This document shows positions 1 to 64,000 of a DNA stretch of 64,000 bases, piece after piece (the first letter of the stretch is position 1; each line of letters starts with the position of its first letter). Under the pieces are notes generated by a model. It was not told where the DNA came from and did not search any database. It worked only from the letters and a program-made list of their open reading frames with translations. Made by a program: the position numbers and the translations under genes. This DNA comes from Streptomyces cinnamoneus (GTDB taxonomy: Bacteria; Actinomycetota; Actinomycetes; Streptomycetales; Streptomycetaceae), in the NCBI RefSeq assembly GCF_002939475.1, contig NZ_PKFQ01000001.1:2911001-2975000 (forward strand), given 5' to 3'.

Positions 1-2117
1 CGGCCCCGGCGGCGGGCGCACCCGCCGCCCCCGGGGGCGCGGCCGCCGCGGCGCTCGCGCGACTGCTGCCGCGCCACCACCGGCAGGTCGTCTTCCGCCC
101 GCTGCCCCGCCGGGACGGCGACGACGCCTTCCGGGTGTCCGGGCAGGAGGGCCGCGTCACCGTCGAGGGCAGCACGCCGGCGGTCCAGCTCACGGGCTTC
201 CACTGGTACCTCAGACAGACCGCCGACGCCCACTTCTCCTGGTGCGGCGAGCAGACGGCCCTGCCCGACAAGCTCCCCGGCCTGCGCGCGCCGTTGGTGC
301 GCAACGCCAACGTCCGCCACCGCTTCGCGCTCAACGACACCAACGACGGCTACACCGGCCCGTACCACGGCTGGGACTACTGGGAACGCGAGATCGACGT
401 CCTGGCCCTGCACGGCTTCAACGAAGTGCTGGTCTACGCGGGCGCCGACGCCGTCTACCACCGCACTTTTATCGAACACGGTTACAGCGACGCGGATGTG
501 CGCCGCTGGGTTCCCGGACCGGCCCACCAGCCGTGGTGGCTGATGCAGAACATGGCGTCGTTCGGCGGCCCCGTCTCCCGCGAACTGCTCGACCGGCGCG
601 TGGCCCTCGCCCAGCGGATCGTGCGCCGGCTGCGGGAGCTGGGCATGACGCCGGTGTTCCCCGGCTACTACGGCACGGTGCCGCCGGACTTCGAGCGGCG
701 CAACGAGGGGGCCCGCGTCATCGCCCAGGGCGACTGGCAGGGCTTCCCCCGCCCCGGCTGGCTCGACCCGCGCACCCCCCACTTCACGCGGGTGGCGCGG
801 ACCTTCTACCGCGTGCAGCAGGAGCTGTACGGGCCCACGTCGATGTACAAGATGGACCTGCTGCACGAGGGCGGCTCCCCCGGCGACGTGCCCGTGGGCG
901 ACGCCGCCCGGGCCGTGGAGAAGGCGCTGCGCACCGCCCACCCGGCCGCCACCTGGGCCATCCTCGGCTGGCAGAAGAACCCCCGGCGGGAGATCGTCGA
1001 GGCCGTCGACCGGTCCCGGATGCTCGTCCTGGACGGCATCCCCGACCACTACCCGAACGTCACCGACCGCGAGGCCGACTGGGACGGCACGCCCTACGCC
1101 TTCGGCACGATCTGGAACTTCGGCGGCCACACCGTCATGGGGGCCAACACCCGCGACTGGGCGGACCTCTACCACCGCTGGCGCACCAAGGACGGCAGTG
1201 CCCTCAGCGGCATCGCCCTGATGCCCGAGGCCGCCGACAACAACCCCGCCGCGCTGGCCCTCTTCGGCGACCTCGCCTGGACCGATGGGCCCGTCGACCT
1301 CGCCGACTGGTTCGGCCACTGGCCCCGCTACCGCTACGGGGGCGCCGACGCGAACGCCGTACGAGCCTGGGAGGTGCTGCGCCGCACCGCCTACGGCTGC
1401 ACCCGGGCCGACGGCTGGGGCGAGCAGGCGGACGGGCTCTTCGGCGCCCGCCCGGACCTGGCCGTCAACCGGGCGGGCTCCTGGTCGCCCCGCACGCTGC
1501 GCTACGACCCGGACGAGTTCGACAGGGCCCTGCCGGCGCTGCTGGCCGTCGCCCCCGCGCTGCGCGGCAGTTCCGCCTACCGCCACGACCTGATGGACGT
1601 GGCCCGGCAGTCGGTCGCCAACCGCAGCCGGCTGCTGCTGCCGCGGATCAAGGCCGCGTACGACGCGCGGGACCGAGGCCGTCTCGGCGAGCTGACGCGC
1701 CAGTGGCTGGACTGGATGGGCCTGCTGGAGGAGGTCGTCGCCACCGACGAGCGGCACCTGCTCGGCCGCTGGCTGGCCGACGCCCGCGCCTGGGGCTCCA
1801 CGCCCGCCGAGCGCGACCGGCTGGCCGTCGACGCCCTGTCCCTGCTGACCGTGTGGGGGCCCCGGGCCTCGGCCAACGGCGGCAAGCTGCACGACTACGC
1901 CAACCGCGAGTGGTCCGGCCTGGTCGGCGGGCTCTACCGGCTGCGCTGGAAGACCTACTTCGCCGAACTGGACGCGTCCCTGGCGGCGGGCCGCAAGCCG
2001 CGGCAGATCGACTGGTACGCCCTGGAGGAGCGCTGGACCCGCCAGCCGCCCGCCGTCCGCACGAAGCCCTCGGGGGACGTCGTGCGGATCGCGCGGACGG
2101 TGGCGTCGCGGCTGTAG
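1..2117 (+). CDS. alpha-N-acetylglucosaminidase (GH89), 5'-truncated by window edge
   Basis: The reading frame is open from base 3, so the start lies outside the window; about 704 residues are visible. The protein matches the NAGLU (GH89) family in layout: a small N-terminal domain, a TIM-barrel with the signatures FHWYLRQTADAHFSW, NDGYTGPYHGWDYWERE and a long helical C-terminal domain. GH89 enzymes release terminal alpha-linked N-acetylglucosamine from glycans. Acidic segments that probably carry the catalytic glutamates are MDLLHEGG and LMPEAADNN. In Streptomyces such enzymes are usually secreted, but the signal peptide region is not visible. A strong hairpin follows the stop codon. Family assignment is firm; the substrate is inferred. 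Confidence 0.9.
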   Translation, partial: APAAGAPAAPGGAAAAALARLLPRHHRQVVFRPLPRRDGDDAFRVSGQEGRVTVEGSTPAVQLTGFHWYLRQTADAHFSWCGEQTALPDKLPGLRAPLVRNANVRHRFALNDTNDGYTGPYHGWDYWEREIDVLALHGFNEVLVYAGADAVYHRTFIEHGYSDADVRRWVPGPAHQPWWLMQNMASFGGPVSRELLDRRVALAQRIVRRLRELGMTPVFPGYYGTVPPDFERRNEGARVIAQGDWQGFPRPGWLDPRTPHFTRVARTFYRVQQELYGPTSMYKMDLLHEGGSPGDVPVGDAARAVEKALRTAHPAATWAILGWQKNPRREIVEAVDRSRMLVLDGIPDHYPNVTDREADWDGTPYAFGTIWNFGGHTVMGANTRDWADLYHRWRTKDGSALSGIALMPEAADNNPAALALFGDLAWTDGPVDLADWFGHWPRYRYGGADANAVRAWEVLRRTAYGCTRADGWGEQADGLFGARPDLAVNRAGSWSPRTLRYDPDEFDRALPALLAVAPALRGSSAYRHDLMDVARQSVANRSRLLLPRIKAAYDARDRGRLGELTRQWLDWMGLLEEVVATDERHLLGRWLADARAWGSTPAERDRLAVDALSLLTVWGPRASANGGKLHDYANREWSGLVGGLYRLRWKTYFAELDASLAAGRKPRQIDWYALEERWTRQPPAVRTKPSGDVVRIARTVASRL

Positions 2118-2124
2118 ACGCGCG

Positions 2125-2156
2125 AGAGCCGGACGGGCCGCCGCCCGTCCGGCTCT
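2125..2156. terminator. bidirectional intrinsic terminator
   Basis: A perfect 13-bp stem (arms 2125-2137 and 2144-2156, starting AGAGCCGG) with a 6-nt loop lies between two convergent genes, 8 bases after the GH89 stop and 18 bases from the lipoprotein stop. It can serve both. Confidence 0.8.
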
Positions 2157-2173
2157 TCCTTGCAGATGCGGCC

Positions 2174-3673
2174 TTAGGCGGCCGCGCCCTTCTTCTGCTT
2201 CGCGGTGCTGACGCTGCCCTCGCCGCCGGCGAGCTTCCACTCGCGGTGGTAGAGGTCCAGCGGGATGCGGCGCTCGAAGACCGGCGTACCGAAGATCTTC
2301 AGGTGTGCCTGGAGCGAACCGGTGAGGTCCACACCTCCGTACGCCGCCCACTTGCCGGACGCGGAGGCCTTGCCGTCGCTGGACGCGGTGGCGCTGGCCT
2401 CGCCCTCGGCCCGCAGGTACGGGGCGAGGTCGGCGCTCACGCCCACCGCGCCGTACAGCCCGACGGACGCCTCGGCGCCCAGGGCGGCCTTGACCTTGCC
2501 GGAGGCGGACGCCGTGGCCCGCACGGGGCTGACCTCGGTGTTCGCCTGGCTGATGCCCGACCAGCCCTTGCCCCAGCTGTAGGCGCCGCCGACGCGGAAG
2601 TCACCCTTCATGTCCTGCTTGACGTCGACGCTGAGCTTTCCCTCGGCGTCGACCTGGAGGTAGCAGGTGAGATCGAGGTTGACCACGACCGGCACCGGAC
2701 CGACCTGGATGACCGGGTCGGCGTGCAGCTTCGCGAAGGGCAGGCGCAGCGGCTTGGCGTCGGTGGTCGCCAGCGCCTCGGCCTTGAGCTCCCACTGGGA
2801 GGACCAGTCGCCGGACAGGGCCAGGGAGGCCGTGCCGGGACCGCGGCCGCCGAAGCCCCGTCCGTCGTACGAGAAGTCGACCTCGGGGGCGAGCTGGACG
2901 AAGCCCGTGGCGGACGCCTCGGCCTTGACCGGGGAGCTCGCGGGCGTGGGGATGGAGGCCCCGACGTCCAGACGCAGGTTGCCCAGCGGCACCTTGGCGC
3001 CCTTCGGGCCCACGTGCACCCCGTCGGGCTTGGTCCAGGAGACGTTGACGCCCTTGAGGAGCGGCTCCACCTTGACCGAGGACGGGTCGACAGGGACCTT
3101 GCCCTTGGCCTCGGAGTCGCCGAGCAGCGCGTCGAGCGTGGCCGGGGCGGTGTTCACCTCGGTGCCCTGCTCGGTCTTGCCGAGCACCTTGGTGACCTTG
3201 GCCAGGACGCCCTGCGGGGCGCCCGGCGCGGGCGCGCTGGCGATGACGTCGCCGACGGAGACGTTCGTCTGCGCCGACGGAGCCGGGGACTGGGACGGCT
3301 GGGCCGCGAGACCCTTGCCCTTCTTGGGCGCGCCGCCCGCACCCGTGCCGCCCGTGGGCCCGGATATGACGGCCCGTCCGCTCTTCTGGTCGAAGGAGGC
3401 GACCTTCAGGGCGGACTTGGCGGCCTTCGGCCCCTTCCCGGCGGAGCCGTCGGACGGGTGTGCCACGGCGCTCGGGGCGCCCGCACCGGCCGGGGCCGGG
3501 GCGACGGCGAGCTGGGGCGCCGCGTCGGCCGCGGCGGCGGCCTTGGCGGCGACCGGCTCGGCGTCGGAACCCTTGCCGGAGGCGGCGGGGCTACCGGACG
3601 AACAACCGGTGACGGCGAGCAGGGACGCGGCGGTCAGAGCAGGTAAAACGGCATACCGGATGGCATTGCGCAA
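2174..3673 (-). CDS. secreted lipoprotein of unknown function
   Basis: The start is taken as TTG at 3673 because GAGGA sits 6 bases upstream and the resulting N-terminus is a lipoprotein signal peptide: LRNAIRYAVLPALTAASLL followed by the lipobox AVTGC. The mature part (about 470 residues) opens with a long Ala/Pro/Gly/Lys-rich linker and ends in a C-terminal half rich in beta-like, Ala/Ser/Gly repeats (for example VGLYGAVGVSADLAPYLRAE), with a basic tail. No enzymatic motif is recognised. It probably sits on the outer face of the membrane. An imperfect dyad at 3760-3794 lies upstream and could be an operator or a 5'-UTR hairpin. The longer frame to 3820 has no ribosome site or signal peptide and was not used. 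Confidence 0.75.
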   Translation of the reverse strand: MRNAIRYAVLPALTAASLLAVTGCSSGSPAASGKGSDAEPVAAKAAAAADAAPQLAVAPAPAGAGAPSAVAHPSDGSAGKGPKAAKSALKVASFDQKSGRAVISGPTGGTGAGGAPKKGKGLAAQPSQSPAPSAQTNVSVGDVIASAPAPGAPQGVLAKVTKVLGKTEQGTEVNTAPATLDALLGDSEAKGKVPVDPSSVKVEPLLKGVNVSWTKPDGVHVGPKGAKVPLGNLRLDVGASIPTPASSPVKAEASATGFVQLAPEVDFSYDGRGFGGRGPGTASLALSGDWSSQWELKAEALATTDAKPLRLPFAKLHADPVIQVGPVPVVVNLDLTCYLQVDAEGKLSVDVKQDMKGDFRVGGAYSWGKGWSGISQANTEVSPVRATASASGKVKAALGAEASVGLYGAVGVSADLAPYLRAEGEASATASSDGKASASGKWAAYGGVDLTGSLQAHLKIFGTPVFERRIPLDLYHREWKLAGGEGSVSTAKQKKGAAA

Positions 3674-3914
3674 AGTCGGGTCCTCGGGAGCGTGAGGTGG
3701 GGGCGGCCCCAGGGGAGTTGACACCTGAGGACACGTCACACGGCAACGGGAAGGGGGGTGATCGCCCCTCGCGGGATTACCCGAGGTAGCGATCCGCATG
3801 ATCGTGCCATGGCCCCCCATACCCGCAGAACCGTTTCACCGGCCCGGGAAACATGATCTGGATCACAAAAGACCCAGTGGTCCATACCTGGACCTGGAGT
3901 GGTTCAAAAATGGA

Positions 3915-4748
3915 TCAATCCCACGCCCCCGCCGCCGCTGCCCGCGCCGCGTAGTCGGCGAGGTCGCGCGGCTCGCGTCCGAGCACCCGCCGCACGCCGT
4001 CGGCCAGTTCCGCCGAGTGACCCTCGCGGTGCATCGCGAACAGCGCGCCGAGGGCGACGACGAAGGACTCCGGCGTCCCCGCGGCCCGCAGCTGCGCCGC
4101 GTAGGCCTCCGCGCTGATCTCCTCGTACCGCATCGGCCGCCCGGCGGCCCGGGCGATGACCTCGACGGCCTGGGCGAACGTCAGGGCCCGGGGTCCGGAG
4201 AGCTCGTAGACCTGCCCGTCGTGGTCGTCGCCGGTGAGCACCGCGGCCGCCACCTCGGCGACGTCGTCGGCGTCCACGAACGGCTCGGGCACCTCGCCGA
4301 TCGGCAGCGCGAGGCGGCCGTCCCTCAGCGGCCCGTGCCACAGGTCCTCGTCGAAGTTCTGGTGGAAGTTGTTCGGGCGCAGGATCGTCCACGCGGCACC
4401 GGAGGCGCGCACGGCCTGCTCGGCGGCCGCCATGCCCTCCCCGAAACCCGGACCGACCTGCTCGATGCCCCGCCCGGACAGCGCGACGAACCGGCCCACC
4501 CCCGAGGCCACGGCCAGCGCGACGAAGTCGGCCACGGGGGCGGGGTCGTCGGGCGCCACCAGGTACACCGCCGAGGCACCCGCCAGCGCGGGCCGCCACG
4601 TCTCCGGCTCGTTCCAGTCGAACCGCACCTCGCCCGAGCGGGAGGCCGCCCGCACCGTCTCCCCCGCCGCCCGCAGCACGCGCACCAGCCGGCGCCCGGT
4701 CTTGCCGGTACCGCCGAGAACCAGGATGTCCTTCGCATCAGTAGTCAT
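3915..4748 (-). CDS. NmrA-type NAD(P)-binding oxidoreductase
   Basis: This 277-residue protein is an atypical short-chain dehydrogenase. The N-terminus carries the Rossmann motif ILVLGGTGKTGRRLVRVL (GxxGxxG), followed by SRSGE, the usual adenine-side contact of the NmrA/NAD(P)H-binding family. Related proteins are NAD(P)H-dependent quinone reductases or redox sensors such as QorB (azoreductase-like). There is no YxxxK catalytic pair. The gene is divergent from an AraC-type regulator with 91 bases between the starts, so the regulator probably controls it. The substrate is not predictable. Confidence 0.85.
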   Translation of the reverse strand: MTTDAKDILVLGGTGKTGRRLVRVLRAAGETVRAASRSGEVRFDWNEPETWRPALAGASAVYLVAPDDPAPVADFVALAVASGVGRFVALSGRGIEQVGPGFGEGMAAAEQAVRASGAAWTILRPNNFHQNFDEDLWHGPLRDGRLALPIGEVPEPFVDADDVAEVAAAVLTGDDHDGQVYELSGPRALTFAQAVEVIARAAGRPMRYEEISAEAYAAQLRAAGTPESFVVALGALFAMHREGHSAELADGVRRVLGREPRDLADYAARAAAAGAWD

Positions 4749-4826
4749 GACGGTGAGTCAACAAGCGCGCGGCCGCGCGGAACATGGCCGACCGTCCGCC
4801 GCTCATGCGTGTGCGTACAGGACGCC

Positions 4827-4832
4827 TAGGGT
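4827..4832 (+). promoter_or_regulatory. -10 hexamer, leaderless promoter
   Basis: TAGGGT ends 7 bases before the ATG at 4840, placing the transcription start at or next to the initiation codon. No convincing -35 is visible. Confidence 0.45.
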
Positions 4833-4839
4833 GAGCGCC

Positions 4840-5709
4840 ATGGACCCCTTCGACGACCTCTTGCGCGGTGTACGGGCCGATGGAGCCGTCCTGCGCACGT
4901 CCGTGCTGTCACCGCGCCGGGCCCTGCGCTTCGCGGACGGCGCCGCGCTGACCCTGTGCGTCCCGCTGCGCGGCGAGGGCTGGATCGTCCCGGAGGACGA
5001 CGGGCCGCCGCACCTCGTCGGCGAGGGCGTGGCGGCCATCGTCCGCGGCCCCCGGCCGTTCCTGTTCACCGACGAGCCGGCCGGGCCGGGATCCGGGGCG
5101 CGGGACGCCCCCGCCGGGGAGACCGTCCTGCTCGCCGGGTCGTACCGGGTCCAGGGCGAGGTGTCCCGGAGGCTGCTGCGCGTCCTGCCGCCGGTGGCGG
5201 TCGTGCCGGACGACCACGACTGCGCGCCCCTGCGCGCGTACTTCGAAGCCCAGCTCGGCGCGGGCCGTCCGGGCCGGCAGATGGTGCTGGACCGGCTGCT
5301 GGACTGGCTGTTGGTGTGCACCCTGCGCGACTGGTTCGACCGCCCCGAGGCCTGCCCGCCCTCGTGGTACCTCGCCCTGGGCGACGGCGTGGTGGGCCCG
5401 GTGCTCCGCGCCATGCACGCGTCCCCGGCCCGGCCGTGGACCCTGGCCGCGCTGGCCGCCGAGGCGGGGGTGTCCCGCACGACCATGGCGGCGCGCTTCA
5501 CGGAACTGCTGGGCGAGCCGCCGCTGGCGTACCTCACGCGATGGCGCATGGACGTGGCGGCGGACCTGCTGGCGGAATCCGCGGAGACCGTCGGCGCGGT
5601 GGCGCGCAAGGTCGGCTACGCGGACGCCTTCGGCTTCAGCAACGCCTTCAAGCGCGTACGGGGCGTGAGCCCCACGGAACACCGCAGGGTGATGGCGGCC
5701 GCCTCGTGA
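4840..5709 (+). CDS. AraC-family transcriptional regulator with N-terminal cupin
   Basis: The 289-residue protein starts at ATG 4840, directly behind the leaderless-type -10. Residues about 10-180 form a cupin_6-like sensor domain (FADGAALTLCVPLRGEGWIV). Residues about 195-285 are a double helix-turn-helix of the AraC class (LAALAAEAGVSRTTMAARF and VGYADAFGFSNAFKRVRGVSP). Proteins of this type usually regulate an adjacent redox enzyme, here the divergent NmrA-type gene. It lies just upstream of the lasso cluster, but nothing in the sequence ties it to that cluster. A longer in-frame extension to 4234 overlaps the divergent gene and is not credible. Confidence 0.88.
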   Translation: MDPFDDLLRGVRADGAVLRTSVLSPRRALRFADGAALTLCVPLRGEGWIVPEDDGPPHLVGEGVAAIVRGPRPFLFTDEPAGPGSGARDAPAGETVLLAGSYRVQGEVSRRLLRVLPPVAVVPDDHDCAPLRAYFEAQLGAGRPGRQMVLDRLLDWLLVCTLRDWFDRPEACPPSWYLALGDGVVGPVLRAMHASPARPWTLAALAAEAGVSRTTMAARFTELLGEPPLAYLTRWRMDVAADLLAESAETVGAVARKVGYADAFGFSNAFKRVRGVSPTEHRRVMAAAS

Positions 5710-5857
5710 GATCGATTCCCGGAGACCATTGAGGAATGGTGCGGCTTCGCACGGGAAACCCCTTTCACCCTTGTGAGCGATGGCGGGGCCCCATTTCCCG
5801 ACGTACGTTTAAACTCGCGGAATTGTCCCGCGAAGCGGGGAAAAGAAAGGCACTCTC

Positions 5858-5989
5858 ATGACAAAGGACCAGTACCAGGCACCGGCCCTCGTTGAGGTCG
5901 GCGAATTCGACGAACTGACCACCGGGTTCTTCGGGGTCTTCCCCGACGGCGGTGCCCAGTTCTTCAAGCGCAACGACTTCGCCGGTTGA
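5858..5989 (+). CDS. lasso peptide precursor (A protein)
   Basis: This 43-residue gene is too short for normal ORF calling. The leader (residues 1-22, starting MTKDQYQAPALVEVGEFDEL) has the signature YxxPxLxxxGxF bound by lasso RRE proteins, and Thr21 is at the penultimate leader position that the leader peptidase requires. The predicted core is residues 23-43. It starts GFFGVFPD, so Gly1 can form an 8-membered macrolactam with Asp8. The threaded tail is GGAQFFKRNDFAG; its Phe and Lys/Arg side chains could act as steric plugs. There are no cysteines, so it would be a class II lasso peptide. AAAGAAAGG gives the ribosome site. A cyclase, an RRE protein and a peptidase gene follow. I do not recognise this core among known lasso peptides. 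Confidence 0.92.
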   Translation: MTKDQYQAPALVEVGEFDELTTGFFGVFPDGGAQFFKRNDFAG

Positions 5990-5997
5990 GTGAGCTC

Positions 5998-6033
5998 GGT
6001 GGTGTCCTGAGCCGTACGGTGCAGGACACCACC
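5998..6033 (+). terminator. hairpin between lasso precursor and cyclase genes
   Basis: A perfect 12-bp stem (GGTGGTGTCCTG with CAGGACACCACC) starts 8 bases after the precursor stop. The 12-nt loop contains the self-complementary CCGTACGG, which can lengthen the stem. There is no U-tract, as is usual in Streptomyces. It probably acts as a partial terminator or mRNA stabiliser, giving more precursor than enzyme. The rest of 5990-6312 (323 bases) shows no further gene; an upstream extension of the cyclase frame there has no family-like sequence. Confidence 0.7.
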
Positions 6034-6312
6034 CGAGTCCGCGCGGGTGCGGAAAAGACAGAGAACGTCATAGCGCAAGGGGCCCCCACCTGTCGCCCGG
6101 TCATGCGCGGACGGGCGAAGCCGGCGAATTGAGCGCCGGTGCGACCGGATTTCTCTCCGACCACGCGACCCTCTTCTTCGAACGCGACGGCGTCGTCTGC
6201 CGAGGCAATACCGGGTCAGGTCCCGGCTCCCGGCCCACACACCATTCGGGACGCCGTTTCCTTCGCGTTCCCCCGATTTCCCGGCCGGAACAACCGAAGA
6301 AACAGGTGGGGC

Positions 6313-8145
6313 ATGAATCAAGGCCAGGGCTGGTTCGTCGTCCTGCCGGACACCGCCGAAGCCACGCCCGCCGCCGGGGTCCTCACGTCACGGACGCCCG
6401 GCCTCCGGACCGAGCCGCACCCCTCCGGTCGCCCCTGGGTCCTCGGCCGGTGGAGCCCGGACGAGATGACGGTGGTCACCGCCGGGTGCGGCCGCGTCGC
6501 CCTGATCGGCGACCACACGCCGCCGGACGGGCGCCTGAAGGACGCGATCGGCCGGGCCCGCACGGCCCAGGAGCTGGACCGCGTCATGAGCGGCGTGCCG
6601 GGCTGCTTCCACCTGGTGTCCTCGCTCGGCGGCCACGTCCGCGCCCGGGGCACCGCGTCCGGCATGCGACGGCTCTTCCACGCCCGGGTCGCCGGCGTCA
6701 CGGCCGGCTGCGACCGGGCGGACGTCCTCGCCACCGCCGTCGGCGGGACGCTGGACGAGGACGCGCTGCTCCTGCGCCTGCTGGAACCGGCGGTCCCCCA
6801 TCCGCTCGGCGGCCGCCCCCTGTGGCGGGAGGTGACGGCCGTGCCCCCGGGGCACCGCCTGCACCTGGACCCGTGGGGCGGCGCACGCGTCACGCGCTGG
6901 TGGCACGAGCCGGAACCCCGGCTCTCCCTGGCGGAGGGCGCGCCGGGGTTCGCGCAGGCCCTCGCCGAAGCGGTGGGGGTGCGCACGGCCGCCGGCGGCG
7001 TGGTGAGCGCCGACCTCTCCGGGGGCCTGGACTCCACCCCCGTCTGCTTCCTCGCCGCGCGCGGCCCCGCCGAGCTCGTCGCGTTCACCCAGGAGGGCAT
7101 CGACGGCGGCCACGAGGACGCGCTCTGGGCCCGCCGGGCGGCCTCCCACCTGCCGGACGCGGACCACGTCCTCCTGGAGCCGGGCGGCCTGCCGCCCTTC
7201 TACTCCGGGCTACTCACCGCCGGCGAGGGGACGGACGAGCCGGCCCTCGGGGCCCGCGTGCGGGGCGCGCTCACGGGACTGGCGCGGCTGATGGCGGCGA
7301 GGGGCTCCCGGCTGCACCTCACCGGCGAGGGCGGCGACCAGGTCGTCCAGGCGATGGACTCCTACGTCCACGACACGCTCCGCACGCGTCCGCGGACCGG
7401 CCTGCGCCACCTGCGCGCCCTCTCGGCCGAGTGCCGGTGGTCGGCCGCCGCGACGCTGAAGGCCGCCACCGACCGGCGGTCGTACCGGCGTTGGCTCACC
7501 GACGCCGCCTCCGACCTCCGCCCGGTGCGCGTCAGCGACCGCAGGCCGACGATGACGGGCTGGGACGTGCCCCCGACGCTTCCGCCCTGGGTGACCCCGG
7601 ACGCCCGGGAGCGTCTGACGCGCCTGCTGCGCCGCCACGCCGCGACGGCGAGTCCGCTGGCGCCCACTCGGGGCCGGAACATGGCGCTGGCGCTGATCCT
7701 CGCGTCGACGCGCATGTGCCGGCAGATCGCGCGCTTCACCGCCGAGGCGGGGCTGCCCTTCCACTACCCGTTCCTGGACGACCGGGTCGTCGAGGCGGCC
7801 CTGGCCGTACGGCTCCACGAGCGCACCACGCCGTTCGCCTTCAAACCCCTCACGGTCGCCGCGATGCGCGGCGTCGTCCCGGACGACGTGCTCGCGCGAC
7901 GCGACAAGAGCGAGTTCTCCCGGGAGGTCCACAGCGGGCTCGCGGCCCGGCGGTCCGAGGTCGCCGAACTCCTCGCCGACTCCCGCCTGGCCCGCCTGGG
8001 ACTGGTCGACGCGGACGGCCTGCGCCAGGCGGCGCTCGTCCTCCATCCGCCCCATCTACCCATCACGTACCTGGAGATGACGTTCGCGGTGGAGACGTGG
8101 CTGCGCGCCCACGCGCAAGCGCCGGCGAAGGCGGGGCGGTCGTGA
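6313..8145 (+). CDS. lasso peptide cyclase (asparagine synthetase-like, C protein)
   Basis: The 610-residue protein begins at ATG 6313 (AGGTGGGG ribosome site). Residues 1-200 resemble the class II glutamine amidotransferase domain, but the N-terminus (MNQGQGW) has no Cys2, so it cannot use glutamine; this is normal for lasso cyclases. The synthetase domain has the ATP pyrophosphatase loop SGGLDS at residues 236-241 and a second conserved stretch FHYPFLDDRVVEAAL. The family adenylates the Asp or Glu side chain of the core and forms the macrolactam with the N-terminal amine. It ends by a 1-base stop/start overlap (TGATG) with the RRE gene, so the two are translationally coupled. Confidence 0.92.
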   Translation: MNQGQGWFVVLPDTAEATPAAGVLTSRTPGLRTEPHPSGRPWVLGRWSPDEMTVVTAGCGRVALIGDHTPPDGRLKDAIGRARTAQELDRVMSGVPGCFHLVSSLGGHVRARGTASGMRRLFHARVAGVTAGCDRADVLATAVGGTLDEDALLLRLLEPAVPHPLGGRPLWREVTAVPPGHRLHLDPWGGARVTRWWHEPEPRLSLAEGAPGFAQALAEAVGVRTAAGGVVSADLSGGLDSTPVCFLAARGPAELVAFTQEGIDGGHEDALWARRAASHLPDADHVLLEPGGLPPFYSGLLTAGEGTDEPALGARVRGALTGLARLMAARGSRLHLTGEGGDQVVQAMDSYVHDTLRTRPRTGLRHLRALSAECRWSAAATLKAATDRRSYRRWLTDAASDLRPVRVSDRRPTMTGWDVPPTLPPWVTPDARERLTRLLRRHAATASPLAPTRGRNMALALILASTRMCRQIARFTAEAGLPFHYPFLDDRVVEAALAVRLHERTTPFAFKPLTVAAMRGVVPDDVLARRDKSEFSREVHSGLAARRSEVAELLADSRLARLGLVDADGLRQAALVLHPPHLPITYLEMTFAVETWLRAHAQAPAKAGRS

Positions 8146-8399
8146 TGCCGCACCTGCGACAGGACGTCTCGGCCGTCGAGGTCGAGGACGGCATGGTCCT
8201 CCTCGACGAACGCACCGGCCGCTACTACCAGGTCAACGGCAGCGGCGCCGTCGTGCTCGGTGCCCTGCTCGGCGGGGGCGGCGAGGAGGAGGCCGCCGAC
8301 GCCCTCACCGAGCGCTACGACGTCGACCGGGAGCGGGCGCTCGCCGACGTGGGCCGCATCGTGGGGCAGTTGCGCGCCACCGGGCTGGTGACCCCGTGA
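8145..8399 (+). CDS. lasso peptide leader-binding PqqD/RRE protein (B1)
   Basis: This 84-residue protein is a stand-alone RiPP recognition element of the PqqD type. The order of beta strands and helices fits the family: VEDGMVLLDERTGRYYQVNGSG, then a helix, a DVDRERALADV stretch and a C-terminal RATGLV. B1 proteins bind the leader at the YxxPxLxxxGxF motif and present the precursor to the B2 peptidase and the cyclase. The start overlaps the cyclase stop, with GTG 8142 as an alternative one codon earlier. The stop overlaps the start of B2 (GTGA). Coupling throughout the three genes indicates a single operon. Confidence 0.9.
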   Translation: MPHLRQDVSAVEVEDGMVLLDERTGRYYQVNGSGAVVLGALLGGGGEEEAADALTERYDVDRERALADVGRIVGQLRATGLVTP

Positions 8400-8809
8400 C
8401 CGCGTCCCGCCGCCGGCTCCCCCTGTCGCGCCGTCCGCTGCCGCTGCTCGCGGTCGCCGCCGGGCACCTGATCGGGCGGCTGCCCCCGCGCCGCATCAGG
8501 AGCGTCCTCACCGTCGCCGCCCGCGGCGCCCGGCCGGCGAGCTACGCCGAGGCCGGCAGGGCCCGCGGCACGGTCACCGCGGTGAGCGTGCGCTGCGCGG
8601 GAGAGGGCTGCCTGCCCCGGTCCATCGCGACCGCCCTGCTGTGCCGGGTCCACGGCTCGTGGCCCACCTGGCACGCGGGGGTCCGGACGCTTCCCTTCCG
8701 GGCCCATGCCTGGGTCGAGGCGGAGGGCCGCCCCGTGGACGAGCCCCTGTCCACCGCCCAGATGCGGCCGGTCGTCACCGTCTCCGCGGGACGGGCGCCG
8801 CGCGGATGA
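8396..8809 (+). CDS. lasso peptide leader peptidase, transglutaminase-like (B2)
   Basis: The 137-residue protein is a short cysteine peptidase of the transglutaminase fold. The catalytic triad is readable as Cys72 (GEGCLPRSIATALL), His104 (RAHAWVE) and Asp115 (GRPVDEP). B2 proteins cut the leader after the residue following the conserved Thr, freeing the core N-terminus for ring closure. The GTG start overlaps the B1 stop by 4 bases. A strong bidirectional terminator follows 16 bases after the stop and ends the cluster. No ABC transporter or isopeptidase gene follows, so export must use another system. Confidence 0.9.
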   Translation: MTASRRRLPLSRRPLPLLAVAAGHLIGRLPPRRIRSVLTVAARGARPASYAEAGRARGTVTAVSVRCAGEGCLPRSIATALLCRVHGSWPTWHAGVRTLPFRAHAWVEAEGRPVDEPLSTAQMRPVVTVSAGRAPRG

Positions 8810-8825
8810 CCCCGGGACATACGAA

Positions 8826-8862
8826 AAGGTCCCGCCCGATCTGAACGATCGGACGGGACCTT
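8826..8862. terminator. bidirectional terminator
   Basis: A 15-bp stem with one mismatch (AAGGTCCCG paired with CGGGACCTT at the base, extended by CCGAT/ATCGG) separates the lasso operon from the convergent tRNA-Ala gene. Confidence 0.8.
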
Positions 8863-8873
8863 CTCATGCGCGG

Positions 8874-8947
8874 TGGACCTGAGGGGATTTGAACCCCTGA
8901 CCCCCTCGATGCGAACGAGGTGCGCTACCGGACTGCGCCACAGGCCC
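8874..8947 (-). tRNA. tRNA-Ala (anticodon CGC)
   Basis: The minus strand folds as a full cloverleaf of 74 bases. The acceptor stem GGGCCTG pairs with CAGGTCC (one G-T). The anticodon arm is CCTCG-TTCGCAT-CGAGG, which gives anticodon CGC. The T arm is GGGGTTCAAATCCCC. Discriminator is A and the 3' CCA is not fully encoded (CC only). Confidence 0.92.
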
Positions 8948-9042
8948 TTGCAACGAGTGAAACTCTAGCATCCCCATCGGGCTGCCCGGAAATCCGCTCC
9001 CCTCCGCCGCCGCTGGTCAGCGCGGCGGGCGGCTCCCGCAGG

Positions 9043-10116
9043 TCACTCGTTGGCGGCGCGGGGGCGCTCGTCGTCGGCGTACTGGTCGAAGAGCGGGGTG
9101 CGGCCGCGCTCGCGGGGGCGGCGCCGGGGGCGGGCCGGGCGGCGCTCCTCCGCGGGGGGCTTGCGGCGGGCCTCGGCCGGCTCGGCGGTGCTGGACCGGG
9201 CGCTGCTCCAGGTGTCCGGGGCGCCGAGGTCGGCGCCGCCCGTGGCGCGCGGGGCGACGGGCGCGGAGACGTACGTGGGCAGCGGCACGGGCACCGGCTC
9301 CCAGCTCTCGCCCGTGCCGCGGTCGCGCTGCTGGTCGACCCACTCGGCGTGGTCGGTCTGCTCCACCAGGGCCCGGCGGCCCGCGCTGTGCGGGGACAGG
9401 CCCGCGGCGGGCGTGGGGTGGTGGACAACGGTGTCAGCGGCGGCGGATGCGTCCTCCGGCGCCGCCTGGTGAGGGCGGCCGCGGCCCTCGCGCAGCCGCT
9501 GCGCGGCCAGCTCGGCGCGGCGCTGGTCCATGGTGAAGGCGAAGCGCCGGCGCTCCTGGATCCGCAGGTAGAAGATGTACGCGCTGAGCAGCGCGGCCGG
9601 GACGCCGGGGACCCACAGGAAGGCCAGGCCGCCGACGCCGGCGACGACGGCGCCGAGGGAGAAGGCCAGGAAGAGCAGCACCGTGGTGCGCCGGCGGCGG
9701 GCCAGCACCTTGGAGCGCCGGGCCCGCTCGGCGGCCGTCAGCGCGGACGGGGAGGCCGGGGACGCCTGGGCGGGCGCGGGGTCCGGCGCCGCGGCCTGCT
9801 GGGGCGGCGCGGCCGCGGGCACGCCGAAGGACCGGACGTCGACCGCTTCGGTCCGGGCGTCCGGCTCCGGGGCGCGGGGCTCCGGCTCGGCGGGGTCCGG
9901 GGGGACCGCCGCCTCGGCGGAGGCGCCACGCCCCTCCAGGTCCTTGGCGTAACGGCGCTCCATGCCCGCCCGTCCGGACAACAACCGGATGGCCGTGCTG
10001 AAGCGTTCCGTCGGACGGGCTTCATTGAGCTCGTCCTGCCTACGGAGCCACATCGGCACCAAGTAGGCGGCCCAGGCCCCGACGATGACTGCGTAGATCA
10101 GGCCGCTGCTGCTCAC
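9043..10116 (-). CDS. glpR: GlpR-like membrane receptor of gephyrin-like MoeA (Glp)
   Basis: The 357-residue protein begins at GTG 10116 with a transmembrane segment (residues about 3-20, SSGLIYAVIVGAWAAYLV), followed by a cytoplasmic Pro/Ala-rich stretch, two adjacent hydrophobic segments near residues 145-190 and a long charged disordered tail. This arrangement is that of the actinobacterial GlpR receptor. In Corynebacterium GlpR binds the MoeA-like protein Glp and links it to FtsZ and division. The family is defined more by layout and context than by motifs; here mog, moaC and moeA lie directly upstream on the same strand, which supports the call. No enzymatic motif is present. Confidence 0.7.
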   Translation of the reverse strand: MSSSGLIYAVIVGAWAAYLVPMWLRRQDELNEARPTERFSTAIRLLSGRAGMERRYAKDLEGRGASAEAAVPPDPAEPEPRAPEPDARTEAVDVRSFGVPAAAPPQQAAAPDPAPAQASPASPSALTAAERARRSKVLARRRRTTVLLFLAFSLGAVVAGVGGLAFLWVPGVPAALLSAYIFYLRIQERRRFAFTMDQRRAELAAQRLREGRGRPHQAAPEDASAAADTVVHHPTPAAGLSPHSAGRRALVEQTDHAEWVDQQRDRGTGESWEPVPVPLPTYVSAPVAPRATGGADLGAPDTWSSARSSTAEPAEARRKPPAEERRPARPRRRPRERGRTPLFDQYADDERPRAANE

Positions 10117-10262
10117 GCCTCACACGGTAGAGGGGTACGGACAGCGGATTCCGCCAATTGGCGCGGTGTGTCGCACGATCCGGCTGATAAGTCGAACTTT
10201 TTTTGTGATTGTTAAGACTGGAAGACAGCGAATACCGTCAATTGACAGTCGATTTCGAACAT

Positions 10263-10901
10263 CTATTTTATTTCTCGGGGGCGGTCCGACCCTCCGGACG
10301 CCCGCGCCCGGTGCCAGCGTCCGAGCAGCCCCTCCGGCACCTCCTCGGCCGTCAGCGCGTAGACGAGGTGGTCCCGCCAGGCGCCGTCGATGTGCAGGTA
10401 GCGGGGGCGCAGGCCCTCCTCGCGGAACCCCAGCTTCTCCACGACGCGGCGGCTGGGCAGGTTCTCGGGCCGGATGCACACCTCGACGCGGTGCAGACCG
10501 AGCGTGCGGAAGCAGTGGTCGACGACCATCGCCACGGCCGTGGGCATCACGCCCCGGCCGGCCACCGCCTCGTCCACCCAGTAGCCGACGTGGGCCGAGC
10601 ACATCGACCCCCAGGTGATCCCCGCCACGGTCAGCTGGCCGACCAGCTGCCCCCGGTACTCGATCACGAACGGCAGCATCCGGCCGGCGTGGGCCTCGGC
10701 CCGCAGGTGGCGGACCATCTGCCGGTAGGTGGGCCGCTGGGCGGGGGCCGCGCCGGGCGGCGGCGGGGGGATCGTCGCCTCCCAGGGGCGCAGCCAGTCG
10801 CGGTTGCGCCGGTTGACCTCGCGCCACGCCCGCTGGTCGCGCAGCCTTATGGGGCGCAGGACGACGTCGCCGTCCGTCAGCTCGACCGGCCAGGTGTTCA
10901 T
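10263..10901 (-). CDS. GNAT acetyltransferase, RimJ/RimL type
   Basis: The 212-residue protein starts at ATG 10901, overlapping the stop of the mog gene by 4 bases. The GNAT core is clear: VELTDGDVVLRPIRLRD at the N-terminus, the acetyl-CoA loop VDEAVAGRGVMPTAV, and RVEVCIRPENLPSRRVVEKLGF near the C-terminus. RimJ/RimL-type enzymes acetylate N-terminal amines of ribosomal proteins or small amines. In Streptomyces this gene normally follows the Mo-cofactor genes. The short AT-richer stretch after it (10117-10262) has two perfect palindromes, around CGCCAATTGGCG (10152-10163) and GTCAATTGAC (10237-10246); no gene is visible there. Confidence 0.88.
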   Translation of the reverse strand: MNTWPVELTDGDVVLRPIRLRDQRAWREVNRRNRDWLRPWEATIPPPPPGAAPAQRPTYRQMVRHLRAEAHAGRMLPFVIEYRGQLVGQLTVAGITWGSMCSAHVGYWVDEAVAGRGVMPTAVAMVVDHCFRTLGLHRVEVCIRPENLPSRRVVEKLGFREEGLRPRYLHIDGAWRDHLVYALTAEEVPEGLLGRWHRARASGGSDRPREIK

Positions 10902-11470
10902 GCGGGACTTCTCGGGTGGTCGCCGCCGTGGATCTGCTCGACGGCGTGGACGAGCAGCCGCCCCAGCACCGCCAGCCCGTCGCGGACCCCACCCGTGGAG
11001 CCGGGCAGGTTGACGATCAGCGTCCGCCCGGCCACCCCGGCCAGGCCCCGGGACAGTGCGGCCGTGGGGACCTTGGCCAGTCCCTCGGCGCGCAGCGCCT
11101 CGGGGATCCCGGGGATCTCGTAGTCCAGGACGGCCCGGGTGGCCTCGGGGGTGCGGTCGGTGGGCGAGACGCCCGTGCCGCCAGTGGTGACGACGACGTC
11201 GTAACCGGCGGCCGCGCCCGCGCGCAGGGCCTGCTCGACGGGCTCGCCGTCGGGCACGACCAGGGGCCCGTCGACGGCGAAGCCCATCGCGGCCAGCCCC
11301 TCGGCGAGCAGTGGGCCGCCCTTGTCCGGGTAGACGCCCGCGGCGGCCCGGTTGGAGGCGGTGACGACCAGCGCGGAGTGCGCGTCGGCGAGGAGGGCCC
11401 CGCCGAGCCCCTCCGGGTCCCCGGGGAACGGCACCCCGGCGGCCGGGTGCCCGTGGGGTCCGGCGCTCAC
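10898..11470 (-). CDS. mog: molybdopterin adenylyltransferase-like protein (MoaB/Mog)
   Basis: The 190-residue protein carries the MoCF-biosynthesis fold with the motif VVVTTGGTGVSPTDRTPEAT, where the GGTG loop and acidic residues bind molybdopterin and magnesium, and a C-terminal NLPGSTGGVRDGL. Mog activates molybdopterin by adenylation before metal insertion by MoeA. The GTG start at 11470 overlaps the moaC stop (GTGA) and the stop overlaps the next gene (ATGA), so it lies within one operon. Confidence 0.92.
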   Translation of the reverse strand: MSAGPHGHPAAGVPFPGDPEGLGGALLADAHSALVVTASNRAAAGVYPDKGGPLLAEGLAAMGFAVDGPLVVPDGEPVEQALRAGAAAGYDVVVTTGGTGVSPTDRTPEATRAVLDYEIPGIPEALRAEGLAKVPTAALSRGLAGVAGRTLIVNLPGSTGGVRDGLAVLGRLLVHAVEQIHGGDHPRSPA

Positions 11471-11973
11471 GCCGCCGCCCCTTCGCCGGCCTCGGGGCGG
11501 GCCCAGTCGCCGGACTTCCCGCCCGTCTTCTCCTCAACCCGGACGTCGGTGATCACGGCGGCCTTGTCGACGGCCTTGACCATGTCGACGACCGTCAGCG
11601 CGGCCACGGTGACGGCCGTCAGGGCCTCCATCTCCACGCCCGTGCGGTCCGTCGTCTTCACGGCGGCGCGGATCTCCACGGCGTCGTCGGCGACCGCCAG
11701 CTCCACCGTCACCCCCGAGACGGCCAGCGGGTGGCAGAGCGGGATCAGGTCGGGAGTGCGCTTGGCTCCCATGATGCCGGCGATGCGGGCGGTGGCCAGG
11801 GCGTCGCCCTTGGGGACGCCCTCGCCGCGCAGCAGTTCCACGACGCGCGGCGAGACGAGCACCCGGCCGCTCGCCCGGGCGGTGCGGGCGGTGACCTCCT
11901 TGGCCGAGACGTCGACCATGCGGGCCGCACCCGTGTCGTCGAGATGGGTCAGATGCTCCTGGGCGCTGCTCAT
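11467..11973 (-). CDS. moaC: cyclic pyranopterin monophosphate synthase MoaC
   Basis: The 168-residue protein has the typical MoaC length and signatures: MVDVSAKEVTARTARA, ARIAGIMGAKRTPDLIPLCHPL (split here as GIMGAKRT and LIPLCHPL), and GVEMEALTAVTVAALTVVDM. The conserved KRT, HPL and Asp/Lys residues of the active site are present. With MoaA it converts GTP into cyclic pyranopterin monophosphate, the first intermediate of the molybdenum cofactor; moaA itself is not in this window. It lies between moeA and mog. Confidence 0.95.
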   Translation of the reverse strand: MSSAQEHLTHLDDTGAARMVDVSAKEVTARTARASGRVLVSPRVVELLRGEGVPKGDALATARIAGIMGAKRTPDLIPLCHPLAVSGVTVELAVADDAVEIRAAVKTTDRTGVEMEALTAVTVAALTVVDMVKAVDKAAVITDVRVEEKTGGKSGDWARPEAGEGAAA

Positions 11974-12025
11974 CGTTCTCCCGGTGGGTCCTGTGGGCAG
12001 CCACCGTACCCGCCGCGGCGGGCGG

Positions 12026-13390
12026 TCAGTCGAGAAGCACCACGTCGACTTCCGCGCCCGCCTCGACGGACGTGGCGTCCTCGGGGACGACGATCAGTGC
12101 GTTGGCGTGGGCGAGCGCCTTGACCAGGTGCGATCCGGCCCCGCCGACCGTGTGGACGGCCTCGTCGGCGTAGTGCCCGCGCAGGTACTGCCGCTTCCCC
12201 TCGGGGGACGAGCCCACGCCTTCGGGGCAGACGGCCCGCACCGTCGTCCGGTCGGCCGGGGCCAGGCCCATGAGGGCGCGCACGGCGGGGCGGACGAAGA
12301 GTTCGAAGGAGACGTAGGAGCTCACGGGATTGCCCGGCAGGGCGAACAGCGGTGTGCGGTCGGGACCGATGCGGCCGAAGCCCTGCGGCTTGCCGGGCTG
12401 CATGGCCAGCCTGCGGAAGTCGACGCTGCCCTCGTCGGCGGGGAGGCCGGAGAGGGCCTCCTTGACCACGTCGTAGGCGCCGACGCTGACGCCGCCGCTG
12501 GTGACGACGGCGTCGGCGCGGATGAGCTGGTCCTCCAGGGTGGCCCGCAGCGTGGCGGGGTCGTCGCCGACGGCGCCGACGCGGTAGGCGATGGCCCCCG
12601 CGTCACGGGCGCAGGCGGTGAGCATGAAGCTGTTGGAGTCGTGGATCTGCCCGGCCGCCAGGCCCTCGCCGGGCGGGACCAGCTCGCTGCCGGTCGACAG
12701 GACGACCACGCGCGGGCGCGGCCGGACGGTCACGGTGGCGCGCCCCACGGCGGCCAGCAGGCCGATCTGCGGGGGGCCGAGGACCGTGCCGGCGCTCAGG
12801 GCGATCTCTCCGGCGCCCACGTCGCTGCCGCGGGCGCGGACGTGGGCGCGGGCCGTGGCAGGGCGGTGCACGCGGACCTCGCCGAGGGGCTCGCGCCGGG
12901 CGGTCATGGCGGTGGCGGGACCGCCGCCCGTGCCGCCGTCGGTCCACTCGACGGGGACGACGGCCTCGGCGCCGGGCGGCAGGGGCGCGCCGGTCATGAT
13001 CCGCACGGCTTCGCCCGGGCCCACGGGGGGCAGCTCGGCGCTGCCCGCCGCGATGTCGCCGACGACGGTCAGCACCGCCGGGAACTCCTCGCTCGCGCCC
13101 TGGACGTCGGCGACCCGGACGGCATAGCCGTCCATGGAGCTGTTGTCGAAGGGGGGCAGGGCGGCGGGGACGGTGACGTCCTCCACCAGCACGCAGCCCT
13201 GGGCGTCGAGCAGCTGCAGCTCGATCGGCTCCAGGGGGCGGATCGTCGCGAGGACGTCCCTCAGGTGCTCGTCCACCGACCAGACGCGGTCCGCACCGTC
13301 GCGGCCGGCGCGGCCGTCCCGGCTCCCTCGGCCCTCGGGCCCGTTCCGTCCGTCGCGGTCGGCGGCGGCGCCGACGGTGCTGCTGCTCAA
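12026..13390 (-). CDS. moeA: molybdopterin molybdotransferase MoeA (gephyrin-like Glp)
   Basis: The 454-residue protein is taken to start at TTG 13390, because GAGGAG from the end of galU lies 10 bases upstream. It opens with a Gly/Arg/Asp-rich tail and then the MoeA domains: SVDEHLRDVLATIRPLEP, the VDNSSMDGYAV-like segment FDNSSMDGYAVRVADV, GEAVRIMTGAPLPPGA, the MoCF domain VVTSGGVSVGAYDVVKE, and domain IV. MoeA inserts molybdate into adenylylated molybdopterin. In actinobacteria the gephyrin-like paralog Glp also works in cell division with GlpR, whose candidate lies downstream. Which of the two roles dominates cannot be read from sequence. Confidence 0.9.
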   Translation of the reverse strand: MSSSTVGAAADRDGRNGPEGRGSRDGRAGRDGADRVWSVDEHLRDVLATIRPLEPIELQLLDAQGCVLVEDVTVPAALPPFDNSSMDGYAVRVADVQGASEEFPAVLTVVGDIAAGSAELPPVGPGEAVRIMTGAPLPPGAEAVVPVEWTDGGTGGGPATAMTARREPLGEVRVHRPATARAHVRARGSDVGAGEIALSAGTVLGPPQIGLLAAVGRATVTVRPRPRVVVLSTGSELVPPGEGLAAGQIHDSNSFMLTACARDAGAIAYRVGAVGDDPATLRATLEDQLIRADAVVTSGGVSVGAYDVVKEALSGLPADEGSVDFRRLAMQPGKPQGFGRIGPDRTPLFALPGNPVSSYVSFELFVRPAVRALMGLAPADRTTVRAVCPEGVGSSPEGKRQYLRGHYADEAVHTVGGAGSHLVKALAHANALIVVPEDATSVEAGAEVDVVLLD

Positions 13391-13394
13391 AGCG

Positions 13395-14297
13395 CTACAT
13401 CTCCTCGGTGACGTAACTGCGGAGCCAGGCCCGGAAGTCCGGTCCCAGGTCCTCACGTTCGCATGCCAGTCTGACAATGGCACGCAGATAGTCACCGCGG
13501 TCGCCGGTGTCGTAACGGCGGCCCTTGAAGACCACGCCGTGCACGGGCCCGCCGAGGGCGGGCTCGGCGGCGAGGGCCTGGAGGGCGTCGGTCAGCTGGA
13601 TCTCGCCGCCGCGGCCCGGCTCGGTCTCGCGCAGCACGTCGAAGATGGCGGGGTCGAGGACGTAGCGGCCGATGACGGCGTAGTTGCTGGGCGCCTCGGC
13701 GGGGTCGGGCTTCTCGACCAGCCCGGTGACCTCGACGACGTTCTCGGTGTCGGTGGGCTTGACGGCCGCGCAGCCGTAGAGCCCGACCTGGGAGGGGTCG
13801 ACCTCCATCAGGGCGATCACGCTGCCGCCGTGCAGGCGCTGGACGTCGACCATGTAGGACAGCAGCGGGTCGCGCTCGTCGATCAGGTCGTCGCCCAGCA
13901 GGACCGCGAAGGGCTCGTCGCCGACATGAGGGGCCGCGCACAGGACGGCGTGCCCGAGGCCGCGAGGGTCGCCCTGGCGGACGTAGTGCATGGTCGCGAG
14001 GTCGCTCGACTCCTGCACCTTGGCGAGCCGGGAGGCGTCGCCCTTGCGGCGCAGGGCCTCCTCCAGCTCGTAGTTCCGATCGAAGTGATCTTCGAGCGGG
14101 CGCTTGTTGCGCCCCGTGATCATCAGGACGTCGGAGAGCCCCGCGTGCGCGGCCTCCTCGACCACGTACTGGATCGCCGGCTTGTCGACGACGGGCAGCA
14201 TCTCCTTGGGCGTCGCCTTGGTCGCCGGGAGGAAGCGCGTTCCGAGCCCGGCGGCGGGGATGACAGCCTTGGTGATCCGTGGGCGCGATTGAGTCAT
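13395..14297 (-). CDS. galU: UTP-glucose-1-phosphate uridylyltransferase
   Basis: The 300-residue protein has the full GalU signature: KAVIPAAGLGTRFLPATK, then PKEMLPVVDKPAIQYVVEEA, LGDDLIDE in the catalytic region and VEKPDPAEAPSNYAVIGRY. It makes UDP-glucose from UTP and glucose-1-phosphate for cell-wall and storage glycans. It ends 4 bases upstream of the moeA start and is probably the first gene of the moeA-moaC-mog operon. The divergent 5-formyl-THF cyclo-ligase starts 52 bases away, so both promoters lie in 14298-14348. Confidence 0.95.
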   Translation of the reverse strand: MTQSRPRITKAVIPAAGLGTRFLPATKATPKEMLPVVDKPAIQYVVEEAAHAGLSDVLMITGRNKRPLEDHFDRNYELEEALRRKGDASRLAKVQESSDLATMHYVRQGDPRGLGHAVLCAAPHVGDEPFAVLLGDDLIDERDPLLSYMVDVQRLHGGSVIALMEVDPSQVGLYGCAAVKPTDTENVVEVTGLVEKPDPAEAPSNYAVIGRYVLDPAIFDVLRETEPGRGGEIQLTDALQALAAEPALGGPVHGVVFKGRRYDTGDRGDYLRAIVRLACEREDLGPDFRAWLRSYVTEEM

Positions 14298-14348
14298 GGG
14301 CCGAACACTATCCGTTGAGTTTGAGCGGAAGATGTGACTCAGCTGAGT

Positions 14349-14972
14349 ATGACCCGAGACGAGGAGTTTGCACGAACAGTGATCGAATACGACGTGAACA
14401 AGCGCGAGTTGCGCCGTCTTCTCCTCTCGGCGAGATCACGGCTGACCCCGGACGACGTCGCCGCCGCACAGACCGCGTTGGGCCGCCGGGCCCTGGAGCT
14501 GCCGGAGCTGGCGGGGGCGCGCACCGTGGCCGCGTACGTCTCGGTCGGCAGCGAGCCGGGCACCCGGGCCCTGCTGGAGACGCTGCGCACCCGTGACGTC
14601 CGGGTCCTGCTGCCGGTCCTGCTGCCCGACAACGATCTCGACTGGGGACTCTACCGGGGCGCGGGCCACCTCGTGCGCGCGGCCAAGGGCCTGCTGGAGC
14701 CGGACGGCGAACGGCTCGGCCCGGGGGCGGTGACCGGGGCGGACGCCGTGCTGCTGCCCGGGCTGGCCGTGGACGGCCGCGGACTGCGGCTGGGGCGCGG
14801 CGGCGGTTCGTACGACCGGGTGCTGGCCCGCCTGGACCGGGCGGGGGCCGACCCCGCGCGGATCGTGCTCCTCTACGACGACGAGGTGGTCGCGCGGGTC
14901 CCGGAGGAACCGCACGACCACCCCGTGCACGCGGTGGTCACCCCTGGCGGGGTGCGCCGTTTCGGACCCTGA
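14349..14972 (+). CDS. 5-formyltetrahydrofolate cyclo-ligase
   Basis: The protein (207 residues from ATG 14349) has the family's ATP/folate motif LRLGRGGGSYDRVLARL near residue 150 and the N-terminal KRELRRLLLSARSRL. It converts 5-formyl-THF to 5,10-methenyl-THF with ATP hydrolysis. The start is uncertain: GTG 14334, ATG 14349 and GTG 14381 are all possible, and the last would remove a stretch that has no counterpart in most homologues. It is convergent with the following amidase gene with only 3 bases between stops. Confidence 0.92.
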   Translation: MTRDEEFARTVIEYDVNKRELRRLLLSARSRLTPDDVAAAQTALGRRALELPELAGARTVAAYVSVGSEPGTRALLETLRTRDVRVLLPVLLPDNDLDWGLYRGAGHLVRAAKGLLEPDGERLGPGAVTGADAVLLPGLAVDGRGLRLGRGGGSYDRVLARLDRAGADPARIVLLYDDEVVARVPEEPHDHPVHAVVTPGGVRRFGP

Positions 14973-14975
14973 GGG

Positions 14976-17843
14976 TCACGGCTTCAGCGTCAGCACCGCG
15001 TCCTTCGCCTTCTCCACGGCGTCCGGGCTGAAGGCCCAGGGCAGCAGCTCGCCCTTGGCCCACTTGTCCGTCTGGTCGTAGTAGTGGGCGTTGTAGGCGT
15101 GGCCGGAGGCGCCGGTGAGGTTGATCCAGCGCGACTTGTCCATGTCGTCGAGGTTGACGACCATGCGCATCGACGGGACCCAGACCACGTCGTAGCCGCC
15201 CGCCGCGTTCCAGCCGGCGGCGTTGACCGCCGCCTCGCCGCCCGCCAGGTTCCACGGTCCCCGGTTGAGCATCCACTGGACGATGCCGGGGCCCTCCTTG
15301 CCGAGCGTCTGGTTCTTCAGGTTCAGCTGGTGCAGCCGGCCCCAGCTCCAGGACGTGACGTCCTTGCCGAGCTTGGAGGTCAGCTCCCATCGGGCGTCCT
15401 TCATCGCGCGGGCCAGCAGCTCGTCGCGGTTGCGGGTGCCGGCGTCGGGGTTGGAGCGGGGGCTGCTGGTCTTCCACCAGTCGTTGTCCGGCTTGCCCAG
15501 GATGCCGCGCACGACCTCGAACCAGCGGTCGCCGCCGTCGGGCTGCGCCGCGTCGGGGTCGCGCTCGCCGCACTCCAGGACCAGCCGGGTGGTGCCGTCC
15601 AGGTCCTCCTGCGGGGCGGAGCTGTCGACCGGGCGGACCCGCAGGCACTGGTCCTTGACCCGCAGCTCCTTGGGGAGCTTGTTGCCGAAGGCCAGCTTGA
15701 GGGTGTTGCGCCAGACCGCGTTGAAGTAGGCGGCGGCGGCCGAGTCGGCCTCCTGCTTGTAGTCCCAGTCCTTCAGCAGCTTCTGGGCCTCGCGGAGGTA
15801 CTTCGTCTCCCGCTCGTTGGGGCCCTTGAGGTCGATCTTGAGCAGATAGGGCGTCAGCAGCTTGGCGATCTCGCTGCTGTTGTCCGTCTGCATCTTCTGC
15901 ATGTCGTCCGTCGAGATCTTCCCGCCGTCCTTGATCTTCGACTCGATGAGCTCGCCGATCCGCTGGCTGCGGGCGCCGTAGCCCCAGTCCTGCGTGAGGA
16001 GGTAGGGGTACTTCTTGTCGGCGACGGCCTGGTTGGCGGTGACGATGTAGCCGCGCTGGGGGTTGTAGTCCCACGGCAGCGCGGACTGCGGCACCCAGCC
16101 GGTCCACTGGTAGGCCGGGTCCCAGCCCGGGGCCGGGTAGCGGCCGTCGGGGGCCGGGGTCACGGACTTGTCGTCCGGCTTGGCGTCGGTCCCGGCCTGG
16201 TTGCGGCCGGTGCCGGCCGGCTGGCCGGGGGTGCGGCCCTCGTTCTCGCCCTTGGCCTTGCCGCGGACGGGGATGCGGCCGGGGGCCTGGTAGCCGATGT
16301 TGCCCTTGGTGTCGGCGTAGACCAGGTTCTGCGAGGGGACCTCGAAGTCGGCGGCCGCCTTGCGGAAGGAAGGGAAGTCCGTCGCCTGGTCCAGCGCGAA
16401 GAGGCCGTCCATGGTCTTGCCCGGCTGGAGCGCGGTCCAGCGCAGCGCCACCGCGTAACCCTCGGCGCGGTCGGGGGCGGGCTCCTTGACGGGCGCCTTC
16501 TCACCGACCTTGCGCAGCTGGTCGTTGCGGTCCGAGACGATCGGGCCGCTGTTGGTCTCGCGGACGGTGATCTCGCGGCTCTGCTCGCCGGCGACCTTGA
16601 TGGTCTCCTTGCGGGTGGTGAAGGGGACCTGCTTGCCGTCGTAGAGGTAGCTGTCGGCGGTGACCTTCTCCAGGTAGAGGTCGGAGACGTCCGCGCCCAG
16701 GTTGGTCATGCCCCAGGCGATGTCCTTGTTGTGGCCGATGACGACGCCCGGCATGCCGGAGAAGGAGTAGCCGGCCACGTCGAACGGGCACTGCGCGCTG
16801 GTCTTGTTGCAGTGCAGGCCCATCTGGTACCAGAGCGAGGGCATCTGCGGCGCGAGGTGCGGGTCGTTGGCCAGCAGCGGCTTGCCGGTGGTCGTGTACT
16901 TGCCCGAGACGACCCACGAGTTGGAGCCGATGCCGTTGCCGTTGGGACCCAGGAGCGCCGGGACCTTCTCCAGGCTGCCGGAGAGCGCCGCCAGGCTGCC
17001 GCGCAGCCCCGCGGCGGCGCCGGCGCCACCGGTGACGGCGCCCGGGCCGCCGGCCTGGGTGGAGCCGCCCTGGCCGCCCTTGGGGTCGAACGCCTTGGCC
17101 GAGTCGACCGCGCCGCCCTCGACGATCGGCTTGTTCCGGTCGTAGGGGTACGCCGGGTACAGGTCCTCGATCTGCTGCGGGGTCAGGCGCGAGGCGGCCA
17201 GCGACCGGTCGATCTCGTCGCGCATGTTGCCGCGCAGGTCCCAGGCCATGGCCTTGAGCCAGGCGACGGAGTCGACCGGGGTCCACGCCTCGGGCTTGTA
17301 GTCGTTCTCGAACTCCAGGGCCGCGTACTCGACGGACAGGGACTTGCCCTGGTGGTCCTTGAGGTAGGCGTTGACGCCCTCGGAGTAGGCCCGGAGGTAT
17401 TTCTTGGTGCTCGCGGAGAGCTTGGTGTCGTACTCCTCCTGCGCGACCTTGCGCCAGCCCATGGTGCGCAGGAAGGCGTCGGTCTCGACCTGGCCGGAGC
17501 CGAACATCTCGGAGAGCCGCCCCGCGGTCAGGTGGCGGCGGACGTCCATCTCCCAGAAGCGGTCCTGCGCCTGGACGAAGCCCTGGGCGCGGAAGAGGTC
17601 CTCGGGGCTGTCCGCGTAGACCTGCGGGATGCCGTGGTCGTCGCGCACCACCTTCACCTGCCCGGACAGCCCCTTGAGCTGGAGCGTGCCGTCGGTCTGC
17701 GGGAAGGAGGCGCGGACGGTGCTCACGCTCCAGTACGCCCCGAAGGCGACGCCCGCCACGAGCAGCAGCACGAAAGTGATCACGAGCAGGCGGGCGCGTC
17801 GCCCCTTCTTCTTCTTGCCGGGGCCGGATTTGTTGGCGGGCAT
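14976..17843 (-). CDS. penicillin acylase family (Ntn-hydrolase) protein, secreted or membrane-anchored
   Basis: The 955-residue protein begins at ATG 17843 with a Lys/Arg-rich start (NKSGPGKKKKGRRARL) and one transmembrane segment (LLVITFVLLLVAGVAFGAYW), so it is anchored or exported. It follows the S45 layout: an alpha chain (VVRDDHGIPQVYADSPEDLF), a spacer and a beta chain. Autoprocessing would expose Ser307 (GIG before SNSWVVSGKYT) as the N-terminal nucleophile. The family hydrolyses acyl-amide bonds of beta-lactams, acyl-homoserine lactones or lipopeptide antibiotics such as aculeacin. An alternative longer frame to 18116 lacks a better start. The substrate is unknown. Confidence 0.9.
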   Translation of the reverse strand: MPANKSGPGKKKKGRRARLLVITFVLLLVAGVAFGAYWSVSTVRASFPQTDGTLQLKGLSGQVKVVRDDHGIPQVYADSPEDLFRAQGFVQAQDRFWEMDVRRHLTAGRLSEMFGSGQVETDAFLRTMGWRKVAQEEYDTKLSASTKKYLRAYSEGVNAYLKDHQGKSLSVEYAALEFENDYKPEAWTPVDSVAWLKAMAWDLRGNMRDEIDRSLAASRLTPQQIEDLYPAYPYDRNKPIVEGGAVDSAKAFDPKGGQGGSTQAGGPGAVTGGAGAAAGLRGSLAALSGSLEKVPALLGPNGNGIGSNSWVVSGKYTTTGKPLLANDPHLAPQMPSLWYQMGLHCNKTSAQCPFDVAGYSFSGMPGVVIGHNKDIAWGMTNLGADVSDLYLEKVTADSYLYDGKQVPFTTRKETIKVAGEQSREITVRETNSGPIVSDRNDQLRKVGEKAPVKEPAPDRAEGYAVALRWTALQPGKTMDGLFALDQATDFPSFRKAAADFEVPSQNLVYADTKGNIGYQAPGRIPVRGKAKGENEGRTPGQPAGTGRNQAGTDAKPDDKSVTPAPDGRYPAPGWDPAYQWTGWVPQSALPWDYNPQRGYIVTANQAVADKKYPYLLTQDWGYGARSQRIGELIESKIKDGGKISTDDMQKMQTDNSSEIAKLLTPYLLKIDLKGPNERETKYLREAQKLLKDWDYKQEADSAAAAYFNAVWRNTLKLAFGNKLPKELRVKDQCLRVRPVDSSAPQEDLDGTTRLVLECGERDPDAAQPDGGDRWFEVVRGILGKPDNDWWKTSSPRSNPDAGTRNRDELLARAMKDARWELTSKLGKDVTSWSWGRLHQLNLKNQTLGKEGPGIVQWMLNRGPWNLAGGEAAVNAAGWNAAGGYDVVWVPSMRMVVNLDDMDKSRWINLTGASGHAYNAHYYDQTDKWAKGELLPWAFSPDAVEKAKDAVLTLKP

Positions 17844-18101
17844 CGCTGTCCTTAGAGGGGCAGGGTGGTCCTGAATGCTGGAAGCAACCATAGGCGCAGG
17901 CGCGCCGGCGCCCGGACGCGGTGCCGTACGGGAGCCGGCGGCGGGGCCCCGCGCGAGGTCCGCCGGGAGGGGCCGCGTCAAGAACCCGTAAAATGTTAGA
18001 TGAGGAAATGAACTTATCCATGAGGGGAGGAACGTTCCGGCCACCGATGTGAAGAAGCCGAAGACGCTCATGGAAGACCTCCTCACGGAAGGGATCGGCC
18101 C

Positions 18102-19652
18102 CTGACTGTCCACCACCTCAACGAACTCCTGCTGATCTGCTCGCTCGTTCTGCTCGTCGCGGTGGCGGCGGTCCGGGTCTCCTCACGCAGCGGGCTTCCC
18201 AGCCTGCTCGTCTATCTGGGCATCGGCGTCGCGATCGGCCAGGACGGCATCGGCGTCTCCTTCAACGACGTGGGTCTCACCCAGGTCATCGGCTACGCCG
18301 CACTGGTCGTGATCCTCGCGGAGGGCGGCCTCGGCACCAAGTGGCACGAGATCAAACCCGCCCTGCCCGCCGCGGCCGTGCTCTCCACCTTCGGCGTCGC
18401 GGTGAGCGTGGGCGTCACCGCCGCGGCCGCCCACTACCTGGCCGGCGTCGAGTGGCGGCAGTCCCTCATCATCGGCGCGGTGGTCTCCTCCACGGACGCC
18501 GCGGCCGTCTTCTCCGTGCTGCGCAACGTGCCGCTCCCCCGCCGTCTGACGGGTGTCCTGGAGGCCGAGTCCGGCTTCAACGACGCCCCGGTCGTCATCC
18601 TGGTCGTGGCCTTCTCGGCCGCCGGCCCGGTCGACCAGTGGTACCTGCTGCTGGGCCGGATCGCCCTGGAGCTGGCCATCGGCGCGGCCGTCGGTCTGGC
18701 CATCGGCTGGCTGGGCGCGTACGGGCTGCGGCACGTGGCCCTGCCCGCCTCCGGCCTCTACCCCATCGCCGTGATGGCCATCGCGACCGTCGCCTACGCG
18801 GGCGGCTCGCTCGCCCACGGCTCCGGCTTCCTGGCCGTCTACCTGGCCGCGCTGATCCTGGGCAACGCGAAGCTGCCGCACTGGCCGGCCACCCGGGGCT
18901 TCGCCGAGGGGCTCGGCTGGATCGCCCAGATCGGCATGTTCGTCCTGCTCGGCCTGCTGGTCACCCCGCACGAGCTGGTCGACGACATCGTGCCCGCGCT
19001 GGTGGTCGGGCTGGTGCTGACCATGGTCGCCCGGCCGGTGTCGGTCTTCCTGAGCACGGCGCCCTTCCGTACGCCCTGGCCGGAGAAGGTGCTGCTGTCC
19101 TGGGCCGGGCTGCGCGGCGCGGTGCCCATCGTCCTGGCCACCATCCCCATGGTCGGCGGGGTCGCCGACAGCCGCCGGATCTTCAACATCGTCTTCGTGC
19201 TGGTGATCGTCTACACCCTGGTGCAGGGCCCGACCCTGCCCTGGCTGGCGCGGCACCTGAAGCTGGGCGACCAGGCGGCCCAGGACCTCGGCATCGAGTC
19301 GGCGCCCCTGGAGCGGCTGCGCGGCCACCTGCTGTCGGTGTCGGTGCCCGAGGACTCGAGGATGCACGGCGTCGAGGTCAGCGAGCTGCGGCTGCCGCAC
19401 GGCGCCGCCGTCACCCTGGTCGTGCGCGACGGCGCGAGCTTCGTGCCGGGCCCCACGACCGTCCTGCGGCGCGGCGACGAGCTGATGGTGGTGGCCACCG
19501 ATCCGGTGCGCGACGCCACCGAGCGGCGGCTGCGGGCGGTCGCCGAGGGCGGCAAGCTGGCCGGCTGGCTGGGGGTGAGCCCCGAGGCGGACGATGCGCT
19601 TGCGAAGCCGAGTGCAAAGCGGGGTCTGGCGAAGAAGAAGACGGTTAAGTAA
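18102..19652 (+). CDS. potassium/proton antiporter, CvrA/CPA1-like, with probable CTG start
   Basis: The 516-residue protein has about 12 membrane segments of the Na+/H+ exchanger fold, with the motif ESGFNDAPVVILVVAFS that supplies the ion-binding Asp, and a C-terminal RCK_C/TrkA_C domain (residues about 410-490). It resembles K+/H+ antiporters with RCK regulation. The start is assigned to CTG 18102: GGAAGGGA lies 7 bases upstream, the N-terminus TVHHLNELLLICSLVLLVAVA completes the first membrane helix, and the open frame back to the stop at 18021 offers no ATG, GTG or TTG. The internal GTG at 18162 would cut that helix in half. Confidence 0.85.
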   Translation: MTVHHLNELLLICSLVLLVAVAAVRVSSRSGLPSLLVYLGIGVAIGQDGIGVSFNDVGLTQVIGYAALVVILAEGGLGTKWHEIKPALPAAAVLSTFGVAVSVGVTAAAAHYLAGVEWRQSLIIGAVVSSTDAAAVFSVLRNVPLPRRLTGVLEAESGFNDAPVVILVVAFSAAGPVDQWYLLLGRIALELAIGAAVGLAIGWLGAYGLRHVALPASGLYPIAVMAIATVAYAGGSLAHGSGFLAVYLAALILGNAKLPHWPATRGFAEGLGWIAQIGMFVLLGLLVTPHELVDDIVPALVVGLVLTMVARPVSVFLSTAPFRTPWPEKVLLSWAGLRGAVPIVLATIPMVGGVADSRRIFNIVFVLVIVYTLVQGPTLPWLARHLKLGDQAAQDLGIESAPLERLRGHLLSVSVPEDSRMHGVEVSELRLPHGAAVTLVVRDGASFVPGPTTVLRRGDELMVVATDPVRDATERRLRAVAEGGKLAGWLGVSPEADDALAKPSAKRGLAKKKTVK

Positions 19653-19794
19653 GCTATTCGCTTATTCGTGTGCGTACCGGGTGTCCCCTGGGGCGGCCGT
19701 TGCGCCACGCGTCTGACCTACACACCGAACCAACTCTGCCTGATGCAGGGCTGGCGCGACCGCACGGCGGCCGCGGCCGCACGAGGCGGCCGGA

Positions 19795-21174
19795 ATGGCA
19801 TCTACCACGGTCCTGCGCGAGAGGACAGCTCTCGGCGCACTCCGTGCGGTACCCGTCCGGAGTGCGCTACCAGGCGGCGGAAAGGCCGAGGCCGTGGCAT
19901 CCACGGTCAACGACTCCGCTGGGGCACGCCCTGGATACGGACAGCTGCTGCGCACCCGCGGCGCCTGGACGTTCCTGCTCCCCGGCTTTCTGGCCCGGCA
20001 GCCCTTCGCGATGCTGACCATCGGCATCCTGCTGCTGGTCAACGACACCACCGGCTCCTACGGCACCGCGGGCACCGTCTCGGCGACCGCGGGCGTGGCC
20101 ATGGCGCTGTTCGCGCCGCAGAGCGGCAAGCTCGCGGACCGCTTCGGGCAGGCCGCGGTGCTGATGCCCGGCGTCGTCGTGCACGCCGCGGCGATCTCGC
20201 TGCTGACGGCGCTCGCGCTGTTGGACGCGCCCCTGTGGGCGCTGCTGGCGGCCGCCGTGCCGGCCGGCGCCTCGACCCCGCAGATCGGGCCGATGGTGCG
20301 GGCCCGCTGGGCCAACAAGCTCGAGGGCTCGCCGCTGATGTCCACCGCGGCGGCCTTCGAGTCCGTCACCGACGAGTTCACGTTCGTGATCGGTCCGGTG
20401 CTGGCCACGGCGCTGTGCACCGGCGTCCACCCGGCCGCCGGTCTGGTCGCGGAGGCCGTGCTGACCCTGGCGGGCGGCCTGCTCTTCGCCTCCCAGCGGC
20501 GCACGCAGCCGCAGCCGAGCCGCGGGGCGGCCGGCGAAGCCGGCGGCAAGCGCGTCTCGGCCCTGTCCGTGCCGGGCGTGCGGGTGCTGGCGATCGTCAT
20601 GCTGGGCATCGGCACGGTCTTCGGCGGCATGCAGGTCTCGATGACCGCCTTCACCAAGGAGATGGGCGAGCCGGGCCTGAACGGTCTGATGTACGGCGCC
20701 TTCGCGGCCGGAAACATGATCGCCGGCATCGTCTGCGGTGTCGTGGCCTGGAGGTCCAGCCCCCAGCGCCGGCTGCTGCTGGCCTACCCCCTGCTGGTGC
20801 TGGCCACCACCCCGCTGTGGGCGGCGCACCACATGGTGCTGCTGGGCGCCCTGGGCATGGCGGTGGGCCTGTGCATCGCGCCCTCGCTGATCACCGGCTA
20901 CACGCTGGTGGAGAAGCTGGTCCCGCCGGGCGCCCGCACCGAGGCGTTCACCTGGCTGACGGGCGCCGTCGGCCTGGGCCAGGCGGCGGGCGCCACCGTG
21001 GGCGGACGCCTGATCGACGCCCACGGGGCGAGCACCGGCTTCCTGGTGCCGCTGGGCGGCACCGCGGCCGCGCTGGTGGTCCTGCTCCTGCTGCGCAAGG
21101 CGCTGACCCCGCGCTCGGAGTCGGTCGTCGCGGCACGTGGGGTCGGTCACCGTGAGCCCGTCTCAGTGGACTGA
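19795..21174 (+). CDS. MFS efflux transporter
   Basis: The 459-residue protein has 12 predicted membrane segments, with the MFS loop motif KLADRFGQAAVLMPG between helices 2 and 3. It resembles putative drug or metabolite exporters common in Streptomyces. The first 45 residues (before GYGQLLRTRGAW) are not hydrophobic and an in-frame GTG at 19894 could be the true start; neither has a strong ribosome site. It is downstream of the antiporter with a 142-base gap in which I see no other feature. Substrate unknown. Confidence 0.82.
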   Translation: MASTTVLRERTALGALRAVPVRSALPGGGKAEAVASTVNDSAGARPGYGQLLRTRGAWTFLLPGFLARQPFAMLTIGILLLVNDTTGSYGTAGTVSATAGVAMALFAPQSGKLADRFGQAAVLMPGVVVHAAAISLLTALALLDAPLWALLAAAVPAGASTPQIGPMVRARWANKLEGSPLMSTAAAFESVTDEFTFVIGPVLATALCTGVHPAAGLVAEAVLTLAGGLLFASQRRTQPQPSRGAAGEAGGKRVSALSVPGVRVLAIVMLGIGTVFGGMQVSMTAFTKEMGEPGLNGLMYGAFAAGNMIAGIVCGVVAWRSSPQRRLLLAYPLLVLATTPLWAAHHMVLLGALGMAVGLCIAPSLITGYTLVEKLVPPGARTEAFTWLTGAVGLGQAAGATVGGRLIDAHGASTGFLVPLGGTAAALVVLLLLRKALTPRSESVVAARGVGHREPVSVD

Positions 21175-21204
21175 CGGACCGGAATACTGCACTATGGATC
21201 GTCG

Positions 21205-21231
21205 TTAGCACTCAATGAGTGAGAGTGCCAG
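21205..21231 (+). promoter_or_regulatory. CIRCE element (HrcA operator)
   Basis: The left arm TTAGCACTC matches the CIRCE consensus exactly. A 9-base spacer follows, and the right arm GAGTGCCAG matches 7 of 9 positions. It ends 9 bases before the GTG start of the FmdB-like gene and overlaps the region between promoter and ribosome site, so HrcA binding would repress this gene outside heat stress. Confidence 0.8.
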
Positions 21232-21240
21232 GAGGAGCAA

Positions 21241-21552
21241 GTGCCGACTTACCAGTACCAGTGCACCGAGTGCGGGGAAGGCCTCGAGGCGGTGCAGAAG
21301 TTCACCGACGACGCCCTGACCGTGTGCCCCCAGTGCGACGGACGCCTGAAGAAGGTGTTCTCCGCGGTCGGCATCGTCTTCAAGGGCTCGGGCTTCTACC
21401 GCAACGACAGCCGCGGCTCGTCGTCCAGCAGCAGCCCGGCGGCGAAGTCGACGTCCTCGTCGACCTCGGCCTCCTCGTCCTCTTCTTCGTCGTCCTCCTC
21501 GTCGAGCACCTCGGCCGGGGCGGGCACCACGTCGAGCAGCTCGGCCGCCTGA
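21241..21552 (+). CDS. FmdB family zinc ribbon protein
   Basis: The 103-residue protein starts at GTG 21241 behind AGGAGG. The N-terminal 55 residues form the FmdB-type zinc ribbon with two CxxC knuckles (YQYQCTECG and VCPQCDGRLKKVF) and the conserved GIVFKGSGFYRND. The rest is a low-complexity Ser/Ala/Thr tail of about 45 residues. The function of the family is not settled; members have been linked to regulation and to ribosome or translation quality control. The CIRCE element in front suggests heat-shock control. Confidence 0.9.
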   Translation: MPTYQYQCTECGEGLEAVQKFTDDALTVCPQCDGRLKKVFSAVGIVFKGSGFYRNDSRGSSSSSSPAAKSTSSSTSASSSSSSSSSSSSTSAGAGTTSSSSAA

Positions 21553-21600
21553 CGCCGCAGCGCCCCCGCGCGGAGATCCTCCGCGCCTCTCACGTCCGGA

Positions 21601-21637
21601 CGGGCCCGTCGTCTCCCTCGCGGAGACGGCGGGCCCG
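21601..21637 (+). terminator. intrinsic terminator
   Basis: A 16-bp stem with one G-T pair (arms 21601-21616 and 21622-21637) and a 5-nt loop follows the FmdB-like gene. A smaller perfect 8-bp hairpin (21568-21586) lies between it and the stop codon. Confidence 0.8.
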
Positions 21638-21653
21638 TTCGCATGCGCCCGGC

Positions 21654-21659
21654 TAGGGT
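21654..21659 (+). promoter_or_regulatory. -10 hexamer, leaderless promoter of mtnP
   Basis: TAGGGT ends 6 bases before the ATG at 21666, so transcription would start at the initiation codon; there is no separate ribosome site. Confidence 0.5.
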
Positions 21660-21665
21660 GAGCGC

Positions 21666-22511
21666 ATGACTTCAGCTGCGTCCACCGCGGAGATAGGCGT
21701 CATCGGCGGCTCGGGGTTCTACTCCTTCCTCGACGACGTGACCGAGATCACCGTCAAGACCCCCTACGGGGCGCCGAGCGACTCGCTCTTCGTCGGCGAA
21801 CTGGCGGGCCGCAGGGTCGCCTTCCTGCCGCGGCACGGCCGCTCCCACCACCTGCCGCCGCACCGCATCAACTACCGCGCCAACCTCTGGGCGCTGCGCT
21901 CTCTCGGCGTCCGGCAGGTGCTGGGCCCCTGCGCGGTGGGCGGACTGCGGGAGGAGTACGGGCCGGGGACGCTGCTCATACCGGACCAGCTGGTGGACCG
22001 CACGAAGACGCGTACCCAGACCTTCTTCGACGGGGAGCCGCTGCCGGACGGCACGGTCCCGGAGGTCGTGCACCTGACGTTCGCCGACCCGTACTGCCCC
22101 GTGGGGCGCACCGTCGCGCTGGCGGCGGCGCGCGGGCGCGCCTGGGAGCCGGTGGACGGGGGCACGATGGTGGTGATCGAGGGGCCGCGCTTCTCCACGC
22201 GTGCCGAGTCGCGCTGGCACGCGGCGCAGGGCTGGTCGGTCGTCGGCATGACCGGGCATCCGGAGGCGGTCCTGGCCCGCGAGCTGGGGCTCTGCTACAC
22301 CTCGATGTCGCTGGTCACGGACCTGGACGCGGGCGCGGAGACGGGCGAGGGCGTCACCCACGAGGACGTGCTGCGGGTCTTCGGGGAGAACGTGGCGCGG
22401 CTGCGCGAGGTGCTCTTCGACGCCGTGGCGGCGCTGCCCCGGAACGAGAAGCGCGACTGCCTGTGCACCCACGCGCACGACGGGTGGGACCTGGGAATCG
22501 AACTGCCGTAG
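21666..22511 (+). CDS. mtnP: S-methyl-5'-thioadenosine phosphorylase
   Basis: The 281-residue protein is a PNP/MTAP-family phosphorylase: IGVIGGSGFYSFLDD at the N-terminus, the phosphate-binding FLPRHGRSHHLPPHRINYRANLW (GRSHH segment), VIEGPRFSTRAESR and GMTGHPEAVLARELGLCY. MTAP splits methylthioadenosine from polyamine and SAM metabolism into adenine and methylthioribose-1-phosphate. Its length and the TGHPEAVLARE motif fit MTAP better than purine nucleoside phosphorylase, but the two differ only in a few residues of the base pocket. It is probably monocistronic. Confidence 0.88.
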   Translation: MTSAASTAEIGVIGGSGFYSFLDDVTEITVKTPYGAPSDSLFVGELAGRRVAFLPRHGRSHHLPPHRINYRANLWALRSLGVRQVLGPCAVGGLREEYGPGTLLIPDQLVDRTKTRTQTFFDGEPLPDGTVPEVVHLTFADPYCPVGRTVALAAARGRAWEPVDGGTMVVIEGPRFSTRAESRWHAAQGWSVVGMTGHPEAVLARELGLCYTSMSLVTDLDAGAETGEGVTHEDVLRVFGENVARLREVLFDAVAALPRNEKRDCLCTHAHDGWDLGIELP

Positions 22512-22621
22512 ACCGGCCGGGGCGCGGATTGGACAGGGCCCGGCGCTTGTCTCGTATGTTATGGAATCGACCATTTCCATGACGGACGCGCACAGGGACG
22601 CGCGCGGAGAGAGGCTGTTCG

Positions 22622-23101
22622 GTGAGCGAGAAGAAGACAGGGGTCCTTGGCGGCTTCAAGGCATTCCTGATGCGGGGCAACGTGATCGACCTGGCGGTCG
22701 CCGTTGTCATCGGCGCGGCGTTCACCAACATCGTGAACTCTGTGGTCAAGGGCGTGATCAACCCGATCGTCGGCGCCTTCGGCACCAAGGACCTCGACCG
22801 CTACGCGGCCTGCATCAAGGGCCCCTGCACCCGGAGCGGGACGGGTGAGGTCACCCGCGGCGTGTTCATCCAGTGGGGCGCCGTGCTCAGCGCCACGCTC
22901 ACGTTCGTGATCACGGCGGCGGTCGTCTACTTCCTGATGCTGCTGCCCATGAAGCGCTGGCAGGAGCGGCAGGCGGCCAAGTCCCCGGCGGAGGCCGAGC
23001 CGGCGAAGCTCACGGAGATCGAGCTGCTCGCCCAGATCCGGGACACCCTCGTCGAGCAGCGCCGCGGGCCGGGTTCGGACTCGGTCCCGGCGCAGCGGTA
23101 G
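22622..23101 (+). CDS. mscL: large-conductance mechanosensitive channel MscL
   Basis: The 159-residue protein (GTG 22622, GAGAGAGG ribosome site) has the two-helix MscL architecture. TM1 is GNVIDLAVAVVIGAAFTNIV, whose start MRGNVIDLAV is diagnostic. A periplasmic loop with two cysteines (CIKGPC) follows, then TM2 (FVITAAVVYFLMLL), and a C-terminal helix LTEIELLAQIRDTLVEQR. It releases solutes on hypo-osmotic shock. Upstream, arms ATGGAA and TTCCAT (22561-22580, 8-base spacer) make a perfect dyad of unknown use. Confidence 0.95.
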   Translation: MSEKKTGVLGGFKAFLMRGNVIDLAVAVVIGAAFTNIVNSVVKGVINPIVGAFGTKDLDRYAACIKGPCTRSGTGEVTRGVFIQWGAVLSATLTFVITAAVVYFLMLLPMKRWQERQAAKSPAEAEPAKLTEIELLAQIRDTLVEQRRGPGSDSVPAQR

Positions 23102-23146
23102 CCGCGGGCCCGTACCGCGCGGCGCGGCAGGCCCGGACGCGGCGGG

Positions 23147-23326
23147 TCAGATGTGGTGGGGCGGCTTCTCGTCCAGGAACCGCGCCAGGTCGGCGGCGCT
23201 CCCCCCACCGGAGGGGCGGTCGCCCCAGCCGCGGTCGGTGTCGTCCGAGGACTGCTGCGACAGCGGGTCGTCGAAGATCAGCGCGGTGGGCTTGCGCCGG
23301 GGGGCGGGCTCGGGGAGGGTGCTCAT
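23147..23326 (-). CDS. small conserved-looking protein, 59 residues
   Basis: An ATG-started frame of 59 codons encodes a Pro/Arg start (STLPEPAPRRK), a central TALIFDDPLSQQSSDDTDRG and a C-terminus DLARFLDEKPPHHI. The third-position GC bias is that of real Streptomyces genes. The motif LIFDDPL followed by a short acidic and Ser-rich stretch looks like a peptide-binding tail, but I recognise no family. It is divergent from the LtrA-like gene (83 bases) and convergent with mscL. Confidence 0.55.
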   Translation of the reverse strand: MSTLPEPAPRRKPTALIFDDPLSQQSSDDTDRGWGDRPSGGGSAADLARFLDEKPPHHI

Positions 23327-23408
23327 GCGTCAAGGGTACGGGCGGCCGCGCGGAAGGCGCGCCCGGCTCCGGCGCGCGGGGGGCGCGGGCCGCGGTGACA
23401 ATCGCCCT

Positions 23409-24626
23409 ATGAGCGAGCAGCCGCCGCCCCGGCCGTCCGGGGTGCTGCGCCGGATGACGGCGCGGGGCCGGGACGAGGAGCACCGCACCGCCACACCGCT
23501 GGAGCTCCTCTTCGACCTGTGCTTCGTGGTCGCGGTCGCCCAGGCCGGCCGGCAGCTGGTGCACGCCCTCGCCGAGGGCCGTCCGGGACACGGCGTCACC
23601 GGCTACCTGATGCTGTTCTTCGCCATCTGGTGGGCCTGGGTCAACTTCACCTGGTTCGCCTCCGCGTACGACACGGACGACGTGCTGTACCGCGTGGTGA
23701 CGCTGGTCCAGATCGCCGGCGTGCTGATCCTCGCGGCGGGCGTCCCGCGGGCGTTCGCCGACAGCGACTTCACGCTGGTCTGGTCCGGCTATCTGGTGAT
23801 GCGGCTGGCGCTGGTCTCCCAGTGGCTGCGGGCCGCCCACGCCACCGAGGGGGCCGAGCGCCGCACCGCGCTGCGGTACGCGGCCGGCGTCTCCCTGTGC
23901 CAGGTGGGCTGGCTGGGCGTGCTGCTCCTGCCCGACCACGCCAAGCCGTGGGTGTTCCTGGTGATGGCGTTCGTCGAGATGGCCGTGCCCGTCTGCGCCG
24001 AGCTCGGCGGGCCCACGGCCTGGCATCCGCACCACGTCGCCGAGCGGTACGGGCTGTTCACCATCATCGTGCTCGGCGAGACGGTCGCCGCCGCCACGGT
24101 GGCCGTCCAGTCGGCGGTGGACGAGCACGAGGCGCTGGACGAGCTCCTGCCGATCGCGGCCGGCGGCCTGCTGCTGATCTTCGCGGCGTACTGGATCTAC
24201 TTCGCCGTGCCCATCCACCTCCACCTGGTCTCCAACCGCCAGGCGTTCGCCTGGGGTTACGGCCACTACCTGGTCTTCGGCTCGGCGGCCGCGATCGGCG
24301 CGGGCATCGAGGTCGCGGTCGAGGAGACCACCGGCAAGGCGCACGTCCCGGCCCTGGCCGCGGCGGCGTCGGTCACCGTCCCCGCCGCGCTGTTCATGCT
24401 CTCGGTCTGGCTGGTGCACGCGCGCCATCACAAGCGCGGGCTGCCCCAGCACCTGACCCTGCCGGTCTCCGCGGTGGCGGTGCTGGCCTGCACGTTCGCC
24501 GGCCGCTTCGCGACGCTGCTGGCGGGCGTCGTCGCGTCGGCGACGGTCGTGGTGGGGGTGACGCTGTCGACGCGCGGCGCACGGGAGTCCGCCGCCCGGG
24601 TTCGGCAGGGGGCGGAACCGGGGTAG
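23409..24626 (+). CDS. LtrA-family (low temperature requirement) membrane protein
   Basis: The 405-residue protein has about 11-12 hydrophobic segments. The N-terminal cytoplasmic part has the family motif RTATPLELLFDLCFVVAVAQA, and the middle has HHVAERYGLFTIIVLGETV, which is also characteristic. The biochemical function of LtrA proteins is not established; the name comes from a cold-growth mutant of Listeria. ATG 23409 is used because the longer frame back to 23151 overlaps the opposite-strand small gene. It is followed after 9 bases by the P1 peptidase gene. Confidence 0.88.
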   Translation: MSEQPPPRPSGVLRRMTARGRDEEHRTATPLELLFDLCFVVAVAQAGRQLVHALAEGRPGHGVTGYLMLFFAIWWAWVNFTWFASAYDTDDVLYRVVTLVQIAGVLILAAGVPRAFADSDFTLVWSGYLVMRLALVSQWLRAAHATEGAERRTALRYAAGVSLCQVGWLGVLLLPDHAKPWVFLVMAFVEMAVPVCAELGGPTAWHPHHVAERYGLFTIIVLGETVAAATVAVQSAVDEHEALDELLPIAAGGLLLIFAAYWIYFAVPIHLHLVSNRQAFAWGYGHYLVFGSAAAIGAGIEVAVEETTGKAHVPALAAAASVTVPAALFMLSVWLVHARHHKRGLPQHLTLPVSAVAVLACTFAGRFATLLAGVVASATVVVGVTLSTRGARESAARVRQGAEPG

Positions 24627-24635
24627 GACCACCCC

Positions 24636-25727
24636 ATGCCGACCACCCGCGACGACTCCCTCACCGACATCGCCGGCCTGCGCGTGGGCCACGCCCAGCG
24701 CACCGGCGACGGCGCCCTCACCGGCACCACCGTGGTGCTCGCGCCCCCCGGCGGGGCCGTCGCCGCCGTGGACGTGCGCGGCGGCGGGCCCGGGACCAAG
24801 GAGACGGACGCGCTCGACCCGCGCAACCTCGTGCAGCGCGTCGAGGCGATCGTGCTGACCGGCGGCAGCGCCTTCGGGCTGGACGCCGCCTCGGGGGTGA
24901 TGGCCTGGCTGGAGGAGGCGGACCGGGGCTTCCGCGTGGGTCCGGCGGCCGGACAGGTGGTGCCCGTCGTCCCGGCCGCCGCCCTCTTCGACCTCGGCCG
25001 CGGCGGCGACTGGCGCGCCCGCCCCGACGCCGCGCTCGGCAGGCGGGCCGTGGAGGCGGCGGCCCGCACGGAGGACGGCGCGCCCGTGGCCCAGGGCAAC
25101 GTGGGCGCCGGCACCGGGGCGGTGGCCGGCGGCATCAAGGGCGGCATCGGCACGGCCAGCGTCGTCCTGCCCTCCGGCGTGACCGTCGCGGCCCTCGCCG
25201 CCGCCAACGCGGCGGGCGCCGTGGCCGACCCGGCGACGGGCGTGCTGTACGGGCGGCTCTTCGAGGGCCGTCCCGTCGTCCACCCCTCCCCCGAGCGGCA
25301 CGAGGCCGCCCGCCGGGCCCTTGCGGCCGCGCGCCAGGAGTCCGCGCGGCGCTGGGCGGCTTCCGTACGGCCGCCGCTGAACACGACGATCGCCGTCGTC
25401 GCCACCGACGCCGTCCTCACCCGCGCCCAGACGCAGAAGCTGGCCGGCACCGCGCACGACGGTCTGGCCCGGGCCGTCCGCCCGGTGCACCTGCTGACCG
25501 ACGGCGACACGGTCTTCGCGCTGGCCACCGGCGAGCGCCCGCTGCCCGTGGAGGAACACCTGCCCGGCGGCGCCGACTTCGCCGCCGGGGCCCTCAACGA
25601 GATCCTCGCCGCCGGGGCGGAGGTGCTGACCAGGGCGGTGGTCAAGGCGGTCCTCGCGGCGGAGGGCGTGGACGGCCCGGGCGGCGTGTTCCCGTCCTAC
25701 CGCGACCTCTACGGCGCTGACGCCTGA
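24636..25727 (+). CDS. P1 family peptidase (DmpA-type N-terminal nucleophile hydrolase)
   Basis: The 363-residue protein belongs to the DmpA/BapA family of beta-aminopeptidases. The start LTDIAGLRVGHAQR and the motif LTGGSAFGLDAASGV are diagnostic. The precursor is expected to cleave itself before Ser175 (GGIKGGIGTA then SVV), which becomes the catalytic N-terminal serine. Enzymes of the family remove N-terminal D- or beta-amino acids or cleave amides and esters. It probably shares a transcript with the LtrA-like gene. Substrate unknown. Confidence 0.9.
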   Translation: MPTTRDDSLTDIAGLRVGHAQRTGDGALTGTTVVLAPPGGAVAAVDVRGGGPGTKETDALDPRNLVQRVEAIVLTGGSAFGLDAASGVMAWLEEADRGFRVGPAAGQVVPVVPAAALFDLGRGGDWRARPDAALGRRAVEAAARTEDGAPVAQGNVGAGTGAVAGGIKGGIGTASVVLPSGVTVAALAAANAAGAVADPATGVLYGRLFEGRPVVHPSPERHEAARRALAAARQESARRWAASVRPPLNTTIAVVATDAVLTRAQTQKLAGTAHDGLARAVRPVHLLTDGDTVFALATGERPLPVEEHLPGGADFAAGALNEILAAGAEVLTRAVVKAVLAAEGVDGPGGVFPSYRDLYGADA

Positions 25728-25740
25728 GAAGGCCGGCGGT

Positions 25741-26706
25741 TCAGACCAGGCGCCGCCGCAGCACCAGACACGTCACGGCGACCAGGGCCGCGGCGGCGCC
25801 GAGGAAGAGGGCCGTCTCGATCCACTGGAAGGCCCAGAAGTCACCGACCGGATGGACCTTGTGGTACCGGGCGACGAAGCCGTTCTCGGCCATGCACCGC
25901 CTCAGGTCCTCGCCCGAGGTCTGGCAGTACCGGGAGATGGGGTACTCCCGTCCGGCGGCGTCGAGGTAGCCGAAGTCCCCCGTCGACCAGGCGCTGCCCA
26001 CCGGCTGCTTCGGCGTCATGCCCGGCGTGACGCGGGTGGTGGGGGCGATCCAGTCGGAGCGGAAGGTGTTCAGCAGGAGCCGCGTTCCGCCGACCGCCGC
26101 CAGCGTGACGCCCATCGCGGCCAGGGTCCGCCGCATCAGCAGTCCGGCGGCCGTGCCGGCGGCCAGGCCGAAGAACGCGCAGGCGACGGCGGCCGGACCG
26201 GTGGCGTTGAAGATGTAGCCGTCGTGCCAGTAGAAGCCCGACAGCATGTTGGCCGTCGGCTGCCACCACCAGGCGACCAGCGCGGCCAGCACCGCGGAGC
26301 CGGTGACGGCGCACACCGTGGCCAGCGCGAAACGGGTGGCGAACCACCGCCGGACGCTCACCCCCTGGGTCAGCGCCAGCTTGATCGTTCCGTTCTCGAA
26401 CTCGCGGCCCAGCAGGGGCGCGCCCCAGAAGACGCCGATGAGGACGGGCAGGGCGACGCTGAGGGCCGCGAGCGCGCCGAGACCGCCGGCACCGCCGTCG
26501 AACAGCCGGGCGAAGGCCTCCCCGTCGCAGCCCTCCTCGTCACCGCCGTCCCAGCCCTTGCAGCCGGCGAGGTGGTGCTCGTCGACGAACGCCACCGCGT
26601 CCGGGCGCTGGAACACCACCCACGCCGCGCACAGGGCGAGCAGGAGCCCGCCCCCCAGCACCAGCGCGCGCTGCTGGCGCCAGGCCAGCCACAAGGTGCC
26701 CTTCAC
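25741..26706 (-). CDS. ABC transporter permease
   Basis: The 321-residue protein starts at GTG 26706, overlapping the ATPase stop by 4 bases. It has about six membrane segments and a large extracellular loop between residues about 215 and 285, with two cysteines that could form a disulphide. The segment GREFENGTIKLALTQGVSVRRWFATRFA is typical of ABC-2 type permeases. It forms an export system with the adjacent ATPase under a GntR regulator. The longer frame to 26787 adds no sensible N-terminus. Cargo unknown. Confidence 0.88.
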   Translation of the reverse strand: MKGTLWLAWRQQRALVLGGGLLLALCAAWVVFQRPDAVAFVDEHHLAGCKGWDGGDEEGCDGEAFARLFDGGAGGLGALAALSVALPVLIGVFWGAPLLGREFENGTIKLALTQGVSVRRWFATRFALATVCAVTGSAVLAALVAWWWQPTANMLSGFYWHDGYIFNATGPAAVACAFFGLAAGTAAGLLMRRTLAAMGVTLAAVGGTRLLLNTFRSDWIAPTTRVTPGMTPKQPVGSAWSTGDFGYLDAAGREYPISRYCQTSGEDLRRCMAENGFVARYHKVHPVGDFWAFQWIETALFLGAAAALVAVTCLVLRRRLV

Positions 26707-27611
26707 GCGGCGACTCCCCTCGTGTCGTCGTCCGTCCGCAGATAGGTCAGCAACAGCTCCTCCAGCCTGGGCGTTTCGGTGAGCCACCCCTCACCCGGGG
26801 GCCCGGTGCGGCGGACCAGCGCGGTGACCTGGCGGCCGGTGACAGCGGACTCCACGACGGCCGCCCGGTCCACGCCCGGCGGCAGCCCGTCGGCGGCCGA
26901 CCCGTCGGCGCGGCCCGTGAGCAGGGTGTGCTCCTCGCACAGCCGCTGGGCGTCGCCGGCGAGTCGTACGCCGCCGTTCTTGAGCAGCAGCACGTGGTCG
27001 CAGGCGTGCTCCAGCTCGGTCAGGATGTGGGAGGACATGACCACGCTGATCTCCCGCTCCGCGGCCTCGGCCATGATCAGGCCCAGCACCTCGACGCGCA
27101 CGAGCGGATCGAGGGCGGCCAGCGGCTCGTCCAGCAGCAGCAGGTCGGGGCGCTTGCCGAGGGCCAGGGCCAGGGCGACGCGGGTGCACTGGCCGGGCGA
27201 GAGGGTGCCGACCTGGGCGTCGAGGTCCAGGCCGCCGGCCTTCACGACGCGTTCGGCGGCGGCCGCGTCCCAGTGGCCGGGGTTGAGCTCCCGCCCGAAC
27301 CGCAGGGTGTCGGCGACGGTGAAGCGCGGGTAGAGCGGCTTGTCCTGGGCGAGGAAGGCCGTGCGGCGCCTGGCGTCGGGGGTGCCGGGGACGGCGCCGA
27401 AGACGCGCAGCTCGCCGGCGGTGGGCCGCAGCAGACCCGTCGCCAGGTGGAACAGTGTGCTCTTGCCCGCCCCGTTGGGTCCGACGAGGGCGGTGATCCG
27501 CCCTCGGGGCAGGGTGAACGCGCAGTCGCGCAGGGCCCAGCCGCCGCCGAACCTCCGTCCGAGCCCCGTCGCGGACAGGGCCGCGTCCGCGGGGGCCTTT
27601 GGTTCGCTCAC
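26703..27611 (-). CDS. ABC transporter ATP-binding protein
   Basis: The 302-residue protein has Walker A (GPNGAGKST) near residue 45, the signature region LSPGQCTRVALALAL (a variant LSPGQ instead of LSGGQ), Walker B (LLLLDEPLAALDP) and an H-loop (SSHIL). The C-terminal 80 residues are a regulatory-like extension. The GTG start overlaps the stop of the GntR gene (GTGA). It energises the neighbouring permease. GntR-ATPase-permease order is typical of YtrA-type operons induced by cell-wall-active compounds. Confidence 0.92.
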   Translation of the reverse strand: MSEPKAPADAALSATGLGRRFGGGWALRDCAFTLPRGRITALVGPNGAGKSTLFHLATGLLRPTAGELRVFGAVPGTPDARRRTAFLAQDKPLYPRFTVADTLRFGRELNPGHWDAAAAERVVKAGGLDLDAQVGTLSPGQCTRVALALALGKRPDLLLLDEPLAALDPLVRVEVLGLIMAEAAEREISVVMSSHILTELEHACDHVLLLKNGGVRLAGDAQRLCEEHTLLTGRADGSAADGLPPGVDRAAVVESAVTGRQVTALVRRTGPPGEGWLTETPRLEELLLTYLRTDDDTRGVAA

Positions 27612-28024
27612 GTGTCTTCCTCCATCGACCGCGGGTGTGGGGACAAGGGGTAACGCTCGTCCAGGGCGGCCGCGACGAGCGCCGCGACGTCCTCCCGCGC
27701 CAGCCCGGTCGCGCGGGCCCGCGCCACCCAGCCGGCGACCTCCGCGCGCAGCGGCGAGCCGGCGGCCGCCGCGGGGCGTGCCAGCGAGGCCGTCACGAAC
27801 GTGCCCTGCCCGGGCCGCGGTGCGACCAGCCCCTCGCGTTCGAGCTCGCGGTAGGCGCGCAGGACGGTGTTGGGGTTGACGGCCAGGGCTTCGACGACCT
27901 CGCGGGCCGTCGGCAGGCGGTCCCCCGGTGCCAGGAAGCCCAGGCGGAGGGCCTGTTTCACCTGCTGGACGAGCTGGAGGTAGGGGGCGAGGCCACTGCG
28001 CCGGTCGACGCGGAACGCGATCAC
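27608..28024 (-). CDS. GntR-family (YtrA-like) transcriptional regulator
   Basis: The 138-residue protein is a short GntR regulator: N-terminal winged helix (FRVDRRSGLAPYLQLVQQV, then PGDRLPTAREVVEALAVNPNTVLRAYRELE) and a small C-terminal dimerisation helix, as in YtrA. GTG 28024 is preferred over GTG 28033 because GGGGTGG lies 5-6 bases upstream. A perfect palindrome sits 13 bases upstream of this start and is a strong candidate for autorepression. The regulator is the first gene of the ABC export operon. Confidence 0.9.
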   Translation of the reverse strand: MIAFRVDRRSGLAPYLQLVQQVKQALRLGFLAPGDRLPTAREVVEALAVNPNTVLRAYRELEREGLVAPRPGQGTFVTASLARPAAAAGSPLRAEVAGWVARARATGLAREDVAALVAAALDERYPLSPHPRSMEEDT

Positions 28025-28036
28025 GCCACCCACCCC

Positions 28037-28060
28037 ATTCCACTAACGTGTTAGTGGAAT
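28037..28060. promoter_or_regulatory. palindromic operator for the GntR regulator
   Basis: Perfect 11-bp arms (ATTCCACTAAC and GTTAGTGGAAT) are separated by 2 bases. Position just upstream of the GntR start and the length fit an autoregulatory YtrA-type site. Confidence 0.75.
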
Positions 28061-28101
28061 GATGATGCCGGATGATCATCGCCGTCAAATCGGAGAAAAC
28101 G

Positions 28102-28140
28102 CGACGGGGCGGAGGGCCGCCGAAGCCCTCCGCCCCGTCG
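28102..28140. terminator. intrinsic terminator of the MFS gene
   Basis: A perfect 16-bp stem (arms 28102-28117 and 28125-28140, starting CGACGGGG) with a 7-nt loop lies 30 bases past the MFS stop, between it and the GntR promoter. Confidence 0.85.
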
Positions 28141-28169
28141 TGGCCGTGGCCACCCAGGTCGTGCCGCGC

Positions 28170-29717
28170 CTACGCCGCCGCGGCCGACTCCCGCGCCGTG
28201 CCGGCCTCGGCGTCCGCGCCCTCCGCGGCCGCCGCGCCCGCCTTCGCCTTGCGCGGCAGGGCGAACATCAGGGCGAGGACCGCGCCGAGGACGCCCGCGA
28301 CCCACCACATGCCGTTGCGGAAGGCGTCCCCGAACGCCTCGGCCGCGTGGCCCCGGGCCATCCGGCCCTCGTCGAGGGCGTCGAAGAAGACGACCGAGAC
28401 CAGGCCGAGGCCCATCGCGTTGCCCAGCTGCTGGGTGGTGTTGATGAGGCCGGACGCGGAGCCGGAGTGCTCGCGCGGCACCTCGGCGATGACCGTCTCG
28501 GTCAGCGGGGCGACGATCAGGCCCATGCCCAGGCCCATGACCACCAGCGGCAGCGCCATCTGCCAGGGGGCGATGTCCTTGCCGTAGTGACCCGACTCCC
28601 AGATGTAGAGCAGGACGCCGGAGGCCATGGCCAGCGCCCCGGCCTGGAGGACCTTCCGCCCGAACCTCGGTACGAGCTTCTGCACGGACACGCCCGCCGC
28701 CACGGAGACGGCGATGGAGAACGGGATGCCGGTCAGACCGGCCCGCAGCGGGCTCCAGCCGAGGCCGATCTGCATGTAGAGGGTCCAGATCAGGAAGAAG
28801 ATGCCGCAGGCGATGCCGAAGGCGAGTTCCACGCCGATGCCGGCCGCGAAGCTCTTGACCTTGAACAGCGACAGCTCGACCAGCGGGGACCCGTCCTTGC
28901 GGCTCTTGTGGCGCTCGTACGCCACGAACGCGGCCAGGACGAGCACGCTGCCGGCCATGCACAGGTGGCCCCACAGCGGCCAGCCCAGCTCGCGGCCCTG
29001 GGTGAGCGGGTAGAGCAGCATGAGCACGCCACCGGTCGCCAGGGCCATGCCGACGAGGTCCAGCTTCAGCGCCTGCGGAGCCCTGGACTCGGAGATGTAC
29101 TTCCGGCCGAGCAGGAGCCCGGCGACGCCGACCGGCAGGTTGACGAGGAAGATGGGCCGCCACTCCAGCCCGAAGAGGTTCCACTGGGTCAGCAGCGCGC
29201 CGAGGATCGGGCCGGAGACGGCCCCCAGGCCGACCACCGCGCCGAACATGCCGAAGACCTTGCCGCGCTCGTGCGCCGGGAAGGTGGCGTGGACGATCGC
29301 CAGGACCTGAGGCACCATCAGTGCCGCGGTGGCGCCCTGGAGGACGCGCGCGGCGACGAGCAGCTGCGGGTCGCCGGCGATGCCGCACAGCATCGAGGCG
29401 AGGGTGAAGCCGGACATGCCGAGGAGGAATATCCGCCTGCGGCCGTATATGTCGCCGAGCCGCCCGCCGGTGATCAGACCGGCGGCGAAGGCCAGCGCGT
29501 AGCCCTCGGTGATCCACTGCAGGGTGCTGAAGGAGGCGCCGATGTCGTCGCGGATGCTGGGCATGGCGATGTTGACGATGGTGACGTCGACCAGGTCCAT
29601 GAAGGAGGCGGTCATCACCACGGCGAGCGCCAGCCAGCGGCGGCGGTCGGCGGCGCCCCGGGCGGGCGGATCGGTGGTCGCGGCGGTGGTCACAGGTGGT
29701 GCTGCCTTCCTCTTCAC
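28170..29717 (-). CDS. MFS transporter, DHA2 (EmrB/QacA) family
   Basis: The 515-residue protein has about 14 membrane segments, as in the DHA2 drug:proton antiporters. Diagnostic pieces are FMDLVDVTIVNIAMPSI (helix 1 motif D1), GGRLGDIYGRRRIFLLG (motif A) and GLGAVSGPILGALL (motif C). It exports a drug or metabolite by proton antiport. It is divergent from a WYL-type regulator, which probably controls it. Substrate unknown. Confidence 0.92.
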   Translation of the reverse strand: MKRKAAPPVTTAATTDPPARGAADRRRWLALAVVMTASFMDLVDVTIVNIAMPSIRDDIGASFSTLQWITEGYALAFAAGLITGGRLGDIYGRRRIFLLGMSGFTLASMLCGIAGDPQLLVAARVLQGATAALMVPQVLAIVHATFPAHERGKVFGMFGAVVGLGAVSGPILGALLTQWNLFGLEWRPIFLVNLPVGVAGLLLGRKYISESRAPQALKLDLVGMALATGGVLMLLYPLTQGRELGWPLWGHLCMAGSVLVLAAFVAYERHKSRKDGSPLVELSLFKVKSFAAGIGVELAFGIACGIFFLIWTLYMQIGLGWSPLRAGLTGIPFSIAVSVAAGVSVQKLVPRFGRKVLQAGALAMASGVLLYIWESGHYGKDIAPWQMALPLVVMGLGMGLIVAPLTETVIAEVPREHSGSASGLINTTQQLGNAMGLGLVSVVFFDALDEGRMARGHAAEAFGDAFRNGMWWVAGVLGAVLALMFALPRKAKAGAAAAEGADAEAGTARESAAAA

Positions 29718-29827
29718 GGTGCCGGCCTCTTCATGGGGCGCCGGATCGTTTCCTCGTTGCTTCGTCCCGAAAAGCTACCCCCCCTATAGGTCAGTTCATG
29801 TCCTACATTCCTGTCACGCTGGAGGGC

Positions 29828-30817
29828 ATGACGGACACCCCGGCACGTTTGCTGAATCTCCTGTCCCTCCTCCAGACGCCTCGCGAGTGGCCCGGCAGCG
29901 AGCTCGCGGAGCGGCTCGGGGTGAGCCCGCGCACCATCCGGCGGGACATCGAGCGGCTCCGTGACCTCGGTTACCCCGTACAGGCAACGATGGGGGCGGA
30001 CGGCGGGTACCGGCTGGCGGCCGGCGCGGCCATGCCGCCGCTCGTCCTGGACGACGAGGAGGCCGTGGCGATCGCGGTCGGCCTGCGGGCCGGCGCGGGC
30101 CACGCGGTCGAGGGCATCGAGGAGGCGTCCGTGCGGGCGCTGGCCAAGCTGGAGCAGGTGCTGCCGTCCCGGCTGCGGCACCGCGTCTCCGCGCTCCAGA
30201 ACGCGACCGTGCCGCTCACCTGGGGGTCGGGCGACGGCGCGACCGTCGATCCGCACACGCTGACCGCCATGGCCGCGGCCGCGACCGGGCACGAGCGGCT
30301 GCGGTTCGCCTACCGCACGGGGGACGGCACCCGCACCCGGCGGCTCGTCGAGCCGCACCAGCTGGTGAGCACCGGGCGGCGCTGGTACCTGGTGGCCTAC
30401 GACATCGACCGCGAGGACTGGCGGACCTTCCGGGTGGACCGGGTCAGCGAGCCGTTCGCCACGGGCGCGCGGTTCGCCCCGCGGGAGCTGCCGGCGGCGG
30501 ACGCCGCGGAGTACCTGAGCCGTTCCCTGAGCGGCAGCCAGCCCACGTACCGGGTGGTGGCGACCTTCTCCGCGCCCGCGGACTTCGTGGCGTCGCGCCT
30601 GCCCGGGTGGCTGGGCACGCCCACGGCCCTCGGCGCGGACTCCTGCCGGCTCGACACCACGACGTCCGATTCCCTGGAGTGGATGGCCTTCCGGCTGGCG
30701 ATCGTGGACTGCGAGTTCACGGTGCACGAGCCGGCGGAGCTGGTCGAGCACCTGCGGGGCCTCGGGGCGCGGATCAGCCGGGCCGCCGAGCGGTGCCCGC
30801 AGGGGCAGGGGACGTAG
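29828..30817 (+). CDS. WYL-domain (YafY/DeoR-type) transcriptional regulator
   Basis: The 329-residue protein begins at ATG 29828 with GGAGGG immediately upstream. Residues 1-60 are an HTH_11 winged helix (RLLNLLSLLQTPREWPGSEL, then RLGVSPRTIRRDIERLRDLG). Residues about 130-205 are the WYL domain (TRRLVEPHQLVSTGRRWYLVAYD), and a WCX-like C-terminal domain follows. WYL regulators sense nucleic acids or small ligands. The intergenic region to the divergent MFS gene (29718-29827) holds a partial dyad around TAGG and CCTA, near 29788-29806. Confidence 0.9.
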   Translation: MTDTPARLLNLLSLLQTPREWPGSELAERLGVSPRTIRRDIERLRDLGYPVQATMGADGGYRLAAGAAMPPLVLDDEEAVAIAVGLRAGAGHAVEGIEEASVRALAKLEQVLPSRLRHRVSALQNATVPLTWGSGDGATVDPHTLTAMAAAATGHERLRFAYRTGDGTRTRRLVEPHQLVSTGRRWYLVAYDIDREDWRTFRVDRVSEPFATGARFAPRELPAADAAEYLSRSLSGSQPTYRVVATFSAPADFVASRLPGWLGTPTALGADSCRLDTTTSDSLEWMAFRLAIVDCEFTVHEPAELVEHLRGLGARISRAAERCPQGQGT

Positions 30818-30856
30818 CGGGCGAGGGGACGCAGCGGGCGCCGAGGGCGCAGAAAA

Positions 30857-30890
30857 GGACCCCGGCGCAAGGGGGGAGGCGCCGGGGTCC
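30857..30890. terminator. bidirectional terminator
   Basis: A perfect 12-bp stem (GGACCCCGGCGC with GCGCCGGGGTCC) and a 10-nt purine loop lie between the convergent WYL regulator and hrdD genes. Confidence 0.85.
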
Positions 30891-30943
30891 GTCCAGGGGG
30901 TCCGCCCGATATACAGGCTATGCCCCTTTAAGGGTATGTCCTC

Positions 30944-31954
30944 TCAGGCCGCCGCGTCGAAACCGGTGTCGTGGGCCATCTTCTTCAGTTCGAGCAGGGC
31001 GTGCTTCTCGATCTGCCGGATGCGCTCACGGGTGAGGCCGTGCTGCTTGCCGACCTCGGTCAGCGTGCGCTCGCGGCCGTCCTCGATGCCGTAGCGCGCC
31101 TTGATGATCGACGCGGTGCGGTGGTCGAGCCGGCCGATGAGGCCCTCCAGCTCCTCACTGCGCAGCAGCGCGATGACCGACTGCTCGGGCGAGACCGCCG
31201 AGGTGTCCTCCAGCAGGTCGCCGAACTGGGTCTCGCCCTCGTCGTCCACGGACATGTTCAGGCTCACCGGGTCCCGGGCCCAGTCGAGCACGTCGCCGAC
31301 GCGCTCGGGCGTGGTGTCCAGCTCGGCGGCTATCTCGGCGTGCTCGGGCTCACGGCCGTGTTCCCGGTTGAACTCGCGCTGCACCCGTCGGATCCGGCCC
31401 AGCTCCTCCACCAGGTGGACGGGGAGCCGGATCGTGCGGGACTGGTCGGCGATCGACCGGGTGATGGCCTGGCGGATCCACCACGTCGCGTACGTGGAGA
31501 ACTTGAAGCCCTTGGTGTAGTCGAACTTCTCGACCGCGCGGACCAGGCCGGCGTTGCCCTCCTGGATCAGGTCGAGGAGCGGCAGGCCGCTGCGCGGATA
31601 GCGCCGGGCCACGGCGACGACGAGGCGGAGGTTGGACTTGATGAAGACGTCCTTGGCGCGGGCGCCCTCGTCGGCGATCGCCTCCAGCTCCTCGCGGGAG
31701 GCCTCACCGGCCTTGGCGCCGCCGTCCTCCAGGCCGTCGAGTATCTGCTGGGCGTAGACGCCCGCCTCGATGGTCTGCGACAGCTCGACTTCCTTGGCGG
31801 CGTCGAGCAGGGGCGTACGCGCGATCTCGTCGAGGTACATGCCGACCAGGTCGCGATCGGCGATCTCCCCGCCTGCGGCGCGAACACTGCTGGCCTCGTC
31901 GGCCGCGGCCCCCTGGGCGGCGGACTGACGACGGGCGACGGCACGGGTTGCCAT
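30944..31954 (-). CDS. hrdD: RNA polymerase principal-like sigma factor HrdD
   Basis: The 336-residue protein is a group 2 sigma-70 factor. Region 1.2 is DLVGMYLDEIARTPLL, region 2 has NLRLVVAVARRY and KGFKFSTYATWWIRQAI, region 3 follows, and region 4.2 is LTEVGKQHGLTRERIRQIEKHALLEL. Length and the start MATRAVARRQ fit HrdD rather than the larger HrdB. ATG 31954 is used; upstream in-frame codons to 32197 are non-coding leader. A GGAAT-N18-GTT promoter lies 76-101 bases upstream, as known for hrdD of S. coelicolor, whose transcription partly depends on the thiol-stress factor sigma-R. Confidence 0.92.
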   Translation of the reverse strand: MATRAVARRQSAAQGAAADEASSVRAAGGEIADRDLVGMYLDEIARTPLLDAAKEVELSQTIEAGVYAQQILDGLEDGGAKAGEASREELEAIADEGARAKDVFIKSNLRLVVAVARRYPRSGLPLLDLIQEGNAGLVRAVEKFDYTKGFKFSTYATWWIRQAITRSIADQSRTIRLPVHLVEELGRIRRVQREFNREHGREPEHAEIAAELDTTPERVGDVLDWARDPVSLNMSVDDEGETQFGDLLEDTSAVSPEQSVIALLRSEELEGLIGRLDHRTASIIKARYGIEDGRERTLTEVGKQHGLTRERIRQIEKHALLELKKMAHDTGFDAAA

Positions 31955-32029
31955 GCGTACTCCCTTGCGATGAGACGGTCGCGGGATGGTGGACAGAGCT
32001 TCCGTCCGGCTGCCCCGTCCGAAGGAAAG

Positions 32030-32055
32030 AACGACAGCAATCCGGACAGAATTCC
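32030..32055 (-). promoter_or_regulatory. sigma-R type promoter of hrdD
   Basis: On the minus strand GGAAT (32055-32051), an 18-base spacer and GTT (32032-32030) match the sigma-R consensus exactly. It lies 76 bases upstream of the hrdD start codon. Confidence 0.75.
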
Positions 32056-32122
32056 CCGGGGTCGTCTTCTTTTTTCTGATCATGCAGTACCCTGTGCGGC
32101 CACAAAGGGGGTCACCGAGTCG

Positions 32123-32674
32123 ATGAAACCGATGGACGTGCAGGTCAGGCCCGGTGGCGAGGAGGACCTCGACGCCCTCACGGAGATCTACAACCACTAC
32201 GTCCGTGAGACGGCCATCACATTCGACGTCACCCCGTTCACCCCCGAGGAGCGCCGCCGCTGGCTGCTCTCCTACTCACAGGACGGCCCCTACCGGCTTC
32301 TGGTTGCCCGGGAGGGGGGCGAAGGCCCCGAGGGGCGGGTCCTCGGCTATGCGACGAGCAGCCCCTTCCGCGCCAAGGCGGCCTACCGCACCTCCGTCGA
32401 GGTCTCCGTCTACTGCGCGCCCGCGGCGCGGGGGCGCGGCGTGGGCACGCTGCTCTACGAGGCGCTCTTCGCCGCGCTGGAGGGCGAGGACGTGCACCGT
32501 GCGTACGCGGGCGTGACCGAGCCGAACCCCGCCTCGGCGCGGCTGCACCGGAGGTTCGGCTTCGCGCCCGTGGGCACGTTCCGCGAGGTGGGGCGGAAGT
32601 TCGGGCGGTACTGGGACGTGACGCACTACGAGCGGCCCGTCGGGGGCGTCGGCGCCGCGCCCGGGGGCGGGTAA
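32123..32674 (+). CDS. GNAT acetyltransferase, phosphinothricin acetyltransferase-like
   Basis: The 183-residue protein has the PAT-type start VRPGGEEDLDALTEIYNHYV, the family segment TFDVTPFTPEERRRWL, the acetyl-CoA loop YCAPAARGRGVGTLLYEALF and NPASARLHRRFGFAPVGTFREVGRKFG. Such enzymes acetylate phosphinothricin or methionine sulfone/sulfoximine, and many are general amino-acid-analogue detoxifiers. ATG 32132 is a second possible start. The gene is divergent from hrdD. Confidence 0.9.
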   Translation: MKPMDVQVRPGGEEDLDALTEIYNHYVRETAITFDVTPFTPEERRRWLLSYSQDGPYRLLVAREGGEGPEGRVLGYATSSPFRAKAAYRTSVEVSVYCAPAARGRGVGTLLYEALFAALEGEDVHRAYAGVTEPNPASARLHRRFGFAPVGTFREVGRKFGRYWDVTHYERPVGGVGAAPGGG

Positions 32675-32756
32675 CCACCCGATCCGGTGATCGAGTTGCC
32701 CGCGCCGGGGGGCGGGTGTGCGCTGGTGGGACGGGGGTGAGTGAGAGGAGCCCGCC

Positions 32757-33194
32757 ATGCCCACGCACTCGATCACGCCGGGGCGGCACTACGGCCACGA
32801 GGGCCCCGGCCCGGTCCCCCGCACGGGCCGCGCCCGTCACGCGGACCACGCCGGGCGCGCGACCTGGGCCGTGCCGGTGGCGCTCGGCGTCGTCCTCGGC
32901 CTCTACGCCGTCTTCCTCGCGCACGACAACGGGTTCGGCACGGCGCAGGGCTGGCTGGTCGGCCTGATCGCCGCCCTCGTCTCGACCGGGGCCGGCTACG
33001 CGCTGCTCCGCTGGCGGGATCGGATGGTGGCCGAGGTGCGGGCGGCCGCGTTCGGCGCGCTGCTGGGCACCGGCATCGGCTTCCTCTACAGCCTCACCGG
33101 GCCGACGGTGCTGCGGGCCGTCGAAGTGGGGCTGCTGTGCGGCCTGGGGATGGCCCTGGCGTCGTACTACGTCTTCCACTGGCACGAGCACTGA
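32757..33194 (+). CDS. small integral membrane protein, unknown function
   Basis: The 145-residue protein starts at ATG 32757 after GAGAGGAG. A His/Gly/Arg-rich cytoplasmic start of about 35 residues precedes four hydrophobic segments (for example VPVALGVVLGLYAVFLA and GLLCGLGMALASYYVFH). No motif is recognised. It does not overlap its neighbours. Confidence 0.75.
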   Translation: MPTHSITPGRHYGHEGPGPVPRTGRARHADHAGRATWAVPVALGVVLGLYAVFLAHDNGFGTAQGWLVGLIAALVSTGAGYALLRWRDRMVAEVRAAAFGALLGTGIGFLYSLTGPTVLRAVEVGLLCGLGMALASYYVFHWHEH

Positions 33195-33226
33195 AGGCGC
33201 CCGGCCGGCCGGATCCGGCGCGGGTC

Positions 33227-34018
33227 CTAGCCGAACTGGACCGAGCGCTTCGCCAGGCCCGCCCAGAAGCCGTCGATCACGCTGCGCTGCGTGTGCAGCT
33301 CGTCCTCGGCCGCGCCGAGGGTGACGAAGAGCGGCGCGAAGTGCTCGGTGCGGGGGTGGGCGAGGTGGGCGGCCGGGGACTTGTTCCCGAAGTCCAGCAA
33401 GGCGTCGACGTCCCCGGCGGCGAGCGCCTCGCGTCCCCACGCGTCGAACTCCGAGGACCAGGCGGGCGGGCGGGGCCCGGCGTGCCGCAGGGCGGCGAGG
33501 TTGTGGGTGAAGAAGCCGCTGCCGACGATCAGCACCCCTTCGTCGCGCAGCGGCGCGAGCTTGCGGCCGACGTCCATCAGCCGCCGCGGGTCGAGCGTGG
33601 GCAGCGACATCTGCAGGACGGGGACGTCCGCGGCCGGGTACATCTCGACGAGCGGTACGTACGCGCCGTGGTCGAGGCCCCGGTCCGGCAGGTCCTGGAC
33701 GGGCGTCCCGGGGCCGCGCAGCGCCCCGCGCACCCGCGCGGCGAGGTCCGGGGCGCCGGGGGCCGCGTAGCCCACGGCGTAGTAGCGCTCGGGGAACCCC
33801 CAGAAGTCGTACTCCAGGGGCACCGTCGTGGTGGCGCCCAGCGCCAGCGGGGCCTCCTCCCAGTGGGCGGAGACCATCAGGACGGCGGCCGGCCGGGGCA
33901 GCCGCGCGGACCAGGCGGCGAGCTCGCCGGGCCACACGGGGTCGTCGGCGAGCGGCGGGGCGCCGTGCGAGAGGTAGAGGGCGGGCATGCGCCCGGGGGA
34001 GGCGGTGGAGGCGGCCAT
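33227..34018 (-). CDS. class III extradiol dioxygenase, 4,5-DOPA dioxygenase-like
   Basis: The 263-residue protein matches the DODA (YgiD) family. Metal ligands are visible as His18 (LYLSHGAPPL), His52 (VSAHWEE) and later GLDHGAYVPLVEMYP and SGFFTHNLAAL. The family opens catechol rings of DOPA-like compounds; most bacterial members have unknown substrates. It is divergent from a MarR regulator, with a MarR-type palindrome between them, so it is probably induced by phenols or quinones. Confidence 0.92.
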   Translation of the reverse strand: MAASTASPGRMPALYLSHGAPPLADDPVWPGELAAWSARLPRPAAVLMVSAHWEEAPLALGATTTVPLEYDFWGFPERYYAVGYAAPGAPDLAARVRGALRGPGTPVQDLPDRGLDHGAYVPLVEMYPAADVPVLQMSLPTLDPRRLMDVGRKLAPLRDEGVLIVGSGFFTHNLAALRHAGPRPPAWSSEFDAWGREALAAGDVDALLDFGNKSPAAHLAHPRTEHFAPLFVTLGAAEDELHTQRSVIDGFWAGLAKRSVQFG

Positions 34019-34040
34019 GGGGAAAGCCTAGAACCCTTTC

Positions 34041-34054
34041 CTTGAACATTCAAG
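34041..34054. promoter_or_regulatory. MarR-type operator
   Basis: Perfect arms CTTGAA and TTCAAG with a 2-base centre lie between the divergent dioxygenase and marR genes, 23 bases from the dioxygenase start. The TTGAA half-site is typical of MarR proteins that control dioxygenases. Confidence 0.7.
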
Positions 34055-34104
34055 CAATCGAACCCGTGCGAACCCACGGCTCCGGGAGTGGAACAGTGGA
34101 TGGC

Positions 34105-34629
34105 ATGACGAACCGACCCGCGGGCGGCCCCGAGGCCGCGGAGGCCGCCGCCGAGCCCCGCTGGCTGACCGACGAGGAACAGGGCACCTGGCAGGCGTAC
34201 CTGCACGCCTCGACACTCCTGGAGGACTACCTCGACCGCCAGCTCCAGCGCGACGCCGGGATGCCGCACGTCTACTACGGGCTGCTGGTGCAGCTCTCCG
34301 AGGCGCCGCGCCGGCGGATGCGCATGACGGAACTGGCGCAGCAGGCCAAGATCACCCGGTCCCGGCTCTCGCACGCCGTCGCCCGGCTGGAGAAGAACGG
34401 CTGGGTGCGGCGCGAGGAGTGCCCGTCCGACAAGCGCGGTCAGCTCGCCGTGCTCACGGACGAGGGATTCGCGATGCTCCGGGCCTCGGCGCCGGGCCAC
34501 GTGGCCGCGGTACGGGCGGCCATCTTCGACCGGCTCACTCCCGAACAGGCCCGGCGGTTCGGCGACATGTGCCGGACCATCGCGACGGGCCTCGAACCTG
34601 CGGGGGCGGATCTGCCCTGGCTGCGCTGA
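34105..34629 (+). CDS. MarR-family transcriptional regulator
   Basis: The 174-residue protein is a standard MarR winged helix: YYGLLVQLSEAPRRRMRMTEL, the recognition helix ITRSRLSHAVARLEKNGWV, and the wing REECPSDKRGQLAVLTDEG. ATG 34105 is chosen; GTG 34096 is possible. It probably represses the divergent DODA-like gene and itself through the CTTGAA-CA-TTCAAG site. Confidence 0.9.
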   Translation: MTNRPAGGPEAAEAAAEPRWLTDEEQGTWQAYLHASTLLEDYLDRQLQRDAGMPHVYYGLLVQLSEAPRRRMRMTELAQQAKITRSRLSHAVARLEKNGWVRREECPSDKRGQLAVLTDEGFAMLRASAPGHVAAVRAAIFDRLTPEQARRFGDMCRTIATGLEPAGADLPWLR

Positions 34630-34739
34630 GGAGCGAGGAGGTCTGACCCGGGGGCCGCGCGACACGGGCGCGCGGACGGGCGGACGAACGGACCGGGGGG
34701 ACAGGGAAGATGACGGCCACGCACGGGCACGCACACGAC

Positions 34740-34771
34740 GAGGCCCCCGCCGGGTGACCGGCGGGGGCCTC
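34740..34771. terminator. bidirectional terminator
   Basis: A perfect 14-bp stem (GAGGCCCCCGCCGG and its complement) with a GTGA loop lies between the convergent marR and MFS genes. Confidence 0.88.
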
Positions 34772-34792
34772 GTCTCATCCGTGGACCGGACG

Positions 34793-36298
34793 TCAGTGGG
34801 CCATCACGGGGACGGCCTCCTCGGCGCCCGCGCCGTCACCGGAGGCGACGGCGGCGCCGCCCTGGTGACCGGCGGTGATGAAGGAGACCGCGATGCCCGC
34901 GGCCACGACCAGGATGCCGACGGCCCACCACACGGCGGTGGAGTAGCCGTGCACCAGCGACTGGAAGGTCAGCAGCTTCGGGTCCGCGGCACCGGCCGCG
35001 TGCGACTTCAGGTAGTCGGTGGTGGCGCTGGCGGCGATGGTGTTGAGCAGCGCGGTGCCGATGGCGCCGCCGACCTGCTGCGAGGTGTTGACCATCGCGG
35101 AGGCGACACCGGCGTCCCGGGGCTGGACGCCGTGCGTGGCCAGGCTCATGGCGGGCATGAAGGCCGTACCCATGCCGAGGCCCATCAGCATCAGACCCGG
35201 CAGGACGACCGTGGTGTACGAGGTGTCCAGGTCGATCTGGGTGAGCAGCGTCATGCCGGCGGCCGCGAGCAGGAAGCCCGGGCCCATCAGCCAGCGCGCC
35301 GGGACGCGGGTCATCAGGCGGGCGCCGATCTGCGTGGAACCGGCGATCATGGTGGCGATCATCGGCAGGAACGCGAGACCGGTCTTGACCGGCGAGTAGC
35401 CCCGGACGACCTGGAGGTAGAAGGTCAGGAAGAGGAACAGGCCGAACATGGCGATGGCCGCGAGGCCCAGGGAGACGTAGACGCCACCGCGGTTGCGGTC
35501 GGTGAGCACGCGCAGCGGCAGCAGCGGCGCCTTGACCTTCCGCTCGACCAGCACGAAGGCGAACAGCAGCACCGCCGAGGCGGCGAACATGGCGAGGGTG
35601 CTGCCGGCCGTCCAGCCGGCGGACTCGGCGCGGGTGAAGCCGTAGACGAGCGAGACCAGGCCCAGGGTGGCCAGGACGACACCGGGGATGTCGAGCTTCG
35701 AGGGGTTGCGGCTGCCCTCGGGCTCGTGGATCACGGCGATCGCGCCGGCCGCGGCGACGACGGCGAAGGGGATGTTCACGAAGAACGTCCAGCGCCAGTT
35801 GAGGTACTCGGTGAACAGGCCGCCGAGGATGAGGCCCACACCGCCGCCGGCACCGGCGATGGCGCCGAAGATGCCGAACGCCTTGGCGCGCTCCTTCGCC
35901 TCGGTGAACAGCACGGCGAGCAGCGACAGCGCCGCCGGCGCGAGCAGCGCGCCGAAGACGCCCTGGAGGGCACGGGCGCCCAGCAGCATCCCGGTGTTGA
36001 CCGCGGCGCCGCCGAGGGCGGAGGCGGCGGCGAAGCCGATCAGACCGACGACGAAGGCGCGCTTGCGGCCCCACAGGTCGGAGATGCGGCCACCGAACAG
36101 CAGCAGCCCGCCGAAGGCGAGGGCGTAGGCGGTAATGACCCACTGCTTGTTGCCGTCCGAGATGCCGAGGTCGGTCTGGGCGGAGGGCAGCGCGATGTTC
36201 ACGATGGTCGCGTCGAGCACGACCATCAGCTGGGCCAGGGCGATGAATATCAGCGCTTTCCAGCGCCGGGGATCGGGTGAGGTGGTGAGGTCTGGCAT
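34793..36298 (-). CDS. MFS transporter, DHA2 (EmrB/QacA) family
   Basis: The 501-residue protein has about 14 membrane segments: LAQLMVVLDATIVNIALPS (helix 1), GGRISDLWGRKRAFVVG (motif A) and AGAGGGVGLILGGLF (motif C). It resembles the other DHA2 exporter at 28170-29717 but is clearly a separate member. It lies 137 bases downstream of a TetR gene on the same strand and is probably in its operon. Substrate unknown, likely a toxic organic compound. Confidence 0.92.
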   Translation of the reverse strand: MPDLTTSPDPRRWKALIFIALAQLMVVLDATIVNIALPSAQTDLGISDGNKQWVITAYALAFGGLLLFGGRISDLWGRKRAFVVGLIGFAAASALGGAAVNTGMLLGARALQGVFGALLAPAALSLLAVLFTEAKERAKAFGIFGAIAGAGGGVGLILGGLFTEYLNWRWTFFVNIPFAVVAAAGAIAVIHEPEGSRNPSKLDIPGVVLATLGLVSLVYGFTRAESAGWTAGSTLAMFAASAVLLFAFVLVERKVKAPLLPLRVLTDRNRGGVYVSLGLAAIAMFGLFLFLTFYLQVVRGYSPVKTGLAFLPMIATMIAGSTQIGARLMTRVPARWLMGPGFLLAAAGMTLLTQIDLDTSYTTVVLPGLMLMGLGMGTAFMPAMSLATHGVQPRDAGVASAMVNTSQQVGGAIGTALLNTIAASATTDYLKSHAAGAADPKLLTFQSLVHGYSTAVWWAVGILVVAAGIAVSFITAGHQGGAAVASGDGAGAEEAVPVMAH

Positions 36299-36435
36299 GG
36301 GTGGGCCTACCTAGGGCTTCGAAGCGGTCAGGACGAGCCGACCGCGACGGGCCGGTGGGGCCGCACGATCAGGCTGGGCTGCGCGCTCGTCGTACCAACT
36401 CCCTCGCGGGAGCCGTTCTTGACCGCGCATCAGTA

Positions 36436-37110
36436 CTACGGGTGGGACAAGTCGGTGGTGCGGGAGGCGGCTTGGGCCGCCTTCTGCCGCAGGTCGTCGA
36501 GGGTCACGGGCGTTCCGGGCAGACGCGACCGGGCGGGGGCAGCCAACCCGTCCAGGAACAGCTGGAGGTGCCGGTGCACGAACTGGTCGAAGTCGATGCA
36601 GCCACTGTCCGGCAGGGGCCTGGTGAGTTGGGTGATGGCGACCATCAGGTCACCGATGGCGATGTCGTCCCGCAGCTGTCCGGCGGCGCGGGCGTCGGCC
36701 AGCAGCGCCTCGATGGCCACCTCGGTCCGCTCGCGCGCGACGACGTGGTCGGGGTGGTCACGGTCGACGCCACTGTCCGCGAGCAGCGAGCACAGTGCCC
36801 CGATGCGCTCGTCCGCGGCGGCATGGACGAAACGCCTCAGCGCCTGGAAAGCATCGGATTCCTCGGATCGTGCGGTCTCGGCCTGGTCCGCGATGCGGCC
36901 CATGACAAAGAGGGTGACATGGTGGATCAACTCACGGCGGTCCGCGAAGTGCCGGTACAGCGTGGCATTGCCGACCCCCGCGCGTCGAGCGATTTCATCG
37001 AGCGAGGATTCGACCCCGTGTTCGACGAGCACCTCCCGGGCGGCCGTGACGATCCGCTCGCGGTTGCGCAGCGCGTCGGCGCGAAGGCGGGGCTGCGAGG
37101 CTGTGGCCAC
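36436..37110 (-). CDS. TetR-family transcriptional regulator
   Basis: The 224-residue protein has the TetR helix-turn-helix (RERIVTAAREVLVEHGVESS, then EIARRAGVGNATLYRHFADR) and a helical ligand domain. GTG 37110 is preferred, because AGGAG lies 8 bases upstream; GTG 37119 overlaps that site. Two matching inverted repeats (37163-37185 and 37206-37222) stand upstream and are probable autoregulatory operators for a tetR-MFS operon. Confidence 0.9.
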   Translation of the reverse strand: MATASQPRLRADALRNRERIVTAAREVLVEHGVESSLDEIARRAGVGNATLYRHFADRRELIHHVTLFVMGRIADQAETARSEESDAFQALRRFVHAAADERIGALCSLLADSGVDRDHPDHVVARERTEVAIEALLADARAAGQLRDDIAIGDLMVAITQLTRPLPDSGCIDFDQFVHRHLQLFLDGLAAPARSRLPGTPVTLDDLRQKAAQAASRTTDLSHP

Positions 37111-37162
37111 GACGAACACTCCTGGTCAAAGACGATCATGGACGCGGAAGGACGGAGTCCGG

Positions 37163-37185
37163 AACCGGGGAGAAGTTCCCCGGTT
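37163..37185. promoter_or_regulatory. TetR operator 1
   Basis: Perfect 9-bp arms (AACCGGGGA and TCCCCGGTT) are separated by 5 bases (GAAGT). Confidence 0.65.
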
Positions 37186-37205
37186 ACTCAGGACAACTCT
37201 TCAAA

Positions 37206-37222
37206 CGGGGAGAACGTCCCCG
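37206..37222. promoter_or_regulatory. TetR operator 2
   Basis: Arms CGGGGA and TCCCCG are separated by GAACG. It shares the core CGGGGAGAA with operator 1, and the two centres are 40 bp apart. Confidence 0.6.
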
Positions 37223-37371
37223 GATATTTCACGCCACCTTGTGAGCCGCGCCACACCTCCGAACGGGCGTCCGCGACCCCCGTCCGCCACGTCCGGAGCG
37301 CGGACGTCCGGTTTCCGTCGGAAGGTGATCGACGAGGCGATCACCCGGAGCGCCCGAGACGGAGGTGACCG

Positions 37372-38661
37372 GTGCCGGTGACCGTGACCAGGCCCCTGAC
37401 CGTCGCCGTCGTGGCGGCGACCCTCCTCGCGCTCGCCCCGCCGGCCGCGTCACGGGCCGGGACCGCCCACGCCGCGGCCGCCCGGGCCACGACCACCGGC
37501 CGCCCGTCCGGCCCCTGCGCGCTGCGCACCCGCACGCGCGGCGTCTCCGAGGGCAGCCGCACCCCGCGCGGCTTCGCCCCGTCGAGCGGGACCGTGCGGG
37601 CCGTCACCTTCTTCGTCGACTTCCCCGACGCGCGGGCCCGCCTCAGCCCGCGCCAGCGGTACGCCGAGTTCTTCCCCGCGGTCGCCGACTACTACCGGAC
37701 GAGCTCCTACGGGCGGCTCGACTACCGCTCCACACCCGTCCTGCGCTGGATCCACATGGCGCGCCCGTACCGCTCGTACGGCATCACGCGCGGCACCGCC
37801 TTCGACCCCCACCGCGACGACGGCTACCACGCGATCACCCGGGAGATCCTCGCGGCGACCGGGCGGAGCGTGGACTTCCGGCACTACGACCTCATCAACG
37901 TGCTGGCCGCCCCGAACGCCGGCCCGCCGGCCACCCGGGACGTCCGCTCGGTGACGTTCGCCGGCGCCCCGACGGGCCTGAGGACCCACGACGGAGCGCA
38001 CGTGAAGAACGTGACGTTCATCTGGAGCCGCCAGACGGGCGACAGCCCCTACCGCGTCCTCACCCACGAGAACGCCCACAGCTTCGGCCTTCCCGACCTC
38101 TACTACGCCGCCGGCGGCGGCGGGACGCGGGCACCGGTCGGCCACTGGGACCCCATGGCCGAGGACTGGGGCCCCTCGAACGACTTCCTGGCCTGGCACA
38201 AGTGGAAGCTCGGCTGGCTGGCCCCCGCCCAGGTCCACTGCCTGACCCGGCCCGGCACCCGCACCGTCGTCCTCTCCCCCACCTCGGAGCGCGGCGGCCC
38301 CAAACTGGCCGTCGTCCCCCTCTCCCGCACCCACGCCCTCACCCTGGAGGCCCGCGCCCCCGGCCGCCTGGACCACGCGGTCTGCCGGCCAGGCGTCCTG
38401 ATCACGACGGTGGCCACCCACCTGCCGTCGGGCGCGGGCCCCGTGCGCGCCGCCGACGCCACCCCCGGCAGCCCGGGCTGCTACACCCACGACCCCAACG
38501 TCAGCGCCCCCCTGTCCGACGCCCCCTACCGCGCCGGCCAGCACTACCGGGTGGCGGGAGTGACGGTCACCGTGCTGGGCCAGGACGCCCGGGGGAACTG
38601 GCACGTGACCGTCACCCGCCGCGCGGCCGGCGCGCCGGGGTTGTCCCACCTGCCGGCGTAG
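37372..38661 (+). CDS. secreted M6-like (immune inhibitor A-type) metalloprotease
   Basis: The 429-residue protein starts at GTG 37372 (GGAGG upstream) with a Sec signal peptide (VTRPLTVAVVAATLLALAPPAA, cut near the ASRAG/AHAAA region). The zinc site is HENAHSFGLPD: His232, Glu233, His236 and Asp242 of the HExxHxxGxxD type. Further M6 features are FFVDFPDARA and PMAEDWGPSNDFLAWHKWKLGWL. It is probably an extracellular peptidase. It lacks the long C-terminal domains of full-length immune inhibitor A. The upstream TetR gene is divergent; the operators could also affect this gene. Confidence 0.9.
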   Translation: MPVTVTRPLTVAVVAATLLALAPPAASRAGTAHAAAARATTTGRPSGPCALRTRTRGVSEGSRTPRGFAPSSGTVRAVTFFVDFPDARARLSPRQRYAEFFPAVADYYRTSSYGRLDYRSTPVLRWIHMARPYRSYGITRGTAFDPHRDDGYHAITREILAATGRSVDFRHYDLINVLAAPNAGPPATRDVRSVTFAGAPTGLRTHDGAHVKNVTFIWSRQTGDSPYRVLTHENAHSFGLPDLYYAAGGGGTRAPVGHWDPMAEDWGPSNDFLAWHKWKLGWLAPAQVHCLTRPGTRTVVLSPTSERGGPKLAVVPLSRTHALTLEARAPGRLDHAVCRPGVLITTVATHLPSGAGPVRAADATPGSPGCYTHDPNVSAPLSDAPYRAGQHYRVAGVTVTVLGQDARGNWHVTVTRRAAGAPGLSHLPA

Positions 38662-38902
38662 GGCGGACGGGGGCGCCGAATCCCTCTTCCTGGGCGGTGA
38701 CTTCCCGCCCGGGCGCCGGGACGGGACCTCACGGAGGGGGAGCGCTTCCCCCCGGCGCCCGCCGGCCCGGAGCCGAGCACCCCCCAGCGCCCGCGCCCCG
38801 CCATCCGCTAACCTGTCCTCGACCGCTCTCTACGGCGGTCGAGGAGCCCGCCGGTCCCGACGAAGATCCACCAAGGTCTTCAGCGGGGAAGCAGCGAGCC
38901 CC

Positions 38903-38975
38903 GCCTCCGTAGCTCAGGGGATAGAGCACCGCTCTCCTAAAGCGGGTGTCGGCAGTTCGAATCTGCCCGGGGGCA
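38903..38975 (+). tRNA. tRNA-Arg (anticodon CCT)
   Basis: The 73-base sequence folds as a cloverleaf. The acceptor GCCTCCG pairs with CGGGGGC, the anticodon arm CCGCT-CTCCTAA-AGCGG gives anticodon CCT, and the T arm is GGCAGTTCGAATCTGCC. The discriminator is A and CCA is not encoded. Confidence 0.93.
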
Positions 38976-38996
38976 CAACGCCTGACCAGGCACGAC

Positions 38997-39040
38997 GCGC
39001 GAAGGGCCCTGAGGACGGAAGTCCGCGGGGCCCTTCGCGC
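38997..39040. terminator. terminator after tRNA-Arg
   Basis: Perfect 13-bp arms (GCGCGAAGGGCCC and complement) enclose an 18-nt loop with its own GGAC/GTCC pairing. It lies between the tRNA and the convergent acyltransferase gene. Confidence 0.8.
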
Positions 39041-39104
39041 TTCCACGCGGCGACGGGGCGGGCCCCGCCCCGCTCAGCCCGCCTTCACCTCTTCGAACGG
39101 CCCC

Positions 39105-39908
39105 TCATGCGGCCCGTGTCGCCTGACGGGAGCGGGGGCGCACAGCCCTGACGTGGACCGGGCGGCCGGTGCGGCCGCCGTGGTCGCCCCGGTCGCCGCC
39201 GGTGCCGGTGCGGCCGGTGTTCGGGGGCACCGCCTGCGACGCCGCCCTCGCCTCCGTCGCGTACGTGTCGACGTACTCCTGCTCCGAGAGCTTCAGAATC
39301 GCGTACATGATCTCGTCCGTGACGGCCCTGAGCACCGCCCGGTGGTCCTCCATGCCCGCGTAGCGGGAGAAGTCCAGCGGCTCCCCGAACCGGATCGTGA
39401 TCGGGACCAGGCGCGGCAGCCGCCGGCCCGTGGGCTGGGCCTCGAACGTGCCGATCATCGCGCAGGGGATCACGGGGGCGCCCGAGCGCAGCGCCATCTC
39501 CGCCACGCCGACCTTGCCCTTGTACAGCCGGCCGTCGTGCGAGCGCGTCCCCTCCGGGTAGATGCCGAGCAGGTCGCCGCGCTCCAGCACCCCGAGGGCG
39601 GTGTCGACGGCCGCCTGCGCCGCCTGCCGGCCCGAGCGGTCCACCGGTATCCCGCCGATGCCCCGGAAGAACGCCGCGACGAGCCTGCCCTTGAGACCGC
39701 GCCCGGTGAAGTACTCCATCTTCGCCAGGAACGTGATCCGGCGTTTGACCATGACCGGCATCATGAAGTGGTCGGAGAACGACAGGTGGTTCCCCGCGAT
39801 GATCGCCGCACCGCTGCCCGGCAGGTGCTCCGCCCCCTCGACTCGCGGCCGGAACAGCCACTTCAACAGCGGTACCAACACCACGGACTTGAAGAGGAAA
39901 TAGAACAT
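39105..39908 (-). CDS. lysophospholipid acyltransferase (PlsC-type)
   Basis: The 267-residue protein has the acyltransferase motifs: NHLSFSD (motif I, H-x4-D), FRGIGGIPVDRSG (motif II region), IYPEGTRSHDG (motif III) and GAPVIPCAMIGTF (motif IV). An N-terminal hydrophobic stretch (FKSVVLVPLLKWLF) anchors it at the membrane, and the last 50 residues are Gly/Arg/Thr-rich. The family uses acyl-CoA to acylate 1-acylglycerol-3-phosphate in phospholipid synthesis. Confidence 0.9.
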   Translation of the reverse strand: MFYFLFKSVVLVPLLKWLFRPRVEGAEHLPGSGAAIIAGNHLSFSDHFMMPVMVKRRITFLAKMEYFTGRGLKGRLVAAFFRGIGGIPVDRSGRQAAQAAVDTALGVLERGDLLGIYPEGTRSHDGRLYKGKVGVAEMALRSGAPVIPCAMIGTFEAQPTGRRLPRLVPITIRFGEPLDFSRYAGMEDHRAVLRAVTDEIMYAILKLSEQEYVDTYATEARAASQAVPPNTGRTGTGGDRGDHGGRTGRPVHVRAVRPRSRQATRAA

Positions 39909-39937
39909 CCAGTGAGCCCCTTGACCCGAGTGACCCC

Positions 39938-39965
39938 CCGCGCCGACGCACGGTAGTCGGCGCGG
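39938..39965. terminator. hairpin between lectin and acyltransferase genes
   Basis: A perfect 10-bp stem (CCGCGCCGAC and GTCGGCGCGG) with an 8-nt loop lies between the stop of the lectin gene and the start of the acyltransferase gene, on the same strand. Confidence 0.55.
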
Positions 39966-40075
39966 AGGATCAACGGGAGAGCGTCAATTGAGCCACTTGC
40001 GGTGAGCCGGAGCCGGGGAGCCGCTCACGGTGCGCCGGCCCCCGGTGGCCCGACGGCCCGGAGCCCCGCTGGCCG

Positions 40076-40633
40076 TCAGAAGTTCCAGTAGTGGTCGGCC
40101 CACGTGCCGCAGGGCCACTGGATGACCTTCTCGCCCTGCGTGGTGCTCGCGCCGGGGACGGCGAGGCACTGCTTGCTGTTCCAGTTCACGAGCCGCTTGC
40201 CCTTGTCCGTGTACTCGATGCCCCAGTAGTGGTCGGCCCACTTGTCGCACGGCCACTGGATGACCTGGGTGCCGGCGGTGGTGCTGGCGCCCGGGACCGC
40301 CAGGCACTGCTGGCTGTTGAGGTTGCGGATGTGGTAGTAGCTCATGCCGCCGCTGGAGAAGGCGTACTCGAACTGCCAGTAGTGGTCACGCCAGCCGCCG
40401 CAGCCCCACTGGATGAGCCCGACGCCGTTCTGCGTGCTGGCGCCCGGCACCGCGAGGCAGTGGGCGCTGTTGGCGTTGCGGATCCAGCCGTAGCTGTCGG
40501 CCCCGTTCTGCGCGCGTCTGTCCTGCTTCGCGCCGTCCTGCGGGGTGGTGGCGGAGGCCGAGGTCACGCCCGAGGTGAGGAGCAGCGCCGCGGCGGCCGC
40601 CAGGATTCCGGGCAGACGGAAGTGCGACTTCAT
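40076..40633 (-). CDS. secreted ricin-type beta-trefoil lectin protein
   Basis: The 185-residue protein starts at ATG 40633 (AAAGGGG) with a Sec signal peptide (GILAAAAALLLTSGVTSASA). The mature part is almost only three repeats of about 45-50 residues, each with the pattern CLAVPGAST-x3-G-x2-(V/L)IQW-x-C-x2-W-x-DHYW. The QxW-type element of ricin lectins is IQW. A three-repeat beta-trefoil would bind carbohydrate. No catalytic domain is attached. It lies downstream of the biosynthetic operon and is separated from it by a terminator. Confidence 0.85.
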   Translation of the reverse strand: MKSHFRLPGILAAAAALLLTSGVTSASATTPQDGAKQDRRAQNGADSYGWIRNANSAHCLAVPGASTQNGVGLIQWGCGGWRDHYWQFEYAFSSGGMSYYHIRNLNSQQCLAVPGASTTAGTQVIQWPCDKWADHYWGIEYTDKGKRLVNWNSKQCLAVPGASTTQGEKVIQWPCGTWADHYWNF

Positions 40634-40778
40634 GTGTCCCCTTTGTCTTCGTCGATGAACGGAATGCACATGGACGGAAGTACGTGGACCAGGAGCCGTA
40701 CGAACCGGCGCCCCGAGGACCGGGGCGCGAGCCAGGCGCAGGCTACCGGCGGGGCGCGGCGAACGGCAGACGCGCGGC

Positions 40779-40825
40779 GCCCGGCCGGGCAGGTTGGCGC
40801 GAAGGCGCCGCCTGCCGGGCCGGGC
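40779..40825. terminator. terminator of the biosynthetic operon
   Basis: Arms of 15 bases (GCCCGGCCGGGCAGG and a complement with one mismatch) enclose a loop that has its own GGCGC pairing. It lies 22 bases after the cupin stop. Confidence 0.75.
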
Positions 40826-40846
40826 GCACCCGGAGCGCGGGCCCCC

Positions 40847-41221
40847 TCAGGCCCACTCCGCCTCGCGCCGCAGTTCGCTGTCCTCCACCTCGCCCGTGTT
40901 CAGGGCGCCCTCCGGGTCGAGCAGGACGACGTCGCAGCCCTCGGGGGTCACCGGGCGGTGTTCGACGCCCCGGGGGACGACGAACATCTCGCCGGGGCCC
41001 AGGCGCACGCTCTCGCGGTCGCGCAGCTCTATCGTCAGCTCGCCGCGCAGGACGAGGAACATCTCGTCGCCCTCGGCGTGGCTGTGCCAGACGAACTCGC
41101 CCTTGAACTTGGAGACCTTCAGTTCGAGGCCGTTGACCTCCATGACGGTCCTGGGCGACCAGTGGTCCTCGATGCCGGCGAGCTTCTCCGACAGGTTGAC
41201 CGGGGTGTCGGGACGGGCCAT
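40847..41221 (-). CDS. small cupin-domain protein
   Basis: The 124-residue protein is a single cupin barrel. Metal ligands of motif 1 are visible (VWHSHAEGDEMFLVLRGEL, i.e. HxH-x-(D/E)-x-E type) and motif 2 has GEMFVVPRGVEHRPV. Such small cupins act as isomerases, dioxygenases or binding proteins. As the last gene of the leftward biosynthetic operon it could tailor or protect the product. Its own reaction cannot be predicted. It starts 87 bases after the thioesterase. Confidence 0.85.
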   Translation of the reverse strand: MARPDTPVNLSEKLAGIEDHWSPRTVMEVNGLELKVSKFKGEFVWHSHAEGDEMFLVLRGELTIELRDRESVRLGPGEMFVVPRGVEHRPVTPEGCDVVLLDPEGALNTGEVEDSELRREAEWA

Positions 41222-41308
41222 GACGTTCGTTTCTCCTCAGGTCCTCGGGTGCGCGGGTCAGGCGGGTGCTCGGGGCACGGGGGTGACCGGGCCAGGCGGG
41301 TGACCGGG

Positions 41309-42067
41309 TCAGCGGGCGACAACGGTCGCCAGGTGCTTGGACACCACACCCACCACATCCGCCTCATTGATACGCAGGAAGTGATGCCCGCCCGGGTAGA
41401 CCCGAACCTCGCAGTCGGCGGTGGTCAGCTCCTGCCAGAGGCTGAGGTCCGCCGTGGGGCAGGTGTGGTCGCTGTCGCCGCCGCAGGCCGTGACGGGTGC
41501 CTGGATGCGGGGCAGCGACTCCCGGTCGGGCCGGTAGGCGTCCAGCAGGCGCAGATCGGCCCGGAGCGGCGGGAGGATCAGCGGCAGCAGCTGGACGTGG
41601 TCGTAGACCTCCGCGTCGGGGCCGCCCAGCGCCCGCATGGAGGCGACCAGCTCCTCGTCCGGCAACAGGTGGCGCTTCTCCCCGTGCACGTGGTGGGGGG
41701 CCGTCCTGGCGGAGACGAAGACGCGGGTGACCACGACCGCGTGGTCCCGCTCCAGCCGCCGCGCCACCTCGTAGGCCAGGCCCGAGCCCATGCTGTGGCC
41801 GAAGAACGTCAGCGGCAGGTCGAGGTGGGGGGCGAGTTCCTCCGCCACCCGGTCGGCCGTCTCCGCCATGTCCTCGATGCACGGCTCGGCCATGCGTTCC
41901 TGGCGGCCGGGGTACTGCACGACGAGCGTCTCGACTCCCGGCGGCAGCCGGGCCGGCCAGCCCTGGAAGGTGGCGGCCGTCCCGCCGGCGTGGGGGAAGC
42001 ACACCAGCCGGGCGAGGGCGTCGGGGCCCTGTGCGGGGTGGCGCCGGAGCCACGGTTTCGATCCCAT
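41309..42067 (-). CDS. type II thioesterase (GrsT-like)
   Basis: The 252-residue protein is an alpha/beta hydrolase of the TEII class. RLVCFPHAGGTAATFQGW is the usual start, Ser92 lies in GHSMGSG, Asp near CGGDSDHTC and His in GGHHFLRINE complete the triad. In NRPS systems TEIIs remove wrongly loaded acyl groups; with stand-alone A, PCP and iron-oxygenase proteins they release the finished amino acid, as described for CytC4 and similar proteins. It lies 31 bases after the aminotransferase. Confidence 0.92.
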   Translation of the reverse strand: MGSKPWLRRHPAQGPDALARLVCFPHAGGTAATFQGWPARLPPGVETLVVQYPGRQERMAEPCIEDMAETADRVAEELAPHLDLPLTFFGHSMGSGLAYEVARRLERDHAVVVTRVFVSARTAPHHVHGEKRHLLPDEELVASMRALGGPDAEVYDHVQLLPLILPPLRADLRLLDAYRPDRESLPRIQAPVTACGGDSDHTCPTADLSLWQELTTADCEVRVYPGGHHFLRINEADVVGVVSKHLATVVAR

Positions 42068-42098
42068 GGTGGGGGTTTCCTTTCGTCAGCCGCCGTCG

Positions 42099-43385
42099 CT
42101 AGGAGGCCGCGCGCCGCTGTTCCGTCAGGGTCGCGCCGAGCCGTGCGACGCCCGTCGCGATGACGTCCTCCGGGCCGCTGAGGCTGAGCCGGACGCAGCG
42201 GGTGCCGTGGTCCGCGAGGAAGGGCGTGGTGAGCGGGCCCACGAAGAAGTGGCGGCCCGGCACGATGAAGACGTTCTTGCTCTTGAGGGCGCGGTAGGCC
42301 ACGAGGTCGTCGAACCAGTCGTGGTCGATCCACAGCCAGCAGAACATGCCGCCGTCGCTGCGGTGCAGCCGCCAGTCGACGGACTCCGGCAGGTGCTCGC
42401 GCAGCAGCTCTTCGGCGAGGCGCCGCTTGGCCCGGTAGTAGGGCTTGATCACCTTGGCGGTCAGGACGTCGATGCCGCCGCTGTCCAGCGCGCGGGCCGC
42501 GGCGTTCTGCATGAGCTGCGGGGCGTGCAGGGCGGCGTTGGCGGTGAAGGACACCATGGCGTCGATCGCGTCGGCGGGGCCGATGGCGAAGCCGATGCGC
42601 TCGCCGGGCATCCCCGCCTTGGAGAAGGTGAAGCAGTTGACGACGTTGGGGTGCAGCACCGGCGTGAGCGGGGTGTCCACGACACCGGGGAACGGCTGCC
42701 CGTAGGCGTGGTCGACGATGAGCGGGATGTCGCGCTCGGCGGCGATCGCGACGAGCCCGTCCAGCTCGGCGGCGTCGAGGCTGCGGCCTGTGGGGTTGCT
42801 CGGGCTCGACAGCAGCATCGCGCCGCCCGTCGCCGTCGCCCGGCGCACCGCCGCGAGGTCCACGCCGTAGCGGAACTGCCGGCCGTCGCCCACGGTCCCG
42901 TCCTCCACGGTCACCACGGGCTCCACGCCGACGATGCCGCGCTCGGCGATGCTCAGGCCCTGGTAGCCGGTGTAGTCGGGCACGCAGGGCAGCACCAGCT
43001 TCCGTTCCCCCCGGTCCGTCGGCCCGGTGTAGGCGTTGACGGCCATGAAGGCGAGCATCTGGCTGCCGGGGCCGACGAGGACGTTCTCGGGGCCGATCCC
43101 CCACCCGTACGCGGCGTTGAAGTAGCGGACGATGGCGCCGACGAGCGCGTTCGTGCCGCGCGAGGGGCCGTACTGGCCGCCGGCGCCGAAGAAGTCGTCC
43201 CGCACGCTCTCCTCGGCGAGGCGCCGCCAGGTGTCGACGACCTCGGGGATCATCGCCGGGTTGCCGGGGCTGAGGTTGAACCACGGGCCGTCCGACGGCT
43301 CGCCGACCGCGGCGGCGATGTCGTCCATGATGCTGCGGATGCCGGACAGGCGGGACATGCTCGTCCCCCAGGTGGAAAGCTGCAT
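42099..43385 (-). CDS. PLP aminotransferase, valine-pyruvate transaminase (AvtA)-like
   Basis: The 428-residue protein is a fold-type I aminotransferase. LVGPGSQMLAFMAVN binds the cofactor phosphate, LLSSPSNPTGRSL and the helix DIPLIVDHAYGQ supply Asn and Asp contacts, and Lys256 (CFTFSKAGMPGERIG) forms the Schiff base. The start MSRLSGIRSIMDDI and the GAGGQYGPSRG segment are AvtA-like, so branched or linear aliphatic 2-oxo acids are likely substrates. With the leuA in the same operon it could make a chain-extended amino acid. ATG 43385 or 43355 may be the start. Confidence 0.88.
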   Translation of the reverse strand: MQLSTWGTSMSRLSGIRSIMDDIAAAVGEPSDGPWFNLSPGNPAMIPEVVDTWRRLAEESVRDDFFGAGGQYGPSRGTNALVGAIVRYFNAAYGWGIGPENVLVGPGSQMLAFMAVNAYTGPTDRGERKLVLPCVPDYTGYQGLSIAERGIVGVEPVVTVEDGTVGDGRQFRYGVDLAAVRRATATGGAMLLSSPSNPTGRSLDAAELDGLVAIAAERDIPLIVDHAYGQPFPGVVDTPLTPVLHPNVVNCFTFSKAGMPGERIGFAIGPADAIDAMVSFTANAALHAPQLMQNAAARALDSGGIDVLTAKVIKPYYRAKRRLAEELLREHLPESVDWRLHRSDGGMFCWLWIDHDWFDDLVAYRALKSKNVFIVPGRHFFVGPLTTPFLADHGTRCVRLSLSGPEDVIATGVARLGATLTEQRRAAS

Positions 43386-43443
43386 GGGCGGATTTCCCCG
43401 ATCTCGGTGGGAGGGTCGCGGGCGGGACGTGCGGCGGGCGGGG

Positions 43444-43486
43444 CCCGTGGCGCCGGGCGACGGCTCGCGTCGTCCGGCGCCACGGG
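43444..43486 (-). terminator. strong hairpin inside the operon (after PCP)
   Basis: A 17-bp stem with one G-U (CCCGTGGCGCCGGGCGA and partner) and a 9-nt loop lies between the carrier protein stop and the aminotransferase start. It could cut transcription of the last three genes. Confidence 0.65.
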
Positions 43487-43501
43487 ATCTCCCGGAGATC
43501 G

Positions 43502-43729
43502 TCAGGCGACCTTCTGGAGCGAGGCGACGTGCGCGGAGATCGCCGAGACCGTCGCCTTGCGGAACAGCTCGTCCATCGGCACGTCGACGCCCAGCTCGTC
43601 GCTCAGCGCCTGCTGGATCCTCGTCATGATCAGCGAGTGGCCGCCCAGCTCGAAGAAGTCGTCGTCGTCGGAGAAGTCGTCCAGCTTGAGCTCACGGCTC
43701 CAGATGCCGTGAATCTGCTCTGTGATCAC
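43502..43729 (-). CDS. stand-alone peptidyl carrier protein
   Basis: The 75-residue protein starts at GTG 43729 behind AAAGGA. It is an acidic four-helix carrier: KLDDFSDDDDFFELGGHSLIM contains the phosphopantetheine Ser (GGHSL, residue 32), preceded by the D-x-F-F-E-L-G sequence typical of PCPs, and SDELGVDVPMDELFRKATVS follows. It would be loaded by the adenylation protein two genes upstream and modified on the carrier by the SyrB2-like enzyme. Confidence 0.93.
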   Translation of the reverse strand: MITEQIHGIWSRELKLDDFSDDDDFFELGGHSLIMTRIQQALSDELGVDVPMDELFRKATVSAISAHVASLQKVA

Positions 43730-43815
43730 CTTGCGGTCCTTTCTGGCTCTGTCGGTTCGGATCGTGCGGCCCGCGGCGCTGCGGGCCTTCGCCCAAGGCG
43801 CCTCAGCGGGCGTCG

Positions 43816-44757
43816 TCACGCACGGCGGAACTTCTCGCCGTGGTTGTTCTCCGTACGGATCCGGTGGTGGTCGAACTTGTTCTCGCCGGACACCAGGACG
43901 CTGCCGTACTCGGACAGGTCGAAGGTGGCCCCGTGCGCGGTGAAGGAGTCCTGGTCCGGGTAGACCCGCACGTGCGTCGGCACGTAGCGGCCGGCGATCG
44001 CGAAGCGGGTCTCGCGCTCGGTGAGGTTGGGCGTGGAGCCGTGCACGCACGAGGCCGTGAAGATGACGGCCTCGCCCGGCTGCATCTCCAGCTCGACGAC
44101 GTCCTCGGGCCGCGGCTCCCAGTCGGGGTCCACCGCGAAGTCCGAGAAGTCGTAGCCGAAGAAGCCGGTGTTCGCGTGCTGGACGTCGAAGTCGTCGCGG
44201 CCGGTCTGCGTCGCCTTGTGCTCGTCGAAGATCCACTCACGCTGCGAGCCGCGGACGAACTTCATGCAGGCGCGGTCCTTCGTGGCCGGCGTGAAGCAGG
44301 TCCACACGGTGATGTCGATGTACGCGTTCCACTCCGACGCGGTCGGCAGCAGCTGCGGCTTGCCGTTGGCGTAGCTGTAGTCGCGCACCTGGTGCCACTC
44401 GGTGGCCTTCGCGCCCGGGAACTTGGGGAACCACTCCGTGCGCCAGCACAGGACGTCCGGGCCCAGGATCGCGTTGAGGTACTTGACGATGGTCGGGTGG
44501 GTGATGTGCCGCGTCAGCTCCGGGATGTCGAAGTGGCGGTCGTAGTTGACGCTGTTCTTGTACAGCGCCTTGTCGGTGATGTGGTTGTTGATCCGGATCT
44601 CCCGGATCAGCTCGGCTGCCTCCTCGGGCTCGTACAGCTTGATCGGGCCGATGAAGCCGTCGCGGCCGAACTGCTCGATGTCGCTCTTGATGTCGTCGGG
44701 GACGACCGCGTTGGCGGAGATCTGGGCGGCCGGAGTGGGTCGCTCGCTTGTGGTCAC
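43816..44757 (-). CDS. SyrB2-like iron/2-oxoglutarate halogenase-family enzyme with HxV metal site
   Basis: The 313-residue protein aligns well with the carrier-dependent halogenase SyrB2 as I remember it: NYDRHFDIPEL, ILGPDVLCWRTEWFPKFPG, TEWHQVRDYSYANGKPQ, GFFGYDF and GRYVPTHVRVYPD. His122 and His239 (CVHGSTPNL) are the iron ligands and Arg257 binds 2-oxoglutarate. The position that is Asp/Glu in hydroxylases and Ala or Gly in halogenases is Val124 here, so no carboxylate ligand is present. Halogenation of a PCP-bound aliphatic amino acid is therefore likely, but hydroxylation or another outcome is not excluded. The A, PCP and TEII genes beside it support work on a carrier protein. Confidence 0.88.
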   Translation of the reverse strand: MTTSERPTPAAQISANAVVPDDIKSDIEQFGRDGFIGPIKLYEPEEAAELIREIRINNHITDKALYKNSVNYDRHFDIPELTRHITHPTIVKYLNAILGPDVLCWRTEWFPKFPGAKATEWHQVRDYSYANGKPQLLPTASEWNAYIDITVWTCFTPATKDRACMKFVRGSQREWIFDEHKATQTGRDDFDVQHANTGFFGYDFSDFAVDPDWEPRPEDVVELEMQPGEAVIFTASCVHGSTPNLTERETRFAIAGRYVPTHVRVYPDQDSFTAHGATFDLSEYGSVLVSGENKFDHHRIRTENNHGEKFRRA

Positions 44758-44792
44758 GCTGGGTTCACTCCTCGGTTCGGGTCAGTGGGAGG

Positions 44793-46418
44793 TCACTGGG
44801 AGGTGGCGGGGTGGTCGACGGACGCTGCCAGCGCCTTGCGGTCGACCTTTCCGTTGGGGTTCAGGGGGAAGGCCGTCAGCTCGACGACCTCCTGCGGCAC
44901 CATGTTCCGCGGCAGCGAACCGAGCAGTTCGGCGCGGAGCGCGCGGGGGTCGAGGGGTGCGGCGGCGGGGATGACGAAGGCCACCAGGCGGGCCTCACCG
45001 GCCCCGTCCGGCGGGGCGAGGACCACGACGTCCTCCACCCGGGGGTTGGCGCGCACACCGTGCTCGACGTCGCCGAGGTCGATGCGCATGCCGCGGATCT
45101 TCACCTGGGCGTCGACCCGCCCGACGACGACCAGGTCGCCGGACGCGGTGGCGTGACCGCGGTCGCCGGTCCGGTACAGCCGTACGCGCTCACCGCCGGT
45201 GTCGGCCGTCATGAAGCGCTCCATGTCGGCGGGTGAGGCGCCGAGGTACCCCGCGCCGACGCTGGTGCCGGAGATGCAGATCTCCCCGGTCTCGCCGTCG
45301 GGCACCTCGGTGAGGACGCCGTCGCGCTCCTCCATCAGGCGGATCGCGGTGTTGTAGACGGGCCGGCCCACGGGGGTGGCGCCCGCCCGGTAGCGGGGGT
45401 AGTCGTGGAGCGGGTACGAGGAGGCCACGTCCGTGCACTCGGCGACCCCGTACTGGTGCAGCAGGGTGCAGGCGTTGCCCTCCTGGGTGGCCCACTCCTC
45501 GACGCGCGGGGTCGACAGGGGCTCGCCGCCGATGAAGACGTAGTCGACACCGGCCAGGGCCGCGCACCTGGGGCCCCCTTCGGTGCCGGCCGCCTTCGCC
45601 GCCCTGGCCGCCTGGGCCATGTCCCGCTCGATCAACAGGTAGAGCGTGCTGGGCGCGCAGTGCAGGGTGGCGACGCCGCGCTCGGCGATGACCCGGTATG
45701 CCATGTTCACGTCGAAGCTGCGACTGGGCAGCAGGTGCAGCGGAGCTCCGGTGAACAGCGGTGCCATCAGGCCGCGTTGGCTGATGTCGAAGCCGAAGGA
45801 GCTGACGCTCAGGCTGCTGGAGCGCTCGTCCAGCCCGTATTCCAGGGCGAGCCAGTTGAGGAGGTTGTACCAGCCCTCGTGGCGGACCGCGACGGCCTTG
45901 GGCGTCCCGGTGGAGCCCGAGGTGAACACCGCGTAGCACAGGTCGTCGCCGGTGGTGTCGGTCTGCGGGTCGACGGCGGGCAGGAGCGCCAGGCGGGGCG
46001 CGAGGGCCTCGATGTCGAGCACCTTGGTGTGGGCGTGCCCGATGAGGCTCTCGGTGGCGGGGGCGACCACGGTGTACTCGAGCTGGTCGAGGTTCGACAG
46101 CATCAGGTCGAGGCGCTCTTGCGGGTACGTCGGGTCGAGGGGGGCGTACGCGGCACCGGACTTGAGGACGCCCAGGATGGCGACCATCAGCTCGGGGGTG
46201 CGGTCCAGGCACACGCCGACGACCGAGCCGCGGCCGATGTCGAGCGAGAGCAGGTGGTGGGCGAACCGGTTGGCCCGCGTATTGAGTTCGGCGTAGCTGA
46301 TCTGCTCGTCCCCGCAGGTCAGGGCGGTGCCGAGCGGGTTCCTATGGGCGTGGGCCTCGAAGACGCGGTGCACGACCGTGTCGTCGGGAAGCGGCGCACG
46401 CAGACCGTGCAGAGTCAT
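44793..46418 (-). CDS. stand-alone amino acid adenylation protein
   Basis: The 541-residue protein is one NRPS A domain without attached C or T domains. Core motifs: A3 CYAVFTSGSTGTPKAVAVRH near residue 165, A4/A5 region SSFGFDISQRGLM and QYGVAECTD (in place of YGPTE), A7 YRTGDRG, A8 GRVDAQVKIRGMRIDLGDVE, and A10 NPNGKVDRKAL with the catalytic Lys. A tentative specificity line by alignment to GrsA is D-I-R-H-F-G-Q-D-V-K, which I do not recognise. It activates an amino acid and loads the neighbouring PCP. ATG 46418 abuts the upstream gene's stop. Confidence 0.92.
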   Translation of the reverse strand: MTLHGLRAPLPDDTVVHRVFEAHAHRNPLGTALTCGDEQISYAELNTRANRFAHHLLSLDIGRGSVVGVCLDRTPELMVAILGVLKSGAAYAPLDPTYPQERLDLMLSNLDQLEYTVVAPATESLIGHAHTKVLDIEALAPRLALLPAVDPQTDTTGDDLCYAVFTSGSTGTPKAVAVRHEGWYNLLNWLALEYGLDERSSSLSVSSFGFDISQRGLMAPLFTGAPLHLLPSRSFDVNMAYRVIAERGVATLHCAPSTLYLLIERDMAQAARAAKAAGTEGGPRCAALAGVDYVFIGGEPLSTPRVEEWATQEGNACTLLHQYGVAECTDVASSYPLHDYPRYRAGATPVGRPVYNTAIRLMEERDGVLTEVPDGETGEICISGTSVGAGYLGASPADMERFMTADTGGERVRLYRTGDRGHATASGDLVVVGRVDAQVKIRGMRIDLGDVEHGVRANPRVEDVVVLAPPDGAGEARLVAFVIPAAAPLDPRALRAELLGSLPRNMVPQEVVELTAFPLNPNGKVDRKALAASVDHPATSQ

Positions 46419-47120
46419 TCAGAGGGTCCTCTCCGGCACCAGCACCGGCGGCAGGGGCCAGGCCAGCGTGGGGCGAAAGTTCTCGACGAGTACGCTTTCG
46501 TCGAATTCCATGAGGTAGCGGTAGAAGGGCCGGGCCGAGCGGAACGAGCGCGACGCCAGCTCGGAGACCCGCAGCAGCAGCGGGGGCGGCGGCCCGCCGG
46601 CCGGCGCGCCCGCGGGGACCGGGGCGAACCCGAGGCGCTCCAGCGCGGGCACGGCGCGGCAGTCGGCGGCGTCCACCACGACGTGGCTCATGTCGTTGAG
46701 GACGCTCCACTGCAGACAGGCCTTGACCATGCCGCCGACCACGCCGAACGGCAGCTCGGGCCAGGTGCCGCCTTGGCAGGCGTGCCGCAGGACGAGGCGC
46801 CGGAACTGCACGAGGCGCCGGTTCTTGCGCAGGGCCCCGGTCAGCACGTCCCGCGCGTCGACGGGCAGGCCCAGCGGCGAGTCCACCACCAGCTCGGCGG
46901 CGGCGACCACGTCACCGTCGATGACGGTGAGCATGTGCACCGCGTGCGGTACGAACACGTCGTCCCGGTCGTCCTGCCCGGCCAGGGGGTGTCCGAGCAG
47001 GTCCTTCCGCGTCGTCGCCCGCATGCGGGCGATGCTGTGGAAGTCGAGCGCGCTGCGCGCCGTGTACACGAAGCAGTCGCGCTCTACGTCTTTCGGCGTC
47101 TCAACGAATGCGAAGTCCAT
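46419..47120 (-). CDS. FeeM/LuxI-like GNAT-fold N-acyltransferase
   Basis: The 233-residue protein has the GNAT-type order seen in N-acyl amino acid synthases: IARMRATTRKDLLGHPL, HMLTVIDGDVVAAAELVVD, RRLVQFRRLVLRHACQGG, LQWSVLNDMSHVVVDAAD and VPALERLGFAPVP. FeeM and LuxI enzymes transfer acyl groups from acyl-ACP to amino acids or SAM. The similarity is by pattern, not by a single motif, so another GNAT role is possible. It lies between leuA and the adenylation gene, abutting the latter (stop and start share the boundary 46418/46419). Confidence 0.65.
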   Translation of the reverse strand: MDFAFVETPKDVERDCFVYTARSALDFHSIARMRATTRKDLLGHPLAGQDDRDDVFVPHAVHMLTVIDGDVVAAAELVVDSPLGLPVDARDVLTGALRKNRRLVQFRRLVLRHACQGGTWPELPFGVVGGMVKACLQWSVLNDMSHVVVDAADCRAVPALERLGFAPVPAGAPAGGPPPPLLLRVSELASRSFRSARPFYRYLMEFDESVLVENFRPTLAWPLPPVLVPERTL

Positions 47121-47194
47121 CTCGCCTGTCCATCTCCGCCTGGGGAAGGGAACTGCCTCGGAGCGTGTGCCGCCGGTGTGCGGGGGCGGGGTGT

Positions 47195-48991
47195 CTAGCG
47201 GGCGAGCCCCCGGTTGACCGCCGAGAGGACGGAGGCGACCAGCGCCGCGTCGGCGGAGGGGTCGATCCCCGCCCCGTGGACGGTGGTTCCGGCGACGATG
47301 ACCTCCGCGTAGGCGGCGGTGCGCTCGCCGTGGGCGTCGGCCACGGCGTGGTGCGAGACGGCGGTCAGCCGCACGTCGGGGCCCAGGCCGGCCAGGGCCG
47401 CGGCGAAGGCGTCGGCGGCGCCGGCGCCCCGGCCCTCGACGGCCGTCTCGCGGCCGTCCTCCCGGACGACCGAGGCCCGGATCCAGGTCGTGTCCACGCC
47501 CTCGGTCTCCGTCCGGAACTCCTTGAGCAGCAGGACCGGTGCGGGCTGCTCCAGGTATTCGCGGCTGAAGACGGCCCACAGGTCGCGCGAGGTCAGCTCG
47601 ACGCCTTCCGCGTCGGCCACCCGCTGCACGGTGCGCGCCAGCTCGACGCGCAGTCCGCGCGGCACGTCCAGGCCGTGGACGCTCTTGAGGATGTGCGCGA
47701 TGCCGCCCTTGCCGGACTGGCTGTTGACCCGCACCACCGACTCGTACGTCCGGCCGACGTCCTTGGGGTCGATCGGCAGGTAGGGCACGTCCCAGGGGAC
47801 CTCCCGCGGCGCCGTGCCGGCCGCCTTCGCCTGCGCTTCGACGGCCGCCAGGCCCTTGGCGATGGCGTCCTGGTGGGTGCCGGAGAACGCGGTGTACACC
47901 AGGTCGCCCGCGTAGGGGTGGCGGGTGTGCACCGGGATCTGGTTGCAGTGCTCGACGGTGGTGCGGATCTCGTCGATGTCGGAGAAGTCGAGCTGGGGGT
48001 CGACGCCCTGGCTGAAGAGGTTCATCGCCATGGTCGCGAGGCACACGTTGCCGGTCCGCTCGCCGTTGCCGAAGAGCGTGCCCTCGACGCGGTCGGCGCC
48101 TGCCATCAGGGCGAGTTCGGCGGAGGCCACGGCGGTGCCGCGGTCGTTGTGCGGGTGGACCGACAGGATGACCGACTCGCGGTTGTCGAGGTTGCGGTGC
48201 ATCCACTCGACCTGGTCGGCGAAGACGTTGGGGGTGTCCGTCTCGACCGTGGTCGGCAGGTTGAGCGTCACCGGCCGGTCGGGGGAGGCGTCCCAGACGG
48301 CGGCCACGGTGTTGGAGAGGCCGAGGGCGAACTCCGGCTCCGTGACGTTGAAGGTCTCCGGCGAGTACTCGAACCGCAGCCGCGAGCCCTTGGCCGCGTC
48401 CGCGAGCCGTGCCACCCGCTCGGCGGAGGCGACGGCCATCCGCTCGACCTCCTCGGGCGTCATCGAGAAGACGACCTCCCGCCACAGGCAGGCCGTGGCG
48501 TGGCAGAGGTGGACCACCGCCTGGTCCGCGCCCTCGACGGCCTCGAAGGTGCGGTCGATCAGCTCGGGGCGGGCGGGGGTGAAGACCGAGATGGTGACGT
48601 CGTCGGGGATGCGGTCCCGGGTGATCAGTTCGCGGACGAACGAGAAGTCCGCGTCGCTGGCCGAGGGGTAGCCGACCTCGATCTCCTTGAAGCCCATCCG
48701 GACCAGGAGGTCGAACATGCGGCCCTTGCGGCCGGAGTCCATGGGGTTGGCCAGGGACTGGTTGCCGTCCCGCAGGTCGACCGAGGCCCACAGGGGTGCG
48801 CGGTCGAGCTGCCGGGCGGGCCACAGGCGCTCGGCGGGTGCCTCCGGCAGCCTGGGCCCGGTACGGACGTAGCGGTGGACGGGCATCGAGGACGCCCGCT
48901 GGGTGTTCCACCACGGCTGGCCGGGACGGGACGGGCCCACGGGTGGGCGCAGCCGGGATTCAGCGGGCGGGAACGGGGGTGTCTGGGGCAT
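47195..48991 (-). CDS. leuA: 2-isopropylmalate synthase (pathway-associated copy)
   Basis: The 598-residue protein has a full LeuA layout: catalytic TIM barrel with DLRDGNQ (residues 72-78), SVHPHNDRGTAVA (metal His pair) and GNGERTGN, then linker and a C-terminal regulatory LeuA_dimer domain. It condenses acetyl-CoA with a 2-oxo acid. Its place at the head of an operon with A, PCP, iron-enzyme and aminotransferase genes suggests that it extends a 2-oxo acid for the product, or renews leucine in the presence of an antimetabolite. GGGAGG precedes ATG 48991. A SARP-type promoter lies upstream. Confidence 0.92.
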   Translation of the reverse strand: MPQTPPFPPAESRLRPPVGPSRPGQPWWNTQRASSMPVHRYVRTGPRLPEAPAERLWPARQLDRAPLWASVDLRDGNQSLANPMDSGRKGRMFDLLVRMGFKEIEVGYPSASDADFSFVRELITRDRIPDDVTISVFTPARPELIDRTFEAVEGADQAVVHLCHATACLWREVVFSMTPEEVERMAVASAERVARLADAAKGSRLRFEYSPETFNVTEPEFALGLSNTVAAVWDASPDRPVTLNLPTTVETDTPNVFADQVEWMHRNLDNRESVILSVHPHNDRGTAVASAELALMAGADRVEGTLFGNGERTGNVCLATMAMNLFSQGVDPQLDFSDIDEIRTTVEHCNQIPVHTRHPYAGDLVYTAFSGTHQDAIAKGLAAVEAQAKAAGTAPREVPWDVPYLPIDPKDVGRTYESVVRVNSQSGKGGIAHILKSVHGLDVPRGLRVELARTVQRVADAEGVELTSRDLWAVFSREYLEQPAPVLLLKEFRTETEGVDTTWIRASVVREDGRETAVEGRGAGAADAFAAALAGLGPDVRLTAVSHHAVADAHGERTAAYAEVIVAGTTVHGAGIDPSADAALVASVLSAVNRGLAR

Positions 48992-49062
48992 TCCTGCCTC
49001 CCTGGTCGTCGGGCGTGATGCCCGCCGTCGGGCGACTCACGGGATCAGTGGGTGACAGGACG

Positions 49063-49117
49063 AACGTAGGAAGCGGCGTCCTCGGAACGTCCCCGCGCGG
49101 TCCCCGGCCCGTCCCCG
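49063..49117 (-). promoter_or_regulatory. SARP-dependent promoter of the leuA operon
   Basis: On the minus strand CGGGGAC occurs at 49117-49111, 49106-49100 and 49095-49089, and CGAGGAC at 49084-49078: four direct heptamers with 4-base spacers (11-bp period). Nine bases later TACGTT (49068-49063) is a -10 hexamer. This is the arrangement bound by SARP regulators. The start codon of leuA is 71 bases downstream. Confidence 0.85.
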
Positions 49118-49149
49118 TCCGCCCGGCCGCGCCGGCGGGCGTCCCCGGC

Positions 49150-50466
49150 TCATCCCCGTTCCGTCCCTGCGGCGGCCTCGGGCGCCGAGGACGGCGACGT
49201 CACGGGCTCGGGGGCGGGCTTCGGCGCCGCGGCGGCCGGCACGGGCTCCTCCGCGCCGGCGTCCTCCCGCGTGCCCTCGCGGACCAGGTTGAGCAGGGGG
49301 CCGGTCATGGCCGTGGTGACCACCGCCATCACGATCATGATCGAGTAGAAGCGCTCGTCGATGAGGTGCATCTGGAGCCCCACCGTGACGATGACGATCT
49401 CGGTCAGGCCGCGGGTGTTCATCAGCACCGCGATGGGCAGCGCGACGCGGTGCCCCGTGCCGGAGACCCGTGCCCCCGCGTAGGCGCCCACCGCCTTGGA
49501 CGCGACCGCCACCACGATCACGGCCAGGAGCGTGCCGAGGGTGCCCGCGCCGAAGCCGGAGAGGTCGACCTTCGTGCCCGCCACGATGAAGTACAGCGGC
49601 AGCAGGAAGTGCGAGCCCGTGTTCTCCATCTGCTCGATCAGCCGGGCCCGCAGCCCTTCGGGGCCCGCCTTGGGCATGACGGCGCCGAACGCGAAGGCGC
49701 CGAAGATGAAGTGCACGCCCATCCACTCGGTGGCCGCGCAGGACAGCATCAGCCCGACGACCAGGGCCGGGAACAGCGCGGCCGGCATCACGTCCCCCCG
49801 CCCGGCCCCCTGGGTCAGGCGCCGGAAGAGGGGACGCACGACGACCACCAGGAGCAGGGCGTAGACGGGCAGGAGCATCACGTGCCACTGCCCCGACGCC
49901 CCGCAGAAGGCGACGACGGCGGCCAGGGCGATCCACGCCGCCAGGTCGCCGACCGCGGCCGCGGCCAGGGCGATCCCGCCCAGCGGCTTCCTGTTGAGTC
50001 CGCGGTCGGTGAGGATCCGCGCCAGCACGGGGAAGGCGGTCACGGACATGGCGACGCCGAGGAACAGCACGAAGCCGGTGCGGTCACCGGGCGCGTACCG
50101 CCCGGCCAGCGGCAGCGCCAGCAGCGTGCCCGCCGTCAGCGGCACCACGACCGAGCCCGTCGCCAGGGTCAGCGCGGCCCGCGTCCGGCCGCGCAGCAGG
50201 GCGAAGTCGATCTCATATCCGACGGTGAACATGAAGACGGCCAGGCCGATGTTGGCCAGGCCCTCGAGTAAGGGCCGCACGGTGCCCGGGATGATGTGCT
50301 GGCTCACCGACGCGGTCAGCACGGTGGGGCTGGCGAGGATTCCGGCGAAGATCTCGCCGACCACCGGCGGCTGCCCGACGCGGCGCGCCAGCGCGCCACC
50401 GGTCTGGGCGGCGGCCAGGGCGATGGCGAGGGCGATGAAGAAGTCCGTCAAGAGATGCCCGGTCAT
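49150..50466 (-). CDS. CPA2-family cation:proton antiporter
   Basis: The 438-residue protein starts at ATG 50466 with GAGGA 5 bases before. It has about 12-13 membrane segments and the CPA2 segments QPPVVGEIFAGILASPTVL and GDLAAWIALAAVVAF (ion-binding Asp), and MNTRGLTEIVIVTVGL. A Pro/Ala/Glu-rich tail of about 45 residues follows. It lies between the SARP gene and leuA on the same strand. In antibiotic clusters such antiporters are sometimes linked to export or self-protection, but a general ion role is possible. Confidence 0.88.
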   Translation of the reverse strand: MTGHLLTDFFIALAIALAAAQTGGALARRVGQPPVVGEIFAGILASPTVLTASVSQHIIPGTVRPLLEGLANIGLAVFMFTVGYEIDFALLRGRTRAALTLATGSVVVPLTAGTLLALPLAGRYAPGDRTGFVLFLGVAMSVTAFPVLARILTDRGLNRKPLGGIALAAAAVGDLAAWIALAAVVAFCGASGQWHVMLLPVYALLLVVVVRPLFRRLTQGAGRGDVMPAALFPALVVGLMLSCAATEWMGVHFIFGAFAFGAVMPKAGPEGLRARLIEQMENTGSHFLLPLYFIVAGTKVDLSGFGAGTLGTLLAVIVVAVASKAVGAYAGARVSGTGHRVALPIAVLMNTRGLTEIVIVTVGLQMHLIDERFYSIMIVMAVVTTAMTGPLLNLVREGTREDAGAEEPVPAAAAPKPAPEPVTSPSSAPEAAAGTERG

Positions 50467-50537
50467 GTCGTTCCTCAAGAATCACAAGATCGATGGGGGT
50501 GGGGAGAAAAGAGGTCGAGAGCCCTGCGGCACGCGGG

Positions 50538-50559
50538 CCCGCCGCCCGGGGGCGGCGGG
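50538..50559 (-). terminator. terminator after the SARP gene
   Basis: A perfect 9-bp stem (CCCGCCGCC and GGCGGCGGG) with a CGGG loop starts 3 bases after the SARP stop, so the regulator is probably transcribed mostly alone. Confidence 0.65.
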
Positions 50560-50562
50560 GCG

Positions 50563-52536
50563 TCAGAAGGCGCAGGGGTCGCCGGCGTAGGAGAGGATCA
50601 GCTGCCGGTCCATGTAGAAGTCGTGCAGGCCCTTCAGGGCGTTCTCGCGGTCCTCGGGGGTGTCGACCACCCGGGACAGCTGCGCGCAGTAGGCCTGCAC
50701 CAGGCCGTGGACGCGGTAGTGGCCGGCCTCGGGCTGCTGGAGGAGGTGCTCGTCCACCAGCCCTTCCAGCAGTTCCTCGGTGCGCGGCACGGGCAGCCCG
50801 GCCAGGGCCGCGGCGCCGGGGGCGTTGACCACCGGGGTGGCGACGAGGCCGAGCAGCCGCAGCAGCCGCTGCTGCTCGGGGTGGAGGGCGAGGTAGGAGC
50901 AGTCGATGCGGGACGACACCCCGCCGTCCTCGGCCCGCAGTTCGGTCAGGCGGCGGCCGGGCTCGGCGAGGCGGTCGGCGAGGTAGCCCACGCTCCACGT
51001 CGGCCGGTGCCGCAGCCGCGCGGCGGCCGCCGCGATGGCGAGCGGGTGGTGGCCGCAGTGCCGGAGCAGGGTGTCCACGTCCTCCGCCGTGGCGTCCCGG
51101 CCGGGCCCGCCCGCAGCGTCCGCGCCGGCGGCCCGGTCCGGGACCAGGCGCCGGAAGAGCCGGCGCGCCTCGTCGAGCGGGAGGGGGTCGAGGAAGTACG
51201 GGCGGGCCGTGGGCAGTCCGGTCAGGCTGCGCCGGCTCGTGACGATCGTGAGGCAGCCCGGGCCGTCGGCCGGCAGCGCGCGGATCTGGTCGGTGCTCGC
51301 CACGTTGTCGAGGACGAGCAGGACGCGCCGCCCCGCGAGCCAGCCGCGCCAGAGCCCGGCGGCCTCGGCGGCGTCGAGGCGCTCGCTCACCGGGACGCCC
51401 ACGGCCCGCAGCAGGCGCACCGGCCCGGCGGCCGGGGGCAGCGCCGCCCCGTCGGAGCTGTGTCCGCGCAGGTCGAGGAAGAGGCAGCCGTCGGGGTAGC
51501 GGTGGGCGAGCCGGTGGGCGGCGTGCACGGCCAGGGCCGTCTTGCCCACCCCGGCCATGCCCTCGATCACGGCCACCCGGCCCGCCCCGGCACCGGTGCG
51601 CTCACCCCGGCCGGCCCCGTCACCCCGGTCGTCCCCGTCGGCGAAGTCGAGCAGGAGGCGCAACGTCTCACCGCGGCCGGTGAAGTGCGGTACGCCGCCG
51701 GGCAGGTTGCCGGGGGCGGCGGCCGGGGCGGGGAGCGGCACCTCGGCGGGCGCCGGCGCGGGGGACGGCCGGGACGCGGCGGGCGCGGGGGCGCCCGTGT
51801 CGTCGGCCAGCATCTGCTGGTGGAGTTCCTGCAGTTCGGGGCCGGGGTCGAGGCCCAGGGTCTCCGCGAGGTCGCGACGGGTCCGCTCGTAGACGGCGAA
51901 GGCGCGGGCCCGGGCCCCCGAGCGGTAGAGGGCCAGGACGAGCTGTCCGACGAGGCGCTCGCGCAGCGGGTGGTCGGCCACGGCGCCGGTCAGTTCGCCG
52001 ATGAGGGCGGTGTGCCGGCCGCGCGCCAGCTCCAGGCCGACGCATTCCTCCAGGACCGTCAGCCGCTGCTCCTCCAGGCCGGCCGCCTGCGCCCGCAGGC
52101 CCGGCCGGTCCAGCCCCGACAGCACCGGGCCACGCCAGAGGGCGAGCGCCGCGCGTAACTCCGTCACCGCGTCGTCGGGGCGGTCCTGCTCCATGCGGCG
52201 GCGGGCCCGGGCGCTGTGTTCCTGGAAGGTCCGCAGGTCGAGGGTGGCGTCGGCGATGTCCAGCCGGTAGCCGTCCGCCTCGGGGACGATGGCGGCGCCC
52301 GTGGCAGAGAGCAGGGTCCGCAGCTCGGAGACGGCGTTGCGGATCTGTTTGCGGGCGGTGACCGGCGGCCGCTGCTCCCAGACGACGTCGGCCAGGCGCG
52401 CCAGGGAGACCCGCCGGCCGTTGGACAACAGGAGCGCGCCGAGGATGGTTTGCTGCTTCACTCCGCGCAGCGGGATCCGCTGCCCGGAGACCGATAATGC
52501 GAGGGGACCTAGAACCCGAAATTCTGCAACAGGCAT
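50563..52536 (-). CDS. SARP-family pathway regulator with NB-ARC domain
   Basis: The 657-residue protein starts at ATG 52536. Residues 1-95 are the OmpR-like winged helix of SARPs (FRVLGPLALSVSGQRIPLRG, then RKQIRNAVSELRTLL), residues about 100-245 the BTAD domain (LDLRTFQEHSARARRRMEQ and AFAVYERTRRDLAETLGLDPG), and from about 290 an NB-ARC STAND ATPase with P-loop GMAGVGKTAL near residue 325 and LLVLDNV as Walker B. It lacks the long TPR tail of AfsR. It is the obvious activator of the heptamer promoter in front of leuA. It is divergent from lysR. Confidence 0.92.
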   Translation of the reverse strand: MPVAEFRVLGPLALSVSGQRIPLRGVKQQTILGALLLSNGRRVSLARLADVVWEQRPPVTARKQIRNAVSELRTLLSATGAAIVPEADGYRLDIADATLDLRTFQEHSARARRRMEQDRPDDAVTELRAALALWRGPVLSGLDRPGLRAQAAGLEEQRLTVLEECVGLELARGRHTALIGELTGAVADHPLRERLVGQLVLALYRSGARARAFAVYERTRRDLAETLGLDPGPELQELHQQMLADDTGAPAPAASRPSPAPAPAEVPLPAPAAAPGNLPGGVPHFTGRGETLRLLLDFADGDDRGDGAGRGERTGAGAGRVAVIEGMAGVGKTALAVHAAHRLAHRYPDGCLFLDLRGHSSDGAALPPAAGPVRLLRAVGVPVSERLDAAEAAGLWRGWLAGRRVLLVLDNVASTDQIRALPADGPGCLTIVTSRRSLTGLPTARPYFLDPLPLDEARRLFRRLVPDRAAGADAAGGPGRDATAEDVDTLLRHCGHHPLAIAAAAARLRHRPTWSVGYLADRLAEPGRRLTELRAEDGGVSSRIDCSYLALHPEQQRLLRLLGLVATPVVNAPGAAALAGLPVPRTEELLEGLVDEHLLQQPEAGHYRVHGLVQAYCAQLSRVVDTPEDRENALKGLHDFYMDRQLILSYAGDPCAF

Positions 52537-52921
52537 ACGCGCGCCAACCTTCGAGAACTCTGTGGGAGTTGGTTCCAAGCGACGGCGGCCGCGGGGGTCG
52601 CCGGACGGCACGGATTCGAGCCGATGAGAGGGGCGAAGCGTCACGACGCCGGCGCCGGACCCGGAAGGCGGAGGAACGAAGGGGGCGGCGGGCGCGCGGG
52701 GAACCACGGCCGGGACGGCCGGCCGGGTGGAGCGGGCGGTGCGGGGACGGTGCGGCGGTGCAGAGGTGCGTGCGCAACGTCAGTTCGCTAGGCGACTGGT
52801 GGGCCTTCGCGCCGGATCCACCGCCCCGGTGGGGACGGTCTTCGCCGCTGACAGCACGACCCTGCCGGAAGCCAGACTTCCAGTCCAAGGCTTATTTGGT
52901 ATGCGCGTATACCTTTTGCAC
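52537..52921. other. divergent SARP/lysR intergenic region (385 bases)
   Basis: No gene is supported here. It must hold both promoters; I see the LysR dyad at its right end and no convincing heptamer array for the SARP itself. Confidence 0.5.
52898..52913 (+). promoter_or_regulatory. LysR-type dyad next to lysR start
   Basis: Arms GGTAT and ATACC with a 6-base centre (GCGCGT) lie 8 bases before the lysR ATG. A T-N11-A type dyad at this place suggests autoregulation. Confidence 0.5.
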
Positions 52922-53848
52922 ATGGTGACCCTGCGGCAGCTTCAATACATGATCACGATCGTGGAGGAAGGATCCTTCACACGTGCCGCCCGGCGACTGC
53001 ACATCTCCCAACCGGCTCTTTCACGACAACTCCAGGCGCTGGAACGTTTCTGTGGAGGTTCTCTGGTCGAGCGGGACGCCCGTCCCCTGCGACTGACCCC
53101 CATGGGGCAGGCGATACACCCCCACGCCCGCGCGGCGCTGGCCGAGGCGGACCGCATCCGCCTCGCCGCCGCCACGGCGGCCGGCGGACCCGGCGGCGAA
53201 CTGCGGCTGGCCACCTTGGACTCGCTCACGCTCGGCGTCCTCCCGCCCGCGTTGAGCGCCTGGCACGAGGGCAACCCGGCGATGGAGGTCCGGCTGGCCG
53301 AATACCGACGCGCCGAGGAGCTGATGGCCGCGCTCGGCGAGGGCCGGGCCGACGTCGCCGTGGGCCCGGCCCTCGACCAGTGGTACGGCCCCCGGCAGTT
53401 GCTCGGGGTGGCGGAGTTCGTACTGGTCCTGCCACCGGACGACCCCGTGGCGGCGGCCCACCCCGGGCCGAGCGTTCCGCTCGCCGCCTTCACCGACCGG
53501 GCCTGGGTGCACTTCGCGCCCGCCAACGCGCTCAGTGCCGTGCTCAACGAGGCCTGCGCAGAGGCCGGTTTCACGCCACGGACCGCCGTGCGCACCGAGC
53601 AGAGCGTGGCCGCGCCCCTGCTGGCGGCGTCCGGCCTCGGCCCGACGCTCGTACCGACGTACGTGCTCCCTGCCCACTTCCCCGGCCGGGTCATGCGGCC
53701 GGAGCCGCCGGTGAGACAGCAGCTCTTCGTCTGCACGACCGCCTTACCCGGTCCCACGGTCACCGACTTCGTCGAGGTGCTCGTCCGGCACGCCCGCGTC
53801 GCGCCGCACACGAGCCTGGACGACCTCGGCACTGCGAGCGGCCGTTGA
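52922..53848 (+). CDS. LysR-family transcriptional regulator
   Basis: The 308-residue protein has the LysR winged helix at its N-terminus (LRQLQYMITIVEEGSFTRAA, then ISQPALSRQLQALERFCGG) and a periplasmic-binding-like effector domain. ATG 52922 gives the standard LysR start; ATG 52901 is in frame but lies in the dyad. It is divergent from the SARP gene and may link the cluster to a metabolite such as an amino acid. The right arm of the shared terminator lies just after its stop. Confidence 0.9.
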   Translation: MVTLRQLQYMITIVEEGSFTRAARRLHISQPALSRQLQALERFCGGSLVERDARPLRLTPMGQAIHPHARAALAEADRIRLAAATAAGGPGGELRLATLDSLTLGVLPPALSAWHEGNPAMEVRLAEYRRAEELMAALGEGRADVAVGPALDQWYGPRQLLGVAEFVLVLPPDDPVAAAHPGPSVPLAAFTDRAWVHFAPANALSAVLNEACAEAGFTPRTAVRTEQSVAAPLLAASGLGPTLVPTYVLPAHFPGRVMRPEPPVRQQLFVCTTALPGPTVTDFVEVLVRHARVAPHTSLDDLGTASGR

Positions 53849-53868
53849 ACGGGCCGAGGTCGTCCAGG
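53815..53868. terminator. terminator overlapping the lysR 3' end
   Basis: A perfect 16-bp stem (CCTGGACGACCTCGGC and complement) has its left arm inside the last codons of lysR and its right arm after the stop. It separates lysR from the convergent EamA gene. Confidence 0.8.
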
Positions 53869-53937
53869 CGGGGAGGCGTTCGGCGAACCCGGGGGGAGGC
53901 GCGCCGGCCGCGGGCTGTGCGTTCCCGCTCGGTGGGG

Positions 53938-54945
53938 TCAGCTGGCCCCCGCGTCCCGGGGAGCGGCGACGGCCGGGGCGGCGGCCGCGGGCGCCGCGGC
54001 GGTCCGCCCTCCGGGCCGGCGCAGGAAGCGCCCCTGCGTCACGGCCAGCAGGGCACCCACCAGCATGATCACGCCACCCACCACCTGGACCGCCGTGAAC
54101 GACTCGTCCAGGAAGATCCCGGAACTGGTGACGCCGAAGACCGGCACGGCGAACATCACGACGGTGGCGGTGGAGGGGCTCACGCTGCGCAGGCCGCGGT
54201 AGAAGCACAGGTAGGCGATGGCGGTGGGTCCTATCGCCAGGTACACCACGTTGGCCCAGACGCCGCCCGACAGACCGCCCCAGTCCACGTCGGGCACGGA
54301 CGGCACGGCCAGCACCACCAGTCCCAGCGCTCCGGCGACCGTGCCGTAGGTGGTGGCCCGCAGCGGCTCCATGCCCGCCAGGACGCGCTTGGAGGTGATG
54401 CTGTACGCGGCCCAGGCCGCCGCGCCGAGGAGGTAGACGGCGTCGCCCAGCAGGCGCTTGCCGCTCACCCCGCCGCCGCCGTCACCGATGCCCAGGAAGA
54501 AGACGACCGCGCCGGCCACGCCCAGCACGAGGCCGACGACGCGGGCGGTGGAGGCGGTCTCCCGGCCCATGACCAGGAGGGCGCCCGTGGTCAGCACCGG
54601 GCTCAGCACCGGCACGATGATGCTGCCGTCGATGGACGGCGCCAGCGACAGCCCCCAGAAGAAGAAGACGTTGTAGGCGAACACGCCCAGCAGTCCGACG
54701 AGTCCGGCGCGGACGGCGTCCCGCCACGAGAACGACCCGATCCGGCCACCGCGGGCCGCCACGGCGAGGATGAGCACCAGGATGAGGGCGCCGCCGCCGA
54801 ACCGCAGCGCCGCCGCGACCTGGTGCGGCACGTGCCCCACGACCACCTTGGAGCTGGTGAAGGCGCTGCCGAAGAACGCCATGGTGGCCAGGAGGTAGAA
54901 GTAGGCGTCGACAGGATCGCGTCGTTGCTCGGTCGTCTCGGCCAC
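53938..54945 (-). CDS. EamA/DMT-family exporter
   Basis: The 335-residue protein has ten membrane segments in two EamA repeats (for example FGSAFTSSKVVVGHVP and AWAAYSITSKRVLAGMEP) and an Ala/Pro tail. DMT proteins of this type often export amino acids such as threonine, cysteine or analogues. As neighbour of the SARP/lysR pair it is a plausible exporter of the cluster's amino acid, but it lies outside the leuA operon. The link is inference. Confidence 0.88.
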   Translation of the reverse strand: MAETTEQRRDPVDAYFYLLATMAFFGSAFTSSKVVVGHVPHQVAAALRFGGGALILVLILAVAARGGRIGSFSWRDAVRAGLVGLLGVFAYNVFFFWGLSLAPSIDGSIIVPVLSPVLTTGALLVMGRETASTARVVGLVLGVAGAVVFFLGIGDGGGGVSGKRLLGDAVYLLGAAAWAAYSITSKRVLAGMEPLRATTYGTVAGALGLVVLAVPSVPDVDWGGLSGGVWANVVYLAIGPTAIAYLCFYRGLRSVSPSTATVVMFAVPVFGVTSSGIFLDESFTAVQVVGGVIMLVGALLAVTQGRFLRRPGGRTAAAPAAAAPAVAAPRDAGAS

Positions 54946-54984
54946 GGTGACTCGCTTCCTAACGGGGACCTGTCGTGCGGCGGG

Positions 54985-55416
54985 TCAGGGGTGCATCTTG
55001 GCGCCCTTGAGGACCTTGTCCACGGCGTTGCGCGGCCCGTAGACGGCCAGGCCGACGAGGTCGAGCTGGTCCTTGCCCACCGCGCGGACCGCGGCGCGGT
55101 TGTCGCGGTCGTTGTTGGTCGTGAAGAGGTCGGAGGTGAACACGGAAACCGGGACGGCACGGCCGAGCGCGCGGGTGTGAGCGGTCGTCAGCAGTTCCTT
55201 CGAGCCTTCGAAGACCAGGACGGGCTGCCGGAACATGGGCAGGTACTCGGTCCCGTCGGCGTCGCCGTAGGGCTCGCCGATCACCTCGGGGAGCGCGGTG
55301 CCGATGCCGCTGACCAGGAAGGCCGTGACGTTGAGGCGCTGCCAGGTGTGCAGGTCGTCGCGGAGCAGCACGGCAATCTTGGTGTCGAAGCGGACGGGCG
55401 CGTTCTCGGTTTCCAT
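54985..55416 (-). CDS. DUF2000 family protein
   Basis: The 143-residue protein (ATG 55416) begins METENAPVRFDTKIAVLLRDDL, which with FLVSGIGTALPEVIGEPY is typical of DUF2000. The family has a peptidyl-tRNA-hydrolase-like fold and no known reaction. It is divergent from an AraC regulator with 50 bases between, a pairing that is common for this family. A -10-like CACAAT ends 7 bases before the ATG, so it may be leaderless. Confidence 0.85.
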   Translation of the reverse strand: METENAPVRFDTKIAVLLRDDLHTWQRLNVTAFLVSGIGTALPEVIGEPYGDADGTEYLPMFRQPVLVFEGSKELLTTAHTRALGRAVPVSVFTSDLFTTNNDRDNRAAVRAVGKDQLDLVGLAVYGPRNAVDKVLKGAKMHP

Positions 55417-55454
55417 GCACCGGATTGTGTCTCGGCGGGGCGGCACCGGTCTTG

Positions 55455-55460
55455 TACGAT
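55455..55460 (+). promoter_or_regulatory. -10 hexamer, leaderless promoter
   Basis: TACGAT ends 6 bases before the ATG at 55467. Confidence 0.5.
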
Positions 55461-55466
55461 CTTTGC

Positions 55467-56291
55467 ATGGTTGCTCGCCCTGACATCACGGCGTGGCGTC
55501 CAGCAGTGGCGGGGGTCGCGGAGGTCTTCCACGCCCACTTCACCGACCACGCCTACCCCATGCACGCGCACGACACGTGGACGCTCCTGATCGTCGACGA
55601 CGGCATGGTCCGCTACGACCTCGACCGCCACGAACACGGCGCCCTGAGCGACCTGGTCACCCTCCTGCCGCCGCACGTCCCGCACAACGGCGCCTCGGTC
55701 ACGCCGCACGGCTTCCGCAAGCGGGTGCTGTACCTGGAGGCGGAGCTCCTGGGCGAGGAGTTCATCGGACGGGCCGTGGACAACCCGGAGTTGGACGATC
55801 CGCTCTTACGCCGGCGCATCCACCAGCTCCACACGGTGCTCGCCGAACGCGGTGAGGACCTGGAGGCGGAGAGCCGCCTCGCCATGATCTGCGAGCGCCT
55901 GCTGCGGCACCTGGGCCACCGCCAGGTCGCCCCGGTCCCGGCCCGTCCCGAACAGAGCCGGCTGGCCCACCGGTTGCGCGACCTCCTCGACGAACGGGTC
56001 CTCGAAGGGCTGACGCTCCAGGACGCGGCCGATCTGCTGCACGCGCACCCGGCCCATCTCGTCCGGGCGTTCAGCCGCGAGTTCGGCATCGCGCCGCACC
56101 AGTACCTGACCGCCTGCCGGGTGGACCGCGCCCGGCGGCTGCTCCTGGACGGCCAGCCCTCGCAGATGGTGGCGGCCAGCACGGGCTTCTGCGACCAGTC
56201 CCACCTCACCCGCACCTTCAAACGCCTGGTGGGGGTCACACCGGGGCGGTACGCGGACACCGCCAGGCGGTTTCCGGTCGACCGGGGCTGA
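55467..56291 (+). CDS. AraC-family transcriptional regulator
   Basis: The 274-residue protein has an AraC_binding N-terminal cupin (HAHDTWTLLIVDDGMVRYDL, later LLPPHVPHNG) and a C-terminal AraC double HTH (LTLQDAADLLHAHPAHLVRAF, then AASTGFCDQSHLTRTFKRLV and GVTPGRY). It starts at ATG 55467 behind a leaderless -10. It probably controls the divergent DUF2000 gene and itself. Confidence 0.9.
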   Translation: MVARPDITAWRPAVAGVAEVFHAHFTDHAYPMHAHDTWTLLIVDDGMVRYDLDRHEHGALSDLVTLLPPHVPHNGASVTPHGFRKRVLYLEAELLGEEFIGRAVDNPELDDPLLRRRIHQLHTVLAERGEDLEAESRLAMICERLLRHLGHRQVAPVPARPEQSRLAHRLRDLLDERVLEGLTLQDAADLLHAHPAHLVRAFSREFGIAPHQYLTACRVDRARRLLLDGQPSQMVAASTGFCDQSHLTRTFKRLVGVTPGRYADTARRFPVDRG

Positions 56292-56437
56292 CGCCCGGTC
56301 ATCACCTGACCAAAGCTCGCCCACCCGGCCCTCGCGGCCCGTCCCGCCCCTTTAAGGTTGAAGTGTCACCGCTGGTCATGGAGCCAGTACGCACACGGTT
56401 CCGGGACGCCGGGGGTCTCGGGGGAGGGCATGATCCG

Positions 56438-58489
56438 ATGAGCCGCCGCTCCAATGGACTGATAGGCATCTGGGCCGAGTCGCAGCGTCAGCACCAGCGT
56501 CAGCAGGAGGCGCGGGCCCGGACGCTGGCCCAGGAGGAGCGGGAGCGGGAACGGCTCCAGCGGGCCCAGGAGCGCGAGCTGGCCCGGCAGGACCGCGAGC
56601 GGCGGGCGGCCTACCGGCAGGCCCGGGAGGCCGAGGCCAGACGGCGCACCGAGGAGCTGGAGGCGCGGGTCGCCGCGCTGGAGGGACTGCTGGCCGCGGG
56701 GTGCCGGGCGCCGGCGTTCACCACGGCCGCCCTGGGGCGCTCCGAGGAGCTGGCGCCGTTCGACCCCGGGCACCTGGGGACGCCCGTGCCCGTGCCGGAC
56801 GCCGGCCGGTACGGCTTCGGCAGCCGGGCGCAGTACGAGCGGGACGTCCAGGCCGCCCGCGCCGCCGAGGACCAGCGGCTGCGGCAGCTCGCCGCGTACC
56901 GCCAGCAGTACGACCAGTGGGCCGCGGCCACCCTGGCGGAGATCCGGGGGTACAACGCGGGCCTGGGCGAACTGGTCGCGGCGCTGCGCGGCGGCGACGC
57001 GGACGCCGTGGTGGAGTACTTCTCCGCCGCGCTGTACGCCTCCGACGCGTGGCCGGACGACTTCCCGCACCAGGTGACCGCCGCCTACGACCCGGCGGCC
57101 CGGCAGCTGGTCCTGGACTGGGAGCTGCCCGGCTCGGGCGTCGTCCCCGCCGTGAAGTCCGTGCGGTACATGCCGACGGCCGACGAGGAGCGGGAGACCG
57201 CCCGGCCGGCCGGCCAGTGCCGGGCCCTGTACCGGGACGTGCTCGCGCAGTGCGTGCTGCTCGCGGTGCGCGAGCTGTTCGCCGCCGACGAGTTCGGCGC
57301 CCTGGAGTCGGTGGCCCTCAACGGCTTCGTGGACGACCACGATCCGGCCACGGGCCGCCGCAAGCAGATCGTGCTCGCCTCGGTCACCGTCTCCCGCGCC
57401 GCCTTCGCACGGCTCCACCTGGCGCAGGTCAGCGCGGTCGAGTGCCTCACGGAGGCGCTCGGCGGGCTGCTGTCCGCCCGGCCCGACCAGCTGGCGGCCG
57501 TACGGCCCGGGCGGCAGCCCGGCGACGTGGGCCGGGGCGTCGTCTCGCACGGCGGGGGCGACGACCCGGACCTGTTCGAGATGGACCCGATCGAGTTCGA
57601 GGCGCTGGTCGCCGAGCTGTTCCGGGCCCGGGGCATGCACGCCGTGATGACCCAGCGCTCGAACGACGGCGGCGTGGACGTCGAGGCGATGGACCCGGAC
57701 CCGATCAGCGGCGGCCGGATCATCGTGCAGGTGAAGCGGTACCGCAAGACCGTGCCGCCCACCGCGGTGCGCGACCTCTACGGGACGGTGCAGGCGGCCG
57801 GGGCCAACAAGGGCGTGCTCGTGACGACGTCGGGCTTCGGCCCCGGCTCGTACGCGTTCGCCAACGGCAAGCCGCTGACGCTCGTCTCCGGCGAGGAGCT
57901 GGTCGAGCTGCTGGGGCGGCACGGGCTGCGGGGCCGGCTGGGCGGCGGCGCGGGCGCCCGTACGACCCCCGCGGCGGCCGGGCGGCCGGAGCCCGAGCCG
58001 GCCGGGGAGCACAACGTGCTGGGCATGTCCTGGGCGGGTCGCGTGGCCCTGGACGTCTGCGCCCTGGTGTGCCGGGGGGGCCGGGTGCTCAGCGACGACC
58101 ACTTCGTCTTCTACAACAACCCGCGCACGCCGGACGGCTCGGTGCGCTCGGTCGAGCCCTCCCCCGCCGACAAGGCCGCGATCCGGGTCGCCTTCGAGGC
58201 GCTGCCGGCCGACGCCGACCGGCTCGTGCTCGTCGCGGCCATAGACCCCGCCGTCAACCCGGAGGCCGACCTGTCGGAGTTCACCGACGCCAGCATCCGG
58301 CTGTCGGACGGCTCCGGGGCCGAGCTGGGGCGGCTGGAGGTGTCCGACGGCCGGCCCGGCGAGACCGCGCTGGTCCTCGGTTCCTTCCGCAAGCGGTCCG
58401 GCGGCGACTGGGACTTCGTGATCGGCGGGCGCGGGTACGCGGGCGGCCTGGAGTCGCTGGTGCAGGAGTACGGCATCGAGGTGGCCTGA
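56438..58489 (+). CDS. coiled-coil / Mrr-type nuclease / TerD fusion protein
   Basis: The 683-residue protein starts at ATG 56438. Residues about 15-90 are a highly charged Arg/Glu/Gln coiled coil. The middle (90-370) has no recognised domain. Residues about 384-500 are a restriction-endonuclease-like Mrr_cat domain: DPIEFEALVAELFRARGM, then the catalytic D-x-(Q/E)-x-K pair NDGGVDVEA and IIVQVKRYRK. Residues about 523-683 are a TerD domain (NVLGMSWAGRVALDVCALV, FVFYNN). Mrr nucleases cut modified DNA and TerD proteins bind calcium in stress and phage-resistance systems; their union points to defence. Partners are not adjacent. Confidence 0.85.
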   Translation: MSRRSNGLIGIWAESQRQHQRQQEARARTLAQEERERERLQRAQERELARQDRERRAAYRQAREAEARRRTEELEARVAALEGLLAAGCRAPAFTTAALGRSEELAPFDPGHLGTPVPVPDAGRYGFGSRAQYERDVQAARAAEDQRLRQLAAYRQQYDQWAAATLAEIRGYNAGLGELVAALRGGDADAVVEYFSAALYASDAWPDDFPHQVTAAYDPAARQLVLDWELPGSGVVPAVKSVRYMPTADEERETARPAGQCRALYRDVLAQCVLLAVRELFAADEFGALESVALNGFVDDHDPATGRRKQIVLASVTVSRAAFARLHLAQVSAVECLTEALGGLLSARPDQLAAVRPGRQPGDVGRGVVSHGGGDDPDLFEMDPIEFEALVAELFRARGMHAVMTQRSNDGGVDVEAMDPDPISGGRIIVQVKRYRKTVPPTAVRDLYGTVQAAGANKGVLVTTSGFGPGSYAFANGKPLTLVSGEELVELLGRHGLRGRLGGGAGARTTPAAAGRPEPEPAGEHNVLGMSWAGRVALDVCALVCRGGRVLSDDHFVFYNNPRTPDGSVRSVEPSPADKAAIRVAFEALPADADRLVLVAAIDPAVNPEADLSEFTDASIRLSDGSGAELGRLEVSDGRPGETALVLGSFRKRSGGDWDFVIGGRGYAGGLESLVQEYGIEVA

Positions 58490-58495
58490 CCCGCG

Positions 58496-58544
58496 GCGGG
58501 CGCCGGCGGGGCGCGGTGGTCCCCTGCCCGTCGCCGGCGCCCGC
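58496..58544. terminator. terminator after the Mrr-TerD gene
   Basis: Perfect 13-bp arms (GCGGGCGCCGGCG and complement) enclose a 23-nt loop; the stem starts 6 bases after the stop. Confidence 0.65.
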
Positions 58545-58581
58545 GTCGCGTGATCCACCCGTGGCTGTCGGTGGCGGCTCG

Positions 58582-58587
58582 TAGACT
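58582..58587 (+). promoter_or_regulatory. -10 hexamer, leaderless promoter of recQ
   Basis: TAGACT ends 6 bases before the ATG at 58594. Confidence 0.55.
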
Positions 58588-58593
58588 TCTCCA

Positions 58594-60486
<1,893 letters not shown>

Positions 60487-61604
60487 TGCGCTGCTGGGCG
60501 GTCAGCACGGCCGCCGGGTAGCGGTGGTCGGGGCGCAGCGCGTGTTCGCGGCGGCACGCCTCGGTGAACTTGATGACGTGCTCGTCGCCGTGCTCGGCCG
60601 CCCGGGCGGCGAGCTCGTCGAAGGACGGCAGTTCCGCTGCGGCCTCCGCGGCCTCGCGGGCCGCGTCGGCCTCGCCGGACCGGTGCTCGGTGAAGGCCAC
60701 CAGCAGGGTGGTGCCCACGTGCCAGAGCGCGGCCAGGCTCGGTTCGTGGAGCTCCTGCGGCAGGTGCGGCAGCACCAGCCGGACGGCCGCGGGCGCGGTG
60801 ACGCCGTGGATGAGCGGTACGGCGAAGACCTCCGGGTGGCCCGTGTAGACGCCCGCGAACTCGGCCGTCAGATCGCTGAGCATCTCCTGCGTGCGGTCGG
60901 CGGGGACGGGGGCGAGGGCGCCGAGCGCCTCGGTGTATCCCGTGAGCTCGTCGGGGTGGACCAGCCGGTGGGCCGCCGCGGCCCGCCCCCGGCGTTCGCC
61001 GGTGTGGGGCGTGCGGGGCAGCGCGGCCACGGCGGCGGCCAGGTCGTGGGTGCCGCTCATGCGGACCTGGCCCGGCAGGTGGGCGAAGCGGGCGGCCCAG
61101 TAGGCCAGGCCGCCGGCGAGTTCGGTGAGCTGGGCCGGGGTCGGCGCGGGGGTGGTGGCGAGGGAGCGCACGGCGTGGGCGGTGCGGATCGTGCCGTGGG
61201 TCAGGCCCGCGAGCATGCCGGGCAGCAGCCGGGGCCACCAGCGGGTGAGGACCTCGGCCCAGGGGGCCTCGGCGAGTTCGCGCCGGAAGAGCTCCTCCCA
61301 GTCGCCCACCCGGGAGAAGTCGCCCAGCGCCGGGCGCCACGAGGAGGCGTCGCCGGCGTCCAGGGCGAAGCGTGGTGCGGGCACCGGGTTGTGGGGCATG
61401 GCGGTGCGGTAGCCCTCGACCCAGGCGGCGACCTGGTCGGTGTGGCCGAGGGCGGCGAGGGCCTCGGCCCCCATCGGGCCGTGGTTGGCGAGGTCGGCGT
61501 CGGCGCCGCGCTCGAAGCCGAGGCCGTCCAGACGCTCCAGGGCGTCGTGGAGCGCGTCCGTGTAGCCGGTGACAGGCATGCGGTCCCCCACATCAAGGTT
61601 CGGA

Positions 61605-61622
61605 TTCCAGAATGGTTTGGAA
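61605..61622. promoter_or_regulatory. MarR-type dyad
   Basis: Arms TTCCA and TGGAA with an 8-base centre lie between the divergent questin-oxidase-like and marR genes and just upstream of the marR -10. Confidence 0.45.
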
Positions 61623-61634
61623 ATACGAAGCATC

Positions 61635-61640
61635 TAGACT
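61635..61640 (+). promoter_or_regulatory. -10 hexamer, leaderless promoter of marR
   Basis: TAGACT ends 6 bases before the ATG at 61647. Confidence 0.5.
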
Positions 61641-61646
61641 CGCAGT

Positions 61647-62150
61647 ATGCCGCACGCCGCAGAGCCGGGGAACCTCCGGCTGCCCACTCCCGAGGAAGCC
61701 GAGGCCATCGGCCTCGTACCGCTCCTCGCCCCCTACTTCCGCCAGGCCGTCCCCGACATGCCCGGCCGGTTGCGCGCGGTCTTCGAGGCCCACGGCCTGA
61801 CCCCCCGCCACGGCGCGGTCCTGCCGCAGCTGCTGGCCGAGGAGCCGCTGGCGGTGAGCGAGCTGGCGCAGCGGATGCGGCTGTCGCTGTCGACGGTGAG
61901 CGAGCTGGTCGGCGCGCTGAGCCGGGCCGGGCTCGTCGAGCGGCGCGAGGACCCGGCGAACCGCCGCCGGACCCTGGTGGCCGTCGCCGAGGACAACCGG
62001 CCGACGGTGGAGGAGTTCATCGCCACGCGCTCGGGCCCGCTGCTGCGCGCGCTCGACAGCCTGTCGCCGCGCGACCGGGCCGGCTTCGTGGCGGGCCTCG
62101 CGGCCTGGGCGCGGGAGGCGCGGGCTCAGCCGCCGGGGCCGGCCCGCTGA
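61647..62150 (+). CDS. MarR-family transcriptional regulator
   Basis: The 167-residue protein has the MarR winged helix (LTPRHGAVLPQLLAEEPLAV, recognition helix LSLSTVSELVGALSRAGLV, wing REDPANRRRTLVAVAED). It begins at ATG 61647, leaderless. It probably represses the divergent questin-oxidase-like gene. Its last 25 bases overlap the 3' end of the sortase gene on the other strand. Confidence 0.9.
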   Translation: MPHAAEPGNLRLPTPEEAEAIGLVPLLAPYFRQAVPDMPGRLRAVFEAHGLTPRHGAVLPQLLAEEPLAVSELAQRMRLSLSTVSELVGALSRAGLVERREDPANRRRTLVAVAEDNRPTVEEFIATRSGPLLRALDSLSPRDRAGFVAGLAAWAREARAQPPGPAR

Positions 62151-62932
62151 GCGATCTGCGGCGGCCGGCGCACGCCCGCGAGGTGGGCGTAGACGACGAC
62201 GTTCCCCAGGTAGGCGCCGGCCTCCTGGGAGAAGCCGCCGCCGCAGGTGATCAGGCGGATCTCGGCCCGCCGTGAGGCGCCGTAGACCTTCGCCGAGGGG
62301 AAGTCCGCCCGGGCGTAGACCTCGATGGCGTCGATGACGAAGACGGCCGTGCGGCCGTCGGCGCGGGCCACCTCCACCTCGTGGCCCTTCTTCAGGGCGC
62401 CCAGGTTGTAGAAGACCGCCGGCCCGCTGTCGGTGTCCACGTGCCCCGCCACGACGGCGGTGCCCGCGGAGCCGGGGGGCGTGCCGCCCGCGTACCAGCC
62501 GGCGAGGTTCTTGTCGCCCTCGGGCGGCCCGGCCAGGGTCCGGTCCGGCAGCAGGCCGAGCGGCATCAGCGGGGCGTCCACCTGGATGGCCGGTATCCGC
62601 ACCCGCGTGGGGGGCGCGGCGGGCAGCGGCGGTACGAGCCGTTCGCCGCGGCCCGGGGCCAGCAGGGGTTCGCCCGGCGCGGGGAACGCCTCGGCGCGGG
62701 AGGGCTGCGGGGGCGGCGCGTGGTCCCGGGCGCCGTGGGCGACGAGCCAGCCGCCCGTCGCCAGGGCGGCGGCGAGGACGGCGGCGGTCAGGGCCCTGTG
62801 GGCCGGGGAACCGCGCCGGCCGCCCGCCCGCCGCCCGCCGCCGCGCAGGTACGCCTCCCCCGGGTGGTGCCCGTCCCCGGATCCCGGACGCAGTGTGCGC
62901 GTCCGGGGGCCCAGGGGCGGACCGGCCGGCAC
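62126..62932 (-). CDS. class F sortase
   Basis: The 268-residue protein has an N-terminal membrane anchor (ALTAAVLAAALATGGWLVA) and a class F sortase domain: IPAIQVDAPLMPLG, the catalytic His in TAVVAGHVDT, Cys in RLITCGGGF and a downstream Arg-containing segment. Class F sortases of actinobacteria cleave LPxTG-like signals and attach proteins to the wall, or act as general transpeptidases. GTG 62932 has no clear ribosome site; it follows the upstream stop by 15 bases and is probably translationally coupled. Confidence 0.9.
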   Translation of the reverse strand: MPAGPPLGPRTRTLRPGSGDGHHPGEAYLRGGGRRAGGRRGSPAHRALTAAVLAAALATGGWLVAHGARDHAPPPQPSRAEAFPAPGEPLLAPGRGERLVPPLPAAPPTRVRIPAIQVDAPLMPLGLLPDRTLAGPPEGDKNLAGWYAGGTPPGSAGTAVVAGHVDTDSGPAVFYNLGALKKGHEVEVARADGRTAVFVIDAIEVYARADFPSAKVYGASRRAEIRLITCGGGFSQEAGAYLGNVVVYAHLAGVRRPPQIAQRAGPGG

Positions 62933-62947
62933 CGTGGGATCCCGCTG

Positions 62948-63547
62948 TCAGACCCGGTTGTCGCCGCCGCGGCGACGCAGGAACCAGGCGCCGGCGGCCA
63001 CAGCGGCGCCCAGGACGGTGGCGCCGGCCACGATCTCGGTCGTGCCGGAGTCCTCGCTGGTGCCGCCGACGCCGGTCTTCATCCCGCCCTGGGGCGGCGC
63101 GGCCGGCATGCTGCGGGTGGCGGAGGGCGACGCCGGGCGCGGGGCGGGGCGCGAGCCGGTGCCGGCGGCCGGGCTGGGCCCGGAGCCGGAGCCCTTGCCG
63201 ACCGTCACGTCGCCGGTGGCCTCCTTGCCGTTGTCACACTTGGCGCCGATGCCGTACGTGCCGGGCTTGGCCGAGTCGGGCACCCGGAACTCACCGGCCG
63301 CGACCTCCTTGCGGGTGCCGGGCTTCAGCTCGAACGACGCCGGGCCGCCCACCGCGCTGGCGTCGGCCGTGCCGTGGCCCTTGGCGCCGCAGGCGGTGGT
63401 GTTCACCGTGACCGTCTCGCCCGGCTGGACGCGGGCCGGACTGATCTCCAGCTTGCCGAACTCGTCCGCGGCGAGGGCGGGGGCGCCGCACAGCCCCAGC
63501 GCGGTTATGGTCATGGCGGCCCCGGCGAGCACTCGTGCGTTACGCAT
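62948..63547 (-). CDS. secreted, C-terminally membrane-anchored protein
   Basis: The 199-residue protein has a signal peptide (MRNARVLAGAAMTITALGLC, cleaved near APALAADE), an Ig-like domain with two cysteines (TTACGAKGHG and IGAKCDNG), a Ser/Pro/Gly linker, one C-terminal membrane helix (EIVAGATVLGAAVAAGAWFL) and a basic tail RRRGGDNRV. The end resembles a sortase sorting signal but no LPxTG box is present. It is 15 bases upstream of the class F sortase in the same operon and may be its substrate or partner. Confidence 0.8.
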   Translation of the reverse strand: MRNARVLAGAAMTITALGLCGAPALAADEFGKLEISPARVQPGETVTVNTTACGAKGHGTADASAVGGPASFELKPGTRKEVAAGEFRVPDSAKPGTYGIGAKCDNGKEATGDVTVGKGSGSGPSPAAGTGSRPAPRPASPSATRSMPAAPPQGGMKTGVGGTSEDSGTTEIVAGATVLGAAVAAGAWFLRRRGGDNRV

Positions 63548-63757
63548 GCTTCCTCCGTGAGCGCGGACGCGGGCACTCCGATGTGCCGCGGCAGGAGTCG
63601 GGACTCCGCGCTCCTCACTGCCGAGGGAAACCGCCTTCCAGGGGTCCCGCATCCTGACAGCCCCTCAGATCCCCCCGGTCCGGACGCCACCGGCAGGCCT
63701 GTATGGGCAGGTCACCACGGCGGCGGCGGACCGCACGGGCGTCCACGGGCGGACATG

Positions 63758-63799
63758 GCGAACGGGTGACCGGGGGGCTACCCTCGGTCACCCGTTCGC
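63758..63799 (-). terminator. intrinsic terminator
   Basis: A perfect 15-bp stem (GCGAACGGGTGACCG and complement) with a 12-nt loop lies 24 bases after the stop of the gene entering from the right edge. Confidence 0.85.
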
Positions 63800-63822
63800 G
63801 GTCGCGGCGGTGCGCCGCCCGG

Positions 63823-64000
63823 CTAGCGCGCCAGGTCGTCCGGGCAGCCCGTGCCGCGCGGCAGCTTGTACGGCGACGCGATCCGGTAGGTACCGGCGCG
63901 CGGGGCGCGCAGCAGCGTCCAGTCGTCCTCCGGCTCGTCCTCCGTCTGCGGCTGGACCAGCTTGGTCAGGCAGCCGTGGACGTTGACGGGCGGCTCGCCG
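63823..64000 (-). CDS. unidentified protein, C-terminal 58 residues only
   Basis: The frame runs into the window from the right and ends in TAG at 63825-63823. Visible pieces are EPPVNVHGCLTKLVQPQ and LRAPRAGTYRIASPYKLP, with two cysteines (HGCL and TGCP). No family is recognised; it could be the end of a secreted protein. A strong terminator follows. Confidence 0.6.
   Translation of the reverse strand, partial: GEPPVNVHGCLTKLVQPQTEDEPEDDWTLLRAPRAGTYRIASPYKLPRGTGCPDDLAR

Follow-up and report, generated by a model that had tools for sequence, protein, structure and literature searches.

A Streptomyces cinnamoneus gene cluster that may join a second LeuA to a divergent SyrB2-family iron enzyme in leucine-type amino acid biosynthesis

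Free-standing adenylation (A), peptidyl carrier (PCP) and thioesterase (TE) proteins belong to the CytC system of Streptomyces, as they do to the gene cluster described here. Like this cluster, CytC1-C4 (gamma,gamma-dichloro-aminobutyrate/armentomycin type) employ a SyrB2-family Fe/2OG enzyme, CytC3, on a carrier-bound aliphatic amino acid (PMC8407142). The two differ in that CytC3 falls in a clan with an HQA motif and the present enzyme in one with HQV, in the apparent lack of a LeuA near CytC3-like loci and in their other tailoring partners. Dedicated enzymes resembling isopropylmalate synthases (IPMS) are already known from biosynthetic clusters, and in the mycoplanecin pathway (MypK/MypL) such an enzyme is likewise combined with LeuB and LeuC from primary metabolism and then a transaminase, MypK plus host LeuB/LeuC being reported to yield homoleucine in vitro (PMC10817943). 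Unlike the present cluster, that pathway feeds a nonribosomal peptide synthetase (NRPS), and a carrier-bound SyrB2-like step is not among the features described for it in that report (PMC10817943). No published account of the cluster or its gene combination, which an earlier note had not recognised either, was found among open-licence PMC papers, partly among the best 15 matches (15 of 34 for the HxV motif; 15 of 2,294 for antiporters, chlorinating enzymes and strain names). We know of no gene cluster for gamma-chloronorvaline and of nothing that links this compound to the present cluster. A chlorinated leucine analogue from Streptomyces griseosporeus, it represents the type of product that the logic of the cluster could make (PMC8659048).

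The window, a 64-kb stretch of S. cinnamoneus DNA analysed as a whole, contains eight open and intact genes on the minus strand between 40847 and 48991 (Table 1), all in the places and families that the earlier note had assigned to them. The intergenic gaps of 0-116 bases make a single operon likely. The true cluster is larger than had been noted and also contains a SARP regulator, an antiporter and an EamA exporter; the LysR regulator is probably a further member, and the cluster probably extends to about 54945. Related clusters are found in S. morookaense and Streptomyces NBRC 110611, on plasmids carried by NBC strains and in a single further genus. Gene order is identical in loci L003, L041 and L051 and, apart from a missing FeeM-like gene, in L004, so the arrangement is not due to chance; EamA homologues (48-80%) are present in L003, L004, L041, L042, L051, L054 and L055.

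Table 1. Genes and selected codons of the cluster, with positions in the window.
Feature	Position	Strand
LeuA-type 2-isopropylmalate synthase, 598 aa; second copy in the genome, altered 2-oxo-acid pocket	47195..48991	-
FeeM-like protein (N-acyl amino acid synthase / GNAT superfamily), 233 aa	46419..47120	-
Stand-alone adenylation protein, 541 aa	44793..46418	-
SyrB2-family Fe/2OG enzyme, HQV clan (H122-Q-V124 ... H239), 313 aa	43816..44757	-
V124 codon, halide position (A120 in CytC3)	44386..44388	-
D148 codon, invariant Asp/Glu of the clan (T146 in CytC3)	44314..44316	-
C237 codon, invariant Cys two residues ahead of the distal iron His	44047..44049	-
Free-standing peptidyl carrier protein (PCP), 75 aa, GGHS	43502..43729	-
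AvtA-like aminotransferase (valine--pyruvate transaminase family), 428 aa	42099..43385	-
Type II thioesterase, 252 aa, GHSMG	41309..42067	-
Single-domain cupin, 124 aa, metal motif intact, conserved partner	40847..41221	-
CPA2-type cation:proton antiporter	49150..50478	-
SARP/AfsR-type (BTAD) regulator, conserved with the cluster	50563..52707	-
LysR regulator; candidate orthologue upstream in S. morookaense (L004)	52727..53848	+
EamA/DMT exporter	53938..54945	-

We tentatively prefer the explanation that this cluster, under SARP control, directs the synthesis of a small non-protein amino acid of the leucine type, C-H functionalised while bound to a carrier. The diverged LeuA would condense acetyl-CoA with a 2-oxo acid that, judging from its pocket, is probably not 2-oxoisovalerate, and LeuCD and LeuB, supplied here by primary metabolism and cluster-borne in relatives, would complete a one-carbon extension. 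The AvtA-like enzyme would then aminate the extended 2-oxo acid and the A protein load the resulting amino acid onto the PCP, where the HQV-clan enzyme, by analogy with its family, would attack an unactivated C-H bond using Fe(II), 2OG and O2. In our analysis the chances are about even that chlorine is placed in this step, slightly ahead of a hydroxyl group, which is a plausible but lesser prospect; another outcome was also considered. The thioesterase would free the amino acid and EamA export it, the product presumably being the free amino acid. The antiporter would serve a halogenase-type step or its product, and the FeeM-like protein, where present, might conceivably N-acylate the amino acid.

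The iron enzyme scores 292 bits against the 'chlorinating enzyme' profile TIGR01762 (cut-off 226.3), within a low-scoring group (285-312) that is set apart from a second group at 401-475, and its nearest solved relatives are CytC3 (230 bits; 39% identity over 280 columns) and SyrB2 (215 bits). Residues H122 and H239, which we take to be the iron ligands, and T150, W152 and R257, which presumably bind 2OG, are invariant in 14 of 14 rows. The motif H122-Q-V124 departs from the HxA/G of SyrB2/CytC3-type halogenases and, with valine at the triad position, equally from the HxD/E...H triad of ordinary PhyH-type hydroxylases. In such halogenases this triad position is usually occupied by alanine or glycine (PMC8407142). 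In a tree that excluded L101 (the same locus as L054) and L051 (whose enzyme, like that of L041, is an 85.7% match to the window enzyme), the HQV sequences, which come from Actinomycetota, Nostoc and Burkholderia, form a separate clan (16 of 56 rows, SH-aLRT 99), and the 39 alanine rows and the single glycine row all lie on the opposite side. Valine rather than alanine or glycine occupies the halide site in 17/17 HQV rows, as do an acid the position of CytC3 T146 and a cysteine that of CytC3 T238 (17/17 each), and no HQV row has a serine at CytC3 S236; none of these four states occurs among the 39 HQA rows. The distal motif is C-x-H-G-S in the HQV clan, with the glycine fixed (17/17), and mostly H-A-S in HQA enzymes (alanine in 35 of 39, glycine in 4), and we take HGS to be a motif of PhyH hydroxylases. 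With valine at the halide site and further invariant differences near the metal motifs, the iron enzyme cannot be assumed to be a halogenase. Its predicted structure is unreliable at the active site, with a mean pLDDT of 55 and values below 50 across residues 102-146.

Chlorination is nevertheless suggested by CytC3 and SyrB2 as the best solved relatives, by the lack of Asp/Glu at the triad position and by the antiporters. CPA2 antiporters adjoin 13 of 38 HQA halogenase loci, where about 0.5% each would be expected by chance (background, 20 antiporters in 10 whole genomes), and lie beside 10 of 18 HQV clusters but in none of eight control stretches of the NRPS type. This distribution favours halide chemistry. 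Among clusters of the window's type with an iron enzyme, seven of eight carry an antiporter (the exception is L054; L041 and L051 are near-identical), compared with none of three LeuA+A stretches lacking the iron enzyme. The link between antiporters and SyrB2-family loci is an association only, with counts inflated by near-identical loci, and the antiporters linked to halogenases are not a single group in the tree of these proteins, two lineages occurring in window-type clusters.

The strongest competing explanation, which we regard as a real if somewhat doubtful prospect, retains the pathway but holds that the HQV enzyme is not a halogenase and that the amino acid on the carrier undergoes hydroxylation or some other oxidation. 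Valine would close the halide site, and iron would be held either by two histidines and water, an arrangement known from human AspH, or by a relocated Asp/Glu. The fixation of V, D/E, C and G in a single clan that spans Actinomycetota, Nostoc and Burkholderia argues for this, as does the distal motif, unlike that of most HQA enzymes, whereas the closest solved proteins are halogenases, a triad carboxylate is lacking and the antiporter association is common to HQA halogenases. AspH provides a precedent as an Fe/2OG enzyme with two histidines plus water, no triad carboxylate and apparently no halogenation, in which loss of D721 destabilises the iron-bound water and lowers activity (PMC13168262); it is likened to the HQV enzyme by description, not by sequence, and differs in acting on protein side chains. 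It is possible, with slightly more doubt, that the whole HQV clan is a SyrB2-family lineage that has lost halide binding and performs another, as yet undescribed carrier-bound C-H reaction, which in the present cluster would act on a chain-extended leucine homologue and lead to a tRNA-synthetase-directed antimetabolite. Valine would then fill the halide site, and the invariant Asp/Glu and Cys would likely face the iron. The reaction could be desaturation, the transfer of some ligand other than halide, or hydroxylation at a two-His iron whose carboxylate has been relocated.

The adenylation protein matches AMP-binding (230 bits) and AA-adenyl-dom (337 bits), the PCP PP-binding (66 bits), the thioesterase the Thioesterase profile (154 bits) and the cupin Cupin_2 (49 bits), and the aminotransferase scores 384 bits against valine--pyruvate transaminase, below the cut-off of 402. 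The A-domain core motifs, the PCP serine, the TE GHSMG and the cupin metal motif are present, and the loading of a free-standing PCP, the AvtA-like aminotransferase and the type II thioesterase proposed in the earlier note are supported. The A pocket code DIRHFGQDVK, identical in 5/5 orthologues read (window included), is polar (Arg239, His278) and would be odd for an aliphatic amino acid, but codes can mislead; mycoplanecin A6, predicted to take Orn, actually takes homoleucine (PMC10817943). The FeeM-like gene, which the earlier note had made part of the combination, is present but does not belong to the core, being missing in 5 of 10 related loci tested (one of which, L055, ends at a contig end). 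Its match to FeeM profile PF21926 is weak (21 bits, below the gathering cut-off of 27; three of five members of its small family, window included, match at E up to 1), and FeeM 2g0b supplies the four best PDB matches in Foldseek (E 8e-5) to a model with a pLDDT of only 45.

FeeM-like acylation or an NRPS elsewhere could turn the product into an N-acyl amino acid or a building block rather than a free amino acid, a reading that overlaps the others and that we consider unlikely. In its favour, FeeM matches accompany LeuA and A in L003, L041, L051, L053 and L054, the LeuA+A pair adjoins NRPS genes in L053, L056 and L057, and NRPS genes follow a related A protein in L047, L058 and L059. However, no second A domain was found anywhere in the 64-kb window and no FeeM match in L004 or L046 (G026), and the type II thioesterase and EamA exporter fit a small product.

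LeuA scores 769 bits against 2-isopropylmalate synthase PRK03739 (cut-off 455) and is a second copy, the genome also containing a housekeeping leuA and a cimA-like gene. Its pocket residues F137, P139, C163 and C168 correspond to Mt L143, Q145, Y169 and I174, and the combination F143/P145/C169/C174 (Mt numbering) is shared by 10/10 cluster LeuAs (two identical) and 0/21 housekeeping LeuAs. L143, Q145 and Y169, which we take to form the 2-oxoisovalerate pocket, are conserved in 21/21 housekeeping LeuAs and absent from the window LeuA. A gatekeeper pocket residue is likewise described for the homophenylalanine enzyme HphA (A73, Leu in IPMS), which differs in acting on aromatic substrates and is remote, with 26-29% identity to three IPMSs (PMC12961565); A73 would correspond to Mt L143, a phenylalanine in the cluster LeuA. 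LeuC and LeuD-LeuB are absent from the 64-kb window but cluster-borne in three relatives (L041, L046 and L051), and L003 has a LeuB at a contig end. Together with the diverged second LeuA and its changed pocket, these genes support well the predicted chain extension of an amino acid precursor, as the earlier note had proposed. A homocitrate-type extension with an acidic substrate, prompted by Arg239/His278 in the A code, is disfavoured, since the L041 cluster LeuB is by profile a 3-isopropylmalate dehydrogenase (593 versus 393 bits) and L041 LeuDB shares 80-94% identity with the top LeuB and LeuD matches of six other genomes, and should therefore accept leucine-type substrates.

Equally compatible with chlorination or a non-halogenase reaction, but quite improbable, is that the additional LeuA acts chiefly as a feedback-resistant or self-resistance enzyme, sustaining leucine supply during synthesis of a mimic, and has no new substrate. 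Its regulatory domain has diverged (47 bits, versus 112 in the housekeeping copy), and a LeuRS editing-domain-like protein within the L046 (G026) cluster suggests a leucine mimic as the product. Against this, the catalytic-pocket changes are kept in 10/10 cluster copies, and LeuA accompanies A even in the absence of a visible tailoring enzyme (3/3 loci whose examined stretch has no iron enzyme). Genomes of another family also carry a second LeuA, which was rejected as a marker of the same pathway: the copies of L123, L124, L125, L127 and L128 share F143 and P145 with the cluster but keep Tyr169 and Ala253, that of L129 keeps Leu143, and the neighbourhoods of L130-L132, viewed by eye, are housekeeping-like and lack A, PCP and iron-enzyme genes.

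Membership of the ordinary CytC (dichloro-aminobutyrate) system, the analogy drawn in the earlier note, is very improbable, for although the set of A, PCP, SyrB2-like enzyme and thioesterase is indeed present, the tree places CytC3 close to L075 and L091-L094 within the HQA clan, no LeuA was found in those five stretches, and the window enzyme, with its valine and 39% identity to CytC3, belongs to the other clan.

The choice between halide and hydroxyl in Fe/2OG enzymes has been approached largely through the study and mutation of single enzymes, and the HQV clan, with Val, an acid and Cys fixed near the metal motifs, would offer a natural comparison. Furthermore, the LeuA+A module would constitute a portable supply of a leucine-type amino acid, and the repeated antiporters at halogenase loci are a clue to halide handling or product resistance. 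In NBC_00069, the public annotation calls an HQV-type protein simply 'chlorinating enzyme', a label that may be wrong across the whole HQV clan.

All eight genes proposed for the amino acid tailoring cluster are present, intact and co-directional, and Pfam and NCBIfam searches assign them to the families named in the earlier note, with the FeeM-like protein and the aminotransferase (AT) scoring below curated cut-offs. The AT reaches 384 bits against the AvtA equivalog, slightly under the cut-off of 402, and the FeeM-like protein 21 bits against the curated FeeM profile (cut-off 27), which is matched at E up to 1 by three of the five members of the FeeM-like family. An AlphaFold model of this protein (four sequences) is poor (pLDDT 45), and solved FeeM (2g0b) occupies Foldseek ranks 1 to 4; a NAS/GNAT-like fold is likely, not proved. 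Upstream of the eight genes lie an antiporter and a SARP regulator gene and, farther upstream, a LysR gene and an EamA exporter, and no second adenylation (A) domain was found within the 64 kb window.

Coordinates of the cluster, its upstream neighbours and features of related loci
Feature	Locus	Position	Strand	Relation to the eight genes
Eight-gene cluster	Window	40847-48991	minus	
CPA2-type antiporter	Window	49150-50478	minus, as the eight genes	upstream of them
SARP regulator	Window	50563-52707	minus, as the eight genes	upstream of them
FeeM in two frames	L054 (genome G817)	8686-9071		
LeuDB piece	L054 (genome G817)	14803-15057		
508-residue protein	L042 (genome G026)	17236-18762		
BesD-type chlorinase and argG-related protein	L046 (genome G026)	2909-5035		
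196-residue protein and MFS transporter with LeuA, A and NRPS	L056	5243-7258		
196-residue protein and MFS transporter with LeuA, A and NRPS	L057	12523-14613		
Related A protein and neighbours	L047	13746-17872		
HQV enzyme and neighbours	L037	36-16790		
HQG enzyme (second match of L082)	G289:C2	179256-180128		

The gene set of SARP, antiporter, LeuA, (FeeM), A, iron enzyme, carrier protein (PCP), AT, thioesterase (TE) and cupin recurs in Streptomyces NBRC 110611 (locus L003), S. morookaense DSM 40503 (L004), whose cluster is without FeeM, NBC_01296 (L041, genome G247) and NBC_00069 (L051), with iron enzymes 85-91% identical to that of the window and the cupin gene on the opposite strand in L003, L041 and L051. 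An 85.7%-identical iron enzyme is plasmid-borne in four NBC strains. Iron enzymes of the window type (at least 68% identity) occur in three of the 394 genomes of the family, namely the window genome, G247 and G026. In G026, which belongs to a different genus, the cluster falls into two separate runs, and 17-20 kb lies between the LeuA and A genes and the iron enzyme, a form that L055 of genome G785 resembles as far as its contig extends. The copy in L054, in whose stretch no antiporter was found, seems to be partly decayed, since FeeM is spread over two frames and no more of LeuDB is called than a piece of 84 residues.

The window genome encodes three LeuA_dimer proteins, which are the housekeeping LeuA, a CimA-like protein and the cluster copy. 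Each of the 21 genomes searched contains one LeuA of 874-923 bits, and the cluster copy scores 769 bits. In an alignment of 40 LeuA rows, numbered by M. tuberculosis LeuA, Phe143, Pro145, Cys169 and Cys174 are present in all ten cluster LeuAs (window, L003, L004, L041, L051, L053, L054, L056, L057 and G026, of which L041 and L051 are identical), with Thr (eight) or Ser (two) at position 253, and all 21 housekeeping LeuAs carry Leu143, Gln145, Tyr169 and Ala253. Leu143 and Tyr169 are residues that we take to contact the substrate. Because five second LeuA copies of another family also have Phe143 and Pro145, but retain Tyr169 and Ala253, the Cys and Thr/Ser changes alone are peculiar to the cluster clade. 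The positions inspected for metal and acid handling (80, 81, 167, 216, 218, 250, 254, 285 and 287) are conserved. In HphA, A73, a residue that is Leu in isopropylmalate synthases (IPMS), is described as setting specificity (PMC12961565), and we infer that it is equivalent to L143 of M. tuberculosis LeuA.

LeuC and LeuD-LeuB are encoded inside the clusters of L041, L046 and L051, and L003 has LeuB at the contig end; the window genome has LeuB and LeuD as separate genes outside the cluster, and their products share 87% and 85% identity with the L041 LeuD-LeuB fusion. The L041 LeuB scores 593 bits as a 3-isopropylmalate dehydrogenase (cut-off 393), and this speaks in favour of an alkyl side chain. 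For mycoplanecin, a dedicated IPMS-like enzyme is reported to act with host LeuB and LeuC to give homo-amino acids (PMC10817943). The diverged LeuA pocket, the LeuC and LeuD-LeuB genes in relatives and this precedent support the earlier proposal of a chain-extended amino acid, and the predicted chain extension to one of leucine type is well supported judging by sequence.

The pocket code of the A protein, with positions set from what we take to be the GrsA reference, is DIRHFGQDVK in all five orthologues read, window included. Arg239 and His278 in this code would suggest a polar side chain, contrary to the LeuB evidence. Codes are reported to fail for such residues, that of mycoplanecin A6 predicting ornithine where the real substrate is homoleucine (PMC10817943). 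LeuA and A are kept together in L053, L056 and L057, where NRPS genes but no iron enzyme are present in stretches of 17-20 kb; of the genomes concerned, G785 encodes its iron enzyme at a separate locus (L055), and in G072 no TIGR01762 match over the cut-off was found. As LeuA and A travel together without the iron enzyme, the pair has the look of a supply module that can be moved between clusters, and the substrate of A is very probably the LeuA-derived amino acid.

In L056 and L057, LeuA and A are accompanied by a 196-residue protein, whose sequence as read in L056 gives weak hits to Fe(II) dioxygenases, an MFS transporter and a C-A-PCP-TE NRPS, which raises the question whether these loci make a small peptide with the same amino acid as the window cluster. 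Of 392 genomes of the genus, 27 encode A proteins 53-56% identical to that of the window. One of these (L047; code DLRHLGQDVK) has as neighbours a PCP, an LmbU-type regulator and a FAD-binding oxidoreductase, the last of which has a 74% identical counterpart in L058, and NRPS genes adjoin related A proteins in L047, L058 and L059.

The solved relatives of the iron enzyme are CytC3 (230 bits; 39% identity over 280 columns) and SyrB2 (215 bits). The predicted C-H functionalisation of the carrier-bound amino acid is well supported judging by sequence. The enzyme has the motif HQV, not HQA; among 57 aligned rows, HQV occurs in 17, HQA in 39 (CytC3 included) and HQG in one. In a tree of 56 rows (L101, the same locus as L054, omitted), one branch (SH-aLRT 99) separates the 16 HQV rows from all others; according to a tool warning, long branches meet there. 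Among the columns that distinguish the two clans, CytC3 A120, T146, T238 and A241 are replaced by Val, Asp or Glu, Cys and Gly, respectively, in 17 of 17 HQV rows and S236 by Ala (15) or Glu (2); Leu takes the place of T238 in 35 HQA rows, and Gly that of A241 in four. Both iron-binding His and T150, W152 and R257, which presumably bind 2OG, are invariant in 14 of 14 HQV rows. The analogy drawn with the CytC system holds for the kit of parts and fails for the lineage of the iron enzyme. V124, D148 and C237 may lie near the iron, a guess from sequence position because the structure model is too poor to place them.

The HQV clan includes Nostoc UHCC 0926 (L049, 52-55%), Burkholderia stagnalis (L050, 48-50%), Nonomuraea gerenzanensis (L061) and further actinobacterial clusters. 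In the NRPS genes flanking the L049 enzyme, three A domains share the code DFWNIGMVHK, which we take to specify Thr, and there is one other A domain. In L037, an HQV enzyme is encoded with an Orn/Lys N-hydroxylase, a carbamoyltransferase, two ABC transporters, an A-PCP protein, a BBE-type oxidase and an Asp/Pro-hydroxylase-like protein, and acivicin-like chemistry is possible for this cluster. The SyrB2-family enzyme with HQG, the second match of L082, falls inside the HQA clan.

The halide site of halogenases is described as "usually" Ala or Gly (PMC8407142), or as Ala or Gly (PMC13244439), and AspH is reported to hydroxylate at an iron site of two His plus water that withstands halide (PMC13168262). 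We keep chlorination slightly ahead of hydroxylation mainly because HQA and HQV clusters share the recruitment of antiporters. CPA2-type antiporters (tblastn, E < 1e-20, within the fetched stretch) are present at 13 of 38 HQA loci and at 9 of 19 HQV entries, in which one locus is counted twice (L054, L101) and L042 is entered without its other half L046, or 10 of 18 per cluster. Ten whole genomes contain 20 such antiporters, a background of ~0.0045 per 17 kb, so that the HQA count greatly exceeds what chance would give (nominal 1e-21, a figure inflated because some loci are near-identical and the stretches differ in length). None was found in eight NRPS-type stretches without iron enzyme (six genomes) or in three LeuA stretches among housekeeping genes. 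Antiporters adjoin SyrB2-family genes in the window, L060, L063, L068, L075, L076, L081-L083, L085, L091-L093 and L099. Labels are scattered over the antiporter tree, where the halogenase-linked antiporters fall into several lineages instead of a single group. The window cluster type, in its two forms, has antiporters of two lineages, one of which is common to HQA loci including the CytC3-like L091-L093. This repeated recruitment, an association only, suggests that the antiporter serves something that HQA and HQV clusters share, either their chemistry or their product. Among the literature matches listed, over-representation of antiporters beside SyrB2-family genes is not described.

Streptomyces are reported to make leucine-mimic chloro amino acids such as gamma-chloronorvaline (PMC8659048). 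Adjoining the G026 cluster form in L042 is a gene for a 508-residue protein, whose sole match is to a leucyl-tRNA synthetase editing domain (48 bits to LeuRS 1h3n) and which is a plausible self-protection protein; its presence would fit a product that mimics leucine. In L046, the run containing LeuA, A, LeuC and LeuDB also encodes a BesD-type lysine 4-chlorinase (455 bits, cut-off 450; 420 bits to 6nie; motif HWG) and an argininosuccinate-synthase-related (argG-related) protein, and the final product of G026 therefore probably differs from that of the window cluster.
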